IMG/VR virus record: IMGVR_UViG_3300032050_000004
Location: 124,001-188,000 of that record
From: a virus
DNA length: 64,000 nt
Direction: 5' to 3' (one strand)
The translations under genes and the position numbers were made by a program. The notes below the pieces were generated by a model. The model made no database searches. It saw nothing but the letters and a program-made list of their open reading frames with translations, and was not told where the DNA came from. This document shows, piece by piece, positions 1-64,000 of the stretch. Position 1 is the first letter of the stretch. Each line of letters begins with the position of its first letter.

Positions 1-1653
1 GTTTTGCCAACTATCACCAACCTGATCTACGAAATCAACTCTAGCATCTTTATCATTTGGATTGATTTTTCTTCTTCTCATATATGATATTAAAAATGCA
101 GGCTCAATTCCGGATGTTGTTTGTGTCATAATTGAAACTGATCCAGTAGGAGCAATAGTCAATAGTGCAATATTTCTTCTTCCATATTTCATCATATCAG
201 AATATAATTCGATATCCTCATCTTTTATTCTGTTTATAAAAGGATTATTTCCTTCTCTTATAACTTCATAAATTGGAAATGCACCACGTTCTTTTGCCAT
301 ATTAACAGATGAACGATAAGCTGAAAGTTTCAATTGTTTGTGAACTTCCTCGGTTACATCATTCGCTGTATCAGTTCCATAAGTAATTCCTAAAGCAGCA
401 ACCATATCACCTTCTGCAGTAACACCAAGACCGGTTCTTCTTCCTTTGATACATTTGTTTTTAATATTTGTCCAAAGATTTTTTTCTGTTAATTTCAAAA
501 ATTCATCTTCTGGATCAGTATCAATTTTTTCAAGAATTTTGTCAACTTTTTCAATTTCAAGATCAATTAGATCATCCATTAATCGTTGAGCAATTACAGC
601 ATGTTTTTTGAATAAATCCCAATTGAAATAAGCTCCTGATGTGAAAGGATTTTCTACATAAGAATATAAATTCAAACATAATAATCTACATGAATCATCT
701 GCACAAAGAGTAATTTCACCACAAGGATTTGTTGAGATTGTTTTAAATCCTAGGTCAGCATAACAATCAGGTATAGATTCTCTGATGATTGTATCCCAGA
801 ATAAAATTCCCGGCTCTGCTCTTTGCCAAGCATTATGAACGATTTTTTTCCAAAGATTTGTAGCATTAATTTCCTTAGTGAAAGTTGGATTTTCACTATC
901 AACTGGAAATTTAGCTGTGAATGGAGTTTCTGATAAAGCTGAATCCATAAATGAATCACTAATTCTTACTGACACGTTTGCTCCAGTTACTTTTGTTGGA
1001 TCCATTTTAGCATCAATAAAATCTTCTGCATCAGGATGAACAACAGAAAATGATTCCATTAAAGCACCTCTTCTTCCATCTTGTGCCACTTCTCTCGTTG
1101 AATTTGAAAATCTTTCCATATAGGGAACAACACCAGTACTTGTTAAAGCACTATTTTTTACAGATGTTCCTTTAGGTCTTATGAAAGATAAATCCAAACC
1201 AACCCCAGCTCTTCTTTTTTGTAATTGAACCAATTCTTGGTCTAATTTCAGAATACCACCATAAGAATCACCTTCGCCCGGATTACCAATAACAAAACAG
1301 TTAGAAATTGATACATATTGAAAATTATTACCAATTCCTGCCATTGGACTTCCTTGTGGCACTATATATTTAAATCTTTTGATAAGGTCAAAAATTTCCT
1401 CTTCAGATAATGGGTTTGGATATTTTTCCTCGATCCTAGCAAATTCTTTTGCAATTCGCTTATGCATATCATCTGGAGTCATTTCATAAATGTTTCCAGC
1501 ACTATCTTTTAATGCATATTTGTTAATCCAAACTTGAGCAGCTAATTCATCGCCCTCAAAGTACTCTAAACAAGCTTTAAACACTTGATCTCTCGAAAAT
1601 ATCTGTAGATTTTCTTCTTTTTTTGTTTGTTTTTTTTCTTTTTGTAATTCCAT
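1..1653 (-). CDS. nrdJ: Class II (B12-dependent) ribonucleotide reductase, partial
   Basis: Reduces ribonucleotides to deoxyribonucleotides for phage DNA synthesis. The reading frame is open from an ATG at 1653 to the window edge (551 codons), so the C-terminal part is missing. Visible signatures are an SNCFVIGNPGEGDSYGG segment near residue 118 with the first active-site Cys, the QKRRAGVGLDLSFIRPKG block, the NPCGEI finger loop with the radical Cys near residue 308, and PTGSVSIMTQTTSGIEP near residue 505. NPCGEI and the surrounding blocks fit NrdJ/class II better than class I NrdA, which has NLCLEI-type loops. No small radical-generating subunit is seen nearby, as expected for the adenosylcobalamin type. 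It lies downstream of the replication genes on the same strand but behind a terminator-like hairpin, so it is probably transcribed separately. Confidence 0.88.
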   Translation of the reverse strand, partial: MELQKEKKQTKKEENLQIFSRDQVFKACLEYFEGDELAAQVWINKYALKDSAGNIYEMTPDDMHKRIAKEFARIEEKYPNPLSEEEIFDLIKRFKYIVPQGSPMAGIGNNFQYVSISNCFVIGNPGEGDSYGGILKLDQELVQLQKRRAGVGLDLSFIRPKGTSVKNSALTSTGVVPYMERFSNSTREVAQDGRRGALMESFSVVHPDAEDFIDAKMDPTKVTGANVSVRISDSFMDSALSETPFTAKFPVDSENPTFTKEINATNLWKKIVHNAWQRAEPGILFWDTIIRESIPDCYADLGFKTISTNPCGEITLCADDSCRLLCLNLYSYVENPFTSGAYFNWDLFKKHAVIAQRLMDDLIDLEIEKVDKILEKIDTDPEDEFLKLTEKNLWTNIKNKCIKGRRTGLGVTAEGDMVAALGITYGTDTANDVTEEVHKQLKLSAYRSSVNMAKERGAFPIYEVIREGNNPFINRIKDEDIELYSDMMKYGRRNIALLTIAPTGSVSIMTQTTSGIEPAFLISYMRRRKINPNDKDARVDFVDQVGDSWQN

Positions 1654-1694
1654 AATTTGATATTTTTTTAAATTTTTTTTTCTTCACTAGAGAT

Positions 1695-1726
1695 AAAAAA
1701 AACACCATTTTTTTTATGATGTTTTT
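1695..1726 (-). terminator. Rho-independent terminator after the helicase gene
   Basis: On the minus strand, AAAAACATCAT pairs with ATGGTGTTTTT across an A-rich loop and runs into a U tract. The one mismatch on the plus strand becomes a G-U wobble on the minus strand, so the hairpin is better for leftward transcription. It would end the replication operon before nrdJ. Confidence 0.6.
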
Positions 1727-1864
1727 ATTTAATTTATTGATAATTAATACTTTATTTATATTGCTAAGAACAAAAAAAGTAATTTTTTTCTTTTACATAA
1801 ATAATAAAAAATTAGAAAAAAATATAAAAAAATAGAAACTTTTTTCTTGCTGAAAATGAGTTGG

Positions 1865-3280
1865 TTAGTTCTCTTCAAAATCCTCTCCGGAAAGTTGAGA
1901 GTCTATACTTTGAATTACTTTTTGTTCAATCATTTGAGCGTGATTGGCTATACCTTCTAATCCATAAGAAGGATTATTAGAGTTATCAATAGCTATAAAC
2001 ACTTTAGAAGTATCAAATAAAAGAGGTAATTCAAAACCATCATTTCCATTTCTGTTTTTGAGAACTATTAATTGAGCTTTTTTCTCTCTTTTATTTTCAT
2101 CTGTTCTAGCTAAACCCAAAATCACATCTGCGGTTTGAGCTTTTCCTAAACTTTCAGAAATGACACTTAAATCGAATCTTGCTGAATTAATTGCAGTTCT
2201 TCCTGCTTGAGATGCAGTCCAAATAGGAATATTCAATTCCATAGATAAAGCTCTTAGTGTTTCATATATCTGAGTAAGACTGTGTCTTTTTTCAACATAA
2301 GTTGAAGTTGGTTTCATTATATCTGCATAATCAACAAAAATTTCATCTGGAATAAAATTCTCTCTTTCAAGAGTTTTGATATGGTTTCTAATAGTATTAA
2401 CTGTTGCTGATCCAGTTGGGAATTCTTTTATAATAAGATTTCCGCCAACTTGCCTTATTTCTTCTAATCTCTCTCTAATAGCATCCGGATTATCTAAGAT
2501 ATTTTTCAAATTAATATCTGTTAAACAAGCATCAAATCTATTTCCAATAACCCTTTCAGCCAACTCTAAACTATAATAAACTACCTTTTTTCCTAATTGA
2601 ATTGCAGTTGATGCGAATTTTACCAACATCATTGATTTACCCCCTCCAGTAGGTGATAAAACTACACCCAACTCGCCACCGGATAAACCTCCTCCAATTT
2701 GTTCATCTAATCTATCTAAACATGGAACAGGTTTTCTAAATTGTCTAATTAATCTTTTTTCTAAATCTTCTAAATAGTTATGACCACTGTCTTTTATTTC
2801 CCCAAGCTTAATTGAATCTGTGATTATTTTTTGGATATGCTCATAATCACCTTTTTCCCAACTTTCTGCAGCTTCTAATAATCCTTTTTTCAATGATTGT
2901 TTTCTACAAAAATCTATTGAAATATCTTTTACATATTGTTTATCTGTGACATTTAATTCTTTTAACAAATGTAAAAGATCAATAAGCTTTTCTTTTACAA
3001 TTAAATCTGATTCTTTTTCATTTATCAGATTATTTATTGTATCATACTCAGGAATTAAATTATATTTTGTGTAGTACTCAATTATATAAGTGAGTATTAT
3101 TTTTGTGAAAATAGAGTCAAAATATTCTGGTTTTAGAATTTCTAATATTTGCTCTGAAAACCTTTCATCTTCAATAATTAATTTTATTAATCTGGTTTGG
3201 AATTTATCATCTAAAAGGACATTGTTATCTTTTATATTTATTATAGTTGATTTTATTTCGTTTGAATTATTAATTTCCAT
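1865..3280 (-). CDS. Replicative DNA helicase, DnaB/gp41-like
   Basis: Hexameric 5'-3' helicase that unwinds the fork ahead of the phage polymerase. An all-helical N-terminal domain of about 130 residues precedes a RecA-type ATPase domain. The DnaB-type entry is CLDRLDEQIGGGLSGGELG, the Walker A is SPTGGGKSMM near residue 207, and the Walker B is EIFVDYAD near residue 315. Further on, an SQAGRTAINS segment corresponds to the DnaB region that senses nucleotide and DNA. Length (471) is usual for DnaB and T4 gp41. It is the last gene of a leftward cluster with exonuclease, UvsX and polymerase, the usual phage replisome set. No primase (gp61-like) is visible in the window. Confidence 0.9.
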   Translation of the reverse strand: MEINNSNEIKSTIINIKDNNVLLDDKFQTRLIKLIIEDERFSEQILEILKPEYFDSIFTKIILTYIIEYYTKYNLIPEYDTINNLINEKESDLIVKEKLIDLLHLLKELNVTDKQYVKDISIDFCRKQSLKKGLLEAAESWEKGDYEHIQKIITDSIKLGEIKDSGHNYLEDLEKRLIRQFRKPVPCLDRLDEQIGGGLSGGELGVVLSPTGGGKSMMLVKFASTAIQLGKKVVYYSLELAERVIGNRFDACLTDINLKNILDNPDAIRERLEEIRQVGGNLIIKEFPTGSATVNTIRNHIKTLERENFIPDEIFVDYADIMKPTSTYVEKRHSLTQIYETLRALSMELNIPIWTASQAGRTAINSARFDLSVISESLGKAQTADVILGLARTDENKREKKAQLIVLKNRNGNDGFELPLLFDTSKVFIAIDNSNNPSYGLEGIANHAQMIEQKVIQSIDSQLSGEDFEEN

Positions 3281-3298
3281 TAGACAAAAATATATTTT

Positions 3299-3586
3299 TT
3301 ATTTATCTTTTTCAAAGTTACTCCACAAATTATTTATTTGATCGTTCTTAAATTTTTCTTGTATTTCTTTTTCTTTTTCACTATAAACTTCTAATACTTT
3401 TTTCTTGAGATCACTCATCAAAAAATATGTTCTTGTTTCTAATAATGTTTCATGATGAAATTTATCTGCTGGAAAATCAATTTCTTCTATGACTGTTCCA
3501 TTTAAACTTAATGATAAGGTGAAATAATTTCTAGTTCCAGCCTCTTTCAGTTTATTTAATATTTCTTTTTCGTTGTTAGATTCCAT
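3299..3586 (-). CDS. Hypothetical protein in replication cluster
   Basis: Unrecognised 95-residue protein. A short beta-rich first half (around FTLSLSLNGTVIEEIDFPAD) is followed by a strongly charged, probably coiled-coil helix from about residue 55 to the end. It is 18 bases from the helicase start and 5 bases from the exonuclease stop, so it is almost certainly co-translated with them. T4 keeps a helicase loader (gp59) and a primase near such genes, but I see no sequence evidence for either role. Function unknown. Confidence 0.75.
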   Translation of the reverse strand: MESNNEKEILNKLKEAGTRNYFTLSLSLNGTVIEEIDFPADKFHHETLLETRTYFLMSDLKKKVLEVYSEKEKEIQEKFKNDQINNLWSNFEKDK

Positions 3587-3591
3587 GATTA

Positions 3592-4623
3592 TTAACCATT
3601 TAAAACTTTTTTACTATATTCTTTTTCTTTGGTAACTAATCTATAAAATGGTTTAAAAAAAGTATCCATATCATTATTGAAAACATGTTTACTATATCCA
3701 TCTTTTATCATCATCTTCATTGCATTTGTTACACTACGATCATTAAAATTATCATTAGTATAAATTACACAGTTTCTCAACTCTTCTAATTCATCTACAG
3801 ATTTTTCCGTTAAAAAAGGCTCATTTAAATCCATTAATTTTTTATTTCTTTCAAATATTCTTCTTGAACCTATTATTTTTTCTAATGTTTTTAATTTTTT
3901 TTCTTTGTATAATTCAACTGCTTCAGAAATAATTTTATCAATATCATATTCCTCATCAACAAACTTTGGAAAAAATTTAATAATTGTTTTCAAGCCAACT
4001 CCATCAATTCCATTTATGTTATCTGATTCATCTCCTTCAAAACACTTTAACATTAAAGAATTTTTATAACAAAAGCCAAAAATATCTTTAAAATTATTTA
4101 ACGTAATAAGTTTTTTATCAGATGGCCTTAGTACAGATACCTTTTCGTTTATTAATTGATAATAATCTTTATCTGAACTAAAAATGATGACTTGTTCATT
4201 TTCTTCTAAATTATGAACATATCCTGCAATTAAATCGTCAGCTTCTATATAATCAATCTCTAATTGACGTATGAATAATTCTTCTAAATAATTTTTAACT
4301 TTTATCTTCTGGTTAAGAATACTATATTTTTTTTGTTCTTCATATTTTACAATATTATCGCTCATATGTTGAGAACTGTGTAACCAAGATTTATCCCGCT
4401 TACCTTTGTAAGCAGGATAAATCTCTTTTCTTTGTTTACCAGAAGCTTCTCCATCCCACATAACAATTACTCTATCTGGAAAAACATAATTTACAACTGA
4501 ACGTAGACTATCAATAAACCCAAAAGAGCCACCACAATGTTCCCCTTTCAAGGAAAACATTTCGTTTAATTTCATGAAATTTCTTTTGAGATTCCAATCT
4601 CCGTCAATAATTAAAGTTTTCAT
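3592..4623 (-). CDS. 5'-3' exonuclease / flap nuclease (FEN/RNase H type)
   Basis: Removes RNA primers and 5' flaps, the role of T4 RNase H and the T5/T7-type 5' nucleases. The acidic metal-binding residues of the PIN-like fold are visible: IDGDW near residue 7, MWDGEASGKQRKEIYPAYKG near 55-75, EADDLI near 127 and SSDKDYYQL near 148. The helix-three-turn-helix DNA-binding motif follows in GDESDNINGIDGVGLKT near 197-212. Length (343) is a little above T4 RNase H. The gene sits 3 bases from the UvsX stop in the leftward replication operon. The C-terminal 100 residues are charged and unassigned. Confidence 0.87.
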   Translation of the reverse strand: MKTLIIDGDWNLKRNFMKLNEMFSLKGEHCGGSFGFIDSLRSVVNYVFPDRVIVMWDGEASGKQRKEIYPAYKGKRDKSWLHSSQHMSDNIVKYEEQKKYSILNQKIKVKNYLEELFIRQLEIDYIEADDLIAGYVHNLEENEQVIIFSSDKDYYQLINEKVSVLRPSDKKLITLNNFKDIFGFCYKNSLMLKCFEGDESDNINGIDGVGLKTIIKFFPKFVDEEYDIDKIISEAVELYKEKKLKTLEKIIGSRRIFERNKKLMDLNEPFLTEKSVDELEELRNCVIYTNDNFNDRSVTNAMKMMIKDGYSKHVFNNDMDTFFKPFYRLVTKEKEYSKKVLNG

Positions 4624-4626
4624 CTA

Positions 4627-5721
4627 CTATTCTTCCGCAGTAACAGAATCCCAGAATTTATCAAAATTTAAATCCCAGCCATCTTTGTGTTGTTTCTTAT
4701 ATTCATCAATAGCCTTTTTATCATCCATGATGAAACCGTGATCAGTACAAACAATTTTACCTTTTGAAGTTACATTTGTTATGTGATTTTTATCAACCAC
4801 TAAAGCTGATTTAATTGCAAAACCAACTTCGTTACCATCTTTTATTGCTGTAACTTTTGATGATCTTGACATTACACCACCCATTCTAAATGCAAGTGTT
4901 GCTGCAAGATAAATTCCATCACCACCACTATGAACTAATGAAGGTTGAGATTGGCCCGGGGCACTTTGAGGATAAGCACCACAAACAAAGAATGCAGTAG
5001 CATTGTAAGGGAAATCTTGTTTTTGTGTTGCTGTAATTCTATGCCAAATATATCTGTGAATTTTTTCACGTAACAATTTAGCAGTTTCCATCATTGCACG
5101 TCCTTTACCTTCTTTATTTGCTAAGAATTCAGCCCTTGAAGGTGTGGATCCGATACTATCCCAAAGAAATACTATGTCCTGAGGCAATTCTCCACTTTCT
5201 TGAAAATCGAGAATTTCATTCATGAAATCTAAACCTTCTTCAATATACATAATACCATCTTTTAGGATACAATTATCTAAATCTAATCCCATAGTAGCTG
5301 CTCGTTCTTTTGAAAATTTATTTTCTGTAATTACAAGAACTGGAATAATTCCATTTTGTTGAGCACTTACAGCCAATTCAACTAACATAGTTGTTTTACC
5401 AACATCACTTCGTCCAAATACCATCGAAATGTGTCCTTCTGGAATTCCGGGAAGATGTGTTGTCTCCTGAAATGCTGGTGACATTGGAATCCATGAAACC
5501 GGTTTTTTTGGTACCTCTTCGTGTTTGATGTTTTTCTTAAAATCAGATAAAGAAAATTGTTTTTTTTCCTTGACTAAAATTTTCTTTTTTGGTTTTTCAG
5601 ATGATTTTCCAGAATCAAATTTTGCCTCTAATTCTTCTTGTGACATTTCTTCAATGTCTGCACCCTCTAGTGCTTCAGTATCGATATTATCAATATCTTC
5701 GGTTGTTTTCTTTTTTGCCAT
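4627..5721 (-). CDS. uvsX: RecA/UvsX-like recombinase
   Basis: ATP-dependent strand-exchange protein for recombination-dependent replication and repair. A low-complexity acidic and lysine-rich N-terminus of about 70 residues precedes the RecA core. Walker A is GRSDVGKTTMLVELA near residue 104 and Walker B is DIVFLWDSIGS near 187. A conserved stretch with GQSQPSLVHSGGDGIYLAA matches the DNA-binding loop and subunit-contact region of phage UvsX proteins. Length (364) is close to T4 UvsX (about 390). It lies between the 5' nuclease and two small unknown genes in one leftward operon. UvsY and UvsW are not seen here. Confidence 0.88.
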   Translation of the reverse strand: MAKKKTTEDIDNIDTEALEGADIEEMSQEELEAKFDSGKSSEKPKKKILVKEKKQFSLSDFKKNIKHEEVPKKPVSWIPMSPAFQETTHLPGIPEGHISMVFGRSDVGKTTMLVELAVSAQQNGIIPVLVITENKFSKERAATMGLDLDNCILKDGIMYIEEGLDFMNEILDFQESGELPQDIVFLWDSIGSTPSRAEFLANKEGKGRAMMETAKLLREKIHRYIWHRITATQKQDFPYNATAFFVCGAYPQSAPGQSQPSLVHSGGDGIYLAATLAFRMGGVMSRSSKVTAIKDGNEVGFAIKSALVVDKNHITNVTSKGKIVCTDHGFIMDDKKAIDEYKKQHKDGWDLNFDKFWDSVTAEE

Positions 5722-5736
5722 TTCTTTTATTTAATT

Positions 5737-6093
5737 TTAATTTCCAAAAAATATATTTTCTTCTTCATCTAAATATTTATCTTTTACAGTATCATATTCT
5801 TTTAGTTCTTCGATTATGTTTTCGCAATATTCTGAATCTACAGCAGCCATATCATAAACATTATCCTTAATGTATTCCTTCATTTCTTCTAAAGTCATAC
5901 CTTCCAATTCAGGATGAGTTTCTGCACTGATCATTATTGGGCCTTTTGACATATAGTGAACATAACTTTCTTCAAGCCATACTTCTACAACAGGATTTTC
6001 TTCCTTTTTTGTAGCTTTTACTTTTAAAGTAGTTTTATTCTCTGTTTTTTTCGCAGTTTTCTTTGCGGGAGTTTTTTTATCTTTTGTAGCCAT
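5737..6093 (-). CDS. Hypothetical protein with basic N-terminal tail
   Basis: Unrecognised 118-residue protein. The first 35 residues are lysine, alanine and threonine rich (KKTPAKKTAKKTENKTTLKV), resembling histone-like or nucleic-acid-binding tails. The rest is acidic, with a helical EMKEYIKDNVYDMAAVDSEY segment. The two-part charge pattern and position beside uvsX make a nucleic-acid-associated accessory role possible, but this is only inference. It starts 16 bases after the zinc-ribbon gene stop. Confidence 0.75.
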   Translation of the reverse strand: MATKDKKTPAKKTAKKTENKTTLKVKATKKEENPVVEVWLEESYVHYMSKGPIMISAETHPELEGMTLEEMKEYIKDNVYDMAAVDSEYCENIIEELKEYDTVKDKYLDEEENIFFGN

Positions 6094-6109
6094 TTTATAA
6101 AATTTTATA

Positions 6110-6436
6110 TTATTCGCTTATTTCTGGATTATAAGGTTTCCAGTCATATTTTTTGGTTTCTTTATCTCTACGTAAATAAAAAGTATTAGGATCTTCCTGT
6201 GTTTGACCAAATACTAAACTAGCCTTGCATTTATAACATTTGATTTCAAGGTATTTATATTTATTTTGAGCTAATCTTGCGTTTAAGTGAATATTATCAC
6301 TTTCACAAACTCCGCACTCTTCAATATCACCGAAAGATAATTTTTGAGCTTCCATTTGACATTCATAAGGATTTTTACCTTCCACCATGAAAGTAACAAC
6401 CTCTTTTCCAATTTTTTTCTTAACTACTAATTGCAT
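6110..6436 (-). CDS. Small zinc-ribbon protein
   Basis: Unrecognised 108-residue protein with two CxxC pairs, CGVC near residue 40 and CYKC near residue 67, forming a probable zinc ribbon. Between them lies NKYKYLEIKCYKC. After the ribbon is LVFGQTQEDPNTFYLRR. This arrangement is common among small conserved phage proteins located beside recombination and single-strand-binding genes; their function is not established as far as I know. It lies between the polymerase-like gene and the basic-tail gene in the leftward operon. Confidence 0.78.
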   Translation of the reverse strand: MQLVVKKKIGKEVVTFMVEGKNPYECQMEAQKLSFGDIEECGVCESDNIHLNARLAQNKYKYLEIKCYKCKASLVFGQTQEDPNTFYLRRDKETKKYDWKPYNPEISE

Positions 6437-6491
6437 TTATTATATTTTTTAAAAGTTTAGATAATAAAAATACTATAAAAAAATTAGAAAA

Positions 6492-8111
6492 TCAATTTAT
6501 ATATTCAATTTCTTCTTCTGTATTTTGTTCAGTACATTCCATAAGATTTTTACCAATTTTCAAATCTACCTCAAAAAAATATTTTCCATTTTTTTCTAAT
6601 ATATTCTTTATATTCTCTAATAGTTCCTGCTCATCCGGATGTATATCAAATATGAAAGAATCATATACTTGATACATAAAATTAGATTTTCTGTCCTTTA
6701 ACAATTCTCTGATCTTAAATAACTTATCCACAACAATATCTGCAGCAATTGATTGTACATAATTATTATAGACCGCCCATTCTTTATTAGGATATATTAT
6801 TGTATTATAAGGGTTTATTATATAACCGCTTTTTTTAAATGAATCTGATATTTTTTTTGAATTTTGAATTATAGGATCTAAAAATTTCTTTATTTTATCA
6901 ATTAATTTTATACTTAATTTATTTTCTAAAAGAATCGATTTTAACTTATCGTTTCCGACACCGTATATTATAGCGTGATTAATTTGTTTACCTATTTTCC
7001 TCTCTTTTAAAGAAATTTCATCTTTAGAAAATATAATTTTTGATGTTTCAATATGCAAATCACTATTCTTTAATTTATCTATAAAAACCTCATCTTTAGT
7101 TAAATAAACGGATAGTTTAGTCTCAAAAGATATAAAATCAAATAAAACTATTTTACCATTTTTAAACTCAGAAATTATTTGATACCTGATTTCACTGTTT
7201 TTGGGAAGTAATTGTGGATTGAATTTTTTATCTGCACAATTTATTCTCCCAGTTATTGTTCTTTTGTTAGAGTATTTTAAAATTAATCTTTTATTTCCCT
7301 CAAAATTAATGTGTCTGCTAGATAACCAATCAGTTATAAAATCTTTTTTAAATAATCTTGAAAGGATATTTTGATTGTCTATTATAGAACAATTTAAAAT
7401 ATCATAGAATTTACTCATTAAAAAAACAAAATACTTTTCATTTAATGGATAAGGTGAAAATTTATGTAGACTGGTTTCAGTAATTGTAAAATTGTTACAG
7501 ATCCAACATATGTTTTCAAGAGTTATAAATTCTTTATTATCTTCAATTTTAAATGATTTTAAATTATCATAATTAAAAAATATTAATCTATATTTTTTTG
7601 AAATTGAATCGATAAAATTATTAGAACTTTCAAAAATGTAATCTATTGATGATAAATTGATTCCATAAAAACCCAAATCATTATAAACATAAATTACATT
7701 TTTTGAGAAAAAACAAAAATTAAGATTTTGGGAAAATATTTTATCTTGATGATTTGAAACATTGCCATCTATTATACAATCAAAATTTCTATAGTTTACA
7801 GGCAAATATTCTTCTAGAGATTTGATAATAAATTTTTTTATATCTTTTTCAGTCGTACCCTTCTCTTCATTATCTGAGAAAGTCCAAAATAAATTTTTTC
7901 TTATCTTTTTTTTTGATATTTTAATTCCTGAAAAATTATTTTTAATAAAATCCCACCCTATTATTAAAGTTGGTATTTGAAAATCTTCTTCAATGTTTAA
8001 ATCTTTATAAGAAAATATTCCAACACAATAATTATCAAATTCTAAAGAATATGAATTTATATTAGATTCAGATGTAAAAATTTGACAAAAATTTGTTTTT
8101 ATAATTTTCAT
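6492..8111 (-). CDS. Divergent family A DNA polymerase
   Basis: The C-terminal half carries the palm and fingers signatures of Pol I-type polymerases. TGRINCADKKFNPQLLP near residue 285 corresponds to the TGR..S..PNLQNIP block. Motif A is a degenerate LFDFISFETKL near 324 (usual DYSQIELR). Motif B is RKIGKQINHAIIYG near 375 and keeps the R, K, N and YG. Motif C is QVYDSF near 480, where the usual HDE is YDS. Both catalytic aspartates are present, so activity is possible. The first 250 residues are asparagine and isoleucine rich, and I find no clear 3'-5' exonuclease motifs. It heads the replication operon. A repair or accessory polymerase is plausible because a complete DnaE lies at 38.5-41.9 kb. 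Confidence 0.8.
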   Translation of the reverse strand: MKIIKTNFCQIFTSESNINSYSLEFDNYCVGIFSYKDLNIEEDFQIPTLIIGWDFIKNNFSGIKISKKKIRKNLFWTFSDNEEKGTTEKDIKKFIIKSLEEYLPVNYRNFDCIIDGNVSNHQDKIFSQNLNFCFFSKNVIYVYNDLGFYGINLSSIDYIFESSNNFIDSISKKYRLIFFNYDNLKSFKIEDNKEFITLENICWICNNFTITETSLHKFSPYPLNEKYFVFLMSKFYDILNCSIIDNQNILSRLFKKDFITDWLSSRHINFEGNKRLILKYSNKRTITGRINCADKKFNPQLLPKNSEIRYQIISEFKNGKIVLFDFISFETKLSVYLTKDEVFIDKLKNSDLHIETSKIIFSKDEISLKERKIGKQINHAIIYGVGNDKLKSILLENKLSIKLIDKIKKFLDPIIQNSKKISDSFKKSGYIINPYNTIIYPNKEWAVYNNYVQSIAADIVVDKLFKIRELLKDRKSNFMYQVYDSFIFDIHPDEQELLENIKNILEKNGKYFFEVDLKIGKNLMECTEQNTEEEIEYIN

Positions 8112-8154
8112 TACTACAAATATAATAAAAATTATAAAATTATAAAAGGATGAA

Positions 8155-11100
8155 TTAACCTGTCATACCTAATTTTTTCAACATTGCAATTAATTTAGGA
8201 GTTGGTGGCGGGTCAACGTGACTTGCACCCTTAGATGCAGCGTGGGCAAAAATTCCAAATTCAGTATATTCTATTTTATTTGCTTTCACATTACTTCCAG
8301 CAGCCGGTTTTGAATTCCAGCCCCATACATAATATGGATTTTTTCCTTGTATTGCAGCTTTCATTTTTGGATATCTTCCTAAAATTTCAGTACAAAGGTT
8401 GTAAGTAGCAGTTATTTGTGCATCAGTAAATTCCATGAATTCACTGTATCCACAATATTTGTAATCTAATGTGCAGTAACCCGGATTAGGCGTACCACCA
8501 TAACTAGCTTTTCCAACTGGTGCTACAGCATCATTTGAATATACGACTCTTTGTTCAGGCCCTGCCGGACCTTTACTTTTTACTCCAAAATGAGCACAAA
8601 TTTCAATACCTATACCATGTGCATTCCAATTATTACCATGAACCGATCTTATATCTTCTGGTATACCTGTTACTCTAGCTCCAGTCCAATCCACAGCATA
8701 GTGAATACCACCTTGATTGAATTCTTTATCACATGCACCTACACCATCACAAGTTCTTTGAGCACAACCAGTATAGCCCCAGCCATCAGTAATATGTAAA
8801 GTTATAGATCTTACTTCTCGTTTTTTAAATTGTCTTTCTTTACCTGTATGGATTGCAATTTTATTTTTTCCTCTTGTTACAACTGTACATTCATTAGACG
8901 TTCCCTGATTAATCCTATCCCCATCATTGCTTGCAGAAATATCTGTGTTTGTTGAAGAAATTTGTGGAGCACCTTGTGGATATAGTGCATTTAATAATCC
9001 ATATACTCTAGTTCTATAACTTGAAACGTATTCTCCATCTATACCAGCTGCACCATTAATTGTTAAACCAACTTTATTAATAGCTTTAATCAATTCCTCC
9101 TTTGAAGAATCAAGTGCTGGCATATATTGATATCTATTTTTTCCTGAATGAATATTTATAGCTTGACCTAATAAAATTTGTGAACTAAATAGTTCGTCCC
9201 AATCAGCATTTGTACTTCTAGTCAATATTATTTCTTTGTTTCCATTATAAGGAGCTGCTTGCCAAATTCCTTTATATTTTTTTACAATTGTATCATTTCC
9301 AGTATAACTTAAAACCCAAGTAAGTATTTTTTCATAATTGCTTCTCCAAGTGGTTTGAATTAAACCACGACCACTAAATTTATAAAAATCTGATTCATTT
9401 ATAAATGTTGCAGGAGTTGTTCTTGCTGCTTCTTTAATATTACTTGGAAACAAACTTTTTGGAAAACTTGTTCCTTTCCATGATGGGTCATTTGAATTTT
9501 TAGTATTTTTATCATTTCCTAAAGGCTTATTTGCATGAGCTGATATAAAATTAGCATCACTAAACAAATCTCCAGAAGTTTTATTATAATCTCTATTATA
9601 TTTATAAGCATATGCAATACCCGGATTTGTACCGTTATCAAGTGAATTCATGCCTTCTCTCACACTTGAAAACTTACCACCTGTCTCGCCATATATTATA
9701 CAAAATAAACATACAAATTCAAGAAAATTTATACCTCCAGTACCATATTCGGACCAAGTAACAGGTATAATTGTTTCCCAACACTTATTCCAATTTGCAG
9801 AATCAACTTTTCCTCTATTGTACATTGATGCTTTTCCGACAACTTCTGCATTTACCCAAGTTACAAAATCAGTATACTTATTGCTAGTATATGTTTTTAT
9901 TACAGCGTTAATTTCAGCAGGATTCCTAAGTTTTACATCTTTTAATTTTTTCAAAAGTTCTATATTTAATCCTTCTCCGAAATTTCCTCCTCCACTACCA
10001 CCATCTCCACCACCTCCGAATGGAGTGATTGTTCTTACGCTTCTTTTAGTGATAGGCATAATTAATGCAAAATTTCCCCCATTTCCAATTTTCATTTTCA
10101 TGGCTGAAATTTCTGTTTCCATATTATTAGGAGTTAATTTATGCTGAACTTCTAAAACCCAATATAGACCAGTAAAAATAGGTAAACCATCAATAGCTAG
10201 ATTCATGGTTGGAAAAATTTGAGCATTACCAAGAATATCTAAGCTTATTTTATAACTTCTTCCTTGCATTACAGCTAACATTGAACAATCGAACCCTTTC
10301 TTTTTATTTTGATTTTGATTGTTAACAATATCACTAGTAGCTTGTAAACTTTCAGATGTAACTTTATTATCGTCGGTGCCAGCTTTTACTGATTTAAGAA
10401 AAACATTATTAGGACTACCAAATTGAAAGGCTATTATATCTGTTTTTAAATTGTCTAAAGTTTTTAGAAAATTTTTATCTGGATAAATAGGACTATTATC
10501 ATTTTTGGTCAATCTATTTTCAGGTGTTGGTGCCCAAATAATTGAAAGTGCATTTCTACCTACTGCATTGCTATAATCTATATTTGGCTGGGGTTTAAAT
10601 AAATCTTTTAAATCACTGGTAAAACCTGCTGGTATAGGTTGTAATAAAAAGTTATTTAACTGACATATGTTTTGCATCATATTCAGCGTAGAAGTAGAAG
10701 TGTTATTTTCCAATAAGGGATCTGTATTAATAATAGCATCCCTTATATCCACTGCCGGATTATCTATAACAAGTGGATAATTGAAATTTAAATAGAATGC
10801 AGATGTACCATCAGTACTTCTGTATTTTTTCTCCAACACTGTCCTTAAATTAACGTCAGTTCCATCTGGTAATGCATCACTATTTTCTGTAGTAGCTAAA
10901 GAAATCCAAGCTTGACAAATATGGTGAAACTGTGTATATACTGCATTTATTTGTCCATCATCTCGTGAGTACGGCTCAACGGCACCGACGGTCACAATTT
11001 CTGTAGGAGTTTCACCTCTCGAAACAGCATCTTTATTTTCTGCCTCTTGTTTATCTTTTAATCTTTTTTCTTGTTCTTCTTCAGTTCCGGAAGTTAAGTT

Positions 11101-13374
11101 CAAGATTTTACTACAATAAAACCATAGATTGCTCCTAACTGTTTCATTTTTTAGACTTGTAACATAATCTGCTGGTGATGATAATTGTGTTTGTGAAACT
11201 AACCTTACTAAATAATCCTCTTTTTGTGCTTGTTCGTATCCAGAAATGGTTTGACCAGTTATTACTGGTAAAATTAAACTATCCAATGATTTATAAGTTG
11301 GCGTGGGAGCATTCACCATTTCCGCATAATTGATAAATACTCCGTATTTTGCTTCAGTTGGTGGATTATATTCTACTTTAAAAAATTGAAAATTCGGATT
11401 TTTTACTTTCTGAGGCATTTGTGTATCAGAAGATGGATCTCCATTTAATTGATCCACATCTAAAGGTGCATTTTTATTTCTAATATATGCAACAATTTCT
11501 GCTTTACCACCCTTATTTAAACATGAGTTTGCACCTGCAGCTTTGCTAGTCAATTTAGCTAATACATCTTTTGGATTATGATACATGACTCCATTCTGAA
11601 ACATGGAAACACAAACTAAACTTTTTGGATCTGAATTCAAAAATATTTCCTTATTTGTGGATGCTAAATCCATTTTTTCAAAATAACTAGCAAAATAATC
11701 TTGATAAGTTAAATTTGGATTATTTTTTGTTTTATCTGTAAATTCCTTTGTAAGTTCTCCTTTGCTATTAAAAATTTGTTTTACTTCCTCTGCAAATGTT
11801 TTTAAAGTTGTTCTGTCAGTTCCTTTTAATTTAAGGACTGCGTCAGAAAAATTTTCATATTCAGCATCTGTTAAGTTTGTTTGAGCTACTGCTAATGTAT
11901 TGAAAGCGTATCCGCAAGATGCTAAGCCTGCCCTTTGTATTAGATTGGTTATTATCTTATCAACACTTTGTCCCAAATATGGATTATTTTTTACGTGTTC
12001 AGCATTCGTTAATCTTTTTGCAATTTTTTCTCCTTCTATTGCAGGTTGGTCAGTAATTGCATTATTTTGATCAGATGCTTCTTGAATTATTGTTTCTGCT
12101 TGTTGTACACCTTCATATAAAGCTTGACAAAAATCTTCAACTTTTTTCAATTCTATTGGTGCCTGTGACCAAGGTTTTTGCTCACCAAATGCAGAAGTTT
12201 GCCCTAAATTATTTTCTTCAATTAAAGGATAATAATTTCCAAAAATTTCGTTGTTTGTAGGTCTTGATGTGTCTGCGTTATAGCCACTAATTCCACCCTC
12301 TAAAATATATCCCAGTATATAAGCACAATCACCAGCGAGTCTGGTCATCACATTATAGATCGTTTGAGTATCAATTAAAATATCTTCAACACTACTGTAA
12401 CCTTGAGCACTTGAGGCTTTGGTTATAGCATTTAAATTTGAAGTTATAATTGTTTTTGCATCTTCTATTTGTTTTTTTCCTTTGTCCGATTGTGTAAAAG
12501 CACTTAATGATGGTATGGTTGATTTAAACTCTATAGTAGTTGGAGAATTTATACTTGCAAGTATAGAATTACCTATTACTTCTAGTGATGAGTCAATTAT
12601 TGTATAATCTTTACCCTTAGGATCTTTTGTGTTAATATTAAATGTGACACCAGTAAATCCAGCAGAAGTCAAAGACTCGTCAGGACTTATTGAATCAAAT
12701 TTAAGTGTCCCCTGATTATAACTAGTTGCTATTGAAGTTGGGTCTCCAGCTAAAATAGTCAAAGTATCTCTTTGTAATTTGTATTTATCTTCTACTTGCT
12801 GTATTTTTTGTTTTATTTCAATTCCATTTTTTGCTATCTCTATGATAGAAGAATTTCCTTCAGAACCTTCAGTATTCTCTCCAAATTTATCTTTCAATTT
12901 TGCTACTGCAAAAAGATATTGATAAGGTATATCTCCAAAAAACCCAAATACATTAGGAATAAATTCGGCTTTTATTTCATAACTACCATCAGAAGATTGA
13001 TAAGTAGTCTTAACAGATTTTACTTGCAATAAAAAATTTACTGGTTTACCAACATAACCTTTTATGTATAAATTAAATTTTGGATATGGTAATTGGAATA
13101 AAATATCAAATTTGAATCTTTCATCTCTGCTATAAACCAAGTTACCATATAAATCTTTAAATGTAATATTTACAACTGGTTGTAAATTTGGTTTTATATC
13201 TATATCTAAACTAGTGATTCCAAATCCTAAATTTTCAGTAAATGCTTGAATTATATAAGTGTTTTTACCTGAAAAATCTTTTTTACCACCGCCAATAGGT
13301 GTAGCTTCAAGATAAAAATCTAGAGTAAGGTCTTGAGGTCTAATATCACTATCAACTGGTACTACTAAAGGCAT
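8155..13374 (-). CDS. Baseplate hub-like protein with fused GH19-type lysozyme and amidase domains
   Basis: A 1739-residue virion protein. The first 1110 or so residues are beta-rich and look structural (N-terminus beginning MPLVVPVDSDIRPQDL). A glycine linker near 1120 leads to a chitinase/lysozyme-like GH19 domain (about 1150-1440) with the catalytic-type IIYGETGG and YKFSGRGLIQTTWRSNYEK. The last 230 residues form a zinc N-acetylmuramoyl-L-alanine amidase of the PGRP/Ami_2 type: ITLHIT, GGIHYAVDWTGARV, SVHGNNWNAHGIGIEI and a C-terminal HVDPPP. The protein would cut both glycan and peptide bonds at injection, as T4 gp5 does with one domain. It starts 1 base from the LysM-like baseplate gene, supporting a baseplate location. 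Confidence 0.85.
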   Translation of the reverse strand: MPLVVPVDSDIRPQDLTLDFYLEATPIGGGKKDFSGKNTYIIQAFTENLGFGITSLDIDIKPNLQPVVNITFKDLYGNLVYSRDERFKFDILFQLPYPKFNLYIKGYVGKPVNFLLQVKSVKTTYQSSDGSYEIKAEFIPNVFGFFGDIPYQYLFAVAKLKDKFGENTEGSEGNSSIIEIAKNGIEIKQKIQQVEDKYKLQRDTLTILAGDPTSIATSYNQGTLKFDSISPDESLTSAGFTGVTFNINTKDPKGKDYTIIDSSLEVIGNSILASINSPTTIEFKSTIPSLSAFTQSDKGKKQIEDAKTIITSNLNAITKASSAQGYSSVEDILIDTQTIYNVMTRLAGDCAYILGYILEGGISGYNADTSRPTNNEIFGNYYPLIEENNLGQTSAFGEQKPWSQAPIELKKVEDFCQALYEGVQQAETIIQEASDQNNAITDQPAIEGEKIAKRLTNAEHVKNNPYLGQSVDKIITNLIQRAGLASCGYAFNTLAVAQTNLTDAEYENFSDAVLKLKGTDRTTLKTFAEEVKQIFNSKGELTKEFTDKTKNNPNLTYQDYFASYFEKMDLASTNKEIFLNSDPKSLVCVSMFQNGVMYHNPKDVLAKLTSKAAGANSCLNKGGKAEIVAYIRNKNAPLDVDQLNGDPSSDTQMPQKVKNPNFQFFKVEYNPPTEAKYGVFINYAEMVNAPTPTYKSLDSLILPVITGQTISGYEQAQKEDYLVRLVSQTQLSSPADYVTSLKNETVRSNLWFYCSKILNLTSGTEEEQEKRLKDKQEAENKDAVSRGETPTEIVTVGAVEPYSRDDGQINAVYTQFHHICQAWISLATTENSDALPDGTDVNLRTVLEKKYRSTDGTSAFYLNFNYPLVIDNPAVDIRDAIINTDPLLENNTSTSTLNMMQNICQLNNFLLQPIPAGFTSDLKDLFKPQPNIDYSNAVGRNALSIIWAPTPENRLTKNDNSPIYPDKNFLKTLDNLKTDIIAFQFGSPNNVFLKSVKAGTDDNKVTSESLQATSDIVNNQNQNKKKGFDCSMLAVMQGRSYKISLDILGNAQIFPTMNLAIDGLPIFTGLYWVLEVQHKLTPNNMETEISAMKMKIGNGGNFALIMPITKRSVRTITPFGGGGDGGSGGGNFGEGLNIELLKKLKDVKLRNPAEINAVIKTYTSNKYTDFVTWVNAEVVGKASMYNRGKVDSANWNKCWETIIPVTWSEYGTGGINFLEFVCLFCIIYGETGGKFSSVREGMNSLDNGTNPGIAYAYKYNRDYNKTSGDLFSDANFISAHANKPLGNDKNTKNSNDPSWKGTSFPKSLFPSNIKEAARTTPATFINESDFYKFSGRGLIQTTWRSNYEKILTWVLSYTGNDTIVKKYKGIWQAAPYNGNKEIILTRSTNADWDELFSSQILLGQAINIHSGKNRYQYMPALDSSKEELIKAINKVGLTINGAAGIDGEYVSSYRTRVYGLLNALYPQGAPQISSTNTDISASNDGDRINQGTSNECTVVTRGKNKIAIHTGKERQFKKREVRSITLHITDGWGYTGCAQRTCDGVGACDKEFNQGGIHYAVDWTGARVTGIPEDIRSVHGNNWNAHGIGIEICAHFGVKSKGPAGPEQRVVYSNDAVAPVGKASYGGTPNPGYCTLDYKYCGYSEFMEFTDAQITATYNLCTEILGRYPKMKAAIQGKNPYYVWGWNSKPAAGSNVKANKIEYTEFGIFAHAASKGASHVDPPPTPKLIAMLKKLGMTG

Positions 13375-13375
13375 A

Positions 13376-13678
13376 TTATGAATTTCTATTTGCTAATACT
13401 TTATTATTGAATTCTGTGATTACTTCACTTAATGGATTTGGAACTCTTATTACTGCACCATTCGGAATATCAAACTCCATATAATAATTTGGATTAGCTA
13501 ATAATATAATCCAATAAAGAGTATCATCACCATACGCTTCTGATGCTATCCTATCTAATCTAGTCTTATTTGAATTATAAGTTACATATATATCAGTTGT
13601 TCTTTTACTAATTAATATTTTAGGAAAAGATTTCATTTCTCCGTTAAATGCAAGTTGTGAGTATCTTGAGAAAGCCAT
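13376..13678 (-). CDS. LysM-like baseplate wedge protein (gp53-like)
   Basis: A 100-residue protein with the compact LysM-type pattern seen in T4 gp53 and phage tail protein X: RLDRIASEAYGDDTLYWIIL, then LANPNYYMEFDIPNGAVIRV, ending in a proline-rich segment. In T4, gp53 completes the wedge and fixes neighbouring wedges in the baseplate rim. Size is smaller than T4 gp53 and nearer to tail protein X. It stops 1 base before the hydrolase-bearing hub gene. A TATTTATT box lies 28 bases upstream of its ATG, so transcription may begin here as well as from upstream. Confidence 0.75.
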   Translation of the reverse strand: MAFSRYSQLAFNGEMKSFPKILISKRTTDIYVTYNSNKTRLDRIASEAYGDDTLYWIILLANPNYYMEFDIPNGAVIRVPNPLSEVITEFNNKVLANRNS

Positions 13679-13706
13679 TTTTCTAAATTAAATTATGTTT
13701 TTTTAA

Positions 13707-13714
13707 AATAAATA
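13707..13714 (-). promoter_or_regulatory. Candidate late promoter box
   Basis: TATTTATT on the minus strand, 28 bases upstream of the LysM-like gene. One of a family of boxes described in the findings. Confidence 0.35.
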
Positions 13715-16700
13715 TTATGCAACATTTTCAGTTAGTAGAGGATTTGCTGCTTGATCTAGGTTTTGTGTTATTAGTATATTGTTAGTAGTTGGTGCATTTG
13801 GAGTTACGTCAGAATCTGCTTTTTTAACCTCACCAGTTGCTATATCTTGATCAGGTGTATCATTTAATATTCCAAAGAATCCAGTTTCATCACTTGCCAA
13901 TGGAGGTGCCAAGCTTGGATTGATACTCGCACCATATTTACCAAGCAATTTAAAGCTGAGAGTTACTGAAACCATTAAAGGTTGCACACCATCAGTTACC
14001 AAACCATTTTCTTCTCCAAAACCATCTAACGTCCAACTATTTTCTTTATAATCATAATCTACACTATCAAAAATCACATAGTGATCAACCCAATCTCCTA
14101 ATCTCATTTTACATACTGGGGGATTAGTGAAATTAAATCCTGTTTTTTCTGATGATGATTTGGAAGGTTTAGTCAATTTTTCTAAAAATTTCATTCTGTT
14201 TCTGAAATCAACTTTTGATCCCGAAAAGAATGCTGGTTGAAATAATAAATCTTTTTTCATTCCAGCCAATCTTTGAGTTGTATCTGAAAGAATACTCACT
14301 ACATCACCGTATTGTCCATCAGGAACTCTAGCTGTGTCTAATAAGTTTTTATATACGTTATCAAAACCTTTTCTTTGTTCTGAATATGGATTAGTAGTTG
14401 GTCTAAAAGATTTATCTAAATCATCTATTTTTTGTTGTAGAGATAATTGTTGTTTAATTAAATCATTTTTTTTCTGTTGTAAATCACTAATATCTTGATT
14501 TACTTGATTTGTTTGATTAATTTCTGCAGTAACAACATTAATTTGTTCATCAATATTAATTAATTGTTGTTTTGTGGCTGCAAGTTCAGCATCTACTTGA
14601 TCTTGAGTTCCCAATCCGCTTACTGGTTCATCAAAAACCATAGTATCAGTAAAGTTTTTATCAAATGTTTCTACATATGTTCTGAAATTTTCCCAGTCAA
14701 CTCCCATGTCTACAGTTTGAGCATAATCTGTGAGAACAACAAAAGAAATTGTACCAGATCTGTCACCCTTTGAATAGGTATATAATGACTCAGGTCTTCC
14801 AAGGAATGTATGTTCTGTCCAAGTTGCTTTTGAGTTATGTGAAAACTTTTCTATGTATGGCGGGAAATACATAACTCTATCATTAGCGGTATCCGGTATA
14901 GCCAAGTTTTCAATTGAGAAAATTAAATTTTTAGTAGACGCAGGCCCAGTATAAGGATTTACTATAGTGTATCTTTGTTTTGCTCTTAGTGGAGCACCAA
15001 AATTATCATAACCAATAATGAATTCTTTGTTTGATTGAGATAAATAGTTTTGATTTAATAATGAGTTTTCTCCATTTCTAATAGTGTTTATTATGTTGTG
15101 AACACCTCTTTTTCTTTTTCTAAAATCCACTTCCAATTGTTGTGTTGGAAGTGTTTGTGCCATCATTGAAATATCTGTACCTAATTCATCTGCAGGTGTT
15201 CCTGCTAAACCAATCAAAGGTTTAAGAATTAATTCAGGAGAATTGGAAAGATACAATCCATTATTTGCTACTATTACTTCTATGGGAACAGAGTTTGTTG
15301 CCTCTTTTCTCCCTTTAACCATATTGGCAAAATAATTAGGTATATATGGTGTAGGCGAAAGACCATTCAGTACATAAAATGCATTCCCAATATCACCCCA
15401 TCTTCTTCCCTGAAGACCCATAACATTCATTTCAAGTTGTCTTTGCTGAGCAAAGAAAACCCAATCTCCGTTACCTCTTAAATTTTGATTAAATGCAGGA
15501 CCTAACAAATTCCAATGTGGAAAATCAGTATCAGGGCTATCTAATGTTGCTATAAATTGATTCTTTAGCTTATTAAGTGCTCTAATTATTGCTCCGTTAA
15601 TATCAAGATTTGATACTCCTAAGAAAACGCTGGTCCCTCCAATAAACACATTTGTGCCCAAGGGACTTCCATCCGGATCCGGATTATTTTTTGCTAGTAA
15701 ACTTAATCTGTATGGTTCAGCTTCTTCATCAAGATTTACAAATTGAGGTTGATTACTTGCTAATAAATTATTTCTTTCTTGATCAGCGATTCCTTCTATA
15801 TCAATTATTGTAGCTTGATTGTTTGCTAATAAATTTGCTCTTTGAGGAGCAGCTACTGTATCAAGGTCAATAAATTGAGCAACATTAAATGCTAATAAAT
15901 TTTGTCTTTCAGATTGAGCAACTTGATCAAGATCTATTAATGTTGGTATATTGAATGATAATAAATCTAATCTCTCGACTGCAGCTAATGAATCCAAATC
16001 AATTATACTTGGAACATTGCTGGAAAGCATATTAGTTCTTATGGGTGTTGCTACACTATCTAGATCAATAAACTGTGGTTGATTAAATGCTAATAAATTA
16101 TTTCTTGAACTTATAGCATTAGTATCTAAATCAATAGTTGATGGTTGATTTTTTGAAAGTAAATTATTTCTTTGACTAATAGCTTCGGCATCTAAATCAA
16201 CAAATTGTGGTTGATTAAATGCTAATAAATTAGTTCTTAAACCTTGTGCTTCTGCATCTAAATCAACTAATAAATTTGATACATTTTTAGCTAATAATAA
16301 TAATCTTTCTTGTTGTGCTTGAGAATCTAAATCAATTAGCAAATCAGACGTATTATTTGCTAAAAGACCATATCTTATTGATGTAGCTAAGCTATCTAAA
16401 TCAATGGTTGTTTCTAAATTTTTAGAGAGTTGATCACTTCTGTTTCCGGCTGCTATTTGATCAAGGTCAAATAATCTTTCTACATTAGCATTTAATAACG
16501 ATGTTCTTATTGGAAGAGCTGTTGCATCTAAATCAATTTGTAAAATTCTAGAATTCGCTGCCTCATATTGTTTTCTTATTGGCTCTGCAACTGCATCCAA
16601 ACTTCCAAAAACCGGAATATTGAATGCTAATAAATTTGCTCTTAATGGCACCGCAACCTGATCAAGATCTTGAACTCTTATTGTTTTATTTTTAGCTAAA

Positions 16701-19700
16701 ATATCATCTCTGTTTTCAGCAGCAATTGCATCAAGATTTATTATCTTAATATTTTTATTGCTATTGAGTGCATTTTGTCTTGGCTCGACAGAGATCTGAT
16801 CTAAATCAATAAATTGCGGTTGATTGAAACTTAATAATGTTGTTCGAGATTGTGTTGCTAATCTCTCGATATCAATAATATTTTCAACATTTTTCTGTAA
16901 AATATCTGAACGATTTGCAGCAGCTATTGCATCTAAATTTATGATAGCAATTTCTGCATTTTTCGCTAATAAATCTTTTCTGTAAGGTGCAGCTTCTTTG
17001 TCTAAATCAGGAAATTGAGGTTGATTTTTTTCAGTTAATAATTTTCTTAAAATTTCCGCTTCTGCGTCTAGATTTATGCTAGATGCTATGTTTTTACTTA
17101 AAATGTTATTTCTTTGAACAGTTGCAGTAGCATCTAAATCAATTTGCTTAGTATCATTTTTAGCTAACGTATTAGTTCTAATAGGTAAAGCAATCGTATC
17201 AAGATCAATAAATTGATTTTGGTTGAATGATAATAAACTATTTCTTAAAGGTTCTGCATTAGCATCAAGATCAAATAATGTAATTTCGTTTTTACTTAAT
17301 AAATTCTTTCTTTCCGAACTAGCTAAAATATCTAAATCAATTAAACCATAAACATTTTTAGTAACTAGATTATTTCTAATTTCATTTGCAAGTCTATCTA
17401 GATCTATTACTTTAGTTTCGTTCTTTGATAAAAGTATACTTCTTTCTTGAGAAGCTAAATTATCTAGGTTTATTATTTCATAAACATTTCTTGTAAGTAA
17501 TGTGTTTCTTATCGATAGAGCTAAAGCATCTAAATCAAATTCTTTTATTTGATTTTTTTGAATTAGATCTTCTCTTTGACGTATAGCCAAAGTATCTAAA
17601 TCTATAAATTGAGCTTTATTAAAAGCTAATAATTTATTTCTTAATTTATTTGTATCCTTTTCTAGGTCGACTGGTAAAATTTCATTGAACTTCAATAAAG
17701 ATGTTCTATTAATAGTTGCCAGCTCATCCAGATCAAAAAGTTTATCTAAATTTTTTGATATTAATCTATTTCTGATTTCTGTAGCCTCTGCATCTAAATC
17801 AAATAATTTAAATACATTACTACTTAAAAGCAATTTTCTGTATTGTTCAGAAATTAAATCTAAATTTATTCTTGTTTCAACATTTTTTGATAATAAATCA
17901 TCTCTTTCTTGAGCTGAAATTTTATCAAGATCGATACTTTTACTTTCGTTTTTACTTAATGTTAAAGTTCTGATTTGTAATCCTAACTTATCCAAATCTA
18001 TAGGGGTATCAGAATTAGATGCAAGTAATTTATTTCTAATATCTTTTGCTTCAGCATCTAAATCAAAATATGTTATTTGATTTTTACTAACTAAATTTCT
18101 TCTAATATCTAATGCTAAGGCATCTAGATTGAATAGTTCTTCTACATTTTTATTAAGAAGAGAATTTCTAATGACACCAGCTTGTTCATCAAGTAAACCA
18201 TTTGCTTCAGTATATTTGTTTTTACTGATAAGGTTTTCTCTTTGAACATTTGATATTTTTTCAATATCAATTAAAGCATCGATGTTTTTAGAAATTAATC
18301 TATTTCTGACAGTCAGTGCTTCAAATTCAATATCTATTATTTTACCTTTGTTTTTACTTAATAGATTAGTTCTTGTAATCTCTATCAATTCATCCGTACC
18401 CACAGATGTATATCCGGGATCATTAGATTTTAAAAGGTTTTGTCTATATAAATTTGCAAGTTTATCTAAATCATTTAAAGAAGGTACATTTTTACTTTTT
18501 AATTCTTCTCTGAATTGTGAAGCATAAAGGTCTAGATCTAAACTTGCATATGATATGTTTTTTGAAAGAGAATTGGTTCTTGCTTTTAATGAAATTAAAT
18601 CTAAATTAGCTTCTACTACATCGTTCTTAGCTAATAAATTTCTTCTAATCTCTAAAGCATTAGTGTCTAATGTAGTATCAATTATTTTATTGATATCATA
18701 ATTTTTAGTTAGAAGATTAGTTCTGGTTATTCTAGCAATTGTTTCCAGTTCTTCCGAAAAATCTTCTTTATTTTTAGCTAAAAGATTTTTTCTCGGATTT
18801 AAAGCAATTTCCTCAAGAATTCTATTAAAAGTATCGTCATAATTATTTTTACCCAATAATTGTTCACGATAAGGAATAGCTGCTAAATCTAAATCAATTA
18901 ATTTTTTAAGATTTCTAGTGATAAGTCTTATTCTTTCTGGTGATGCAACTTCATCAAGACTAATATCTCCGAAATTCTGATTTTTAGAGAGTAATGGCAA
19001 TCTTATTTTACTGGATAATTCATCTAATTCACCGTTTGCTTCAGTATAATAATTTTTACTTAATAAATTAGATCTCTGATTTATAGATAAAATATCTATG
19101 TTAATTAAATTACTTACGTTTTTAGCAATTAGACTATTTCTAAGAGGTATTGCTTCCTCATCAATATCTTTATATACTGATTGATTTTTGGCTAGTAATT
19201 CTTTTCTATAGTTTTCTACTTCACTTTCTAAATTTATAGAATTTAAATTCTGATTTGTATTTAAAAGATTTAATCTCTGGATTTTTGCTTGTTCATCAAG
19301 ATCTATTAATTGATTTTGATTTCTTGCAAGTAAATTTTTTCTTAATATTTCAACCTCTTCAAAATTAGATACAATATCTACAAATTGATTATATTTTAAA
19401 ATATTATTTCTTTGTATTTCTCCTAATTTATCTAAATCAATTTCTTTATTTTGATTCTTACTCAATAAATTAAATCTTTGATTTATTGATAAATCATCTA
19501 TTCCAATTAAATTACTTACATTTTTTGAAATAAGCCTATTTCTACTAGATATGGCTTCTTCATCAAGATCAACAGTTTTAGTTTGATTTTTACTTAATAA
19601 ACTTGATCTTATTAGATCACTATTAACATCATTATCCGAAATAATTTCATTTTTACTAAGAAGAGCATTCCTATTATTTTCAGCAAGTTTATCTAAATCA

Positions 19701-21457
19701 AATAATTTTATATTATTTTTATTTATTAGAGATGTCCTTATCTTTTCAGATACTTCATCTATAGAAAATGCATCAATTTGGTTTTTATTTAACGACGCAT
19801 TTCTAAAATCTTTAGCGATACTATCAAGGTCAATTAAATCATTTTGATTTCTTGCTAATAATGATTTTCTTGTATTATCAAAATTTTTATCTGCAGAATC
19901 TATAACTTGATTTTTTGCTACAAGAGTAGTTCTAATTCTATTAGCAATTAATTCTAAATCCTCTCTATTTAAATTTTCGTTTTTAGCTAATAAGTTTAAT
20001 CTTTGAATTATTGAAGATTCGTCAAGTAAGTTGTTTACACCTCCCTCAAAAGTGTTTTTTGAAAGAAGATTGTTCCTAATTTCACTAGCCAATCCTTCTA
20101 TATCAAAAACATTCTTAAGATTTTTACTCAAAATTCTGAGTCTTTCTTTAATAGCAGTTTCTTCTAAAATGTTTCGTTCGGAATTTTCATTTTTAGCCAG
20201 AGTGCTATTTCTTATTATTGCAGAAATATTATCTAATTCACCATTTGCTTCTGTATAGTCATTTCTCTTTAATAAATTTGATCTTTGATTTATAGATAAC
20301 AAATCAATGTTTATTAAATTAGATAAATTCTTGGAAATTAATTTATTTCTTAAGGTTTCTGATTCCTGATCTAGATCCTTAGGGTTGGTTTGATTTTTTG
20401 CTAATAAATTTTTTCTTATCTCTTCCTGATCGGCTAATTCATTCGAAACGTTTTTTGAAATTTGATTGAATTTAAGCTGATAATCTCTATTTTCTTTAGA
20501 TAGTTCATCTAAATCTGTAACTTTATTTTCATTTTTACTAAGTAATGAAAGTCTGTAATTATTATAATCATTACTATTATCTATACTTTCATCATAATAA
20601 TTTTTATTTAGAGTATTATTTCTTATTTCTGAAGCAAGAAGATCAAGATTTATTTCTTCAAAATTATTTTTTGCTAGAAGAAATTGCCTTACTACTGAGA
20701 AATCATTATTTTTTACATTATCAATAATTTGATTTTTTGAAAGCAGACTACTTCTAATTTCTTCGGATGACTTATCAATATCAAAAGAGTTGAAATTACT
20801 ATTTTTTGCTAATAAATTATTTCTTTGAACTTCTGAACTAGAATCTAATATCTGATTAGTTCCTTCGTAATTATTTTTATTTAACAGAGCATTTCGATAA
20901 TTTTCTGCCGCCTTTTCAACATCAGCAATATCAGTCAAATTTCTACTTAATAAATTAAATCTTGTAACATTAGCATATCTTTCTATGCTATCTGGATTGA
21001 CAATTTCATTTTTTGGTAGCAAATTCCTTCTTGCAGCTGCTCCGGTTCTATCTAATTTACCATAAAGCTGAGATTCATTTTTAGCTAAAAGTGATAATCT
21101 GGTCTTTTCAGATAATTCTTCTAGATCTTTATCAGTATTTAATAATATATTTTTTGAAATAAGGGTTTCTCTAATTTCTTTAGAAATTTTATCTGGATCA
21201 ATTATATTATCAACATTTTTTGATAGTAAAACAGACCTTAAATATTGAGAATTTTCATCTAAATTGGCCGAAATAGTTTGATTTCTTGCAAGATTATCCT
21301 TTCTTATCTTGTAAGCGTCGTATAAATTCTTGGGATTAGGTACATTTTTACTTATCAGTATTTGCCTTACTGAATCTGTATAATTACCAAAAAACTCCTC
21401 AAATTTGACCCTTTGTCTATATTCTTCTTCAGACTCAAAAGGAAAATTCTCAATCAT
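13715..21457 (-). CDS. Giant repeat protein with about 85 copies of a 22-residue motif and a C-terminal tail/baseplate domain
   Basis: A 2580-residue protein starting at ATG 21457; a TTG one codon upstream is less likely. Residues about 17-1925 are tandem repeats of about 22 residues with consensus IDLDxxAxxxRxxLLxKNxx. N-terminal copies vary in length and sequence, while those near the C-terminal end are almost strictly 22. The last 650 residues are unique: RWGDIGNAFYVLNG, a coiled coil around QQKKNDLIKQQLSLQQKIDD, and a beta-rich end with DGVQPLMVSVTLSFKLLG. The section IEKFSHNSKATWTEHTFLGR resembles tail-tube-initiator/baseplate proteins (gp48/gp54-like) loosely. It sits between the tape measure and the LysM-like gene. 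I do not recognise the repeat family; a long fibre or internal ruler is possible. Confidence 0.85.
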   Translation of the reverse strand: MIENFPFESEEEYRQRVKFEEFFGNYTDSVRQILISKNVPNPKNLYDAYKIRKDNLARNQTISANLDENSQYLRSVLLSKNVDNIIDPDKISKEIRETLISKNILLNTDKDLEELSEKTRLSLLAKNESQLYGKLDRTGAAARRNLLPKNEIVNPDSIERYANVTRFNLLSRNLTDIADVEKAAENYRNALLNKNNYEGTNQILDSSSEVQRNNLLAKNSNFNSFDIDKSSEEIRSSLLSKNQIIDNVKNNDFSVVRQFLLAKNNFEEINLDLLASEIRNNTLNKNYYDESIDNSNDYNNYRLSLLSKNENKVTDLDELSKENRDYQLKFNQISKNVSNELADQEEIRKNLLAKNQTNPKDLDQESETLRNKLISKNLSNLINIDLLSINQRSNLLKRNDYTEANGELDNISAIIRNSTLAKNENSERNILEETAIKERLRILSKNLKNVFDIEGLASEIRNNLLSKNTFEGGVNNLLDESSIIQRLNLLAKNENLNREDLELIANRIRTTLVAKNQVIDSADKNFDNTRKSLLARNQNDLIDLDSIAKDFRNASLNKNQIDAFSIDEVSEKIRTSLINKNNIKLFDLDKLAENNRNALLSKNEIISDNDVNSDLIRSSLLSKNQTKTVDLDEEAISSRNRLISKNVSNLIGIDDLSINQRFNLLSKNQNKEIDLDKLGEIQRNNILKYNQFVDIVSNFEEVEILRKNLLARNQNQLIDLDEQAKIQRLNLLNTNQNLNSINLESEVENYRKELLAKNQSVYKDIDEEAIPLRNSLIAKNVSNLINIDILSINQRSNLLSKNYYTEANGELDELSSKIRLPLLSKNQNFGDISLDEVASPERIRLITRNLKKLIDLDLAAIPYREQLLGKNNYDDTFNRILEEIALNPRKNLLAKNKEDFSEELETIARITRTNLLTKNYDINKIIDTTLDTNALEIRRNLLAKNDVVEANLDLISLKARTNSLSKNISYASLDLDLYASQFREELKSKNVPSLNDLDKLANLYRQNLLKSNDPGYTSVGTDELIEITRTNLLSKNKGKIIDIEFEALTVRNRLISKNIDALIDIEKISNVQRENLISKNKYTEANGLLDEQAGVIRNSLLNKNVEELFNLDALALDIRRNLVSKNQITYFDLDAEAKDIRNKLLASNSDTPIDLDKLGLQIRTLTLSKNESKSIDLDKISAQERDDLLSKNVETRINLDLISEQYRKLLLSSNVFKLFDLDAEATEIRNRLISKNLDKLFDLDELATINRTSLLKFNEILPVDLEKDTNKLRNKLLAFNKAQFIDLDTLAIRQREDLIQKNQIKEFDLDALALSIRNTLLTRNVYEIINLDNLASQERSILLSKNETKVIDLDRLANEIRNNLVTKNVYGLIDLDILASSERKNLLSKNEITLFDLDANAEPLRNSLLSFNQNQFIDLDTIALPIRTNTLAKNDTKQIDLDATATVQRNNILSKNIASSINLDAEAEILRKLLTEKNQPQFPDLDKEAAPYRKDLLAKNAEIAIINLDAIAAANRSDILQKNVENIIDIERLATQSRTTLLSFNQPQFIDLDQISVEPRQNALNSNKNIKIINLDAIAAENRDDILAKNKTIRVQDLDQVAVPLRANLLAFNIPVFGSLDAVAEPIRKQYEAANSRILQIDLDATALPIRTSLLNANVERLFDLDQIAAGNRSDQLSKNLETTIDLDSLATSIRYGLLANNTSDLLIDLDSQAQQERLLLLAKNVSNLLVDLDAEAQGLRTNLLAFNQPQFVDLDAEAISQRNNLLSKNQPSTIDLDTNAISSRNNLLAFNQPQFIDLDSVATPIRTNMLSSNVPSIIDLDSLAAVERLDLLSFNIPTLIDLDQVAQSERQNLLAFNVAQFIDLDTVAAPQRANLLANNQATIIDIEGIADQERNNLLASNQPQFVNLDEEAEPYRLSLLAKNNPDPDGSPLGTNVFIGGTSVFLGVSNLDINGAIIRALNKLKNQFIATLDSPDTDFPHWNLLGPAFNQNLRGNGDWVFFAQQRQLEMNVMGLQGRRWGDIGNAFYVLNGLSPTPYIPNYFANMVKGRKEATNSVPIEVIVANNGLYLSNSPELILKPLIGLAGTPADELGTDISMMAQTLPTQQLEVDFRKRKRGVHNIINTIRNGENSLLNQNYLSQSNKEFIIGYDNFGAPLRAKQRYTIVNPYTGPASTKNLIFSIENLAIPDTANDRVMYFPPYIEKFSHNSKATWTEHTFLGRPESLYTYSKGDRSGTISFVVLTDYAQTVDMGVDWENFRTYVETFDKNFTDTMVFDEPVSGLGTQDQVDAELAATKQQLINIDEQINVVTAEINQTNQVNQDISDLQQKKNDLIKQQLSLQQKIDDLDKSFRPTTNPYSEQRKGFDNVYKNLLDTARVPDGQYGDVVSILSDTTQRLAGMKKDLLFQPAFFSGSKVDFRNRMKFLEKLTKPSKSSSEKTGFNFTNPPVCKMRLGDWVDHYVIFDSVDYDYKENSWTLDGFGEENGLVTDGVQPLMVSVTLSFKLLGKYGASINPSLAPPLASDETGFFGILNDTPDQDIATGEVKKADSDVTPNAPTTNNILITQNLDQAANPLLTENVA
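15690..21400 (-). repeat. 66-base coding repeat array (22-residue unit)
   Basis: About 85 tandem coding units of roughly 66 bases. Each encodes a short IDLD strand-like element followed by a helix-like AxxxRxxLLxKN. Higher-order blocks are visible: a TEANGxLD variant recurs near 20240, 19035 and 18200, each preceded by an ISKN(V/L)SNLI-type pair of units, and NQPQF(I/V)DLD variants recur every two to three units between 15.7 and 17 kb. The boundaries are approximate. Confidence 0.85.
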
Positions 21458-21472
21458 CAATTATAGTTTATC

Positions 21473-21480
21473 AATAAATA
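21473..21480 (-). promoter_or_regulatory. Candidate late promoter box
   Basis: TATTTATT on the minus strand, 15 bases upstream of the giant repeat gene ATG at 21457; a second copy lies at 21501-21508. Confidence 0.4.
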
Positions 21481-21514
21481 TAAACTATAAAAAAAAACTC
21501 AATAAATAAATATT

Positions 21515-24500
21515 TTAAGTTCTATTATAATTAGCCTCGACAATTATCTGCTGCAACTGTCTTCCGTTCAATTTCAAGTCTATTTGTATAGGTTTTATCT
21601 GAACAACTTGTGTTCCAGCAGTCTCTCTACCTCCTGCTACTGCACCCTCTCTTCTTGTGGTTGTTAAATCTGTTCCTAAGGCTGCAGCTGCTTTTGCTCT
21701 CTGTATTAAACTTATTTCATTATTACCCCCCGGTTTTGGAGCAGTAGCTACAGTTTTTAGTCTATCTTTTTCTTTGTTGTAATCAGCCATAGATTTGGTT
21801 GAAATTCCAAAGCTTGAAGAAACATTATTTAGAGATCTTCCTAATACATTCAAGCTAGATGCCATTGAAATTATACCTGAAGAAGCAGTCAAACCTCTGG
21901 TTCCAAATGATATTAACGTAGATGTTAATCCACTAATAGTTGGAAGGGCACTTGCGAATAAAGGCCAAGGAACTAATGAAAAAGATGTAAATCCACTTGT
22001 AGCTGATTTTAAACTCTTTCCTAAAATCATTAATGCAAATCCTGCAGCAATTAATTGAGGTGCTACTATTCCTATCATAGAAAACCTCATAATTGGTGCA
22101 ATTAAAGAATTAATTATAGGAACTTGAGCTAAAATACCATCAATTTTTAAATTAGCTATTGATGCTAACGATCTGAATATTCTTGTGACTCCGAGAACTG
22201 AGAAAATTGCTGGAATAATAAATGGTATCATCATAGACCATCTAACCAATCCAGAAATCATAGTACTCGCTGTAGCACTTAATAGACTAGCAAGTGTAAT
22301 CAATGGTACAGGAGATAGAGTAACTATACCTAATAAAATTCTGCTTAATTTTCTAACCCCTATAGCACTTACAATTGCCGGACCTGTAAAAAATGCAACT
22401 GCAGAAAATTTGATCAAACCTTTTATCAATCTACCAGATGTTGCAGTAAGAACTGTACCTAAACTTAATAAATTTTTGAAAAATATTGTTTGTATTTGAT
22501 TTATATTTTTTGTTAAACTTACAAGGCCTTTTGCAGTCAAAATTGCGGGTGCAACAAAAGGTGTAATTGATGAAAATTTGACTATTGCTTTTAACAAAGG
22601 AATACTTCTAAAACCTAGAACTGTTGACAATTGTAATAAATTTTTATTAAAAATTGTCTGTATTTGATTTATTACTTGTGTAAGAGTTACTAAACCTCTA
22701 GCAGCAGATATTGCTGGTGTTGTAACTGCTCTAATTCCTGCAAATTTAAATAGTGCTTTACCTAATTTCCAACTTGTAGAACTTGTAACACTAGCTAATT
22801 TATTTAGATTTTTTGCAACAATAGGTTGAATTTGATTTATAATCTTACTAAGTTGAACTAATCTGTTTGCAGATGTAATCGCTGGACTAACAAGTGCTCT
22901 TATTCCTAAAAATTTAACTAGACCTTTTACTATAGCACCGGAGGTATTATTTAAAACTGTTCCCAATTGCTGCATATTTTTTAATGGAACAAAAACAACT
23001 TGACTTAAAAATTTACTTATTGGAACTAAACCTCTTGCAGCTGATATAGCAGGTATTACAAATGGCATACCGGAGCTGAGTTTTTTAATTCCAACTACAA
23101 TTGAAGAAGATGTTGTTGCTAATACAAAGCCTATATTGAACATTTTAGCAAAATTAAGAGGAACTGTTCCTCTTAATAATCTTGTAATAAATACCAAAGA
23201 CTTTGCAGCAACAATTGCAAGTCCAGCATAATAACCAGCTCTACTGAAAGTTATGAACCCTCTGCTCAAATTAGGAGAAGCATAATATAAAGTATCACCT
23301 ATATTGATTAATTTTTTAGAATTAATATGTAGGGCATTTTTTAAACTATTTGTTACTGATACTATGCCTTTTGCTGCAAAAATAGCACCGATGACACTAG
23401 AACCCATTTTAGCAAATGTTTTAAAACCCGCAGTCAAAACTGGAGAAATAAATGCTAATGAAAATGCTATGTTGCTTAATTTTTTTGTATCTATTGGAAC
23501 AACCTGAGAAAGTTGCTTTGTAATAAATTTAACTCCTTCGGCTACTGCAATTGCTGGTAAAATTGGAACTGATGAAGCTGCAAACTTTGTTAAACCCCAA
23601 AAAAGTTTTCCAGAAGTTTTAGATAAAGTAGAGGCTAAATTTATCAAACTCGAAGCGTTTATCGCAGGCATAGATGATAAATTTCTGGAAATACTGTTGA
23701 TACCTTTGGCAACAACTACTGCAGGACCAATTACAGTTGTAATACCAGCAAATTTCCCTAAACCTTTAGTCAATTTCCAAGCAGTACTACTTAAAGTTGT
23801 TGCTAATTGTTTTAATGCACTTTGACTTACTACAGGTAAATTTGATAGTGTTTTTGTGATTTTCAATAAACTATTAGCAGCTTTTACAGCTCTATTTGCA
23901 AGAAATCCAGCTGCTGATAATTTTAGTAGACCTTTTGATATTGGTCCCATGGTCGAAGTCATCACACTAGCTATGTTCAATAATTTTCCCGCATTTATCG
24001 GAAGTGTCATTAATAATATAAATGTTACTCTTCTTAGACCGGAAGCTGCTTGTGCAGCTTTATTTGCAACAGATGCTGCATTACTTAATTTAGATAGACC
24101 TTTAGCAATTGGTTCGGAAGTATTTGATAAAATATATGCAAGAGTCAAAAATCTTGTTGGGGATAAAAATGGTACACCTCTCAAAAATGTTGCTGTTTTA
24201 AAAATATTAAGAGCAGCGTTGGATGCAAGTTTTGCAAATGGTGCTGTTAATCCAATTTTCTTTAATCCATTAGACAGAGGTCCAGACATCGTAGCCAAAG
24301 TAACTGCAGTAGTAATTAATTTTATTGGATTCAACATTGGAATTCCTGCAAGATATTTAGTAGCTTTTAAAATAAACAATGATGACATTGAGGCTAACAT
24401 TGCTACTGATGTCAGTAAAGATATTTTGAATAAACCTTTGGCCAAGGGAGTAGACATTGCTGATAACGTTAACGCAGTTGTCAATAATTTTACTGGACTC

Positions 24501-27500
24501 AAAAGTGGTATTTGATTTAATAGTCTAACAGTTTTTAGAATAAAAATTGAAGATATTGATGATAATGCAGCAACGGGACTTAATAATGCTATTTTTTTGA
24601 GTCCCATTGATAATGGTGTAGAAATTATAGAAAGAGTTATAGCGTTTGTAATTAAAATTCCGGGATTTAATACTGGGACTCTAGATAAAATATTTGTAAT
24701 TAATAAAATAGATTTAGCAGCTATCAATGCTGGTACAGCAAAAAATCCTATAAATCCTAATTTTTTCATACCTTTCGAAAATGCTTGAGCCGAAAGAGAA
24801 ATTGCAACTCCAGTCATCACCAACTTTACTGGATCTAGAGGAGTAACATTAGCAAGAAATTTAGTTATTATTGAAATAGATTTAGCTGCAATCATAGCGG
24901 GTATTGCTAAGAAACCAATGAATCCTAATTTTTTTAATCCTTTTGAAAATGCAGAAGAAGATAAACTCAAAGCATTAGCTGTATTTATCAAAATTGCCAT
25001 GTTCAATGGAGTAATTTTAGATAAAGAACTAGTTATACTAACCAAAGATCTAGCAGCATAAATTGCAGGTATTGCAAACACTCCTAATAACCCTAATTTA
25101 AATAAACTTTTTCCAAATTTACCAGATACGGTATTTAGTATTGAAGCGGTTGTTATTAAAATTGCAGCATTTAAAGGTGTGACTTTAGCAAGTGTTTTAG
25201 TTACTGTCAATATTCCAAACGCTGCTAATATTGCAAATGGAGTAAAAACGGAAAGTGCTCCGAGCTTGATTAAGCTTTTTGTAAAAGGCCAAGCAATTTT
25301 TGATAATACTGAAGATGTGACTATCAAAAATGCAGGATTCAACATTGGAACTGCCTTCAACATTTTTGTTACTCCTAAAATACCCGCAGCAGCTACTAAA
25401 GCTAATGGAGTAAATGCTGCTAATGGTTGTAATTTTAAAAATGCTTTTGTAAATGGCCAAACAACTTTAGAAACTGTTCCTGCAGTTGTAGTTAATGTTT
25501 TTGCATTAAGTGTAGGCACAGCTTTTAACATTTTTGTTACACCTAAAATTCCCAATGTTGCTAGTAACGCTAAAGGAGTAAGAACTGAAACTAATCCTAA
25601 TTTTAACATTGCTTTTGCAAACTTACCGGAAGTAGAAGCCATCGTTGAAGCTGTCATTCCCAAGTTTTTTGGGTTTAATACTGGTACATTATTTAATAAT
25701 CTAGAAATTAAATTTATTCCAGCTGCTGATACAACGCCTAAAACAACAAATGGACTAACCAAACCTAACTTTATAAGTCCAAAAATAAAAGATGCAGAAA
25801 CTGCTGCCAATGATTGACCAAATGCTTGCATTTTTTTAAGGTCAACAATTTTTACATCTGCTAACATTCTACTTATTAAATTAATTGCTCCAGCTGAAAC
25901 AATTGCTAGAACAGTGAAAGGACTTACTAAGCCTAATTTTATCAACCCTTTGATCATAGCAGAACCAACCTTGCCCATACTGTCACCAAAGTTTTGCATT
26001 TTTGCGAGATCAATTATTTTAATTCTTGATAATGCTTGTGAAATTATATTTATACTTACAGCAGAAGCCATAGCTAATACTGCAAATGGTGAAACCAAAG
26101 CCAATTTAACTAACCCTTTTATCATTGACATTGATATTAAAGCAAGACTTTGACCAAATTGACTTACTTTTTTCACATCAACAGCAGAAATATTTTTTAA
26201 TGCTACGGCAACAACCATCAAAGCACCAGCTGAAACCATTGCCAGTGCAGCAGGACCAGCTACCAAACCAAGTTTAGTAAGTCCCCAAGCAATAGAGCCC
26301 ATTGAATCTCCTATCTGAGAAATAATTTTTGGATTCACACCTTTTGCTGCACCTAATCCACGTAGAAAATATCCAAATGCAATCATTGCCGGAGCAGCAA
26401 TTAAACCTGCAGCTCCAAAAATTAATAATGCAGGAGAAATTATAACTAAAGCTGCTGCTAAAGCAATTAACCCAGCTGCACCTTTAAAAGTGGCTCCTAT
26501 ATTTTTACCCATAGATATAATAGCTGGAACCAATATAGAAAATCCTTTTGCTGCTAAATAAACTGAAGCTCCAAGCATTAACATAGCAGCACCTAGAGCT
26601 AACAACGGTATTGCAGCAATAGAACTTGCAGTAGCAAGAATATAAACCATAGCAACAAAACCACCCATAACTATTGCAATTGCACCTAATGCTGCTCCTG
26701 CATTTTTAGCATTATTGAATGAATTAACTAAAGTTGCGAAACCTGTTGCAGCAAATTGAATTCCTTTCCCAATTAATAGCATTGCGATTCCCAAGGCAAC
26801 AAAAGCTGCAGCTAAAGATAAAATTTGAGCAGGATTTATTTTTGAAAACTGTTGCAACATTGTTGGAGGCGTTTTCATTCCTTTCATTTTTCCGCCGATG
26901 TCTGGGGTTTGTGTAGTTACCTTACTTGCTAATGTTTCTGTAGCTTTTTTACTTGCACCACCACCAACACCAGCAAAGGCAGATTTTATTTGTGATCCTA
27001 AACCAGACAACATTTTTAGAGGTGAAGTAATTCCTCTAAATAAAATACCTGCAAATTTTGCCATTGCTGAAGGCCCAAACGTTAACATAAGGATACCACC
27101 TAACAAAGCCATTGCTTTAACCCATTTACCAGTTTCAGCTCCAAATACTTTATCAATAACATTGCCCACTCTAACGAAAATTGCTCTCAATTTATCAAGG
27201 GCATGTTTCAACATTTCTAAATAAGGTTGAAACATTGTGAATGTGGCTAATACCTCGTTAGCTAAATTATTTAATTTTTCTTCTAAGGCTTGTCTGCTCT
27301 TCGCAGCTTTCTCCATATTTTCAGCATCTGATTTTGATTTATTCATCATTGCTTGAATACTTCCCTTAGAAACATTTTTTAGATCTTGCATTCCCTCCAA
27401 CCCTTCAAATTTCCACTTGCCACCTTGTTTCACAGCTTTAGAAAGTAAAAAATCTTTTTCGTCATCACTCAATGCATTAAACACACCGGGTGGAATTGCC

Positions 27501-29032
27501 GCTTTTTTCGCAGCATCTGATAATCTTGAATTTATTCTATTTGTTACAGATTCTACATCTTCTCCTGATGCTTCAGCAATTTTTTGAATTTTCTGTCTAT
27601 CGATCATAGACAGTTGCAACTTACCATCCTTATTTAACTTTCCAATATCGGAAGTCATTTGGGTCATAAGCTTATCCATAGCTTCTGGACCATCTTGAGC
27701 AGCTTTCATTAAATCCATAAATGAAACCTGTGCTGCAGCACCACCAAGCAAACTCAAATCAGCTGATGCTTCAAGAGCTGCATTGATATCTAAAAATTTA
27801 TCTGAAGCATCTAATAATTTATTAATATCAGTGCCCATTTTTTCGGCTTTTGCTGCCATTCTAGCAAGTGATTCTTCACCAGCTTTGAATCCCATTCTAG
27901 CAAATCTTGGAAAAACATCTTGGAATTTTTTAGCTACAGCCGTTACATTAACTCCAAACCTTGTTGATGCTTTAGAAATATCTACAAAAGCTTTTCTTGC
28001 TTTTTCAGCATTAGCCCCATAAAACATCATTTGACCAGTCAATTGACCGACATTTTCTAATGCTATACCAGTTGCGTCTGACACTGCAGCAACTTGTTTT
28101 GCAGTAGCAGCTAAATTTTGAACGTTTGTTGATTTAGCGTATTCACCAATATTTTTTACTAATGTAAAAGCTTTTTCATTGTCTAAACCGAATTGGGCCC
28201 CATACTTTACAAGTTCAGACATTGAACTTGATGCTTTAGAAAAACCAGCAGTTGGAATCTGGAACTCTCTTTTTATATTAGATAATTTTTTATCAAAATC
28301 CATAAGATTTTGAATTATCTTACCAAACCCAATATAATTTAAAATATTGTCACCAATTTGTCTGAACAAATTGTTCCAATTCATTATAACTTTAGTTGTT
28401 TTTTGTGCTGCCGGTTCAAAGGATTCTAATTGTTGCCTAAATCTATTTGTTCCTTTATCTCCATCTCCTCCGGGTTTGAAATAATCTTTCATTCCCTGAA
28501 ATCCTTTTTTATCTCCTAGAAAATCACGGAGCCTCTTCATCCCTTCGTCTCCAAATTTCTTATAGAAAGTTGCAATATCTCCAGTCTTGAAAGCTTTTTG
28601 CATTTCATTACCCATTTCTGGGAATGATGCTTTAAAATCACTTATTAATGAATTTAAATTTATTTGAGCTTGTATATCTTTCGGATCTGGTAAAGCATTT
28701 CTAAAAGCTGAATTGAATTCTTCGCCAATACTAGCAGCAATTTCTGGAGCTGTAGCTTCAAGATCATCAAACATCGTAGCAATATCTCTTTTCGCTTGCT
28801 CGACTTCTACTTCAATTGTATCAAATGCCTGACTTAAACGCAGACCAAAGGCTTCTCCAACTTCATCCAAACCTCTGTTGAAATCCTCCATGGAAGCTTG
28901 AGTGTCTCTTGTACTTTTTTGAACTTTTCTTTGCTCACGTTCAAGACTTCTCAAAAGCTTTGCTTGTTCTTCTGTTAATGTACCAGCAGCTTTTAATTCT
29001 TTAATTAATTGTTTGACTTGATTAGCGTCCAT
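21515..29032 (-). CDS. Tail tape measure protein with 56-residue hydrophobic repeats
   Basis: A 2505-residue protein that would fill the tail tube and set its length. The first 300 residues are charged and coiled-coil-like (TEEQAKLLRSLEREQRKVQK). Residues about 300-620 resemble the conserved tape-measure region. From about 620 the protein is strongly hydrophobic and alanine-rich. From about 900 to 2310 it consists of roughly 25 copies of a 56-residue unit with LNPKNLxxTAxTLSxxSxxF, then KLGLVSxxTPLALLAAxGI and LxVTKxLxxVPx. The last 200 residues are polar, ending in QLQQIIVEANYNRT. If the common rule of about 0.15 nm per residue holds, the tail would be about 375 nm, which is inference. A tandem terminator lies just upstream, so a promoter at 29037-29060 probably starts the tail operon. 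Confidence 0.88.
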   Translation of the reverse strand: MDANQVKQLIKELKAAGTLTEEQAKLLRSLEREQRKVQKSTRDTQASMEDFNRGLDEVGEAFGLRLSQAFDTIEVEVEQAKRDIATMFDDLEATAPEIAASIGEEFNSAFRNALPDPKDIQAQINLNSLISDFKASFPEMGNEMQKAFKTGDIATFYKKFGDEGMKRLRDFLGDKKGFQGMKDYFKPGGDGDKGTNRFRQQLESFEPAAQKTTKVIMNWNNLFRQIGDNILNYIGFGKIIQNLMDFDKKLSNIKREFQIPTAGFSKASSSMSELVKYGAQFGLDNEKAFTLVKNIGEYAKSTNVQNLAATAKQVAAVSDATGIALENVGQLTGQMMFYGANAEKARKAFVDISKASTRFGVNVTAVAKKFQDVFPRFARMGFKAGEESLARMAAKAEKMGTDINKLLDASDKFLDINAALEASADLSLLGGAAAQVSFMDLMKAAQDGPEAMDKLMTQMTSDIGKLNKDGKLQLSMIDRQKIQKIAEASGEDVESVTNRINSRLSDAAKKAAIPPGVFNALSDDEKDFLLSKAVKQGGKWKFEGLEGMQDLKNVSKGSIQAMMNKSKSDAENMEKAAKSRQALEEKLNNLANEVLATFTMFQPYLEMLKHALDKLRAIFVRVGNVIDKVFGAETGKWVKAMALLGGILMLTFGPSAMAKFAGILFRGITSPLKMLSGLGSQIKSAFAGVGGGASKKATETLASKVTTQTPDIGGKMKGMKTPPTMLQQFSKINPAQILSLAAAFVALGIAMLLIGKGIQFAATGFATLVNSFNNAKNAGAALGAIAIVMGGFVAMVYILATASSIAAIPLLALGAAMLMLGASVYLAAKGFSILVPAIISMGKNIGATFKGAAGLIALAAALVIISPALLIFGAAGLIAAPAMIAFGYFLRGLGAAKGVNPKIISQIGDSMGSIAWGLTKLGLVAGPAALAMVSAGALMVVAVALKNISAVDVKKVSQFGQSLALISMSMIKGLVKLALVSPFAVLAMASAVSINIISQALSRIKIIDLAKMQNFGDSMGKVGSAMIKGLIKLGLVSPFTVLAIVSAGAINLISRMLADVKIVDLKKMQAFGQSLAAVSASFIFGLIKLGLVSPFVVLGVVSAAGINLISRLLNNVPVLNPKNLGMTASTMASTSGKFAKAMLKLGLVSVLTPLALLATLGILGVTKMLKAVPTLNAKTLTTTAGTVSKVVWPFTKAFLKLQPLAAFTPLALVAAAGILGVTKMLKAVPMLNPAFLIVTSSVLSKIAWPFTKSLIKLGALSVFTPFAILAAFGILTVTKTLAKVTPLNAAILITTASILNTVSGKFGKSLFKLGLLGVFAIPAIYAARSLVSITSSLSKITPLNMAILINTANALSLSSSAFSKGLKKLGFIGFLAIPAMIAAKSISIITKFLANVTPLDPVKLVMTGVAISLSAQAFSKGMKKLGFIGFFAVPALIAAKSILLITNILSRVPVLNPGILITNAITLSIISTPLSMGLKKIALLSPVAALSSISSIFILKTVRLLNQIPLLSPVKLLTTALTLSAMSTPLAKGLFKISLLTSVAMLASMSSLFILKATKYLAGIPMLNPIKLITTAVTLATMSGPLSNGLKKIGLTAPFAKLASNAALNIFKTATFLRGVPFLSPTRFLTLAYILSNTSEPIAKGLSKLSNAASVANKAAQAASGLRRVTFILLMTLPINAGKLLNIASVMTSTMGPISKGLLKLSAAGFLANRAVKAANSLLKITKTLSNLPVVSQSALKQLATTLSSTAWKLTKGLGKFAGITTVIGPAVVVAKGINSISRNLSSMPAINASSLINLASTLSKTSGKLFWGLTKFAASSVPILPAIAVAEGVKFITKQLSQVVPIDTKKLSNIAFSLAFISPVLTAGFKTFAKMGSSVIGAIFAAKGIVSVTNSLKNALHINSKKLINIGDTLYYASPNLSRGFITFSRAGYYAGLAIVAAKSLVFITRLLRGTVPLNFAKMFNIGFVLATTSSSIVVGIKKLSSGMPFVIPAISAARGLVPISKFLSQVVFVPLKNMQQLGTVLNNTSGAIVKGLVKFLGIRALVSPAITSANRLVQLSKIINQIQPIVAKNLNKLASVTSSTSWKLGKALFKFAGIRAVTTPAISAARGLVTLTQVINQIQTIFNKNLLQLSTVLGFRSIPLLKAIVKFSSITPFVAPAILTAKGLVSLTKNINQIQTIFFKNLLSLGTVLTATSGRLIKGLIKFSAVAFFTGPAIVSAIGVRKLSRILLGIVTLSPVPLITLASLLSATASTMISGLVRWSMMIPFIIPAIFSVLGVTRIFRSLASIANLKIDGILAQVPIINSLIAPIMRFSMIGIVAPQLIAAGFALMILGKSLKSATSGFTSFSLVPWPLFASALPTISGLTSTLISFGTRGLTASSGIISMASSLNVLGRSLNNVSSSFGISTKSMADYNKEKDRLKTVATAPKPGGNNEISLIQRAKAAAALGTDLTTTRREGAVAGGRETAGTQVVQIKPIQIDLKLNGRQLQQIIVEANYNRT
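22100..26330 (-). repeat. 168-base coding repeats in the tape measure gene
   Basis: About 25 tandem units of 56 codons, diverged at DNA level but aligned in protein by a KLGLVSxxTPLAL-type core followed by a KxLxxVPxLNP-type joint. The period is clear between 24.5 and 26.3 kb and weaker toward 22 kb. Confidence 0.75.
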
Positions 29033-29052
29033 TGAAAATAAATATAGCTCAA

Positions 29053-29060
29053 AATAAATA
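29053..29060 (-). promoter_or_regulatory. Candidate late promoter box for the tail operon
   Basis: TATTTATT on the minus strand, 20 bases upstream of the tape measure ATG and directly after two terminators. A second copy is at 29037-29044, 4 bases from the ATG. Confidence 0.45.
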
Positions 29061-29067
29061 TTAATGA

Positions 29068-29093
29068 ATAAAAAAACCCCTTGAATAAGGGGT
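29068..29093 (-). terminator. Rho-independent terminator (second of a tandem pair)
   Basis: On the minus strand a perfect ACCCCTT/AAGGGGT stem with a 4-base loop is followed by seven T. It lies between the membrane protein gene and the tape measure. Confidence 0.8.
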
Positions 29094-29112
29094 GTGAAAA
29101 ATATTATAAAAT

Positions 29113-29142
29113 AAAAAAACCTCTAGTTGTTACTAGAGGTTT
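29113..29142 (-). terminator. Rho-independent terminator (first of a tandem pair)
   Basis: On the minus strand AAACCTCTAGT pairs perfectly with ACTAGAGGTTT over a 4-base loop and is followed by a T tract. It terminates leftward transcripts from the 186-residue membrane protein gene. Confidence 0.82.
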
Positions 29143-29162
29143 CCTACTTAAAAAAATAATTA

Positions 29163-29723
29163 TTATTTTATTTTAGCTCCACGCATAAAATCGATTAATT
29201 CTTTTGCAGGTTTTTTACATTCGTAATCTAATCTTTCAATTGCTCTTTTAGTGTTTGGATATTTAGATAGTTCCCTTACAGAACCCTCTGTCAAACCTCC
29301 AGTTTGTGCAAAGAATTTAGCCTTTTCCGTATTTGATAATGTTCTCATATGTTGATCACGAACTCTGAACCACCAAGTCAGTCCCGGATATTGTTTTTCG
29401 AAAGAATCATCTCTTGTGTTGATTACTTTTATTGAGCCGTCGTCGATACCTTCTCTAATTTGACGATTCAATTCAAAATCCAGAGGTCCATTTATAGAGT
29501 GTGCTCCACCGAACTGTAATATTCCAATTATAAATTGTACCAAACAGAACAATCCAAGAAATAATGGCAAATCTTCTTCTCCCAAGAAATAAGATTGATA
29601 TTTAAATAGAATATAGGAATAAAGACACATTCTAATAAATCCTACACCTCTGCTTTCTTCTCTTGGCCAACCTATGAAATTAGACCAAGCCCAAATGAAT
29701 ATTGATGCTATTGCGTTTCCCAT
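29163..29723 (-). CDS. Membrane protein, unknown function
   Basis: Unrecognised 186-residue protein. Two likely membrane helices occur, around residues 28-45 (RMCLYSYILFKYQSYFLG) and 52-70 (LPLFLGLFCLVQFIIGIL). A polar, probably cytoplasmic C-terminal domain of about 110 residues follows, with EKQYPGLTWWFRVRDQHMRT and a helical TEGSVRELSKYPNTKRAIER. No family assignment. It ends just before the tandem terminators that isolate it from the tape measure gene. Confidence 0.75.
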   Translation of the reverse strand: MGNAIASIFIWAWSNFIGWPREESRGVGFIRMCLYSYILFKYQSYFLGEEDLPLFLGLFCLVQFIIGILQFGGAHSINGPLDFELNRQIREGIDDGSIKVINTRDDSFEKQYPGLTWWFRVRDQHMRTLSNTEKAKFFAQTGGLTEGSVRELSKYPNTKRAIERLDYECKKPAKELIDFMRGAKIK

Positions 29724-29772
29724 GACTTTTTTTTAATTTAAACGTAAAAATATAAAAAAAGTTACAAGGTGT

Positions 29773-29796
29773 AAAAAGCTGATTTTCAGCGTTTTT
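29773..29796 (-). terminator. Possible terminator overlapping the stop of the upstream gene
   Basis: On the minus strand GCTGA-AAA-TCAGC followed by TTTTT, with the TGA of the 366-residue gene inside the stem. Confidence 0.5.
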
Positions 29797-30886
29797 TCTT
29801 AAATTTGGGTAGTTTTTCTTTCTCTGGCTCATTTTTATTCCCAGAAATAGCGTTTTTATACGCCTCCCAAAAGTTATTTATTTTAGAGTTAATTATTTTA
29901 AACTCTTTGGTCAATTCTTGGATGTCAGACATTATTTCATCCACATTCTCGTTATTATCTATTTGAGATTTAATTCTATAAATTTCATTAGATGTTATAT
30001 AAGAAGAACTTCCCATTCCCCTATTAACTTGAAAATTCAATAAATAATTTTTTATTTTAAGTATATCAGTAAAAAGATTCTTTAATTTTTCATTTTCAGA
30101 TTCTCTAACTATTCTATTCATTTGATTAAAATCTTCCAAACTTAATTTTAAATCGAAATTATTTTTAGTTTCTTTTATTAAATCCTGCAATTTGAGAAAT
30201 TTATCAGATATTTCTGATTTAGATGGTAATGGTTTAAGTCTGTTAAGTGCTTGTGAACCTGATATTTTTCCTTGAAATTTTCCCGTTATCCAATTACCAT
30301 CAAAATTTATAGATTGTCTGGATTTATTTGCCTGTAATTTACCGGATATTTTTTCTGCCACATAAGAAGCAGAAGAATCCAAAAGCCATGAAATGCCATA
30401 AACATCTTCCTCTAAATCATAACATACAAAATCTCTAACATTTATTTTTCTGTAAGCTCCCATTCCAACACCATTTACAGTATTTTCAATATAGAGTTCA
30501 GAATAATTTTTAATTATTTTATCCTGATCAATCATAATTCCTCCATTAGGAATTATTTGAATTCTTGGTTTTCTATAAGAGGTTTTTTTCTGTTTGCTAT
30601 CCTGTTTATCCTTTTTTTGAACGGGGGCATAATCCTTTCCACAAGTATCTGGATTCAATAAATAACCAGCCTTATATTTTTCAATATTTGCTTGATAAGA
30701 AAGATCCCTTTGTGTTTGTATTTGTTTTTTTTCACTTGATGATAAGTTGATAGGTTTACCTGTCCTTGAAACACGAGCTTGATAATCATTACCATCATTG
30801 GATGAGGAAAAGAATTTAGCTATTTTGCCAAATATCTCATCCATTCTTTTATCATGATCTCTATGTGAATTAATTGGATCTTTCAT
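29786..30886 (-). CDS. Unknown protein, possibly virion-associated
   Basis: Unrecognised 366-residue protein. The first 110 residues are polar and lysine/glutamine rich with a histidine/aspartate-rich start (NSHRDHDKRMDEIFGKIAKF). A compact central domain has NGGIMIDQDKIIKNY and YDLEEDVYGISWLLDSSASYV with a glycine-rich GKFQGKISGSQALNRL. The last 130 residues form long helices, probably coiled coil, and end in a basic PKFKKKR tail. A TATTTATT box 13 bases upstream suggests expression with virion genes. No function can be assigned. Confidence 0.72.
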   Translation of the reverse strand: MKDPINSHRDHDKRMDEIFGKIAKFFSSSNDGNDYQARVSRTGKPINLSSSEKKQIQTQRDLSYQANIEKYKAGYLLNPDTCGKDYAPVQKKDKQDSKQKKTSYRKPRIQIIPNGGIMIDQDKIIKNYSELYIENTVNGVGMGAYRKINVRDFVCYDLEEDVYGISWLLDSSASYVAEKISGKLQANKSRQSINFDGNWITGKFQGKISGSQALNRLKPLPSKSEISDKFLKLQDLIKETKNNFDLKLSLEDFNQMNRIVRESENEKLKNLFTDILKIKNYLLNFQVNRGMGSSSYITSNEIYRIKSQIDNNENVDEIMSDIQELTKEFKIINSKINNFWEAYKNAISGNKNEPEKEKLPKFKKKR

Positions 30887-30899
30887 GGTATTTTACTAA

Positions 30900-30907
30900 A
30901 ATAAATA
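30900..30907 (-). promoter_or_regulatory. Candidate late promoter box
   Basis: TATTTATT on the minus strand, 13 bases upstream of the 366-residue gene. Confidence 0.4.
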
Positions 30908-30913
30908 TAAATA

Positions 30914-30949
30914 AAAAAAAAGACTAGATCGAAATCTAGCCTTTTTTTT
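30914..30949 (-). terminator. Rho-independent terminator after the histone-like gene
   Basis: On the minus strand AAAAAGGCTAGAT pairs with ATCTAGTCTTTTT (one G-U) and ends in a T tract. Confidence 0.8.
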
Positions 30950-30969
30950 GCAGTCTCAGAAGCCTTTTT

Positions 30970-31155
30970 TTATTCTGGCTTTTCAGCCTTCATATTGTCA
31001 GAAATTTCTTTTCTTGTGTCTTTAACAAATTTTCCAATTTCTTGTAATACTTTTCTCGCTCTACGTCCAGCAACTTTTTTACCCTTATCTTCAAAGGAAG
31101 TCATTTCTGTGTTGAATTGCTCTACGAGCTGCATCAATTGTTCTCTTGAGTTCAT
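30970..31155 (-). CDS. Histone H1-like (Hc1 type) DNA-binding protein
   Basis: A 61-residue basic, helical protein. The middle KGKKVAGRRARKVLQEIGKF and following KDTRKEISD match the short Hc1-type histone H1-like proteins known from Chlamydia and widespread in Bacteroidota, where they bind and compact DNA. Being a single small helix-rich unit, it lacks the long lysine-alanine tail of larger Hc1 proteins. A phage copy might condense DNA in the head or act on the host chromosome; which is not shown by the sequence. It is followed by a strong terminator. Confidence 0.72.
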   Translation of the reverse strand: MNSREQLMQLVEQFNTEMTSFEDKGKKVAGRRARKVLQEIGKFVKDTRKEISDNMKAEKPE

Positions 31156-31182
31156 TTTTTTATGATTTTTATGTTTAACAAA

Positions 31183-31557
31183 TTAAATACTTTTTACTAA
31201 TATTTCCAAATTTTTCTCAGCTTTTTGGATTAAATTATTTCGAATTTCTAATTCAATAATATCATTTTTTTCACTAAAATTTTGACTTAATTCAATAAAT
31301 TCATCATCTGTGATTTCATAAGATGCAAATTCAATATAATTTCCTACAATAATACTTATTTTAGGTTTTTCTCCTTGCAATTTGAATATTTGGATATTAC
31401 ATAGAATTGGCTCTGCTAAAAAAGATGGTAATTGAATGCTGTAAGAACTAATTAATGGTGTCTCAGATACATCATGAGATACATCCGGGTTCATATTTTG
31501 AACCGAAACCTCCCAAAGTTTAATTAAGGTTTCTTTATTGAAATCTATTTTTTCCAT
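31183..31557 (-). CDS. Hypothetical protein
   Basis: Unrecognised 124-residue protein. The centre is beta-rich (PSFLAEPILCNIQIFKLQGE, then KISIIVGNYIEFASYEITDD), and a charged C-terminal helix follows (EIRNNLIQKAEKNLEILVK). No signal peptide or membrane segment is seen. It lies 27 bases before the histone-like gene and after the two gp26-like genes on the same strand, so a tail-assembly accessory role is possible but unsupported. Confidence 0.7.
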   Translation of the reverse strand: MEKIDFNKETLIKLWEVSVQNMNPDVSHDVSETPLISSYSIQLPSFLAEPILCNIQIFKLQGEKPKISIIVGNYIEFASYEITDDEFIELSQNFSEKNDIIELEIRNNLIQKAEKNLEILVKSI

Positions 31558-31612
31558 TTTTTAATATATTTTTATAAAAATAAACAATTTTATATCAAAA
31601 AACAATATTTAA

Positions 31613-32566
31613 TTAACTTCTTCTAGCTTTGTCAGCTGCAGATTGTTCTGCTTGATTTCTTTTTTCAATTTCTTCTGAAATTCTTTGTAATGACCACCTT
31701 CTCTCAACCGTAGACATGTTGTAAATATCTTCTCTATTTACACCTTTCCCATAGTACCAAATTAAAAAAACTTCCTCCCACAAGTTTGATTTATAAGAAG
31801 GATCAAGTGTAAAAATTGTATCATTTATGTATAAATAAGTAGAATACTCTTCGTTACAATTATTGCATTTTATTGGTATATTACTATCAATTCCCGGCTC
31901 AACCATTTCCATATACTCTCTCAAATCAGTTGAATCTCTAATAGGAAATTTCTTTATAATTTTCGATATATATATCTTATCAGTAATTCCATTTATACTG
32001 TGTATTTGATTTTGAAATTTTAAGGTAACACTTGAATTATATTTTTTATTATCTTTTTTCTCTTTTTCTATCGAGACATTTATGCTTTTTTCATGTTTTA
32101 CTCTCAAAGGTTCAAATTTGATTATTACTTTTTCGCCATTTAATTTCATTTTAGGCATTTCAAAAGTAAATAAACCATCTTCATCGGGCTTTTCTGTTAT
32201 TTCCTTTGCTCCTAAACTTGATAATTCAAATTTAGTTTCACCAGTAATTTTGCAACTTGGACATTCTGTAATTATCGGAAAATTATCACCATAAGATGTA
32301 GATCTTAAATATAGTAAAATTGATTGTTTGTCACCAACCAATAAATCATTTATATCAAATTCCTTATTTATAATTACAGAATTTAAAACTAAATCTAAAC
32401 CATATCCATTTTCCATTAAGGAAGGTTGGGTCAATACATTCTCTTCCCTTGCGGTTATATATTTTACATACAACACCGAGGTTTTTGAAGAATAAAAAAG
32501 TCCCATACTAGGCAAGGTAATTGCGTCGAATGGGACATCTATGTTTTGTATAAAGTTAAAATTCAC
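31613..32566 (-). CDS. T4 gp26-like baseplate protein, paralogue 2
   Basis: A 317-residue member of the T4 baseplate protein family, which in T4 (gp26) helps form the baseplate hub. Signatures shared with the upstream neighbour are ITLPSMGLFYSSKTSVLYVK, TAREENVLTQPSLMENG, LLVGDKQSILLYLRSTSYGD and a split zinc ribbon, CPSC then CNNC. An extra C-terminal 70 residues (VFLIWYYGKGVNREDIYNMS) are not in the paralogue. The start is a GTG at 32566; an overlapping ATG in another frame reads ATGTGA and stops at once. It follows the paralogue after 17 bases. Confidence 0.75.
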   Translation of the reverse strand: MNFNFIQNIDVPFDAITLPSMGLFYSSKTSVLYVKYITAREENVLTQPSLMENGYGLDLVLNSVIINKEFDINDLLVGDKQSILLYLRSTSYGDNFPIITECPSCKITGETKFELSSLGAKEITEKPDEDGLFTFEMPKMKLNGEKVIIKFEPLRVKHEKSINVSIEKEKKDNKKYNSSVTLKFQNQIHSINGITDKIYISKIIKKFPIRDSTDLREYMEMVEPGIDSNIPIKCNNCNEEYSTYLYINDTIFTLDPSYKSNLWEEVFLIWYYGKGVNREDIYNMSTVERRWSLQRISEEIEKRNQAEQSAADKARRS

Positions 32567-32583
32567 ATAGTTTTTTTTAATAA

Positions 32584-33462
32584 TTAAATTTTGGCATTAG
32601 GCCAGAATAATTTTGGTGTAATAGGAATGTCACCATCAAAATTATGACTACAATTTGTACATGTGTAATTTGTTTCGAGTTTCAACCCCGGTTCAACTTC
32701 AGCTACATACTCTCTCAAAAATAAACTATCGATAGCAGGCATATTTGAAATTGCTTTTTTAATTTGAAGTTTATCTCTATTTCCATTTACTTCCATAATC
32801 TGTAATAAAAATCTTTCAGTTAAGAGGTTGGAATATACAACTCCCTTTTTACCCTTCTTGTTTTTTCCAGAAAGTTGAGAAAGATAATTTTCATCTTTAC
32901 CATTCAATAATCTGAATTTTACTTTCCATTTAGATTTGGGAAGATCAACAAAAAATTCTCCATTACTATCTGGCATAGACTCTAATGGTTTTGGTTCTAT
33001 TTCAGAAATTTTTACGATTGTAGAAAAATCTTCACTACAATCAGGACAGTTGATTTTTACTTCATAATCATCACCATAACCTTCTTTTCTCAAATACATC
33101 AATACTGCATTTCTATCGCCAACAACCATATCATCAGCATTCAATGAATTATCAATAATTGCATTATCTAAAAGAACATCTAATACTTTTCCGTTTCTAA
33201 TTAGATCAGGAGAGGTAAGAATATTTTCATCCTCAGCTGTCAAATGTTTAATTTTTACTACAGATTGTTTATTTCTGTAGAAAACACCTTTTGATGGTAA
33301 TTGCACTGTGTCTGTTATTACTGGAAATTCATCATCTACAATTTGATTTAACATGTATTCTGGAATTTCTGCATTGTTCATTGCAGCAGCAGCAACATTT
33401 ACTTTTTCTTGATCAACAGGTCTTTTCTGACCAAGGTTAATGACGTTATCTTGTTCGCTCAT
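32584..33462 (-). CDS. T4 gp26-like baseplate protein, paralogue 1
   Basis: A 292-residue protein of the T4 baseplate (gp26) family. The conserved core runs VQLPSKGVFYRNKQSVVKIK, TAEDENILTSPDLIRNGK, VLDVLLDNAIID and VVGDRNAVLMYLRKEGYGDD. A zinc ribbon is split between CPDC near residue 140 and CTNC near residue 270. The N-terminal 45 residues are polar and disordered-looking. It lies directly upstream of a clear paralogue, so the pair arose by duplication and may form a hetero-oligomer or play chaperone and hub roles separately; the latter is inference. Confidence 0.78.
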   Translation of the reverse strand: MSEQDNVINLGQKRPVDQEKVNVAAAAMNNAEIPEYMLNQIVDDEFPVITDTVQLPSKGVFYRNKQSVVKIKHLTAEDENILTSPDLIRNGKVLDVLLDNAIIDNSLNADDMVVGDRNAVLMYLRKEGYGDDYEVKINCPDCSEDFSTIVKISEIEPKPLESMPDSNGEFFVDLPKSKWKVKFRLLNGKDENYLSQLSGKNKKGKKGVVYSNLLTERFLLQIMEVNGNRDKLQIKKAISNMPAIDSLFLREYVAEVEPGLKLETNYTCTNCSHNFDGDIPITPKLFWPNAKI

Positions 33463-33539
33463 AATTTATTTTTGTTTATAACTATATTTCAAAAAAAATA
33501 TATGATAAAAATTAAATAATAAACGAAAAATGTAAATTA

Positions 33540-33983
33540 TTAATTTATTTTTTTTAAAATTTCTGATTTTATAAAATCGGGATTATCATAAATATCATGT
33601 TCCCAAAATCTCAAAATTTCATAGCCCAAACCTTTAGCTATTATATCTTTATCTTTGTCGTTTCTTTTAGATCTTTTTTGTATTTCATTTAGTTCAGAAT
33701 ATTCTTTTCCAAACCCATGCCAATAATCACCATCAACTTCTATTAAAAGATTAGCTTTAGGTACAAAATAATCAAATATTTTATCTTTTATAATTTTTTG
33801 ACTGAAATGATATATATCCATTTCATTCAATATCTCACCTAAACGAATTTCGGGACCAGTGGGGTTCCAATACATTTTTTTTGCTTGTTTCTCCACATAG
33901 TTTTTTTTCTGAGTTGGAGTTTTTGGAATCTTTAATTTTTTTTTCTCCTGTTTTAACAACCAGTTTATTTTGGATTTTGACAT
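33540..33983 (-). CDS. Vsr/DUF559-like endonuclease (PD-(D/E)XK type)
   Basis: A 147-residue predicted DNA endonuclease. The first 45 residues are lysine-rich. The core has TGPEIRLGEILNEM, then the catalytic-type FDYFVPKANLLIEVDGDYWH with D and E/D pairs of the restriction-endonuclease fold, and ends with GYEILRFWEHDI, a hallmark of Vsr-like and group-specific homing nucleases. The initial E, later D and E-V-D spacing suit metal-dependent cleavage. It stands alone between a terminator and the gp26-like gene, as freestanding homing nucleases in T4-like phages often do. Repair (Vsr) or homing cannot be distinguished from sequence alone. Confidence 0.75.
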   Translation of the reverse strand: MSKSKINWLLKQEKKKLKIPKTPTQKKNYVEKQAKKMYWNPTGPEIRLGEILNEMDIYHFSQKIIKDKIFDYFVPKANLLIEVDGDYWHGFGKEYSELNEIQKRSKRNDKDKDIIAKGLGYEILRFWEHDIYDNPDFIKSEILKKIN

Positions 33984-33994
33984 ATTTTCTTTTT

Positions 33995-34024
33995 AAAAAA
34001 ACCCACTCTTTTTTAAGGAGTGGG
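33995..34024 (-). terminator. Rho-independent terminator
   Basis: On the minus strand GCCCACTC... pairs as CCCACTC/GAGTGGG and is followed by seven T. It ends the transcript of the 252-residue gene just before the nuclease gene. Confidence 0.8.
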
Positions 34025-34064
34025 CTCAATCTAACAACTAAAAATCAACTAAAACTATGAACAA

Positions 34065-34823
34065 TTATTTTTTACCTTTAGAAGGTGATGTTGTTACAGG
34101 TGCGTGATTTGGTAATATATGATGACGACGTGTTCCAGAAACTCTTATTGAAGGGTGGGGTAACATTCTTTCTTCGTCTATCTCTTTTTTATTTTTTTTA
34201 TTAATTATAGCTTTTTGCAATTCATCTGGAAGTTCTGATTGTTTACCTTTAAGGGCAGGATCTTCATCGTATTTATCTGAAAATTCTAATTCTTCTTCTA
34301 AATCTTCATCAACTTCATCTAATGTTTTTGACACAGGTGAATGATATGGTAAATTTTCTTTATTTCTTCCCGGAGTTCTTGTTTTGTCAGGAAATGCTAA
34401 CATTCTCTCTTCCATATTAGCCCCTTTAGCACAACAATCATCACACCAAGTTTTTGCTTCATCTTCTGTGTCAAAATATTTATTATCGTCTACCTCACTA
34501 TTTTTGAAAACAATTGCTAAAAATTTATCAGAAGCATTTATTCCATCTCTTGGAGAGATTATTTTACTATCATATGAATCCATATCTTCCATATCAAAAT
34601 TCTCATCTTGATCTTCGGCTAATTTCTTTGCTTGGGCTGTAGCTATAGCGTAAGTTTTTGGAGTTTTTCCATACTTAGACTTAAGAGCTTTTACCAATTC
34701 TTCTTTCTTTTCTTCTTCGGCAGGTGTCAGGGGCCTTTCCTGAATATATCCGTCTCCGGGCATTTCAGACATAATTTTCCTAACTTCTTCTTTAATTAAG
34801 GATCTGATATCAATTTTTGCCAT
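34065..34823 (-). CDS. Acidic protein with capsid-targeting-like N-terminal segment
   Basis: Unrecognised 252-residue protein. The N-terminus IDIRSLIKEEVRKIMSE is an amphipathic helix followed by a possible gp21-type cleavage site (MSE), resembling T4 head-targeting leaders. Next is ALKSKYGKTPKTYAIATAQA, a small helical motif seen in several phage proteins. A duplicated unit follows: EERMLAFPDKTRTPGRNKEN near 138 and EERMLPHPSIRVSGTRRHHI near 218, each continuing into LPxHxPV. The intervening stretch is acidic (DEVDEDLEEELEF). A TATTTATT box lies 18 bases upstream. A packaged internal head protein is the working guess. Confidence 0.7.
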   Translation of the reverse strand: MAKIDIRSLIKEEVRKIMSEMPGDGYIQERPLTPAEEEKKEELVKALKSKYGKTPKTYAIATAQAKKLAEDQDENFDMEDMDSYDSKIISPRDGINASDKFLAIVFKNSEVDDNKYFDTEDEAKTWCDDCCAKGANMEERMLAFPDKTRTPGRNKENLPYHSPVSKTLDEVDEDLEEELEFSDKYDEDPALKGKQSELPDELQKAIINKKNKKEIDEERMLPHPSIRVSGTRRHHILPNHAPVTTSPSKGKK

Positions 34824-34841
34824 TATATTATCTTATTTAAT

Positions 34842-34849
34842 AATAAATA
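34842..34849 (-). promoter_or_regulatory. Candidate late promoter box
   Basis: CTATTTATT context on the minus strand, 18 bases upstream of the 252-residue gene. Confidence 0.45.
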
Positions 34850-34858
34850 GCAAGAAAA

Positions 34859-35185
34859 TTATTCTATTATATTAAGATTTTTTATACCTTCTTTTTTGAA
34901 AGATTTCATGTTTACATTTTTCGGATTCAATCCTTTTGACTCCAAAAATTCATTTAAAGTCATAAAAATGTCAGAATAATACTCTTTTATGCAGTTTTCA
35001 TAAGCAAGAAGTTGTTCTTGAGATAAACCCTCTGGATTAATCTCATAACCAGAAAGGTATTTTACATCATTTTTATTAAAGTCTTTGTAAGAATTAAAAC
35101 TTTCTTTTAAAAATGACGGATTAATAATAAGTCTTTCTGATTTTGATCCGTCTTCTTTTAGATATTCAAATTTAGCTTTTTTCAT
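34859..35185 (-). CDS. Hypothetical protein
   Basis: Unrecognised 108-residue soluble protein. It starts with a beta-hairpin-like FEYLKEDGSKSERLIINPSF and continues with charged helices (GLSQEQLLAYENCIKEYYSD, then TLNEFLESKGLNPKN). Phage genes of this size with similar composition often encode WYL-like or modifying small proteins, but there is no specific evidence here. It is the first gene on the minus strand before a divergent switch to the lysis operon at 35257. Confidence 0.65.
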   Translation of the reverse strand: MKKAKFEYLKEDGSKSERLIINPSFLKESFNSYKDFNKNDVKYLSGYEINPEGLSQEQLLAYENCIKEYYSDIFMTLNEFLESKGLNPKNVNMKSFKKEGIKNLNIIE

Positions 35186-35227
35186 ATTACTATAATTTTC
35201 ATAGATAAAAGTAAAAATTTTTTATAA

Positions 35228-35235
35228 TATTTACT
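35228..35235 (+). promoter_or_regulatory. Possible late promoter box (variant) for the lysis operon
   Basis: TATTTACT, one base off the TATTTATT box, 21 bases upstream of the first lysis gene. Confidence 0.3.
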
Positions 35236-35256
35236 AATAAACAAAACAAAAACATT

Positions 35257-35472
35257 ATGGATACTTTAACAACAACAGTAGCAGACAGCATTTCGACAGC
35301 AGTAACAAACAATGTTCCTAGTTTCGGAATTTTTGAGCAATTAGCCAATTACGGTGCCTTAGGATTAGCAGCTTTAGCTTTAGGAGCAGTATGTTGGATA
35401 TTCATCAAAAGACATTTAGATGAAAAAGACAGATTGCAGAGAAAATTAGATGAAATGGATAAGAACAAATGA
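35257..35472 (+). CDS. Small holin-like membrane protein, copy 1
   Basis: A 71-residue protein with a short polar N-terminus, one membrane helix at about 32-52 (ALGLAALALGAVCWIFIKR) and a charged C-terminal helix (DEKDRLQRKLDEMDKNK). The arrangement resembles the BhlA/UviB class of small holin-like proteins. The segment PSFGIFEQLANYGALG is nearly repeated in the next gene (PSFGIFETLTQYGALG), so the two are tandem paralogues. The genes overlap by four bases (ATGA), indicating translational coupling in a lysis operon. Confidence 0.72.
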   Translation: MDTLTTTVADSISTAVTNNVPSFGIFEQLANYGALGLAALALGAVCWIFIKRHLDEKDRLQRKLDEMDKNK

Positions 35473-35765
35473 TTTTATTACAAGCTTCACCAGTACCATC
35501 TTTCGGAATATTTGAAACCCTTACCCAATATGGGGCTTTGGGTGTTATTACATTAGGTTTAGGAGCTGCTCTATGGTTTTTGTTGAAAAGACAAATAGCT
35601 TCAGAAGATAGATTAAAATCTCAAGTTGAGGATTTACAAAAAGAATTAAATAATTACGTCAAAAATGATGCTGTAAATATGAAAAATTCTGTAGATAATA
35701 ATACTAGAGCACTTCAAGATCTAAAAGATATTATTCTTCAATCTTCAATAAAACAGAAAAGATAA
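35469..35765 (+). CDS. Small holin-like membrane protein, copy 2
   Basis: A 98-residue paralogue of the preceding protein. It has the same PSFGIFExLxxYGALG entry and a membrane helix at about 20-40 (VITLGLGAALWFLLKRQ), with a longer coiled-coil-like cytoplasmic tail (SQVEDLQKELNNYVKNDAV). BhlA-like holins have this topology. Its stop codon overlaps the ATG of the spanin gene by one base. A pair could act as holin plus modulator, which is inference. Confidence 0.72.
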   Translation: MILLQASPVPSFGIFETLTQYGALGVITLGLGAALWFLLKRQIASEDRLKSQVEDLQKELNNYVKNDAVNMKNSVDNNTRALQDLKDIILQSSIKQKR

Positions 35766-36139
35766 TGAGTAAATCAAATAAAATTTTATATTCAGTTCTA
35801 GGAAGTGTAGTTATCCTTGTTGTATTAAATATTTTATTTGCCGGAACAGGACACGTTAAAGTTGTAGAGTCAAATGTTACTTTGACTGAATCAAACAATA
35901 AATTAACACAAGAAAACCAAAAGTTGACAACCGAAAATCAAGAATTGAAAGTTATGACCGATTCGTTGATTGTAGCAGGAGATTCACTGAAAAATGAAGT
36001 TTCAACTTTAGAAAATAAAGTAGATAACTATGAAACTCAAATTGAACAGGTTGATAACAATAATAGGGCTAATGATAATTTTTCTAAGCCCTATAAAATC
36101 GTTGTGCCAATCACAGAAATATCCGATAGTACGAATTAG
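35765..36139 (+). CDS. Inner-membrane spanin-like protein (Rz-like)
   Basis: A 124-residue protein with an N-terminal membrane anchor at about 8-28 (LYSVLGSVVILVVLNILFAG) and a long periplasmic coiled coil (ESNNKLTQENQKLTTENQEL, then DSLKNEVSTLENKVDNYETQ). This is the classic inner-spanin layout, which links to an outer-membrane partner to disrupt the outer membrane at lysis. The next gene starts inside this one in another frame, as in lambda Rz/Rz1. Spanins diverge so fast that the call rests on topology and context rather than sequence similarity. Confidence 0.7.
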   Translation: MSKSNKILYSVLGSVVILVVLNILFAGTGHVKVVESNVTLTESNNKLTQENQKLTTENQELKVMTDSLIVAGDSLKNEVSTLENKVDNYETQIEQVDNNNRANDNFSKPYKIVVPITEISDSTN

Positions 36140-36551
36140 TGGCAAGGATACTGTTGTTGTAATGACAGTAAAACAAGCCGATGCAATCAATTTAAGATTG
36201 CAAAAAATGCAATCACAATTAGATAGTTTAAAGAAAGTTGTAGAAGAAAAGGATTTGGCTTTAAAAAGCAATAAATCATGTGATTCTTTAGAAACAAAAT
36301 TTCAAGATATGTCTCACGGACCAACTTTTATTTATAATTATAAAAATGATATATATACTTTAGATTTAAGTTTATATAAGATTAAATTAAATAATCTTGG
36401 TAGGGTTAAACTTAAAAAAATGACCAGATGGGAGATTGGGAGATATTTTGAACTTTTAAATGGTAACTCTAATAATACAATTGATTGGAAGGAGACATTC
36501 AGAGATTATAATTTACCCTTGATAGAAGACAATAAATTGCTACAATTCTAA
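36030..36551 (+). CDS. Exported spanin-partner-like protein, nested start inside previous gene
   Basis: A 173-residue protein whose first 110 bases overlap the preceding gene in another frame. The N-terminus is a signal sequence (LITIIGLMIIFLSPIKSLCQ) with a Cys right after the hydrophobic core, so a lipoprotein is possible although the box is not canonical. A coiled coil follows (AINLRLQKMQSQLDSLKKVV), then a compact domain with GPTFIYNYKNDIYTLDLSLY. It is longer than Rz1. Together with the anchor-plus-coiled-coil partner it best fits an outer-membrane spanin, but a different envelope role cannot be excluded. Confidence 0.62.
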   Translation: MKLKLNRLITIIGLMIIFLSPIKSLCQSQKYPIVRISGKDTVVVMTVKQADAINLRLQKMQSQLDSLKKVVEEKDLALKSNKSCDSLETKFQDMSHGPTFIYNYKNDIYTLDLSLYKIKLNNLGRVKLKKMTRWEIGRYFELLNGNSNNTIDWKETFRDYNLPLIEDNKLLQF

Positions 36552-36556
36552 AATTT

Positions 36557-37963
36557 ATGAAAAATTTTATTTTTTTAGTTTTTTTATTTACATTATTATT
36601 TAATTCTTTATTTGGTCAAATACCTACAAGATTAATAGTAAATCCGGGTTTTGAACAACCTTCATTAGGTTGTACCAATTGTTATAACTTATTTCCAGTA
36701 GCTAGTGTTCCCGGTTGGAAAACTACAGATCCAACTGCTGTAATAGAAATTTGGGGTACTGGTTTTCAAAGCAAAACTTCACGTTCAGGAATTCAATTTG
36801 CTGAAATAAATGCGAACAATTCAGCTTTTTTATATCAAGAGTTATGTTTAGCTCCCAATGAAGTTGTTAATTATTCTATTTGGTATTTGAAAAGGACTAC
36901 AAATACAGAACAGATGAGAGCACAATTGACTGAATTAAATAATACTGTTATATCTCAATCTGTAGTTTATACAGCAACAAATAGTTGGGTTAATTATACG
37001 GGCACTTTGACAAATAATGGTACAGGAGGTTTAAAAAGAATAGGTTTTGTTGCTGTTACTGGTGGATCTACAGGTAACTTGATTGATGATATTACTATAT
37101 CATTAAAACCAATAATTAGTCTAAAAAACTTTACGCCTTCTAGACAAAATGAAGGTGTTCAAACAAATTTAATTTTAATTGTAAATGGTACATTGACATC
37201 TCCGGCAACAATTAATTTAAATTTAACGGGTACTGCCACTTATCCAAATGATTTTACAATAGGTAATCCTAGCAGAGGGACAATTTCAATTAATTCAGGA
37301 AATATAACTTTAAATCTGCCATCTGGAGATTATAATCCAAATTTAAACTCTGGAACCAATCTAGGTGAAATATCAATTCCGATAACAGGGTTGACAGATG
37401 GAATCAATGAACCAAGTGAAACAATTACATATACTCTTTCATCTGTATCAGGAGGTGGAATCAACTTTCCACTTGTTGCTGGTCTAAATGGTATAGGAGC
37501 AAATTGTTCAACATATATAGGCTCTGTCACGGATACAATAAATAATTTTTCACCACTACCAATACAATTACTTTATTTCTTGGGATTTGTGAAAAATGAA
37601 AAGGTTGAACTTAACTGGAAAACTGCTAGTGAAATAAATAATGATTATTTTACTGTTTATGAATCTAACAATTTAAATGATTTAAATGAATTAATTAGGA
37701 TAGATGGTGCAGGAAATTCAAATTTTCCTAGAGAATATTCCTGTGTTGATTTAACTCCATCAAAATATTATAAATTATGTCAAACAGATTATGATGGTAA
37801 ATATGAATGTTTCGATTGGATTTCAGTTAATTTAAATAGTAAGGAAGACCCAATATATAGAATTTATGATGTTTTCGGAAGAGAAACCAGCTTGGATCAC
37901 GAAGGAGTAATAATCATAGTGGATGAGAGAGGAAAAGCACAAAAAATTTTAATTAAAAAATAA
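36557..37963 (+). CDS. Secreted Bacteroidota-type surface protein with T9SS-like C-terminal end
   Basis: A 468-residue exported protein. A signal peptide (FIFLVFLFTLLFNSLFGQ) is followed by a carbohydrate-binding-like beta domain (NPGFEQPS... VPGWKT) to about 185. A Calx-beta-like region with GINEPSETITYTLSSVSGGG runs to about 320. The module LPIQLLYFLGF, VELNWKTASEINNDYFTVYE and YYKLCQTDYDGKYECFDWIS is extremely common just before the sorting domain of type IX secretion cargo. The last 37 residues (IYRIYDVFGRETS ... KAQKILIKK) resemble the type A C-terminal domain. It lies within the lysis operon. Probably acquired from a host; a role in cell-surface modification or exclusion is inference. 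Confidence 0.72.
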   Translation: MKNFIFLVFLFTLLFNSLFGQIPTRLIVNPGFEQPSLGCTNCYNLFPVASVPGWKTTDPTAVIEIWGTGFQSKTSRSGIQFAEINANNSAFLYQELCLAPNEVVNYSIWYLKRTTNTEQMRAQLTELNNTVISQSVVYTATNSWVNYTGTLTNNGTGGLKRIGFVAVTGGSTGNLIDDITISLKPIISLKNFTPSRQNEGVQTNLILIVNGTLTSPATINLNLTGTATYPNDFTIGNPSRGTISINSGNITLNLPSGDYNPNLNSGTNLGEISIPITGLTDGINEPSETITYTLSSVSGGGINFPLVAGLNGIGANCSTYIGSVTDTINNFSPLPIQLLYFLGFVKNEKVELNWKTASEINNDYFTVYESNNLNDLNELIRIDGAGNSNFPREYSCVDLTPSKYYKLCQTDYDGKYECFDWISVNLNSKEDPIYRIYDVFGRETSLDHEGVIIIVDERGKAQKILIKK

Positions 37964-37973
37964 AAAAAATAAT

Positions 37974-37981
37974 TATTTATT
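37974..37981 (+). promoter_or_regulatory. Candidate late promoter box before the holin gene
   Basis: TATTTATT overlapping a possible TTG start at 37980. If used, transcription would begin downstream of it, favouring the GTG at 38001 or ATG at 38019 as the holin start. Confidence 0.35.
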
Positions 37982-38018
37982 GTTAGATAAATTAAATATA
38001 GTGAAAGATAATCATTTA

Positions 38019-38501
38019 ATGTGTGGTTTTGAATCAATTAAGGATTTGGTAAAAAGTGCTTTTGGATTAGACCATATTTATACAAACACAGTAATCGCTT
38101 CAATAGGAGCTATATCAACATTTATAACATCATATATATATGATGATGCTCAAGCAATTTATGTATTACTCGGGTTTATAGCTTTTGATTCTTTGACAGG
38201 AATTTTAAAAGCTTTTAAACAAAATATATTTTCTTCAGCCAAATTACCCAGAATATTAGTTATTATGGTATTGTATGTTTCTTTGTTGAGTTTGGGTTGG
38301 AATTTGGCAAAAGTTGACGATATATTTAGTTGGTTACCGGGAACACTTTATTTTGGTTTTATTAGCACACTTGTAATTTCTATCATAGAAAACCTTCATG
38401 CTTTAAATGTAATTTCTGATGAAATATATAATCACATGAAGAAAAAAATGAAATTAGTCCAAGAAATATTTTTTGGGAAAGGTAAGTCAAGAAACGATTA
38501 A
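38019..38501 (+). CDS. Holin of the phage_holin_4 type
   Basis: About 160 residues from ATG 38019; in-frame GTG 38001 and TTG 37980 are alternatives. Three to four membrane helices are predicted: TVIASIGAISTFITSYI, AIYVLLGFIAFDSLTGILKA, ILVIMVLYVSLLSLGWNL and LYFGFISTLVISIIENL. The FDSLTGILKAFKQNIFSSAK core, with D-x-x-T-G-I and a basic loop ending in S-S, is the signature of the holin_4/toxin-secretion holin family. It would form the pores that trigger lysis. Its stop overlaps the stop of the convergent dnaE gene by four bases. Confidence 0.78.
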   Translation: MCGFESIKDLVKSAFGLDHIYTNTVIASIGAISTFITSYIYDDAQAIYVLLGFIAFDSLTGILKAFKQNIFSSAKLPRILVIMVLYVSLLSLGWNLAKVDDIFSWLPGTLYFGFISTLVISIIENLHALNVISDEIYNHMKKKMKLVQEIFFGKGKSRND

Positions 38502-41500
38502 ACAATTATTTTTCTGAATGGGGCAGAATTAGTGAAATTCAAGAACCCTTTTTTATTTTTAAAGAACTTTGTTACATAAAAACAATTTGTCTCTAAAATC
38601 AATCTCATCCTTTCATATAGATCATTGTTCATGGTAACCTTTTTGGTTGCAGCACCATCAGAAATTGTCAAAACATAATAATTTGATCCATCCCATTGAG
38701 CAGTTTTTTTCTCAATATGATTTATCATAAAATAATAAAATTTATTTGTATCCTCAAAATTCAAGGCTGAATCTATATTTAGACCAGTTGCTTTCATGAA
38801 TTGTTCTTTTACACTCGCTATTTTATTTAATAAATTTAAATCTAATGAACAAATTTCTAGAAACTGATCATATCTAATCTGATCTGTAGTCTTTTCAAAA
38901 TCTTTATTTTTAAATTTTCTTTCAGCAACCGTCAAAACTGTATCGACATCGTTTGTGAACATATCTAATTGGTTGCTTTGCTTATATTTTATCTGTTTCA
39001 TTTCTATGAGTTCTTCTCTAGAATTTGACCAATCATCAAACAAACCAGCTTTCAAACATGATTCAAAATTTGTTTTATTGAATTTAGACCATTTTGTTGA
39101 GAAAAACATTTCTTTATCCATTAATTCGACTCTGTTATTCTTTAATTCTTTGAAAGCTATTTCTCCCATACCATTTATTGAAGAATAACCCATAGCAATA
39201 ATTTTATCTTCAATAATCGTCCAATCCCAGTTTGATTTTCTATTAGGAGGAACAATTTTTATTCCTTTCGACATTGCAGATAAAAGTGCTGAATTTAACC
39301 ATGCTTTATTTTTTTCATCATCATTACCAGTTTTTGGATGATTTAGAAGAGCACAATAAAATTCAGTTGGATAATAATGTTTTAAAAATAATGTTTGTGC
39401 TGCAACATAGCTATAACTCAAACTGTGACTCAAATTAAATGAATAGCCAAGATATTTAATTAACCAAGATTCAATTTTTTCAACGTCTTCTACAGACAAG
39501 CCTTTTGCAATCGCACCATCGATGAATTTTTTCCACAAATCCTTATAGGATTTGTAATTTTTATTATTTTCTTCATCATTTGATAACTCTTTTCCCTCTA
39601 ATTTTTTTGATATTATCTTACCTGCACCATCCATTGCCTTACGCAAATTATCCCCTTCACCTAAACTCATTCCTCCTATTTGATTAGCAATAAACATCAA
39701 TTGTTCTTGATATATTAAAACTCCATTTGTTTTTTCTAACAGTGGAGCTAATATACTATGGGCATAAGTTCTTTTTTCAGGCTCAAATTTATTTTTAATA
39801 AATTCTTCATGAGCCTTAATTCCCATCGGTCCGGGACGATACAATGCGTTTGCTGCTACTAATTCGTCAAAATTTTCGCATTTCATAGATTTTAACATTG
39901 CATTCATACCTTCAGACTCAAACTGAAAAATACCTTGATTAAAACCTAATCTCAATTCATCATACAGATTTTTATCTTCTAAATTAACATAATCTACTTC
40001 TAATTGGACCTTATCACCTATTTCATCTCCATGTCTTTCTCTTATATATTTTATGCAATCTTTTATAACGTTTAATGTTTCTAATTTTAAACGATCAAGT
40101 TTTAATATACCAATAGAAGAAAGGTCTTTTGCATTTCCTGATTCTTGGAAACCAGAAACTATTTGACCTTTGCAAATATTAACTGGCATACTCTCCCAAA
40201 TTGGGCCCGGTGTTATTACAATTCCAGCAGCATGTTTTCCAAGATTTCTTAATTGACCTTGTAATTTTAATGTATTATCAATAACCTCTTTATTGTGTGG
40301 ATCTAAAATCCACTTCCTTACCCTATCGCTACACATAGGATCATTTGGCCAATGTATTAACCATTCCTCAAGCGAAGAATCCCATTTTGTTGGCATTTCC
40401 TTAGTGACGGCAAAAATATCACTTTCGAATCCAGTGTCTTGACCTAGAGCTCTAGCAACATCTTTTATACAACCTTTTTCATTGAAGGTTCCAAACGTAA
40501 TTACTGGAACTACACGTTCTTTTCCATATTTTCCATAAAGAAAATTTAATGTCTTTTCATCTGTGCCAGCTTCAAAATCTGTATCAATATCCGGCATAGA
40601 TTTTCTCTCTGGATTTAAGAATCTTTCAAAATATAAATCAAATCTTACAGGATCAATTTTTGTAATATCTAAACACCATGATAATAAGCTTCCGGCAGCG
40701 GAACCACGTCCCGGACCTGTTGCTATATCATTATCTTTACAAAATCTAATTAGCTCCCAAACGACCAAAAAATAATCAAGTACTTTTTTATCTTCAATAA
40801 CTTTTAACTCATAATCTAGACGGTCATAATAAATTTTTTCTTTTTCGTAATCAATTTTTACAACACCCGTCTTTTCGTAATCCTTTAATTTTTGTTTTAA
40901 TTTAGCTTTAGATAGTTTTTGAATTATTTCTATTGTGTTATCTGTTTTAAAATATTTTATAACATCAGGTGTAGGTTCATATTTAGGGTACTTATCATCG
41001 GTCATTTCAAATTCAAAATTGCATTTTTCAGCGACCTTCAAAGTATTATCTAAACAAAAGTCTACATAGTGTTCAGGATAATTAAAACCTAAACGTTTAT
41101 TCATTTCGTGAAAATTCTCGAAATTTGTATAATATAATTCTCTTGCTTGTAATGAAAACGCTCTTCCTACTGGTTGACTTTGGTTTATTGCAATTAAAAT
41201 ATCCTGTAATCTATTATCTTCCGGCATAGCATAATGAACGTCCCCAGTTAAAATTGGTTGTAAATCATGCTTTTTAATCATTTTTAAAATGAATTTATTA
41301 TAGATTTTTTGTTCTTCAATTTCATTAAATTGAAGTTCTGCATAAAAATCATCACCAAATTCTCTTTTAAATAATAAAATTCTTTCTTCAGCTTCTTTTT
41401 CTTTACCCTCAGATATCAATCTGGCAAATTTTGATGCCATACAGGAGGATGTAACAATTAATCCTTTTTTATTTTCAATTAACCACTCAGTAGTAATTCT

Positions 41501-41908
41501 TCCTTTATAATAATATCCTTCAGTAAATGATCTATAAATTAATTTATTTAAATTTACATACCCTTCCTGATTTTTTATAATAATAGATTGATGAGTATTT
41601 TTGGCTGAATTATCAATACTTTCAGCTTCTTCTTTCGGTATATTTTTATCTAAATTATCATTTAAATAAGCTTCCATACCGAGAATAGGTTTTATTCCAG
41701 CAGATTTACACTTTTGAAAATGTGTCAACCAACCAGAAGCATTACCATGGTCCAATATTGTGATTGCTGGATGATTAAATTCTTTAGCTAATTTTACGTA
41801 ATTAGCTGATTTTGAAGCTCCATCTAAAGTTGAAAAATCAGTGTGTAAATGTAAATGCACCATCGGACGGTGCTTGCATCTTGGATTATTACAACTGCAA
41901 TTTGGCAT
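38498..41908 (-). CDS. dnaE: DNA polymerase III alpha subunit-like (family C, DnaE)
   Basis: A 1136-residue replicative polymerase of bacterial type. The first 270 residues form a PHP domain: MVHLHLHTDFSTLDGASK, ILDHGNASGW, LGMEAYL and PILTGDVHYAMPED. The palm has GPGRGSAAGSLLSW near residue 400 and catalytic aspartates in MPDIDTDFEAG near 439, with the third in GILKLDRLKLETL. The fingers include LIYQEQLMFIANQIGGMSLG, and a helix-hairpin-helix follows (GYSSINGMGEIAFKEL) with a C-terminal OB-like segment. A CSCNNPRCKH cysteine cluster opens the protein. Length is near bacterial DnaE (about 1160). No clamp or epsilon subunit is seen in the window. Confidence 0.92.
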   Translation of the reverse strand: MPNCSCNNPRCKHRPMVHLHLHTDFSTLDGASKSANYVKLAKEFNHPAITILDHGNASGWLTHFQKCKSAGIKPILGMEAYLNDNLDKNIPKEEAESIDNSAKNTHQSIIIKNQEGYVNLNKLIYRSFTEGYYYKGRITTEWLIENKKGLIVTSSCMASKFARLISEGKEKEAEERILLFKREFGDDFYAELQFNEIEEQKIYNKFILKMIKKHDLQPILTGDVHYAMPEDNRLQDILIAINQSQPVGRAFSLQARELYYTNFENFHEMNKRLGFNYPEHYVDFCLDNTLKVAEKCNFEFEMTDDKYPKYEPTPDVIKYFKTDNTIEIIQKLSKAKLKQKLKDYEKTGVVKIDYEKEKIYYDRLDYELKVIEDKKVLDYFLVVWELIRFCKDNDIATGPGRGSAAGSLLSWCLDITKIDPVRFDLYFERFLNPERKSMPDIDTDFEAGTDEKTLNFLYGKYGKERVVPVITFGTFNEKGCIKDVARALGQDTGFESDIFAVTKEMPTKWDSSLEEWLIHWPNDPMCSDRVRKWILDPHNKEVIDNTLKLQGQLRNLGKHAAGIVITPGPIWESMPVNICKGQIVSGFQESGNAKDLSSIGILKLDRLKLETLNVIKDCIKYIRERHGDEIGDKVQLEVDYVNLEDKNLYDELRLGFNQGIFQFESEGMNAMLKSMKCENFDELVAANALYRPGPMGIKAHEEFIKNKFEPEKRTYAHSILAPLLEKTNGVLIYQEQLMFIANQIGGMSLGEGDNLRKAMDGAGKIISKKLEGKELSNDEENNKNYKSYKDLWKKFIDGAIAKGLSVEDVEKIESWLIKYLGYSFNLSHSLSYSYVAAQTLFLKHYYPTEFYCALLNHPKTGNDDEKNKAWLNSALLSAMSKGIKIVPPNRKSNWDWTIIEDKIIAMGYSSINGMGEIAFKELKNNRVELMDKEMFFSTKWSKFNKTNFESCLKAGLFDDWSNSREELIEMKQIKYKQSNQLDMFTNDVDTVLTVAERKFKNKDFEKTTDQIRYDQFLEICSLDLNLLNKIASVKEQFMKATGLNIDSALNFEDTNKFYYFMINHIEKKTAQWDGSNYYVLTISDGAATKKVTMNNDLYERMRLILETNCFYVTKFFKNKKGFLNFTNSAPFRKIIV

Positions 41909-41983
41909 AATTATATTTAAATATCAATGGACTTTCAAAGATACAATAAAATTATAATTTTTTCTATTTTTTTAAAATAAAAA

Positions 41984-41991
41984 TATTTATT
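41984..41991 (+). promoter_or_regulatory. Candidate late promoter box for the fibre block
   Basis: TATTTATT, 14 bases upstream of the LamG fibre gene. Confidence 0.45.
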
Positions 41992-42005
41992 ATAAAACTA
42001 TTTTA

Positions 42006-43703
42006 ATGCCAATTCCCCCAAATAAAATAAAATACAGCACTTCTCAAGTAAATAATGCAGTTAAGGCTAAAAATTTTGCACTGGGAATTAATTCTCTTGC
42101 AGCATACGGTCCAACTAGCTCAACAGGTTTTTGGAATGGCATAACTCCAAAAGCTAGTGGATATACTATTTATGTTAATAAAATTTCTCAAGGACCATCA
42201 ATATTTTGTCCGGGAAATGATTTAGAATTTATTACACTGACAAATTATATATCAGGAATTAATCATACAACATTTAGCCAAGCTGCAGCTTGGTATGTTG
42301 GACAATCAGATATAATATGTGTCAATAAAGATTATCCAGACATAGTAACAAACGGATTAAGATTAATGGTTGATTCTAATTTTTTACCCTCATACTGTGG
42401 AAGCGGAACAACTTGGACTGATTTAAGTTATAGTGGATTCAATGTTACTTTATTAAACTCTCCAACATATGTTTTATCAGGTAGAAGTTCATATATAAAT
42501 TTTGCTTCTTCAAGTAGTAATTATGCAACTTTTAATGATTTAGGTAATTTAAATAATTTTACAGTTGAAGTTTGGGCTAAACAAAATTCTACTCCTGTTT
42601 CAAATGCTTATCCTACATTTATAACTAATACTTTTCCCGGACCTTCAGGAAATTATGTAAATTATGCTATAGGATATTTAAATGCTCCTTGGGATGGTAA
42701 AATATATGGAGGATTTTTTAATGGATCTTGGCAATTACCATCAGCTGGCTTTACACCCACAACAGACCAATGGTATCATTATTCAGTAACCTATAATGGC
42801 TCACAATTATTTTTTTATGTTGATGGTAAATATTATTCTTCCGCATCAACTTTGACAACCGCCCTATCTTCTGGTGCCGGTGGTAGATTAATGAGAAGAT
42901 GGGATACTACAGATTATATTGATGGTAATTTGTTAAATTCTAAAATTTATAATAGATCTTTAAATTCAACAGAAATTCTACAGAACTATAATGCTCATGC
43001 AGTTCCAGTTGGAGTTGAAACTAATGGATTAATTCTTAATCTAGATGCAGGTAATGTTTTATCTTACCCTCAAATCGGAACATTATGGAAAAGCACAGTT
43101 TCATCTGTTCAGAATAATGGTACTTTGACAAATGGGCCAACATTTAATTTATCTAATGGTGGAAGCATTGTATTTGATGGTGCAAATGATTATGTTTCAT
43201 TACCAGCAAACTTTTTCAACCACGATGCGGGAACACCTTTTAGTGTATCTATTTGGTTTAAAACAACTACAGCTGGAGGAACTTTATTTGGACAACAAAA
43301 TACAACAAACCCTTCTTCTGCCTCGGGTTATGTTCCTGCTATCTATATTAATTCTTCTGGAAAAATAGTTACATCTTGTTTTTGGGGTGGATCAGTATCA
43401 AATTCAACAACTTCAGTTACTTCTGTTAATGATGGTAATTGGCATAATATTGTTGTAACATTCGCATCAACATCACATAAAACATATTTAGATAATAATT
43501 TGATTGGTACTATTTCTAAAACACAAAATAATTATTCAGCGACTTATTATTATTTTTTAGGAGCAGGCTATAGTGCAGCTTGGACAGGTGCTAATGGTTT
43601 TTATTTCAATGGAAATATAGCTTATGCTTCATTTTATAATACTGAATTAACATCAACACAAGTTAATCAAAATTATCAATCACTAAATTATAGATTTATA
43701 TAA
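42006..43703 (+). CDS. Tail fibre/appendage protein with two LamG-like domains
   Basis: A 565-residue virion protein probably involved in host binding. A 100-residue N-terminal attachment-like part (KIKYSTSQVNNAVKAKNFAL) precedes two concanavalin/laminin-G-like modules, about 110-330 and 340-560. Each has the NGLxLxxDxxxxxSY opening, an aromatic-rich FTVEVWAKQ / FSVSIWFKT strand and WYHYSVTYNGSQLFFYVDGK / NWHNIVVTFASTSHKTYLDN. They close with a STEILQNYNAH / STQVNQNYQSL end. LamG repeats of this type bind sugars in many phage adhesins. The two copies are an internal duplication. Confidence 0.78.
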   Translation: MPIPPNKIKYSTSQVNNAVKAKNFALGINSLAAYGPTSSTGFWNGITPKASGYTIYVNKISQGPSIFCPGNDLEFITLTNYISGINHTTFSQAAAWYVGQSDIICVNKDYPDIVTNGLRLMVDSNFLPSYCGSGTTWTDLSYSGFNVTLLNSPTYVLSGRSSYINFASSSSNYATFNDLGNLNNFTVEVWAKQNSTPVSNAYPTFITNTFPGPSGNYVNYAIGYLNAPWDGKIYGGFFNGSWQLPSAGFTPTTDQWYHYSVTYNGSQLFFYVDGKYYSSASTLTTALSSGAGGRLMRRWDTTDYIDGNLLNSKIYNRSLNSTEILQNYNAHAVPVGVETNGLILNLDAGNVLSYPQIGTLWKSTVSSVQNNGTLTNGPTFNLSNGGSIVFDGANDYVSLPANFFNHDAGTPFSVSIWFKTTTAGGTLFGQQNTTNPSSASGYVPAIYINSSGKIVTSCFWGGSVSNSTTSVTSVNDGNWHNIVVTFASTSHKTYLDNNLIGTISKTQNNYSATYYYFLGAGYSAAWTGANGFYFNGNIAYASFYNTELTSTQVNQNYQSLNYRFI

Positions 43704-43957
43704 TGGAAAATAGAAATTATTTAATAATAAATGTTTCAGAGTTAAATAAGATTGATTTTGAACAAATTTGTGAAAATTCAATAGATACATTAAGATATAG
43801 TTCTGATGGTTCTAAAACTTTTATAAAATGGGAAAATAATCAAGAACCTGATTTTATATCTGCATTAATAACAAAAGAAGGCCCTTATAATCAGATACAG
43901 ATTTTGGAAATACTTTCATCAGATGAATGGATTTCAAAACAAGGAACAATGAATTAA
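43703..43957 (+). CDS. Hypothetical protein following the LamG fibre
   Basis: An unrecognised 84-residue soluble protein whose ATG overlaps the stop of the LamG gene by one base, so it is translationally coupled. It has a beta-alpha pattern (YLIINVSELNKIDFEQICEN, then TFIKWENNQEPDFISALITK, EGPYNQIQILEILSSDEW). Small genes directly after fibre genes in T4-like phages are often fibre chaperones or short structural partners; this is inferred only from position. Confidence 0.7.
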   Translation: MENRNYLIINVSELNKIDFEQICENSIDTLRYSSDGSKTFIKWENNQEPDFISALITKEGPYNQIQILEILSSDEWISKQGTMN

Positions 43958-43983
43958 AATTTCCTTTTTTAGTATTATTTCTA

Positions 43984-43991
43984 TATTTATT
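43984..43991 (+). promoter_or_regulatory. Candidate late promoter box
   Basis: TATTTATT, 19 bases upstream of the collagen-like fibre gene. Confidence 0.45.
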
Positions 43992-44010
43992 TTAAAGTTT
44001 TACAACTAAT

Positions 44011-47000
44011 ATGTCAGATATTTCAAATCAACTTATTAAAGATTCATTTAATTATGTATTACAATCTGATTTGGATACTGGTATTGTTTATAGAATTGGT
44101 GGTGACATTCCAGAAAACCCTCAATTTACATCAGGACTGACGGTTTCAAATGGTTTTAAATTCGAAGATTCCCCACAAGATGGTTATTTTCTTAAATCTG
44201 ATGCTTTCGGAAATGCTTCTTGGGCATTAGTAACAGGATCAGGTACTTCTGGATCAGCTGGTTCGTCAGGAAGAAACGGAAGTTCAGGCTCATCAGGAAG
44301 TTCTGGAATAAATGGTAGTTCAGGTTCTTCGGGCATAAATGGTAGCTCTGGTTCGTCTGGAACGTCTGGTACAAATGGAAGTTCCGGGAGTCGAGGTTCT
44401 AGCGGTAGTTCTGGTTCTTCTGGCTCATCTGGAACATCAGGTATCAATGGTCTTGATGGTTCTAATAGCTTAAGATGGTTTTATAGAACTGATCTAGAAG
44501 CTCCAAATAACCCCGGAAACCAAAATTTTATACTAAATGAAGTCAAGTTTAGTACTGTAACTAGAATTAGCATAAGTACACTAGATATAAACTCGAATGA
44601 TTCATATGATTGGTTAGAGACTATTGATGTTTTAAAAAGGGTTACAGGAAACTTAGTTTATTTTAAAATTACGAATGTCACAAATCCATCAAATTATGGA
44701 TTATACACAATTGCTGGCTCTACAGATCATGGAACTTATTTTGATTTTGATCTTACTTTAATAAATAGCGATTTAAGTACCATACAAGGAGAACAATTCT
44801 CTATATCATATGTATTTAATGGATTAAATGGTACTTCAGGAACTTCGGGGGAATCTGGAAGTTCTGGATCTTCTGGTGTATCAGGAACTGATGGTTCAGC
44901 TGGAACTTCTGGTACTTCTGGTACTTCTGGCAACAACGGAAATGATGGAACATCTGGTTCATCAGGAATAAATGGTAGCTCTGGAATAAACGGAAGTTCT
45001 GGTATAAATGGTAGTTCTGGAGTTAATGGTAGTTCAGGTTCATCAGGAGGAGCAGGATTAAGTGGAAGTTCTGGATCATCTGGTGCAAACGGAAGTTCTG
45101 GTTCATCAGGTATTTCTGGAGAATCTGGTTCATCTGGTAGTTCTGGTACATCAGGATCATCTGGTACAGGTTTTACTGCCATTCAAAGTCCTGCTAATTA
45201 TAGAGTATTAGTATCTGATAACACAACAGATACTGCAATTGCTCAATCTGGACTTACATATGATGGTCAACAATTATATATTTCTGGCAATACATTTATT
45301 ACAGGCACAATTTCAGCTACAACTTTTTATAGTTTAGTAGGTGATATAGAAAATTATGTCACAGTTGGTCTCAGTGGTAGTAATGTAGATTTTAATTCAA
45401 TAAAATTAGCAGTCGATAGTATTACTGGAGCAACTGAAGATAATCCATGGGAAGTTAGAGTTTATCCGGGCTTGTACTACGAAGATCCAATTATTATGAA
45501 ATCTTGGATCACAGTAAGAGGAAGCAATAGTACTGCAACAATTGTAGAAGCAAGTAATTCTGCGAATACAGTTTTTTTCATGGCAGATCAATCTATGATT
45601 TCAGACATGCAAATTCAAGGTTCTACTGCTTCTGGAACATCTGCTATCATATATTCTTCTTCGACCACTCCACAATTAAATGCAATTTCATATGTAGAAA
45701 ACGTCAGATTCGGCGAAAACTACACACACGCTAAAACAGTCGGTACTGGTGGTGGAAATTGCATAATGCAATGTTCTAATGTAAAATATGGTGGTTATCC
45801 TTTTACTATCGGCTTTGTAGTAACAAATGACGGTACTGGTATTGGCAGAATGCAACTAAGAAACGTCACTTCAACTAATGGTGGTGTAACTACTACAACA
45901 GGATTGATTTTTGCAAAAGCTGATGCACCAAGCTGTGCTTTTATTGTTAATGGTTGTTTATTAACAAAAGCTGTCGGTGCTGCAGCTGGTACCGGTTTCT
46001 GGGTTGAAAATGGAGCTTCTTTAAGATTGACTGCTGTAAATTTCCAAAGATGGGCTACAGCTATTTATGCTCCTAATACAGGATCATCCCCTAGTATATA
46101 TGGAAGTGCTTTAAATTTTGAAAATAACACAAAGGATATAATTGTAGAACATCCTTCAGCAACTGGACATATAGATGGAGCTGATACATTTTTAAAAACC
46201 GAAATACCAATTAATGCTCCTTTATACGAAGTTAATCAAGACCCAAAAAGAATTATAGTTGCAAAAAAAGGAGGAGATTTTTCATCTATTAAATCTGCTG
46301 TAGATTGGATTACAGGAAGTTCTAGCAGTAATAGGTTTGTGGTTTCTGTCGGTCCGGGTGAGTTTTTTGAAAATGAAATTGATCTTACATCTAAACCTTA
46401 TGTCAGTATTGTAGGTAGCAACATACAAACCACACAAATTTTTCCTAATTCTACTTCACAGCATATTATAAAATTAGGAATAAATAATGAAATATCTTTT
46501 TTAAGTTTATCAGGTGCTGGTTCTAGTTATTCTGCTATATATGTTGACGATATAGGGGATTTTGCACAAGCTCACAAAATTTCTGTTTACGATTGTGATA
46601 TAGGTGTATGGGTAAAATCTTCCACCCAAGACACAAAATTCTATGGTGAATACATGGATTTTAATGGAGATTTTACCTATGGAGTTCGTGTAGATGCGAC
46701 AAATTCATTTTCGGCATTAGCCAATATGGAAAACTATTATCTTTTTCCAACCTATGATAATGTGATTGGTAATAGTGCAGATGGTTTAGGTGCAAGACTT
46801 AATTTATACACAGGTGAATTTGAAGGTGCTCAATTGACTGGTTCTACAGCAATAAAACTTTCAGATCAAGCTGAACTTGAAGCTGGCAATTTAGATATTC
46901 AAGATTGGAATAAGTCGTTTGAAATTCCTAATTCCGGTGGTGGTCCAGTTGCTAGGATTGTAGGTTCAATGATTCACAATTCTATCACCTACGATATTGA

Positions 47001-48276
47001 AATTCTAAACCCTGCTGCATCCTTTAGATATCAAGGTATATCTGATCATACTAAAATATATAATGTAAGCAATAATGTGTTTTGGAATTTTCTTGATGAT
47101 GTAGATGGGGAAAATGATATTACAAGAAAAATATCAGTTACATTTTCAGATGGAACACATACGGATGCTTCAACATTAATTTTTCAAAGTAGTTCAATGG
47201 GCCTTCTAAACGGAGGTACAATTACAATAGTTAGTGGTTTAACAATAAACACCACATCAGGGTTTGGATATGTAGCAGATCAAATTGATAATAGTATTAT
47301 AAAAAGATATGATTGGAATAATAATCAAATAACATTGTCTGCAAATACAAATAATTATATTTATATTTCCAATAATGGTTCTTTAGTCGCTAATTCTGGA
47401 TTACCTGATCCATTCTATAGTATAATAATGGGTAGAGTTGTTACAAATTCAACAGGCATTGAATTAATTGATCAATCACCATATAATGCACAACATACAG
47501 CAAATTTATTATCTTCATTTAACAGGCAAGCACTTGGCCCAGTATTTTCAACTGGTTCAATTGTAACTACTGGAACTACAGCATTTACATTGGATGTTAG
47601 TACAGGAAACTATTGGTTATCAGAAAATAATTTTTTACCTACAGGTGGAACATCAATAAATTTTACTCAGTATTGGAATAATGGATCAGGATTCACAACA
47701 AGTGCTACAACATATGTTAATAGTAGTCAATTCAATCCAAATCAAAATTCACTATCTTCTCTTACAAGCTCTTATTACACAAAACATACTTTGTATGTAG
47801 TTGGCGATGGAATAAATGAAGAATATTTTTTAGTTCTTGGTCAAAACGAGTATGCTACTTTAATTGAAACAGAAGACGCACCTTTACCTATACCTCCCGA
47901 TTTTTTTACAGATGGTGTAGTTTCTATAGCATCAATTTATATTAAAGATGGTGAATCAGGAATTGTTCAAATTGAAGATATAAGACCTGTAATTGGTTTT
48001 AAATCCAGTGGTGTAAATGCCACATCAGTTCATGGAAATCTTTTAGGTCTTACATCAGATGATCATCAACAATACATTTTAGTTGATGGTGGTAGGCAGA
48101 TGACAGGAGATCTTGGAATTGGTGGCTTTGATATATATAATATAAATCAAATAACTTCTACTGGCATTACAACAAACACACTTAATGTAGCTAATTTATC
48201 TAATGATGAATCTCTAACGAGATATGTTGTTGTAGATGTTTCTGGAAACACATTTTATAAAAACGAAGGTCAGTAA
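44011..48276 (+). CDS. Long tail fibre with collagen-like and beta-helix regions
   Basis: A 1421-residue fibre protein. The N-terminus (SDISNQLIKDSFNYVLQSDL) is an attachment-type domain. Two Gly-Ser-Ser collagen-like blocks (about 75-150 and 270-390) flank a small beta domain. Residues about 440-760 and 760-1000 look like two pectate-lyase-type beta-helix units, each opened by an FNSIKLAVDSITG / FSSIKSAVDWITG motif. The C-terminal 400 residues include a DDHQQYILVDGGRQMTGDLG module common in phage fibres. Translation stops at a TAA at 48274, but the same frame continues into another collagen-like block to 48924. Confidence 0.82.
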   Translation: MSDISNQLIKDSFNYVLQSDLDTGIVYRIGGDIPENPQFTSGLTVSNGFKFEDSPQDGYFLKSDAFGNASWALVTGSGTSGSAGSSGRNGSSGSSGSSGINGSSGSSGINGSSGSSGTSGTNGSSGSRGSSGSSGSSGSSGTSGINGLDGSNSLRWFYRTDLEAPNNPGNQNFILNEVKFSTVTRISISTLDINSNDSYDWLETIDVLKRVTGNLVYFKITNVTNPSNYGLYTIAGSTDHGTYFDFDLTLINSDLSTIQGEQFSISYVFNGLNGTSGTSGESGSSGSSGVSGTDGSAGTSGTSGTSGNNGNDGTSGSSGINGSSGINGSSGINGSSGVNGSSGSSGGAGLSGSSGSSGANGSSGSSGISGESGSSGSSGTSGSSGTGFTAIQSPANYRVLVSDNTTDTAIAQSGLTYDGQQLYISGNTFITGTISATTFYSLVGDIENYVTVGLSGSNVDFNSIKLAVDSITGATEDNPWEVRVYPGLYYEDPIIMKSWITVRGSNSTATIVEASNSANTVFFMADQSMISDMQIQGSTASGTSAIIYSSSTTPQLNAISYVENVRFGENYTHAKTVGTGGGNCIMQCSNVKYGGYPFTIGFVVTNDGTGIGRMQLRNVTSTNGGVTTTTGLIFAKADAPSCAFIVNGCLLTKAVGAAAGTGFWVENGASLRLTAVNFQRWATAIYAPNTGSSPSIYGSALNFENNTKDIIVEHPSATGHIDGADTFLKTEIPINAPLYEVNQDPKRIIVAKKGGDFSSIKSAVDWITGSSSSNRFVVSVGPGEFFENEIDLTSKPYVSIVGSNIQTTQIFPNSTSQHIIKLGINNEISFLSLSGAGSSYSAIYVDDIGDFAQAHKISVYDCDIGVWVKSSTQDTKFYGEYMDFNGDFTYGVRVDATNSFSALANMENYYLFPTYDNVIGNSADGLGARLNLYTGEFEGAQLTGSTAIKLSDQAELEAGNLDIQDWNKSFEIPNSGGGPVARIVGSMIHNSITYDIEILNPAASFRYQGISDHTKIYNVSNNVFWNFLDDVDGENDITRKISVTFSDGTHTDASTLIFQSSSMGLLNGGTITIVSGLTINTTSGFGYVADQIDNSIIKRYDWNNNQITLSANTNNYIYISNNGSLVANSGLPDPFYSIIMGRVVTNSTGIELIDQSPYNAQHTANLLSSFNRQALGPVFSTGSIVTTGTTAFTLDVSTGNYWLSENNFLPTGGTSINFTQYWNNGSGFTTSATTYVNSSQFNPNQNSLSSLTSSYYTKHTLYVVGDGINEEYFLVLGQNEYATLIETEDAPLPIPPDFFTDGVVSIASIYIKDGESGIVQIEDIRPVIGFKSSGVNATSVHGNLLGLTSDDHQQYILVDGGRQMTGDLGIGGFDIYNINQITSTGITTNTLNVANLSNDESLTRYVVVDVSGNTFYKNEGQ
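44236..44462 (+). repeat. Collagen-like Gly-Ser-Ser block 1
   Basis: Triplet repeats GSSGSSG in the coding frame with substitutions at every third to sixth position (N, T, R), typical of phage collagen-like stalks. Confidence 0.85.
44827..45173 (+). repeat. Collagen-like Gly-Ser-Ser block 2
   Basis: Second GSSG/GTSG tract in the same gene, including four consecutive INGSSG or VNGSSG units. Confidence 0.85.
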
Positions 48277-48924
48277 GGTGTATCTGGTTCTTCAGGTAGT
48301 TCGGGAAGTTCTGGTCAAAGTGGTAGCTCAGGTTCTTCTGGTAGTTCTGGATTTGATGGTAGTTCTGGATCTTCTGGTATATCTGGAAGTTCTGGAAGTT
48401 CTGGCGAAAGTGGTAGCTCTGGAACTTCAGGGTTTTCAGGTTCATCTGGTTCTTCTGGTGAATCAGGTAGTTCAGGATCATCTGGTCAATCTGGAAGTTC
48501 AGGTTCATCAGGATCTTCAGGAGCAGCAGGAACTTCAGGTAGTTCCGGAACAAGTTCAACCAATATAGATACTTTAAGCTTTACAGTAGACACTGGTGGT
48601 GCAGCAACAATAAGTTCAGGACTTAAATCTTTCGTCTATTTACCTTATAGCGGTACAATTCTGTCTTGGACTATATTATCAAACAATTCAGGAAGTACCG
48701 AAATTGATATTTATAAAACAGATTATGCAAATTATCCACCTACATCAGGAGATACTATAATAAATTCAGGTTACCCAAATTTGAACAACAATATAAAAAA
48801 TCAAAGTTCGAATTTATCCGGATGGAATTCAACAACATTCAATGAAGATGAAATTCTTGGTTTTTATGTAGTTTCAGCACAAACTTTAACAAGAGTACAA
48901 TTAATTTTAAAAATTCAAAAATAA
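48277..48924 (+). pseudogene. In-frame continuation of the fibre gene after a TAA
   Basis: Directly after the TAA at 48274-48276 the same frame stays open for 215 codons to a TAA at 48922-48924. It encodes a third collagen-like block (VSGSSGSSGSSGQSGSSG onward to about 48555) and a 120-residue beta-rich tip with IDTLSFTVDTGGAATISSGL and a FYVVSAQTLTRVQLILKIQK end. There is no in-frame ATG, and no convincing GTG or TTG near its beginning, so it is not an ordinary separate gene. Options are a nonsense mutation, an assembly error, or stop readthrough producing a longer fibre. Confidence 0.8.
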
Positions 48925-48925
48925 A

Positions 48926-51304
48926 ATGGCAAAAGTAGCAGTAGAACATATTTTTACAGGATCGACCACAGGTATAACAACCTACAATTCTGATTATACA
49001 ATGATAGGTTCATTGTACAAACAATTTACAGGAGCAACCGCTCAAGATAATTACATAAGTCTATTGCCAACAAGTATGGTAAATATAACTGATGTAGCAG
49101 GTTCCACATATGCATATCCATATGTTCACAAATGGTCGGATAATATATTCTGGGTTTTTATGGCAACCACAGTTACTGCAGCCGCAACGAGACAATTCGG
49201 TTTATTTGAATATGACCTAAATGCCAACACAACAACTTGGAAAGGTTTTATAACATTGCAAGGAACACAACTTGGCGGTAGTAAAACCGTAAGAGGGTTT
49301 AGGACTTATGTCTATGAAACAACAGGCGGAACAGTATCGGCAACCACATCTTCAACCATAACAGGGTCAGGAACAGCTTTTCAAACTGACAGGATTGCTG
49401 TCGGTGCAAGAATTGGATTCGGTTCAACCGACCCAACTCAAATATCCACTTGGTATGAAATTACAGCAATTGCCTCAGACACAAGTTTAACCATAGGCAA
49501 TACTGTTACAGTATCCGCAGGCTCATCTTATGTCATAGAGGAAATCAGGCTTTATTTTTTACAAACAAATGCAACTATAAACAATGGTGGATTATATATA
49601 ATAAAGGGTCTAAATTATTCAACATTCGCACTAGGTGGAAACAATATAACTGAATCAACAACAACAGACAACATAAGGGCTTCATATCTATTGAAAGATT
49701 TTACACCTTCTACCGTAACTATATCTCAAGCTTCTCCGGGTGTTGTTACATTAGTTAGTCACGGATTGAGGCTGAATGATGCCGTTTTTTTTACAACCAC
49801 AGGTGCCCTCCCAACGGGATTTGTTGCGAACACTACATATTATGTGACTTCAACTTCATTGGCTGCAAATACTTTTACGCTTTCTGCAACGATAAATGGA
49901 GCACCTATTAATACAAGTACCGCAGGTTCCGGTGTCCATACTTTGCATTCAGCCATGAGTGTTTTAGGTGGTGGAATAGGTATGGATGAACCTGTAAGTG
50001 CAACAGAACATAATGTTTATTTATTGAATTCAGAAGTAACAAACACAACCGCCAGACTTGTAAAATACAACGTTAAAGCTTCATTGACTCCAGCAAGTGC
50101 CAATGGAGCAACTGGGGCATTGTCATTGAGAACTACTCCGCTATTAGTTACAGGTACAATTTCACTATTGAACAACGGTAGGATAGTGGCAGTTCAACAT
50201 GGATCCGCTTCAGGTATAAAAAGTTTTTATTTTGCAACCACAACGAGAATTTACAGATGTACGGAATCAACAATTTTAGACAACTCTTCATCGTTTCTGA
50301 GTGATCAAATGATTGAGATTCCACCCGGAGGTCTTGCAAACGCCGCCTATAATTTATTGTCATCAATGGCTTCGGTTGATTATTCATCTACATTGGACAG
50401 GCTTTTGATTACCACGACTACACAAAGGTTTGGGGTTTACGCAGCTCAATACAACACAAGCGGAACACTTCCTTTTGACAAGATATTTGCCGCTAACTTA
50501 AACCGATACAAATTGGGTTATACACCTGTAGGTACCGTTGACGGATTATTCCCACAAGCGACTTTGACACTTTGGAGTGAAGCAGGCTTGTTTTTTGCCG
50601 CACCTGTAACAACCACCTCGGGTTTAAATTGGCTTTTGATTTTCCCCGGGGGTGGTGATGGGTATTTTGCCACATATTCGAATGAAAGGGTAATTACACC
50701 AAAAATGGCAACTCCTAATGCTTCGAAACTTTATCGTGCATATGTTGAAAACTCGGATTATTTGGGAACTTATCAATTGGGCTTCCCGCCTGACCCATTC
50801 AGGATTTTTTTCAGAACTGCAGGTATAGACGATAACACTGGTTCATGGACCGAAGTTCCTGAAAGCGGTGATTTGAGTTCGTTCTCGCCATCTACACACA
50901 TACAGTTCATGCTGGAACTTGACACCTTGGGTGAAGCATGTGCCCCTACAAGGATATATGCTGTCACTTGCCTGTATGACGATTCTTCAACAGATGTGCA
51001 TTATCAACCATCAATAAAATATTCAGATTACGTTAATAAGAGATTTGCTTGGTGGTTTGCGTTAGCTTGGGGTTCAACTGTTCCAACTTTAAGAGTCAGG
51101 CTATACGATGCAGTGACCAACAATTTACTGGTTGATGACAACACCGGTTCTCCAACAGGAACTTTTGAAAAATCAACTGATGGCGGTTCTACTTGGAGTT
51201 CATATGACAATACGGACCGAGCAAATACTACAACATATATAAGATATACACCTGCTTCTCTAGGTGACAATATCAAAGTTAAATTCATTCTAACACAAAA
51301 TTAA
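48926..51304 (+). CDS. Large appendage/receptor-binding-like protein with mobile phage modules
   Basis: A 792-residue beta-rich virion protein. Residues about 145-210 (TVSATTSSTITGSGTAFQTD then ITAIASDTSLTIGNTVTV) and 255-335 (ASPGVVTLVSHGLRLNDAVF, TTGALPTGFVANTTYYVTS) are two small modules found in fibre proteins of many unrelated phages. The remainder, with WSDNIFWVFMATT and repeated strand pairs, could form a propeller-like structure. Base composition is clearly less AT-rich than neighbouring genes (about 38-42% GC by eye), suggesting recent transfer. It starts one base after the fibre continuation. A receptor-binding role is inferred from position. Confidence 0.75.
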   Translation: MAKVAVEHIFTGSTTGITTYNSDYTMIGSLYKQFTGATAQDNYISLLPTSMVNITDVAGSTYAYPYVHKWSDNIFWVFMATTVTAAATRQFGLFEYDLNANTTTWKGFITLQGTQLGGSKTVRGFRTYVYETTGGTVSATTSSTITGSGTAFQTDRIAVGARIGFGSTDPTQISTWYEITAIASDTSLTIGNTVTVSAGSSYVIEEIRLYFLQTNATINNGGLYIIKGLNYSTFALGGNNITESTTTDNIRASYLLKDFTPSTVTISQASPGVVTLVSHGLRLNDAVFFTTTGALPTGFVANTTYYVTSTSLAANTFTLSATINGAPINTSTAGSGVHTLHSAMSVLGGGIGMDEPVSATEHNVYLLNSEVTNTTARLVKYNVKASLTPASANGATGALSLRTTPLLVTGTISLLNNGRIVAVQHGSASGIKSFYFATTTRIYRCTESTILDNSSSFLSDQMIEIPPGGLANAAYNLLSSMASVDYSSTLDRLLITTTTQRFGVYAAQYNTSGTLPFDKIFAANLNRYKLGYTPVGTVDGLFPQATLTLWSEAGLFFAAPVTTTSGLNWLLIFPGGGDGYFATYSNERVITPKMATPNASKLYRAYVENSDYLGTYQLGFPPDPFRIFFRTAGIDDNTGSWTEVPESGDLSSFSPSTHIQFMLELDTLGEACAPTRIYAVTCLYDDSSTDVHYQPSIKYSDYVNKRFAWWFALAWGSTVPTLRVRLYDAVTNNLLVDDNTGSPTGTFEKSTDGGSTWSSYDNTDRANTTTYIRYTPASLGDNIKVKFILTQN

Positions 51305-51306
51305 AA

Positions 51307-51462
51307 ATGGCACTTGAAGATATTCTGGTTATGGAGGGGGACATAGCTGAACCAATAGAGGAAATAGGTCCCGGAACCCTAAATCAACCATTAGATCAGT
51401 TAACTGATGTAATGACGTTGAATGAACTCACTTTAGTTCTAGAGGCGAGTTTTTCCAGTTAA
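51307..51462 (+). CDS. Short protein downstream of the appendage gene
   Basis: A 51-residue reading frame starting two bases after the appendage stop, with ATG 51307 and TAA 51460-51462. Sequence begins MALEDILVMEGDIAEPIEEI and ends LNELTLVLEASFSS; it is acidic and has no membrane segment. Its GC-rich codons match the preceding gene, so the two probably arrived together. Unknown function; the arrangement suits a small appendage-associated peptide. Confidence 0.5.
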   Translation: MALEDILVMEGDIAEPIEEIGPGTLNQPLDQLTDVMTLNELTLVLEASFSS

Positions 51463-51465
51463 ATT

Positions 51466-51939
51466 TTATCCTTTTCTTAAAAGCTTGGATAGTTGATCTT
51501 TTGTTAAGAAAATCTCATCATCTGCAGATTTTTCATCTAAAAATTTATTCTCAATTATCCTGTTTTTTATTGGTTCTTCTTTTTGAGGAGCCACATTTAC
51601 TTTGAGTTTGGTTTTTTCTTCCTCTACTTGTTCTTTTACAATTACTTGAACATTTTTGGAAGCTTTAACAATAAAATCTGATGACCAAGGTTCAAAATAT
51701 ACATCATCAGCTATAACTTCGAGTCTCATTTTTCCTGAATTATTTTCAGATAAGAAGTTTTTTGTTTTTGGTATAGTAATTTCACAATTTCCCTCATCAT
51801 CGATCTTTCCGTTGAACATATAATTTATATCATTGCATTCGATAATAATTCTTGCTTTAGACTTTGAAAGAGATGTCCCATCAACTTCTATATTACAAGA
51901 AAATTTATTTGGTTTATCTGTATATAATTTATAGCTCAT
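51466..51939 (-). CDS. Hypothetical beta-domain protein
   Basis: An unrecognised 157-residue protein. The first 90 residues look like an immunoglobulin-like or bacterial beta-sandwich domain (SYKLYTDKPNKFSCNIEVDG, ARIIIECNDINYMFNGKIDD, SGKMRLEVIADDVYFEPWSS). A charged linker follows (VNVAPQKEEPIKNRIIENKF), with a short C-terminal helix FLTKDQLSKLLRKG. The beta-sandwich plus tail layout would suit a capsid decoration protein such as Hoc, but this is speculative. It is convergent with the fibre block and overlaps the ATG of the next minus-strand gene by one base. Confidence 0.7.
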   Translation of the reverse strand: MSYKLYTDKPNKFSCNIEVDGTSLSKSKARIIIECNDINYMFNGKIDDEGNCEITIPKTKNFLSENNSGKMRLEVIADDVYFEPWSSDFIVKASKNVQVIVKEQVEEEKTKLKVNVAPQKEEPIKNRIIENKFLDEKSADDEIFLTKDQLSKLLRKG

Positions 51940-52265
51940 TACAAATTGATTTTTATTGAAATTATTTTGTTTTCAGTTTTAAGTAGATCTAGATTACTAA
52001 CGTTAATATTTATATCGGTATTTTTTATTTTAGTCAATTTATTTTCAAATTCCTCTTCTTCTGTTTTTAATCTTGTTATTAATTTAATTAATATTTGTTT
52101 TTCATCATCGGTTAATTCCTGTTTTTTGTTCTTATCTCTATAAAAGGCTTTTTTTTGTTGATTAGATGAAATTAATTTTTGTATTACACAAAATTCTTTC
52201 CAAGTTAAAGAAGCATTTTCCCAAGAATATATAGCGTCTTCCCAGCTGTAACATATTGAAGCCAT
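51939..52265 (-). CDS. Small Trp-rich N-terminal repeat protein
   Basis: A 108-residue protein beginning with a triplicated Trp motif: YSWEDAI, YSWENAS and LTWKEFC. Such YxWDxA units occur at the N-termini of small virion-associated proteins in several phages. A charged coiled-coil-like helix follows (TDDEKQILIKLITRLKTEEE) and a beta-like end. Upstream is a TATTTATT box at 52281-52288, divergent from that of the 141-residue gene. Function unknown; virion association is inferred. Confidence 0.68.
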   Translation of the reverse strand: MASICYSWEDAIYSWENASLTWKEFCVIQKLISSNQQKKAFYRDKNKKQELTDDEKQILIKLITRLKTEEEEFENKLTKIKNTDININVSNLDLLKTENKIISIKINL

Positions 52266-52280
52266 ACAAATATTTCTTAT

Positions 52281-52288
52281 AATAAATA
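52281..52288 (-). promoter_or_regulatory. Candidate late promoter box, divergent pair (left)
   Basis: CTATTTATT context on the minus strand, 15 bases upstream of the Trp-motif gene; it faces away from the box at 52313. Confidence 0.5.
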
Positions 52289-52312
52289 GTAATAAAATTC
52301 ATTTTTTTTTAC

Positions 52313-52320
52313 TATTTATT
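52313..52320 (+). promoter_or_regulatory. Candidate late promoter box, divergent pair (right)
   Basis: CTATTTATT context, 23 bases upstream of the 141-residue gene. Confidence 0.5.
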
Positions 52321-52343
52321 ATTAAATTTTAAAAAATAAAAAA

Positions 52344-52769
52344 ATGAAAATATCTAAATCTGATTTGGAACAATTAATTAAAGAAGAAGCCATCAAAATG
52401 TTCCAAATTCAAAAACTTGAAGAAGCACAAAACAAAATTAATAATGAACTTCAATTAATTTCTGAGGGCAAAAAGAAAATGTCAGACGAAGAATTGAACG
52501 AACTTATAGCAGGTTTAAAAAGTGTTTTTGGTGCTGGGGCTAAAAAAGCTGGAGAAGCAATTGCCGGGGCTGGCGAAAAAGCAAAAGAATTAGGTGGTAA
52601 AATAGCATCTAAATATAAAGAAGGTGAGCAGACAGCAAAAATTGCTAAAATGGAAAAGCAAAGAGATGAAATAGTTGTTAAAATAAAACAATTAGCTGAT
52701 CAATATAAACAATTGACTGGTAAAAGATATTCTATGATTGGACAGAAAATTTCTCCAGTTGTAGCTTAA
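52344..52769 (+). CDS. Probable internal head protein with targeting-like leader
   Basis: A 141-residue helical protein. Its N-terminus KISKSDLEQLIKEEAIKMFQ is an amphipathic helix akin to T4 head-targeting leaders. LISEGKK near residue 38 has the (L/I)xE followed by G pattern cut by T4-type gp21. The middle is alanine/glycine-rich (GAGAKKAGEAIAGAGEKAKE) and could insert in or coat a membrane. The C-terminus is a basic coiled coil (AKMEKQRDEIVVKIKQLADQ). Its position just before the prohead protease matches T4 gp67/gp68 core proteins. A terminator follows. Confidence 0.65.
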   Translation: MKISKSDLEQLIKEEAIKMFQIQKLEEAQNKINNELQLISEGKKKMSDEELNELIAGLKSVFGAGAKKAGEAIAGAGEKAKELGGKIASKYKEGEQTAKIAKMEKQRDEIVVKIKQLADQYKQLTGKRYSMIGQKISPVVA

Positions 52770-52789
52770 TTTATATTAATCATATTTAG

Positions 52790-52823
52790 AAAGGAGATTA
52801 TTCAAACTAATCTCCTTTTTTTT
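52790..52823 (+). terminator. Rho-independent terminator
   Basis: AAAGGAGATTA and TAATCTCCTTT form a perfect stem around a 7-base loop, followed by a T tract. Confidence 0.85.
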
Positions 52824-52898
52824 ATTTTATATTTTTTTTGTTTTTAATTAAAAATTTTTTTAATTTTAAAAAATTACAATTAAATATATGTCTAACCT

Positions 52899-53459
52899 AT
52901 GCAAAATATTGATTATGAAGAGATAATTCAGAAACAAACACGACCCGGAAAAAAAATTAAAATAAATAATAAATTAATTGATAATAAAAATATTTCCGTT
53001 GATATTGGTACAGTAGATAATAAAAATTGCCCTAAAACTGTTTATTTAAACATTAGTTTTTGGGTAGATATAAAAAATAGAGAAAATAAGGATTTCGATG
53101 AAGATTTCGATAGAAATATTTCAAAAGAATTTTCAAAACATTTGAAAAGAATTTACAAAAGTGATCTATATGATTTTCTTACAGATAATAGATTTTTCCC
53201 TTTTTATTATGAAAATATTTACTCTTTTGATTTTCCAGAAAATTTAAATTATAATAATAAAAAGAGCTTTGTTAGTATAGAAATTCATTTACACACAATT
53301 AATAATAATATCTATTCTAAAAACTTAAGTGATTATTATACTTTGAAGAATGATATAAAAAATGACTTTTTCTACGAATTAATAACTATAGCTAACATAG
53401 TTGGTAATAGTGACTTATTAAGAGAAAAAGAAAATTTCTATATTTCTAAAAAGAAATAA
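52899..53459 (+). CDS. Hypothetical protein before the prohead protease
   Basis: An unrecognised 186-residue soluble protein, asparagine and lysine rich. A short N-terminal helix (NIDYEEIIQKQTRPGKKIKI) precedes a beta-rich body (KTVYLNISFWVDIKNRENKD, FVSIEIHLHTINNNIYSKNL) with aromatic clusters such as FFPFYYENIYSF. No signal peptide. It lies between the leader-bearing core protein and gp21, where T4-like phages carry small core or vertex genes, but nothing specific supports a role. Confidence 0.68.
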   Translation: MQNIDYEEIIQKQTRPGKKIKINNKLIDNKNISVDIGTVDNKNCPKTVYLNISFWVDIKNRENKDFDEDFDRNISKEFSKHLKRIYKSDLYDFLTDNRFFPFYYENIYSFDFPENLNYNNKKSFVSIEIHLHTINNNIYSKNLSDYYTLKNDIKNDFFYELITIANIVGNSDLLREKENFYISKKK

Positions 53460-53482
53460 AATAATTATTGTTTTTTTTGATC

Positions 53483-53490
53483 TATTTATT
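53483..53490 (+). promoter_or_regulatory. Candidate late promoter box before the prohead protease
   Basis: CTATTTATT context, 19 bases upstream of ATG 53510; its position excludes an upstream TTG at 53468 as the start. Confidence 0.5.
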
Positions 53491-53509
53491 GGTAATTAAC
53501 AAATTATCA

Positions 53510-54163
53510 ATGAATAATCTCGATAATAAATATATTATTTCTGAATTTTTGGCAATCGATCCAGATGTACAGAAAATAAATGAGGCTATTGCTAAAAATG
53601 AGCCTATAATCGTTCCATGTATTTTACAAAAAGCCAACACTCTGAACAGAAATGGTAGAGTTTATCCATTCGATATTTTAAAAAGAGAGGTAGATAAATA
53701 TCAGCAATTAGTAAAAGAGAGAAGTGCAATGGGTGAGTTGGATCACCCGGATTCTGCTGTTATTTCCCTAGCAAATGTATCTCACATTGTAACAGAAATG
53801 TCATGGAAAGGTGAGGTTTTATATGGAAAAATTCAGATCGCAGATACACCTGCAGGCGACACTGTGAAAGGTCTTTTAAAAAGTGGTATCAAATTAGGTA
53901 TTTCATCTCGTGGTGTAGGTTCTGTAAAGAAAAACAGAGAAGATCAAGATGTTGTTCAGGAAGATTTTGAATTAATTGGTTTTGATATTGTTTCATCACC
54001 TTCAACACCCGGAGCTTATTTATTTAAGGAATCTAAGCAGTGGGGTATGAAAAAATTAATTGATTCTGATACTAAATTAATTAAGACAGATGAGGTTAAA
54101 AATAAAATTAAAAACCTAAAAAATAGTTTGAGTAATTTATCTAAAGATAGTTTCTGGAACTAA
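53510..54163 (+). CDS. gp21: Prohead core protease (T4 gp21-like)
   Basis: A 217-residue serine protease that digests the scaffold and trims head proteins during capsid maturation. T4 gp21 family marks are ANTLNRNGRVYP near residue 47, the catalytic His in MGELDHPDSA near 77, the Ser in LGISSRGVGS near 132 and FELIGFDIVSSPSTPGA near 155. The ATG at 53510 is preferred over a TTG 42 bases upstream because a promoter-like box lies between them and similar proteins begin near here. It is followed by scaffold and major capsid genes in the T4 order. Confidence 0.9.
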   Translation: MNNLDNKYIISEFLAIDPDVQKINEAIAKNEPIIVPCILQKANTLNRNGRVYPFDILKREVDKYQQLVKERSAMGELDHPDSAVISLANVSHIVTEMSWKGEVLYGKIQIADTPAGDTVKGLLKSGIKLGISSRGVGSVKKNREDQDVVQEDFELIGFDIVSSPSTPGAYLFKESKQWGMKKLIDSDTKLIKTDEVKNKIKNLKNSLSNLSKDSFWN

Positions 54164-54220
54164 TAATTAAAAAAATAAATTGAAAAAAATAAAAAAAATA
54201 TAATTTATAAATTTTTTTTC

Positions 54221-54228
54221 TATTTATA
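54221..54228 (+). promoter_or_regulatory. Candidate late promoter box before the scaffold gene
   Basis: TATTTATA with preceding C, 29 bases upstream of the scaffold ATG. Confidence 0.4.
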
Positions 54229-54257
54229 ACAAAATATCTATTATTTAAATAAATAAT

Positions 54258-55769
54258 ATGTTAAATAAAAACATCATAAAAGATGCATTAGCTGATGCTA
54301 AAGAAATAGAGAAGTTTGCTATTGAGCAAGCTAAAAAGTCTTTAGAAGAAGCATTGATGCCTCAAATAGAAAAGGCTATTCAAGAAAGCCTACAAGAAAA
54401 TAAATCAGAACAATTTATTTCTGAAGAATCGGAAGTTAATAATATTAATGAAAATATTATAACATCTGAAAATTTAATTTCTGAAAATACAAATTCAAAA
54501 AATATACAAGAAATGTACAACGAAAAAGAAGAAACAAACGAAGAATTATATGAGGTTGAAGGTCTTTTTGAAGATGAAACTGCCCAAGAACCTGCTGAGG
54601 CTTCGTTAGAGTCTAAACTCGATGCTATGGCTGCAAAGCTTGATACATTAATAGCAGCTGCTCAAGGTAGCGAAGAAACTTCTGCCGAAGGTGAAGTTGA
54701 AGTTGTAGACGATGAAGCTGCTGCTCCCGCAGAAGCTCCTGCTGCTGCTCCAGCTGAAGCACCAGCTCCTGCAGAAGCTCCGGCTCCTGCTGCACCAGCA
54801 CCAGCACCTGCTGAACAACCTACCGTTACAGAAGATACTATGTTCGAAATCGAAATGGAAGAAGATATGGAAGAAGGTCTTTTTGAAATGGAAGAAGATA
54901 TGGAAGAGGGTGATAAAGTTTATGAAATAAATGTTGAGGAAGATATGGAAGAAGAAGGTTGGAATAAAGTTGAAGAAGATATGGAAGAAGGTATGTATGA
55001 AATCAATTTAGAAGAAGATATGGAAGAAGAAGGTATGTATGAAATTGAAATGGAAGAAGATATGGAAGAAGGAGAAGAAGGTGTTGATCCGAAAACAGGA
55101 TTACCACTTCCTCCAAAAGAATTTGGTGGAATTAAAGGTGGAATGTTTGGAGAAGACATGGAAGAAGGAATGTTTGAAATTGAAATGGAAGAAGACATGG
55201 AAGAAAATACCATGCAAAATTTAGTAAATACACATAGAGCAAAAGAAAGAGGTAAAAGACAACCGGGATATGTTTCTCCTGCATCTGTAGCTTCAATCAA
55301 TGAATCTAAGAAAATAAAAGCTCAATATGAGTCTAAAGTAGACGAGCTTATAAAGGAAAACGCTAGTTTGAAAAACGTGATCAAAAATTACAAGTCGAAT
55401 TTGAAAGAATTTGAAAATTCATTTGTAGAATTAAAATCACAACTTAATGAAATGCAGATTTTCAATGGAAAATTAGCTTATGCAAATAAGCTTTTGACCA
55501 AAGGAGGATTGACAAATGACGAGAAAATTAGAATAGCTGAGGAATTTGATAAGTGTGCAACTGTTGAAGATGCAAAAAAACTTTACAACAAAATCATCAG
55601 TGAAAACACCTTCTCTTCAAAAAACAATTCTACGGATAAATTGAAATCTGTAAAGCCAAGCACGGCTGTTCAAAATCTTTCTGAAAATAAAACTGAAAAG
55701 TTATTTGAAAGTGAAGAGAGAAGAAGAATGAGAATGCTCGCTGGTATCGTAAAACCAATAAATGAATAA
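54258..55769 (+). CDS. gp22: Prohead core scaffold protein (T4 gp22-like)
   Basis: A 503-residue acidic, largely helical scaffold. Residues 1-65 form an amphipathic helix (ALADAKEIEKFAIEQAKKSL). An alanine/proline-rich hinge (about 150-190) is followed by a repeated acidic unit EMEEDMEEG or NVEEDMEEEG between about 195 and 320. A coiled coil at about 350-420 (SKVDELIKENASLKNVIKNY) leads to the C-terminal RRRMRMLAGIVKPINE. Several (L/I)xE sites would let gp21 shred it, as happens in T4. The acidic repeats make it longer than T4 gp22 (about 270). It lies between protease and capsid genes. Confidence 0.82.
   Translation: MLNKNIIKDALADAKEIEKFAIEQAKKSLEEALMPQIEKAIQESLQENKSEQFISEESEVNNINENIITSENLISENTNSKNIQEMYNEKEETNEELYEVEGLFEDETAQEPAEASLESKLDAMAAKLDTLIAAAQGSEETSAEGEVEVVDDEAAAPAEAPAAAPAEAPAPAEAPAPAAPAPAPAEQPTVTEDTMFEIEMEEDMEEGLFEMEEDMEEGDKVYEINVEEDMEEEGWNKVEEDMEEGMYEINLEEDMEEEGMYEIEMEEDMEEGEEGVDPKTGLPLPPKEFGGIKGGMFGEDMEEGMFEIEMEEDMEENTMQNLVNTHRAKERGKRQPGYVSPASVASINESKKIKAQYESKVDELIKENASLKNVIKNYKSNLKEFENSFVELKSQLNEMQIFNGKLAYANKLLTKGGLTNDEKIRIAEEFDKCATVEDAKKLYNKIISENTFSSKNNSTDKLKSVKPSTAVQNLSENKTEKLFESEERRRMRMLAGIVKPINE
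54841..55205 (+). repeat. Acidic EEDMEEG coding repeats
   Basis: About nine copies of a GAAGAAGATATGGAAGAA-type unit encoding EEDMEE, spaced irregularly within the scaffold gene. Confidence 0.8.
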
Positions 55770-55785
55770 AAAAAAATAACGAAAA

Positions 55786-57405
55786 ATGTCTGAATTATTA
55801 AACAGCGGACAAGTTGGTATGACCGTATTACGCAACTTGTCTGAACAAAGAAAACAAATCGTTAAGAACTGGGAAAACTCAGGTCTTCTCGAAGGTATTG
55901 CCGGTCAAAAAAAAGCTAACATCGCTCAATTGTTAGAGAACCAAGCATCTCACATGCTTAATGAGGTAACTCTAGATAGTTCTGCAGGTCGTTTCGACAC
56001 TGTTGCATTTCCGATGGTAAGACGTATCTTCTCAAGATTACTTGCTTCTGAAATCGTATCAGTTCAACCTCTTGCTTTACCTTCTGGTTTGTTATTCTAT
56101 ATGGACGCTCAAGTATCTTCTGATAAAGTAGCTCCTTATTCTATAGCAAATTCTGGTGGTGGTTCTGGTCCTACATTCCCTAACAAATCTGCTTACGAGC
56201 GTTTCTATGACAATCGTGGATATGATGCATCTTGGGGTGCTGCAACTCAGCGTGTAGGTTCTGCAATCAGCATCGGTTCTGGTTCTACTACAACTGGTTT
56301 GATTGCTACGGCTGTAACATTAAGCTCTAATTTTGATGTAACTCTTAATCAGTCTTACACTTCTTTAGTACTTTCTGCTAATACAGCTATTGCTTACAAC
56401 GGTGTGGCTTTATTTGCTGCAGGTCAAACAGGTGTTACATTCTACTCTAATTTACAGACTTATGGTGCTGAATTAGTACAGAGTAACACTCCGGGTAACG
56501 TGAACAACATCTATAACATTGTTATCGATTTACGTCCTGCTCCAACTTCTACTGCTGCTTATTCATGGGTACAATCTGGATTAACTGCAGGTGTTGGTGG
56601 TGTAGGTGCTGGTATCATCCTTACTCCGATGTTCTACACTTACAACACGATTGAGGCTAGTCCAAACATGTCTGAATTAACTCTTCGTTTCTCTTCTGTA
56701 ACTGTAAACTCAATTACAAGAAAAATGAGAGCACATTGGACACCTGAATTAGCTCAAGATTTAGAAGCATACCACTCAATTGATGCTGAGGCTGAATTGA
56801 CAGCTTTATTGTCAGAAGAAGTTGCTGCTGAAATCGATCGTGAAATCATCCGTGATCTTGTTATCGGTGCTATGTTCGAAGCTCGTTGGGATTACCAAGG
56901 CTTACGTGACAACGTAAACTTCTTCGGTACTCAGAAAGACTGGAACCAAACTCTTATCACTCGTATCAACGAAATTTCTGCCCAGATCCACAAAGCTACC
57001 CTTCGTGGTGGTGCTAACTGGGTTATCTGTTCTGCAGAAGCTGGTGCGATCTTCGATGATCTTGAGTACTTCCATGTAGATTCTTCTGCATCACCTGAGA
57101 CTGAAAAGTATAACTTAGGTATGGAAAAAATCGGTAACTTAGGTAACCGTTATGTAGTGTACAAAGATCCTTACATGCCTGCTAACATCGTGTTGGTTGG
57201 ACACAAAGGTAATACCTTCCTTGAGGCTGGTTACGTGTACGCTCCTTACATTCCTCTTCAATTAACTCAGACGATCTACGATCCGAATGACTTTACACCT
57301 CGTAAAGGTATCATGACTCGTTATGCGAAGAAGATGATCAACAACCGTTTCTATGGTGTGATCTACCTTGACAATCTTAACACTTATACTCAGGTATATA
57401 GCTAA
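55786..57405 (+). CDS. gp23: Major capsid protein (T4 gp23-like)
   Basis: A 539-residue HK97-fold capsid protein of the T4 gp23 type. The N-terminal 60 residues form a scaffold-binding propeptide ending at HMLNE, a plausible gp21 site (after E60; T4 cuts after E65). The mature protein continues TLDSSAGRFDTVAFPMVRRI. Other family-like segments are HWTPELAQDLEAYHSIDAEA, ELTALLSEEVAAEIDREIIR and the C-terminal DPNDFTPRKGIMTRYAKKM. Codon use differs from the rest of the window: Arg is often CGT and codons often end in C, as expected for the most highly expressed gene. A terminator follows. Confidence 0.92.
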   Translation: MSELLNSGQVGMTVLRNLSEQRKQIVKNWENSGLLEGIAGQKKANIAQLLENQASHMLNEVTLDSSAGRFDTVAFPMVRRIFSRLLASEIVSVQPLALPSGLLFYMDAQVSSDKVAPYSIANSGGGSGPTFPNKSAYERFYDNRGYDASWGAATQRVGSAISIGSGSTTTGLIATAVTLSSNFDVTLNQSYTSLVLSANTAIAYNGVALFAAGQTGVTFYSNLQTYGAELVQSNTPGNVNNIYNIVIDLRPAPTSTAAYSWVQSGLTAGVGGVGAGIILTPMFYTYNTIEASPNMSELTLRFSSVTVNSITRKMRAHWTPELAQDLEAYHSIDAEAELTALLSEEVAAEIDREIIRDLVIGAMFEARWDYQGLRDNVNFFGTQKDWNQTLITRINEISAQIHKATLRGGANWVICSAEAGAIFDDLEYFHVDSSASPETEKYNLGMEKIGNLGNRYVVYKDPYMPANIVLVGHKGNTFLEAGYVYAPYIPLQLTQTIYDPNDFTPRKGIMTRYAKKMINNRFYGVIYLDNLNTYTQVYS

Positions 57406-57426
57406 TCTTAAGATTGGTAATAATAG

Positions 57427-57455
57427 AAAAGGGCGAGATTATTCTCGCCTTTTTC
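57427..57455 (+). terminator. Rho-independent terminator after the capsid gene
   Basis: GGGCGAG and CTCGCCT form a GC-rich stem around ATTATT and run into a T tract. Confidence 0.85.
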
Positions 57456-57466
57456 TTTTTATTTAA

Positions 57467-57474
57467 TATTTATA
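57467..57474 (+). promoter_or_regulatory. Possible late promoter box abutting a start codon
   Basis: TATTTATA only 1 base before ATG 57476. If functional, the transcript would begin at or after the start codon, so either the box is fortuitous or the mRNA is leaderless from a later start. Confidence 0.2.
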
Positions 57475-57475
57475 T

Positions 57476-58228
57476 ATGATGGCTTCGAATAATTTAAATA
57501 AAACAATAAAGTATTTAAAAAATAAGAAAAAAATACTTTTTTTAACCACATCGAATAGATGGGTGGACAGTCAAGAAATACCTAAATCAAGTCAATTAGC
57601 AAATCATATTGCTGAAAAAGTAGGTATGGATAAAGTAACTATTATCGATATCACAAAATTAAAGATTTATCCTTGTGAGGGAAATGTATCTAGTGTTACA
57701 GGGAATGGTTGTGGAGCAAAAGATTCAGCTTTGAAAGATGAAAAAAAGAATCCTAGTGGCAATCATAGATGTTGGGCAAGTATTAATAATCCTGATGATG
57801 AATTATGGAAAGTTTCTAAAAATCTTTTTGAGTCAGATGTAGTTGTTTTTTTCTCTTCCTCAAGGTGGGGTCAAACAAATGCTTATTATCAAAAATTAAT
57901 TGAAAGACTTACTTGGATAGAAAATATTCACGCTGCTTTTGAAGAAAAGAATTTAGTTGAAAATATTGAAGCTGGTTTTATAACTGTAGGTCATAATTGG
58001 AGAGCAAAAGAGATTATAGAAGTTCAAAAAGATGTTTTAAAATTTTTTGGCTTTAAAACACCAAATGAACTTTTTTGGGGTTATCAATATACAATGGATG
58101 CTAATGATGAAACAGCCGAGTCTTACAGAAAAACTATTCCAGCTTTCGAAAAATTATATGGTTTTATTCTTAATAAAACTGCCATACACGAAATAAAATT
58201 ATCTATAAAGAAATTACTAAAATTTTAA
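57476..58228 (+). CDS. Flavodoxin-fold NAD(P)H-dependent oxidoreductase
   Basis: A 250-residue protein of the FMN reductase / flavodoxin-like superfamily. The first beta strand and phosphate loop are KKKILFLTTSNRWVDSQEIP with SSQLANHIAEKV. Three cysteines follow (YPCEGN, GNGCGAKDS, HRCWAS), recalling iron-sulfur flavoproteins although the spacing is not canonical. The SDVVVFFSSSRWGQTNAYYQ segment is the second FMN-contact region, and NIEAGFITVGHNWRAKEIIE the third. The gene lies between the capsid gene and a leader-like protein, which is unusual. The substrate is unknown; redox control or detoxification in the infected cell is inference. Confidence 0.75.
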   Translation: MMASNNLNKTIKYLKNKKKILFLTTSNRWVDSQEIPKSSQLANHIAEKVGMDKVTIIDITKLKIYPCEGNVSSVTGNGCGAKDSALKDEKKNPSGNHRCWASINNPDDELWKVSKNLFESDVVVFFSSSRWGQTNAYYQKLIERLTWIENIHAAFEEKNLVENIEAGFITVGHNWRAKEIIEVQKDVLKFFGFKTPNELFWGYQYTMDANDETAESYRKTIPAFEKLYGFILNKTAIHEIKLSIKKLLKF

Positions 58229-58233
58229 TTGCA

Positions 58234-59235
58234 ATGGACAGAATTAATTTAAAGGAATTAGATTTTTTAATTAAAAATCATTTAGACCAACTAAATGAAG
58301 CTTTAATTGCTGGTGAAAATATTGATTCTGGGGATTTTATCGTAAAAAACTCAGAAAAAGATAAATTAACTGGTGAATTATCTAATGATCTTAAATACCT
58401 TTTTAAAATAACAGAATTTACAAAGTCTGGAAAAGCTTTAGTTATTAAACCGGATCAATTACAGAAATGGAGAAATTCAACTAATGTGGATAGATCTTTA
58501 ATGTCTAAAGAAGTAAATCTTAATGATTATGATGTTGTAAATGTAGAAGATGAATATTTAAATTTTCCAGAATCATTACTAGATGAAGGAAAGGTAAAAT
58601 CTTCCAAAACTAAATCAGGAAGAAAAGTACCCGGAAAATATCTTACAAAAGATAAAGCTGCAATGAAAGGTGAAATTGAAAGAGTTTCTAAATTAAAATC
58701 TGATGACCCTTCTGCATATGGAAAATGGGAAGCAGATTATAAAGCAAGAAATACAAAATCAGGCAAACCTCATAAAACAAAAAAAAGTGCTGCTACTATA
58801 GCTTATGAGAAAAAGTTTGGTAAAAAAAATGAAAACATAGATATGAAAAACGAATTAATAACTGAAGATATTGACAAAGCTTTGGCAAATAAAGCAAAAG
58901 CATCAGGAATCTCTAAGTCTATTTTAAAAAGAGTATATTCGAAAGGAGCAGCTGCTTGGAAAAGTGGACATCGTCCCGGTGTTTCTCAACAACAATGGGC
59001 TATGGGTCGCGTAAATTCATTTATCACTGGAAGTGGTGGTGCAAGAAAAGCTGATGCAGACCTTTGGGCAAAAGCCAAAAAATCCAAGAAAAGAAAAAAT
59101 GAGAATCTTGAAGAGGAATTGTTAAGAAGAAAAATACGAGAAATTATAAGCGAAGAATATTTCACCAAAGAAGAATTGGATGAATTATATCCTATGTTAG
59201 TAGGTGAGGACGAAATTAATAATGAAGAGGAATAA
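58234..59235 (+). CDS. Two-domain phage protein of unknown function
   Basis: A 333-residue basic protein with an acidic N-terminal part. The start INLKELDFLIKNHLDQLNEA is amphipathic. Residues about 125-200 (SKTKSGRKVPGKYLTKDKAA ... SAATIAYEKKFGKK) and 215-285 (SGISKSILKRVYSKGAAAWK, SGHRPGVSQQQWAMGRVNSF) are two small conserved domains of unknown function found together in phage and giant-virus proteins (possibly the DUF5872 and DUF5824 families; I cannot confirm the numbers). LITED between them could be a gp21-type site. The end EEELLRRKIREIISEEYF again resembles the leader motif. It starts 5 bases after the flavodoxin-like gene. Confidence 0.72.
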   Translation: MDRINLKELDFLIKNHLDQLNEALIAGENIDSGDFIVKNSEKDKLTGELSNDLKYLFKITEFTKSGKALVIKPDQLQKWRNSTNVDRSLMSKEVNLNDYDVVNVEDEYLNFPESLLDEGKVKSSKTKSGRKVPGKYLTKDKAAMKGEIERVSKLKSDDPSAYGKWEADYKARNTKSGKPHKTKKSAATIAYEKKFGKKNENIDMKNELITEDIDKALANKAKASGISKSILKRVYSKGAAAWKSGHRPGVSQQQWAMGRVNSFITGSGGARKADADLWAKAKKSKKRKNENLEEELLRRKIREIISEEYFTKEELDELYPMLVGEDEINNEEE

Positions 59236-59271
59236 TAAAATATTCTTTATTATTATTACGATATTCTCTTA

Positions 59272-59634
59272 TTAAATTGGTACTCCAATTTTTCTAAATG
59301 ACTCTACAAAATCTTCTGAAAGTTCTATCTCAATATCGTTTATGACCTGATTTAACCAAAATTCAATACTTTCTTTAATTGTATTTTTTATCTCAGAAAG
59401 TATTATGTTATCAGTTTTTGATAAATTATTCCAAGGTATTGAACCATATGGTGTTATTACATAAACGTCAGAATAATCTCCAACTAAAGAGCTAGGATAT
59501 GTTCCACCATGTAATCTACCTTCTCCTGTAGATCCCTCCATTGCATCCCTAGCTATTCGAGCGAATATAGCAGATAATAATTCTATTTTCTTTTTTTCAG
59601 AAATATCTGATTTTTTAAATCTATTTTTTTTCAT
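59272..59634 (-). CDS. Hypothetical protein
   Basis: An unrecognised 120-residue soluble protein. A basic start (KKNRFKKSDISEKKKIELLS) is followed by AIFARIARDAMEGSTGEGRL with a glycine-rich loop, a short beta region (DYSDVYVITPYGSIPWNNLS) and a C-terminal helix pair. Convergent with the preceding plus-strand gene; first of a cluster of small minus-strand genes. No function assigned. Confidence 0.65.
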   Translation of the reverse strand: MKKNRFKKSDISEKKKIELLSAIFARIARDAMEGSTGEGRLHGGTYPSSLVGDYSDVYVITPYGSIPWNNLSKTDNIILSEIKNTIKESIEFWLNQVINDIEIELSEDFVESFRKIGVPI

Positions 59635-59644
59635 AATAAATAAA

Positions 59645-60040
59645 TTATTTAATTGCTAGACACATTGTTAAACCTTCTCTTTTTACTGAAACAAATAAAT
59701 TTTTATTTATTCCATTGACACTAGTCAACACAAGTCCTGTTGCTAGTATTGTCATGACTCCACCAATACCGTATATAGTAGTGTTATTCATATAATACTC
59801 GTGTTTTACAGCTTGTTGACCTATAACAAGACCACCTACCAATAATCCAGTATACATCATCGTTTTAGCGAAACGATTATTCTTTTTTTCTTTATACCTT
59901 CCTGACTTATATTCATCTTCATAAAGCTGAAGTGAATTCAAATCATTTTTACTTAGGTTATAAGTAGACATCAAATCTTGTGCTCTCGTTTCTGACTTTG
60001 TAATAACAATAATCAGTAGAATAAATAATATCTTTTTCAT
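59645..60040 (-). CDS. Secreted/membrane protein, unknown
   Basis: A 131-residue protein with an N-terminal signal peptide ending in an ...TRAQ-type site (KKILFILLIIVITKSETRAQ). A charged stretch follows, then two hydrophobic segments (MMYTGLLVGGLVIGQQAV and IYGIGGVMTILATGLVLTSV). This is the usual layout of small envelope proteins of Bacteroidota. It lies 6 bases downstream of another exported protein gene; the pair are probably co-expressed. Function unknown. Confidence 0.7.
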   Translation of the reverse strand: MKKILFILLIIVITKSETRAQDLMSTYNLSKNDLNSLQLYEDEYKSGRYKEKKNNRFAKTMMYTGLLVGGLVIGQQAVKHEYYMNNTTIYGIGGVMTILATGLVLTSVNGINKNLFVSVKREGLTMCLAIK

Positions 60041-60046
60041 GATATG

Positions 60047-60457
60047 TTATTTTACAATTTTTAAATTATCAAGAACTATTTTTGCAGAATCATTTTCAAC
60101 TACAGTCTTCATACGAACAACCTTATTTGTTGCCATAATATTAGCATTGTATGAAAGGATATAATACTTACCATCCGTAGTCTTATTTATAATTTTTATT
60201 TTATATCCAAAATCACAGTTCTGGTAGTAATCTAAAATATTATCTTTTCCATATTTTTTAATAGATTCCTGAGAAGTAAATTTTAACATTTCATCATACC
60301 TACCAAGTCTGTATAATGTCTGGAAAAACTGTCCAAAATTAGTTCCCATCATAAATGAGGGGTTGGAAAATGGTTTATTAGAATCAACTGAACTTTGAGC
60401 GTTTGTTTGAGTCGATCCGACAAAAATTATGAACAATATAATAATAGTGCGTTTCAT
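60047..60457 (-). CDS. Secreted NTF2-like small protein
   Basis: A 136-residue exported protein. Signal peptide KRTIIILFIIFVGSTQTNAQ with a cleavage site after NAQ. The mature part (FGQFFQTLYRLGRYDEMLKF, TSQESIKKYGKDNILDYYQN, then YKIKIINKTTDGKYYILSYN and KIVLDNLKIVK) has the helix-then-sheet arrangement of NTF2-like, DUF4783/DUF4878-type periplasmic proteins common in Bacteroidota. Probably host-derived. Role in infection unknown. Confidence 0.68.
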   Translation of the reverse strand: MKRTIIILFIIFVGSTQTNAQSSVDSNKPFSNPSFMMGTNFGQFFQTLYRLGRYDEMLKFTSQESIKKYGKDNILDYYQNCDFGYKIKIINKTTDGKYYILSYNANIMATNKVVRMKTVVENDSAKIVLDNLKIVK

Positions 60458-60537
60458 CGTTTTTTCTAATTTAAACGCACTTTTTAAACGGAAAGTTACA
60501 TATTTTTATGTATTTTATTGATTATCAATAAGTTACA

Positions 60538-60729
60538 CTATTCTTCATTTTTAAAAAATTCCCTAATTAATAGAAAAATAAGACCAAAAATTGCAATAAT
60601 ATTAATAGAAGCTATTAAATAAAGGATCCATTTATAAGTAAAAATTAAGTATAGGAAAAGAAACATCAAAAATATAGCAAATATATAACTTGCTAATTGG
60701 GCAATTTTGTCCTCTAAGAGCATTTTCAT
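60538..60729 (-). CDS. Small two-helix membrane protein
   Basis: A 63-residue protein with two membrane helices, around 10-32 (LASYIFAIFLMFLFLYLIFT) and 35-56 (ILYLIASINIIAIFGLIFLL), joined by a short KW loop and ending in a charged EFFKNEE tail. It overlaps the upstream gene by four bases (ATGA), so translation is coupled. A holin or immunity-type membrane peptide is possible but there is no specific signature. Confidence 0.65.
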   Translation of the reverse strand: MKMLLEDKIAQLASYIFAIFLMFLFLYLIFTYKWILYLIASINIIAIFGLIFLLIREFFKNEE

Positions 60730-61514
60730 TTAAACTGGAATTGAACTATCTTCAAATCTACGAAAGAATCCCGATTTTTCAAATTTTGTCTAATTTCTAT
60801 TCCACCAATATTCATATTAAATTTCTTACTATTGAATACTATCGGCTCTAAACCAGCTTTTGCAACAATTCCACCGTTGATTAAATCATAGTTTGCTCCA
60901 ACATAAGGTTTATAATTAAACTCCCATTTTTTCGCTTTACCCGGTAAAACATAAGTCAAAGATTTATTAATTTTTAAACTATCTCCGGTTGTTCTATTAT
61001 AGGCAGTAACAAAGACTTGAACTTTAGTATTATCTTTTGGATCAGGATTAGCTTGTACAGTGGTTAATTCTATTTCCTGTGGAACAACAATTAAAAGCGA
61101 TGAATCACCGTTCAAAGGTACAACCTTAGCAGTTTTAGTGATAATCCCATCCTGATTCAAAAATAAAGCACTATCACCCTCGATAACAAAACTACTTTTA
61201 GTTATAGTAGTTGTAGAGTTCTCTATTTTAAGGTTTTTCATTTCACCCCTAACAGCTTGGGGAATCATGTTCTTAATATCATTAAATTGTTTATTTAATG
61301 CAGTATTAAATACTTTATCAAATAGTCCCGGTTGAGCAACTACCTGTACCTCAGATTTTGCACTAACACTATCAGATAATGTTTTAAATTGATTATCTAC
61401 ATCGCTATTCAAATTAGTAACTTGATCTTGCATTTTTGACATTTTCCAATTAAAGAAAAATACCACTCCAGCCATCAATAGCCCAAAAAATACATAGTCT
61501 TTTATTTTGCTCAT
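60726..61514 (-). CDS. Membrane-anchored periplasmic protein
   Basis: An unrecognised 262-residue protein. One N-terminal membrane helix (YVFFGLLMAGVVFFFNWKMS) is followed by a coiled coil (MQDQVTNLNSDVDNQFKTLS) and a beta-rich C-terminal domain from about 100 (NSTTTITKSSFVIEGDSALF, NKSLTYVLPGKAKKWEFNYK, PYVGANYDLINGGIVAKAGL). The last part resembles porin-like strands found in Bacteroidota phage envelope proteins. The anchor plus coiled coil could also suit a second spanin-type protein. A TATTTATT box lies 18 bases upstream. Confidence 0.68.
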   Translation of the reverse strand: MSKIKDYVFFGLLMAGVVFFFNWKMSKMQDQVTNLNSDVDNQFKTLSDSVSAKSEVQVVAQPGLFDKVFNTALNKQFNDIKNMIPQAVRGEMKNLKIENSTTTITKSSFVIEGDSALFLNQDGIITKTAKVVPLNGDSSLLIVVPQEIELTTVQANPDPKDNTKVQVFVTAYNRTTGDSLKINKSLTYVLPGKAKKWEFNYKPYVGANYDLINGGIVAKAGLEPIVFNSKKFNMNIGGIEIRQNLKNRDSFVDLKIVQFQFK

Positions 61515-61532
61515 TTTATTAAATTATATACT

Positions 61533-61540
61533 AATAAATA
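61533..61540 (-). promoter_or_regulatory. Candidate late promoter box (leftward)
   Basis: TATTTATT on the minus strand, 18 bases upstream of the 262-residue gene, in a 73-base divergent intergenic region. Confidence 0.4.
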
Positions 61541-61572
61541 ATTTGTTTTTTTAATTTTAATAAATTATAGAT

Positions 61573-61580
61573 TATTTATA
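61573..61580 (+). promoter_or_regulatory. Candidate late promoter box (rightward)
   Basis: TATTTATA, 7 bases before the CCA-adding enzyme ATG; closer than usual. Confidence 0.3.
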
Positions 61581-61587
61581 TTTAACC

Positions 61588-62760
61588 ATGGAAATAAGAG
61601 AATTAATAAAAAAAGTAATTAAAGAGTCTTTTTTAACAGAAAATGAAGTTAAAAGAATAGATTTTAGCTACCCTTTACCTGATGATTTAAATAAATTGAA
61701 GAATTATTTCGATGAGAATAATTTTGAACTTTTTGTAGTAGGTGGAGCCGTGCGTGATATGATCTTAGGTAAGGAACCTAAAGACATAGATTTAGTATCT
61801 GATGCTACTCCTGATGACGTAAAAAGGATTTTACCAGATGAATATAGAATAATTCCCAAAGGAGAAGCTTTTGGTATCCTTCAAATAATTACTCCAGAAG
61901 GTGGTGATTACGAGATTGCTCGTTATCGTGAGGATATTGGAAAAAAAGATGGAAGAAGACCAGATTCGGTCAAATTTTCTACTATTGATTCAGATGCTTT
62001 AAGAAGGGATTTAACAATTAATGCTCTATATTACGATATAAATAAAAATCAAATTATAGATTTTGTTAATGGTTATGAAGATATTCTCAAAAGAAATATT
62101 AAAACTGTTGGTAAAGCAGAAGATAGATTTGAAGAGGATCGATTAAGAATATTGAGAGCATTTAGATTTGCAGCTAGATTTAATTCAAACTTAGATCAGG
62201 ATATAATAGAGGCTTTAAGAAAAAATAATTCTCTAAAAGGGGTATCTGAAGAGAGAATTAGAGATGAATTCCTTAAAGGTATAAAAAGTGCTCAATCTGT
62301 TGTAAAATTCCTTACCGATTTAGAAAATTATGGATTACTAAAACAAATTTTAGATGATTTGAATTATAGTCAATCTGAATTCGTAGAATCAAAAGATTAT
62401 ATCGTGTTATTGGCTAATTTACTTAAAAATAATCCAGTTCATAAAATTCAAACTATTCTTAATAATCTTAAATATACAACTGATGAAATAAGAAAAATTA
62501 TTTTCCTTGTTTTGTTTTTAAATTTCGATCCTGAATCTGTATATAATTTTAAAGTAAAAGAAAATGTTTCGAAAATATCTCCAGAAGAATTAAAGGAATT
62601 TGCCAGAATAAATTCTATAAATTCAAATATGGTAGATAAATTCATAGATTTTAAATTATCTGTTTCAGGGGATGAACTTTTACAGAAGGGATTCAAGGGA
62701 GCATCATTAGGAAAAGAAAAAGAAAGATTAGAGACTGTTAACTTCCTTGATACTCTTTAG
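61588..62760 (+). CDS. cca: CCA-adding tRNA nucleotidyltransferase with extra N-terminal leader
   Basis: A 390-residue class II nucleotidyltransferase that adds or repairs the 3' CCA of tRNAs. The head domain is clear: FELFVVGGAVRDMILGKEPK with catalytic DID just after, then RRDLTINALYYD, and the neck VGKAEDRFEEDRLRILRAFR and SEERIRDEFLKG. The body and tail are shorter than in bacterial enzymes. Unusually, the first 18 residues (MEIRELIKKVIKESFLTE) form an amphipathic leader ending in a possible gp21 cleavage site, much like other head-associated proteins here. No tRNA gene is seen in this window. Packaging of the enzyme in the virion is inference. Confidence 0.85.
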   Translation: MEIRELIKKVIKESFLTENEVKRIDFSYPLPDDLNKLKNYFDENNFELFVVGGAVRDMILGKEPKDIDLVSDATPDDVKRILPDEYRIIPKGEAFGILQIITPEGGDYEIARYREDIGKKDGRRPDSVKFSTIDSDALRRDLTINALYYDINKNQIIDFVNGYEDILKRNIKTVGKAEDRFEEDRLRILRAFRFAARFNSNLDQDIIEALRKNNSLKGVSEERIRDEFLKGIKSAQSVVKFLTDLENYGLLKQILDDLNYSQSEFVESKDYIVLLANLLKNNPVHKIQTILNNLKYTTDEIRKIIFLVLFLNFDPESVYNFKVKENVSKISPEELKEFARINSINSNMVDKFIDFKLSVSGDELLQKGFKGASLGKEKERLETVNFLDTL

Positions 62761-62770
62761 TTTTTTCGAC

Positions 62771-62778
62771 TATTTATT
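62771..62778 (+). promoter_or_regulatory. Possible late promoter box abutting a start codon
   Basis: CTATTTATT context, 3 bases before ATG 62782. Confidence 0.25.
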
Positions 62779-62781
62779 TAC

Positions 62782-63798
62782 ATGAAAAAGGATAAAATTC
62801 CCGGAGGCAAAGCAAAAGGCAAATCTTTAAAAGATATTGCGATTATGCACTGTAAATCTGATTCAAAAAACAAATCAGATGAAAGAAAAATTGAAAAAAT
62901 GTTAGACCATTTAAAGTTGGAATTAAAAAAAGGGATTAAAACTGAATTGGAACATACAACCAGTGAAGAATTTGCCAAAGAAATAGCTATGGATCATTTA
63001 TATGAAGATCCAAAATATTATACAAAACTTTTAAAAATTGAAGAAATGAAAAAAACAAAAAAAATAAACATCAACGATATATCTGAAATGGTTAAGAAAG
63101 CTCTTAATGAAGAATTTGTTGGTGGTGTAAATTATGATAATGTTTTAGCAACTGAACTAAAAGAAAAAGTTGGTGATTTAAGCAAATTAACTCCTTATGT
63201 TTTAGAACTAGGTAATGAAATTCAATCAGATTCATCTGGTAAAATTCATGTTTATGATGAGGGAAAAAAAGTTAAGATATTCAACAATATTGATGACTTT
63301 TTAAAAGGTATCAAATACGGTCCTGTTAGAATTACCGAAGAAGATTCTTCAATGCCACATAAAGATCATGAAGCTATGATGGCAAAAGGAGAAATCAGAG
63401 ATATGGTTAAAAATGCAAAAGAAGTTTATAAAATGATTCAACCCGGTGATGAACTTCCCGGATGGATTTCTGCTTATATTACTTTAGCTTCAGATTATAT
63501 GCATAGCATCGCTGAATACATGACTGAAAAACATAGTGGTGGTGAAGAACTAACTGAAGATACAGAAGATGCACCAAAGAAATTAACAATGGATCAATTT
63601 TGTGAATGGTTAGGTTTGCCAACAGATAAAGTTCAATTAGGAATTGAAATTGCAAAGGTTTCAGACCCGGATGGAGCATACACTCACTTACAGGATATGG
63701 GTGAAGATGAAGCAGCGGAAGCAATAGAAGCCATATATTTTGAACATGGTTCTCTTAAAGAAGCAATTGCTGCTTGTAAAGAAGATTTAGGCATTTAA
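62782..63798 (+). CDS. Multi-domain phage protein with DUF5661-like N-terminus
   Basis: A 338-residue acidic protein. Residues about 5-75 (KIPGGKAKGKSLKDIAIMHC, KLELKKGIKTELEHTTSEEF, DHLYEDPKYYTKL) match a small domain widespread in phage proteins (DUF5661, named tentatively). An amphipathic segment ININDISEMVKKALNEEF near 93-110 matches the leader motif. Next comes a helical module, KGEIRDMVKNAKEVYKMIQP with GDELPGWISAYITLASDYMH, typical of virion proteins of large phages. The C-terminal 75 residues are an acidic helical domain with FCEWLGLPTDKVQLGIEIAK. A terminator follows directly. Function unknown; probably head-associated. Confidence 0.7.
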   Translation: MKKDKIPGGKAKGKSLKDIAIMHCKSDSKNKSDERKIEKMLDHLKLELKKGIKTELEHTTSEEFAKEIAMDHLYEDPKYYTKLLKIEEMKKTKKININDISEMVKKALNEEFVGGVNYDNVLATELKEKVGDLSKLTPYVLELGNEIQSDSSGKIHVYDEGKKVKIFNNIDDFLKGIKYGPVRITEEDSSMPHKDHEAMMAKGEIRDMVKNAKEVYKMIQPGDELPGWISAYITLASDYMHSIAEYMTEKHSGGEELTEDTEDAPKKLTMDQFCEWLGLPTDKVQLGIEIAKVSDPDGAYTHLQDMGEDEAAEAIEAIYFEHGSLKEAIAACKEDLGI

Positions 63799-63818
63799 AT
63801 AAATTTATTTTTTTACAT

Positions 63819-63852
63819 AACCATAGTTTTTTATTAAACTATGGTTTTTTTT
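63819..63852 (+). terminator. Rho-independent terminator
   Basis: AACCATAGTTT and AAACTATGGTT form a perfect 11-bp stem followed by a T tract. Confidence 0.88.
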
Positions 63853-63875
63853 ATTTAAATAATATCTTTATATTA

Positions 63876-64000
63876 ATGAAAAAGGACATAATTATTTTTC
63901 ACCACAGTTATTTAGTAAATAATTGGTTAGAAATTATGAGTGAACAACTAGACCTTTTAAAGAAAAGCGAACTTTATGAAAATGCTCAACAAATACATTT
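63876..64000 (+). CDS. Partial gene at window end, unknown
   Basis: Open frame from ATG 63876 through the end of the window (41 full codons). The N-terminus KKDIIIFHHSYLVNNWLEIM is a beta strand followed by a helix, with a His-His pair. Similar starts occur in putative glycosyltransferase-like proteins of capsule or surface loci, but too little is visible to assign. It follows a strong terminator, so it begins a new transcription unit. Confidence 0.55.
   Translation, partial: MKKDIIIFHHSYLVNNWLEIMSEQLDLLKKSELYENAQQIH

Follow-up and report, generated by a model that had tools for sequence, protein, structure and literature searches.

A giant 22-residue repeat array fused to a putative tube-initiator-like domain scales in unit number with the tape measure protein in a group of probably long-tailed phages

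In the prevailing view, a single protein determines how long a phage tail becomes; this is the tape measure protein (TMP), of which T4 gp29 and lambda gpH are examples. As TMPs are mostly disordered in maps, ring-by-ring events between ruler and tube are hard to see. Length matching by a giant modular chain is a feature of nebulin in muscle thin filaments, which has one docking module per actin subunit. For tail-tube initiators we know of no tail-length N-terminal arm, and in the open-licence papers searched neither a second or dual tape measure nor a repeat-bearing tube initiator is described. Some TMPs evolve by gain or loss of 11-residue repeat units (PMC3271669). The T4 tail tube consists of 23 rings with a rise of 40.6 Å and 17.2 degrees per ring (PMC3004832). 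With the 590 residues of gp29 (CDS 118878-120650), this provides a yardstick of 25.7 TMP residues per ring.

The DNA analysed here (the window) is a stretch of 64,000 nucleotides, positions 124,001 to 188,000 of the 222-kb IMG/VR virus record IMGVR_UViG_3300032050_000004. The features relevant to the tail are the following.

8155..13374, minus strand: large baseplate protein, hub-like by position, with a C-terminal Amidase_2 domain (profile match)
13376..13678, minus strand: gp53-like baseplate wedge protein (Pfam PF11246, PHROG 7145)
13715..21457, minus strand: repeat-arm gene, encoding 2580 aa when read from the ATG at 21457; an in-frame TTG is at 21460
13718..15673, minus strand: non-repetitive C-terminal domain of the repeat-arm protein (residues 1929-2580, ~650 residues; profile searches in IMG/VR)
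13946..15025, minus strand: predicted tube-initiator-like beta-sheet core of this domain; a helical insertion lies at about 14405-14605 (AlphaFold, Foldseek)
15674..21397, minus strand: the arm, 85 units of 22-26 residues (residues 21-1928; iterative position-weight search)
21515..29032, minus strand: TMP, 2505 aa, assigned by position, length and repeat character, with no strong family match
21953..26815, minus strand: hydrophobic TMP modules with an exact 56-residue period (2 x 28; periodicity analysis), extent approximate

Judged by its gene content, the tail of this virus is contractile: sheath proteins are encoded twice, and the gp19-like tube protein is 49% identical to that of an ordinary relative. 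The two different sheath genes are close together outside the window (G000:C1:209930-210424 and 212608-213114; 786- and 879-codon open frames), and the tube gene is at G000:C1:215757-216221. Duplicate functions also occur within the window: the adjacent genes 31613-32566 and 32584-33462 both match baseplate hub phrog_150, and two DNA polymerases are encoded (window 6492-8111 and 38498-41908), a short family A enzyme and a 1136-aa protein of PHROG 405.

The initial annotation of this DNA had described a giant protein with about 85 copies of a 22-residue repeat, and the iterative position-weight search retrieved exactly 85 units, while the shuffled protein gave a mean of 1.2 and a maximum of 4 matches. 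The unit consensus is [I/V/F]-D-L-D-x-x-A-x-x-x-R-x-x-L-L-x-K-N-x4, with Arg11 and Asn18 in all units of the first pass (83/83). Units are mostly spaced by 22 residues (54 times), less often by 23 (17 times) or 24 (7 times); toward the C-terminus they are nearly always exactly 22 residues long while they vary toward the N-terminus, as had been described initially. The same annotation had proposed that larger blocks were duplicated. TEANG-x-LD blocks are found at residues ~400, ~804 and ~1082 (about 20255, 19045 and 18210), and as two of these three have the longer flank INIDxLSINQRSNLL in common, block duplication within the arm is real.

The repeat had not been recognised as a named family, and it matches no described family profile in Pfam, PHROG or PDB. 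Neither the repeat nor the C-terminal domain has a Pfam or PHROG match (cut-offs 0.1 / 0.01), the repeat has no credible PDB sequence match, and the unit profile is absent from every other gene of this virus genome. In tblastn searches with the whole protein, with C-terminal domains of relatives and with one TMP, no relative was found among 50,697 phage records, nor was one found in GTDB genome contigs. Structure prediction of a repeat segment, which had been suggested as a check, resulted in a low-confidence string of helices (AlphaFold), each unit consisting of one 15-residue helix and a 7-residue linker. Foldseek found no match of this model among viral structures, which is unsurprising for a model of this kind. 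As the model has no confident packing between units, the arm is probably a chain which needs a surface to lie on.

The C-terminal domain starts with the conserved junction G-T-S-x-F-x-G-V-S. Profile searches of IMG/VR place its family in hundreds of contigs, with at least 588 matching stretches, and in the contigs inspected the genes are directly downstream of the TMP gene. The repeat-arm gene likewise adjoins the TMP gene directly downstream, which is the position of gp48 in T4 (gene order 29-48-54). The baseplate-like C-terminal domain and its place between tape measure and baseplate genes, with the TMP upstream and the gp53-like wedge protein downstream, were both noted initially and are supported. 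In the AlphaFold model, parts of the beta core have a pLDDT of 70-90 and the remainder is low. When this model was compared with PDB by Foldseek, the first matches were tube initiators and tube proteins of eCIS and phages (AlgoCIS, baseplate initiators of cyanophage A-1(L), Anabaena CIS, PVC), with a prob of 0.96-1.0 for the first eight but a best E-value of only 2e-3 and an rmsd >10 Å on a model of mixed confidence. Position and fold resemblance, the latter weak by E-value, suggest that the domain is tube-initiator-like. It would share with tail-tube initiators (T4 gp48 and gp54, A-1(L) gp18, those of Afp7/Alg7-type eCIS) the predicted beta core and the T4 gp48-like place after the TMP. However, hhalign did not link the domain by sequence to T4 gp48 or gp54 (Prob 0.2 and 0.1), and we therefore do not assign the domain to either family.

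Ordinary-tailed relatives have no array, and their TMPs mostly have 530-730 aa. A single FR-x-x-LL-x-[KR]-[NT] motif is found at most 70 residues from the N-terminus in 65 of 74 non-redundant ordinary relatives (median residue 13), while elsewhere the pattern has only 2 matches in 107,968 residues. Because of this location at the extreme N-terminus, the array is best read, from sequence comparison, as an ancestral N-terminal motif which has been multiplied. Arrays of the 22-residue type were seen only together with TMPs of at least 1002 residues. A different repeat occurs in a sister clade (L006, IMGVR_UViG_3300037520_000900, and relatives), which has about ten 53-residue units ending with KN-x-YGP at the N-terminus. 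Its TMPs are of normal length (605-724 residues), and there is no scaling of this repeat with the TMP. The clade has the same C-terminal domain with an OmpA-like insert, in some members with a proline/threonine-rich linker. In PDB, the C-terminal family profile had OmpA-like matches only, and these were rejected, as they originate from this insert, which is absent in the repeat-arm protein.

A few loci deviate individually. In L112 (11901-21213), the hub-like gene is present three times as tandem paralogues downstream of the repeat-arm gene. In L116, a stop located behind the arm divides the repeat-arm gene in two (756 + 570 aa), while it is intact (1362 aa) in L209, which has a TMP of identical length. 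In L220, the place after the TMP where the repeat-arm gene is expected is taken by another gene, which perhaps encodes a homing endonuclease.

It had been anticipated that copy number may vary between relatives, and this is the case: there are 84 units in L003, a 99%-identical contig, 99 in L005 and 24-31 in more distant members. Two size groups can be distinguished. The long pair consists of the window (85 units, TMP of 2505 aa) and L005 (99 units, 2900 aa), while the short members have 24-31 units and TMPs of 1002-1148 aa. Scaling between unit number and TMP length was first computed on 14 members and later on 26 distinct genomes (24-99 units), 12 of which were found via the TMP alone; in this TMP-based scan, an array was present in every locus whose downstream gene is readable to the junction. 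In a few members, gaps left by the search were filled by hand to complete the unit counts. Ordinary least squares gives 25.9 TMP residues per unit (r=0.9988) and phylogenetic contrasts give 26.1 (r=0.997), or 27.2 (r=0.98) when the largest contrast is left out. The very high correlation rests heavily on the two long members, but the 24 short members alone are still significant (21.5 TMP residues per unit, r=0.886, p=9e-9). As controls, neither the length of the downstream hub gene (r=0.35, slope 0.09) nor that of the non-arm part of the repeat-arm protein (r=-0.13) shows such scaling. The intercept is positive (about 320 TMP residues) and units are fewer than TMP/26, the short members having about 12 rings' worth of TMP without units.

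Since about 26 TMP residues per unit are so close to the 25.7 residues per ring of T4, we infer that one arm unit corresponds to about one tube ring, TMP length being used here as a proxy for tail length. In its length scaling the arm would thus resemble phage TMPs such as T4 gp29 and lambda gpH. It differs from them in being a separate and unrelated protein, a modular 22-residue array with a fused initiator-like domain which exists beside a normal TMP. No homology to TMPs was found (no TMP family match in Pfam or PHROG), and a separate TMP gene is located just upstream.

The two long members allow a closer comparison. Both TMPs have an exact 56-residue period with a 28-residue subharmonic, while TMPs of short members have little or no tandem periodicity. 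Between the window and L005, large TMP indels are multiples of 56, and the repeat region of the TMP differs by a net +392 residues (7 x 56). The arm differs by a net +14 units, which result from unequal changes (+16, -2, +1, -1), so that the indels in the arm sum to exactly twice the change in TMP modules (14 units versus 7 modules). If ~125 C-terminal TMP residues are assigned to the baseplate, 28 residues per ring result in 85.0 and 99.1 rings, in agreement with the unit counts of the two members, but this offset is fitted and the calculation is an illustration rather than a proof. The insertions in arm and TMP are at different places; as modules and units are interchangeable, colinearity is uninformative. 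L003 has lost one unit through a clean in-frame deletion of 69 bp, located at a direct repeat of 10 bp, while its TMP is unchanged, so that either a slack of one unit is tolerated or this is an assembly effect. The arm would share with the TMPs that evolve by 11-residue repeats (PMC3271669) that a tail-length protein gains and loses fixed units, but here the repeat is in a second protein and its 22-residue units are matched to 28-residue half-modules of the TMP.

We consider it rather probable that arms of a tube initiator span the tail with one unit per ring, either in the lumen or in the tube-sheath interface. The virus would then be a T4-like myovirus with a long tail, and the repeat-arm protein its tail-tube-initiator-like protein. 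The C-terminal domain of this protein would sit in the baseplate as a ring, presumably hexameric, on top of which the tube grows. If the baseplate is indeed where the initiator-like domain is located, the arm has to lead upward along the tail. From each subunit it would extend toward the neck, parallel to the TMP and with the C-termini of both proteins at the baseplate; in the cryo-EM structure of cyanophage A-1(L), the TMP C-terminus is at the distal end (PMC10966104). Each successive tube ring would receive one 22-residue unit, with its short helix, its invariant Arg and Asn and its linker, and the arm would advance along the tail by one unit for each ring, in the way that nebulin follows the subunits of actin. 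The comparison to nebulin is an analogy only, as there is no homology and both unit size and polymer differ. Most likely, the arm would strap or guide the rings of an unusually long tube, matching the TMP in length. This tube would measure about 345 nm if it has 85 rings, and up to about 395 nm when estimated from the TMP. For the short members, about 40-44 rings and a tail of 160-180 nm would be predicted. One unit spans at most about 46 Å (1.5 Å per helical and 3.4 Å per extended residue). On a helix with T4 geometry, this would restrict the arm to radii of about 70 Å or less, a range which includes the lumen and the tube-sheath interface. The outer sheath surface is therefore disfavoured, provided that the arm follows a T4-type helix.

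A less probable but serious contender is that the arms lie in the tube-sheath interface and serve sheath assembly or contraction, for example as tie rods, and have no ruler role at all. This would result in the same scaling with the TMP and is permitted by the geometry, and the restriction of arrays to TMPs of at least 1002 residues looks as if long tails needed reinforcement; however, the sheath touches the tube and leaves little room. Somewhat more doubtful is a placement in the lumen in which the arms coat hydrophobic TMP helices with one unit per 26-28 TMP residues, acting mainly on the TMP as a built-in chaperone or co-ruler while the tail is assembled, and exiting with the TMP at infection. 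The TMPs of the array-bearing clade are very hydrophobic (GRAVY 0.58-1.00 for residues 600-end), the 56/28-residue period of the window TMP matches two units, the genes of arm and TMP are adjacent, and the T4 lumen (40 Å) has room around a density of 20 Å (PMC3004832). Yet the arms of short members are polar and acidic and thus not obvious partners for hydrophobic helices, the TMP of A-1(L) is already a six-fold helical bundle (PMC10966104), and the channel might be obstructed by arms that are anchored to the initiator.

The initial annotation had left the choice between an extremely long tail whisker or fibre and a second ruler-like component. The latter is strongly favoured by the scaling at the T4 ring value and has the support of the comparative evidence, which the whisker has not. 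A whisker or fibre hanging from the baseplate would fit a protein in which a long chain of repeats is joined to a baseplate-type domain, but we regard it as highly improbable. There is no reason why the length of an external fibre should follow that of the TMP, and the same motif occurs singly at the N-terminus of ordinary relatives. No fibre-type domain was detected in the repeat-arm protein by PHROG or Pfam; none of the PHROG tail-fibre models match it, while many match window gene 44011-48276. Neutral expansion of two repeat-rich genes in a slippage-prone lineage, with an incidental match in length, is the least probable explanation: repeats do recombine, as in L003, but Arg and Asn have been retained in 83 units, the TMPs of short members have little or no tandem periodicity and yet contrasts give r=0.886, and the unequal changes in the L005 arm add up to exactly twice the TMP module change.

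If arms span the tail with one unit per ring, as we prefer, it may be speculated, with considerable reservation, that tail length is governed by two rulers, the TMP and the nebulin-like arms tethered to the initiator, with ring number being set or proofread in part by the number of units. Deletion of units would then shorten or stall the tail. A second modular protein which lengthens together with the TMP, by one unit for each stretch of TMP that corresponds to a ring, would represent a countable code, as the number of rings could be predicted from the sequence and counted in a micrograph, and the relatives provide a natural experiment that spans 24 to 99 units. The arm would offer a protein strap with a fixed, countable spacing, and it points to a way in which contractile tails could reach lengths of several hundred nanometres.
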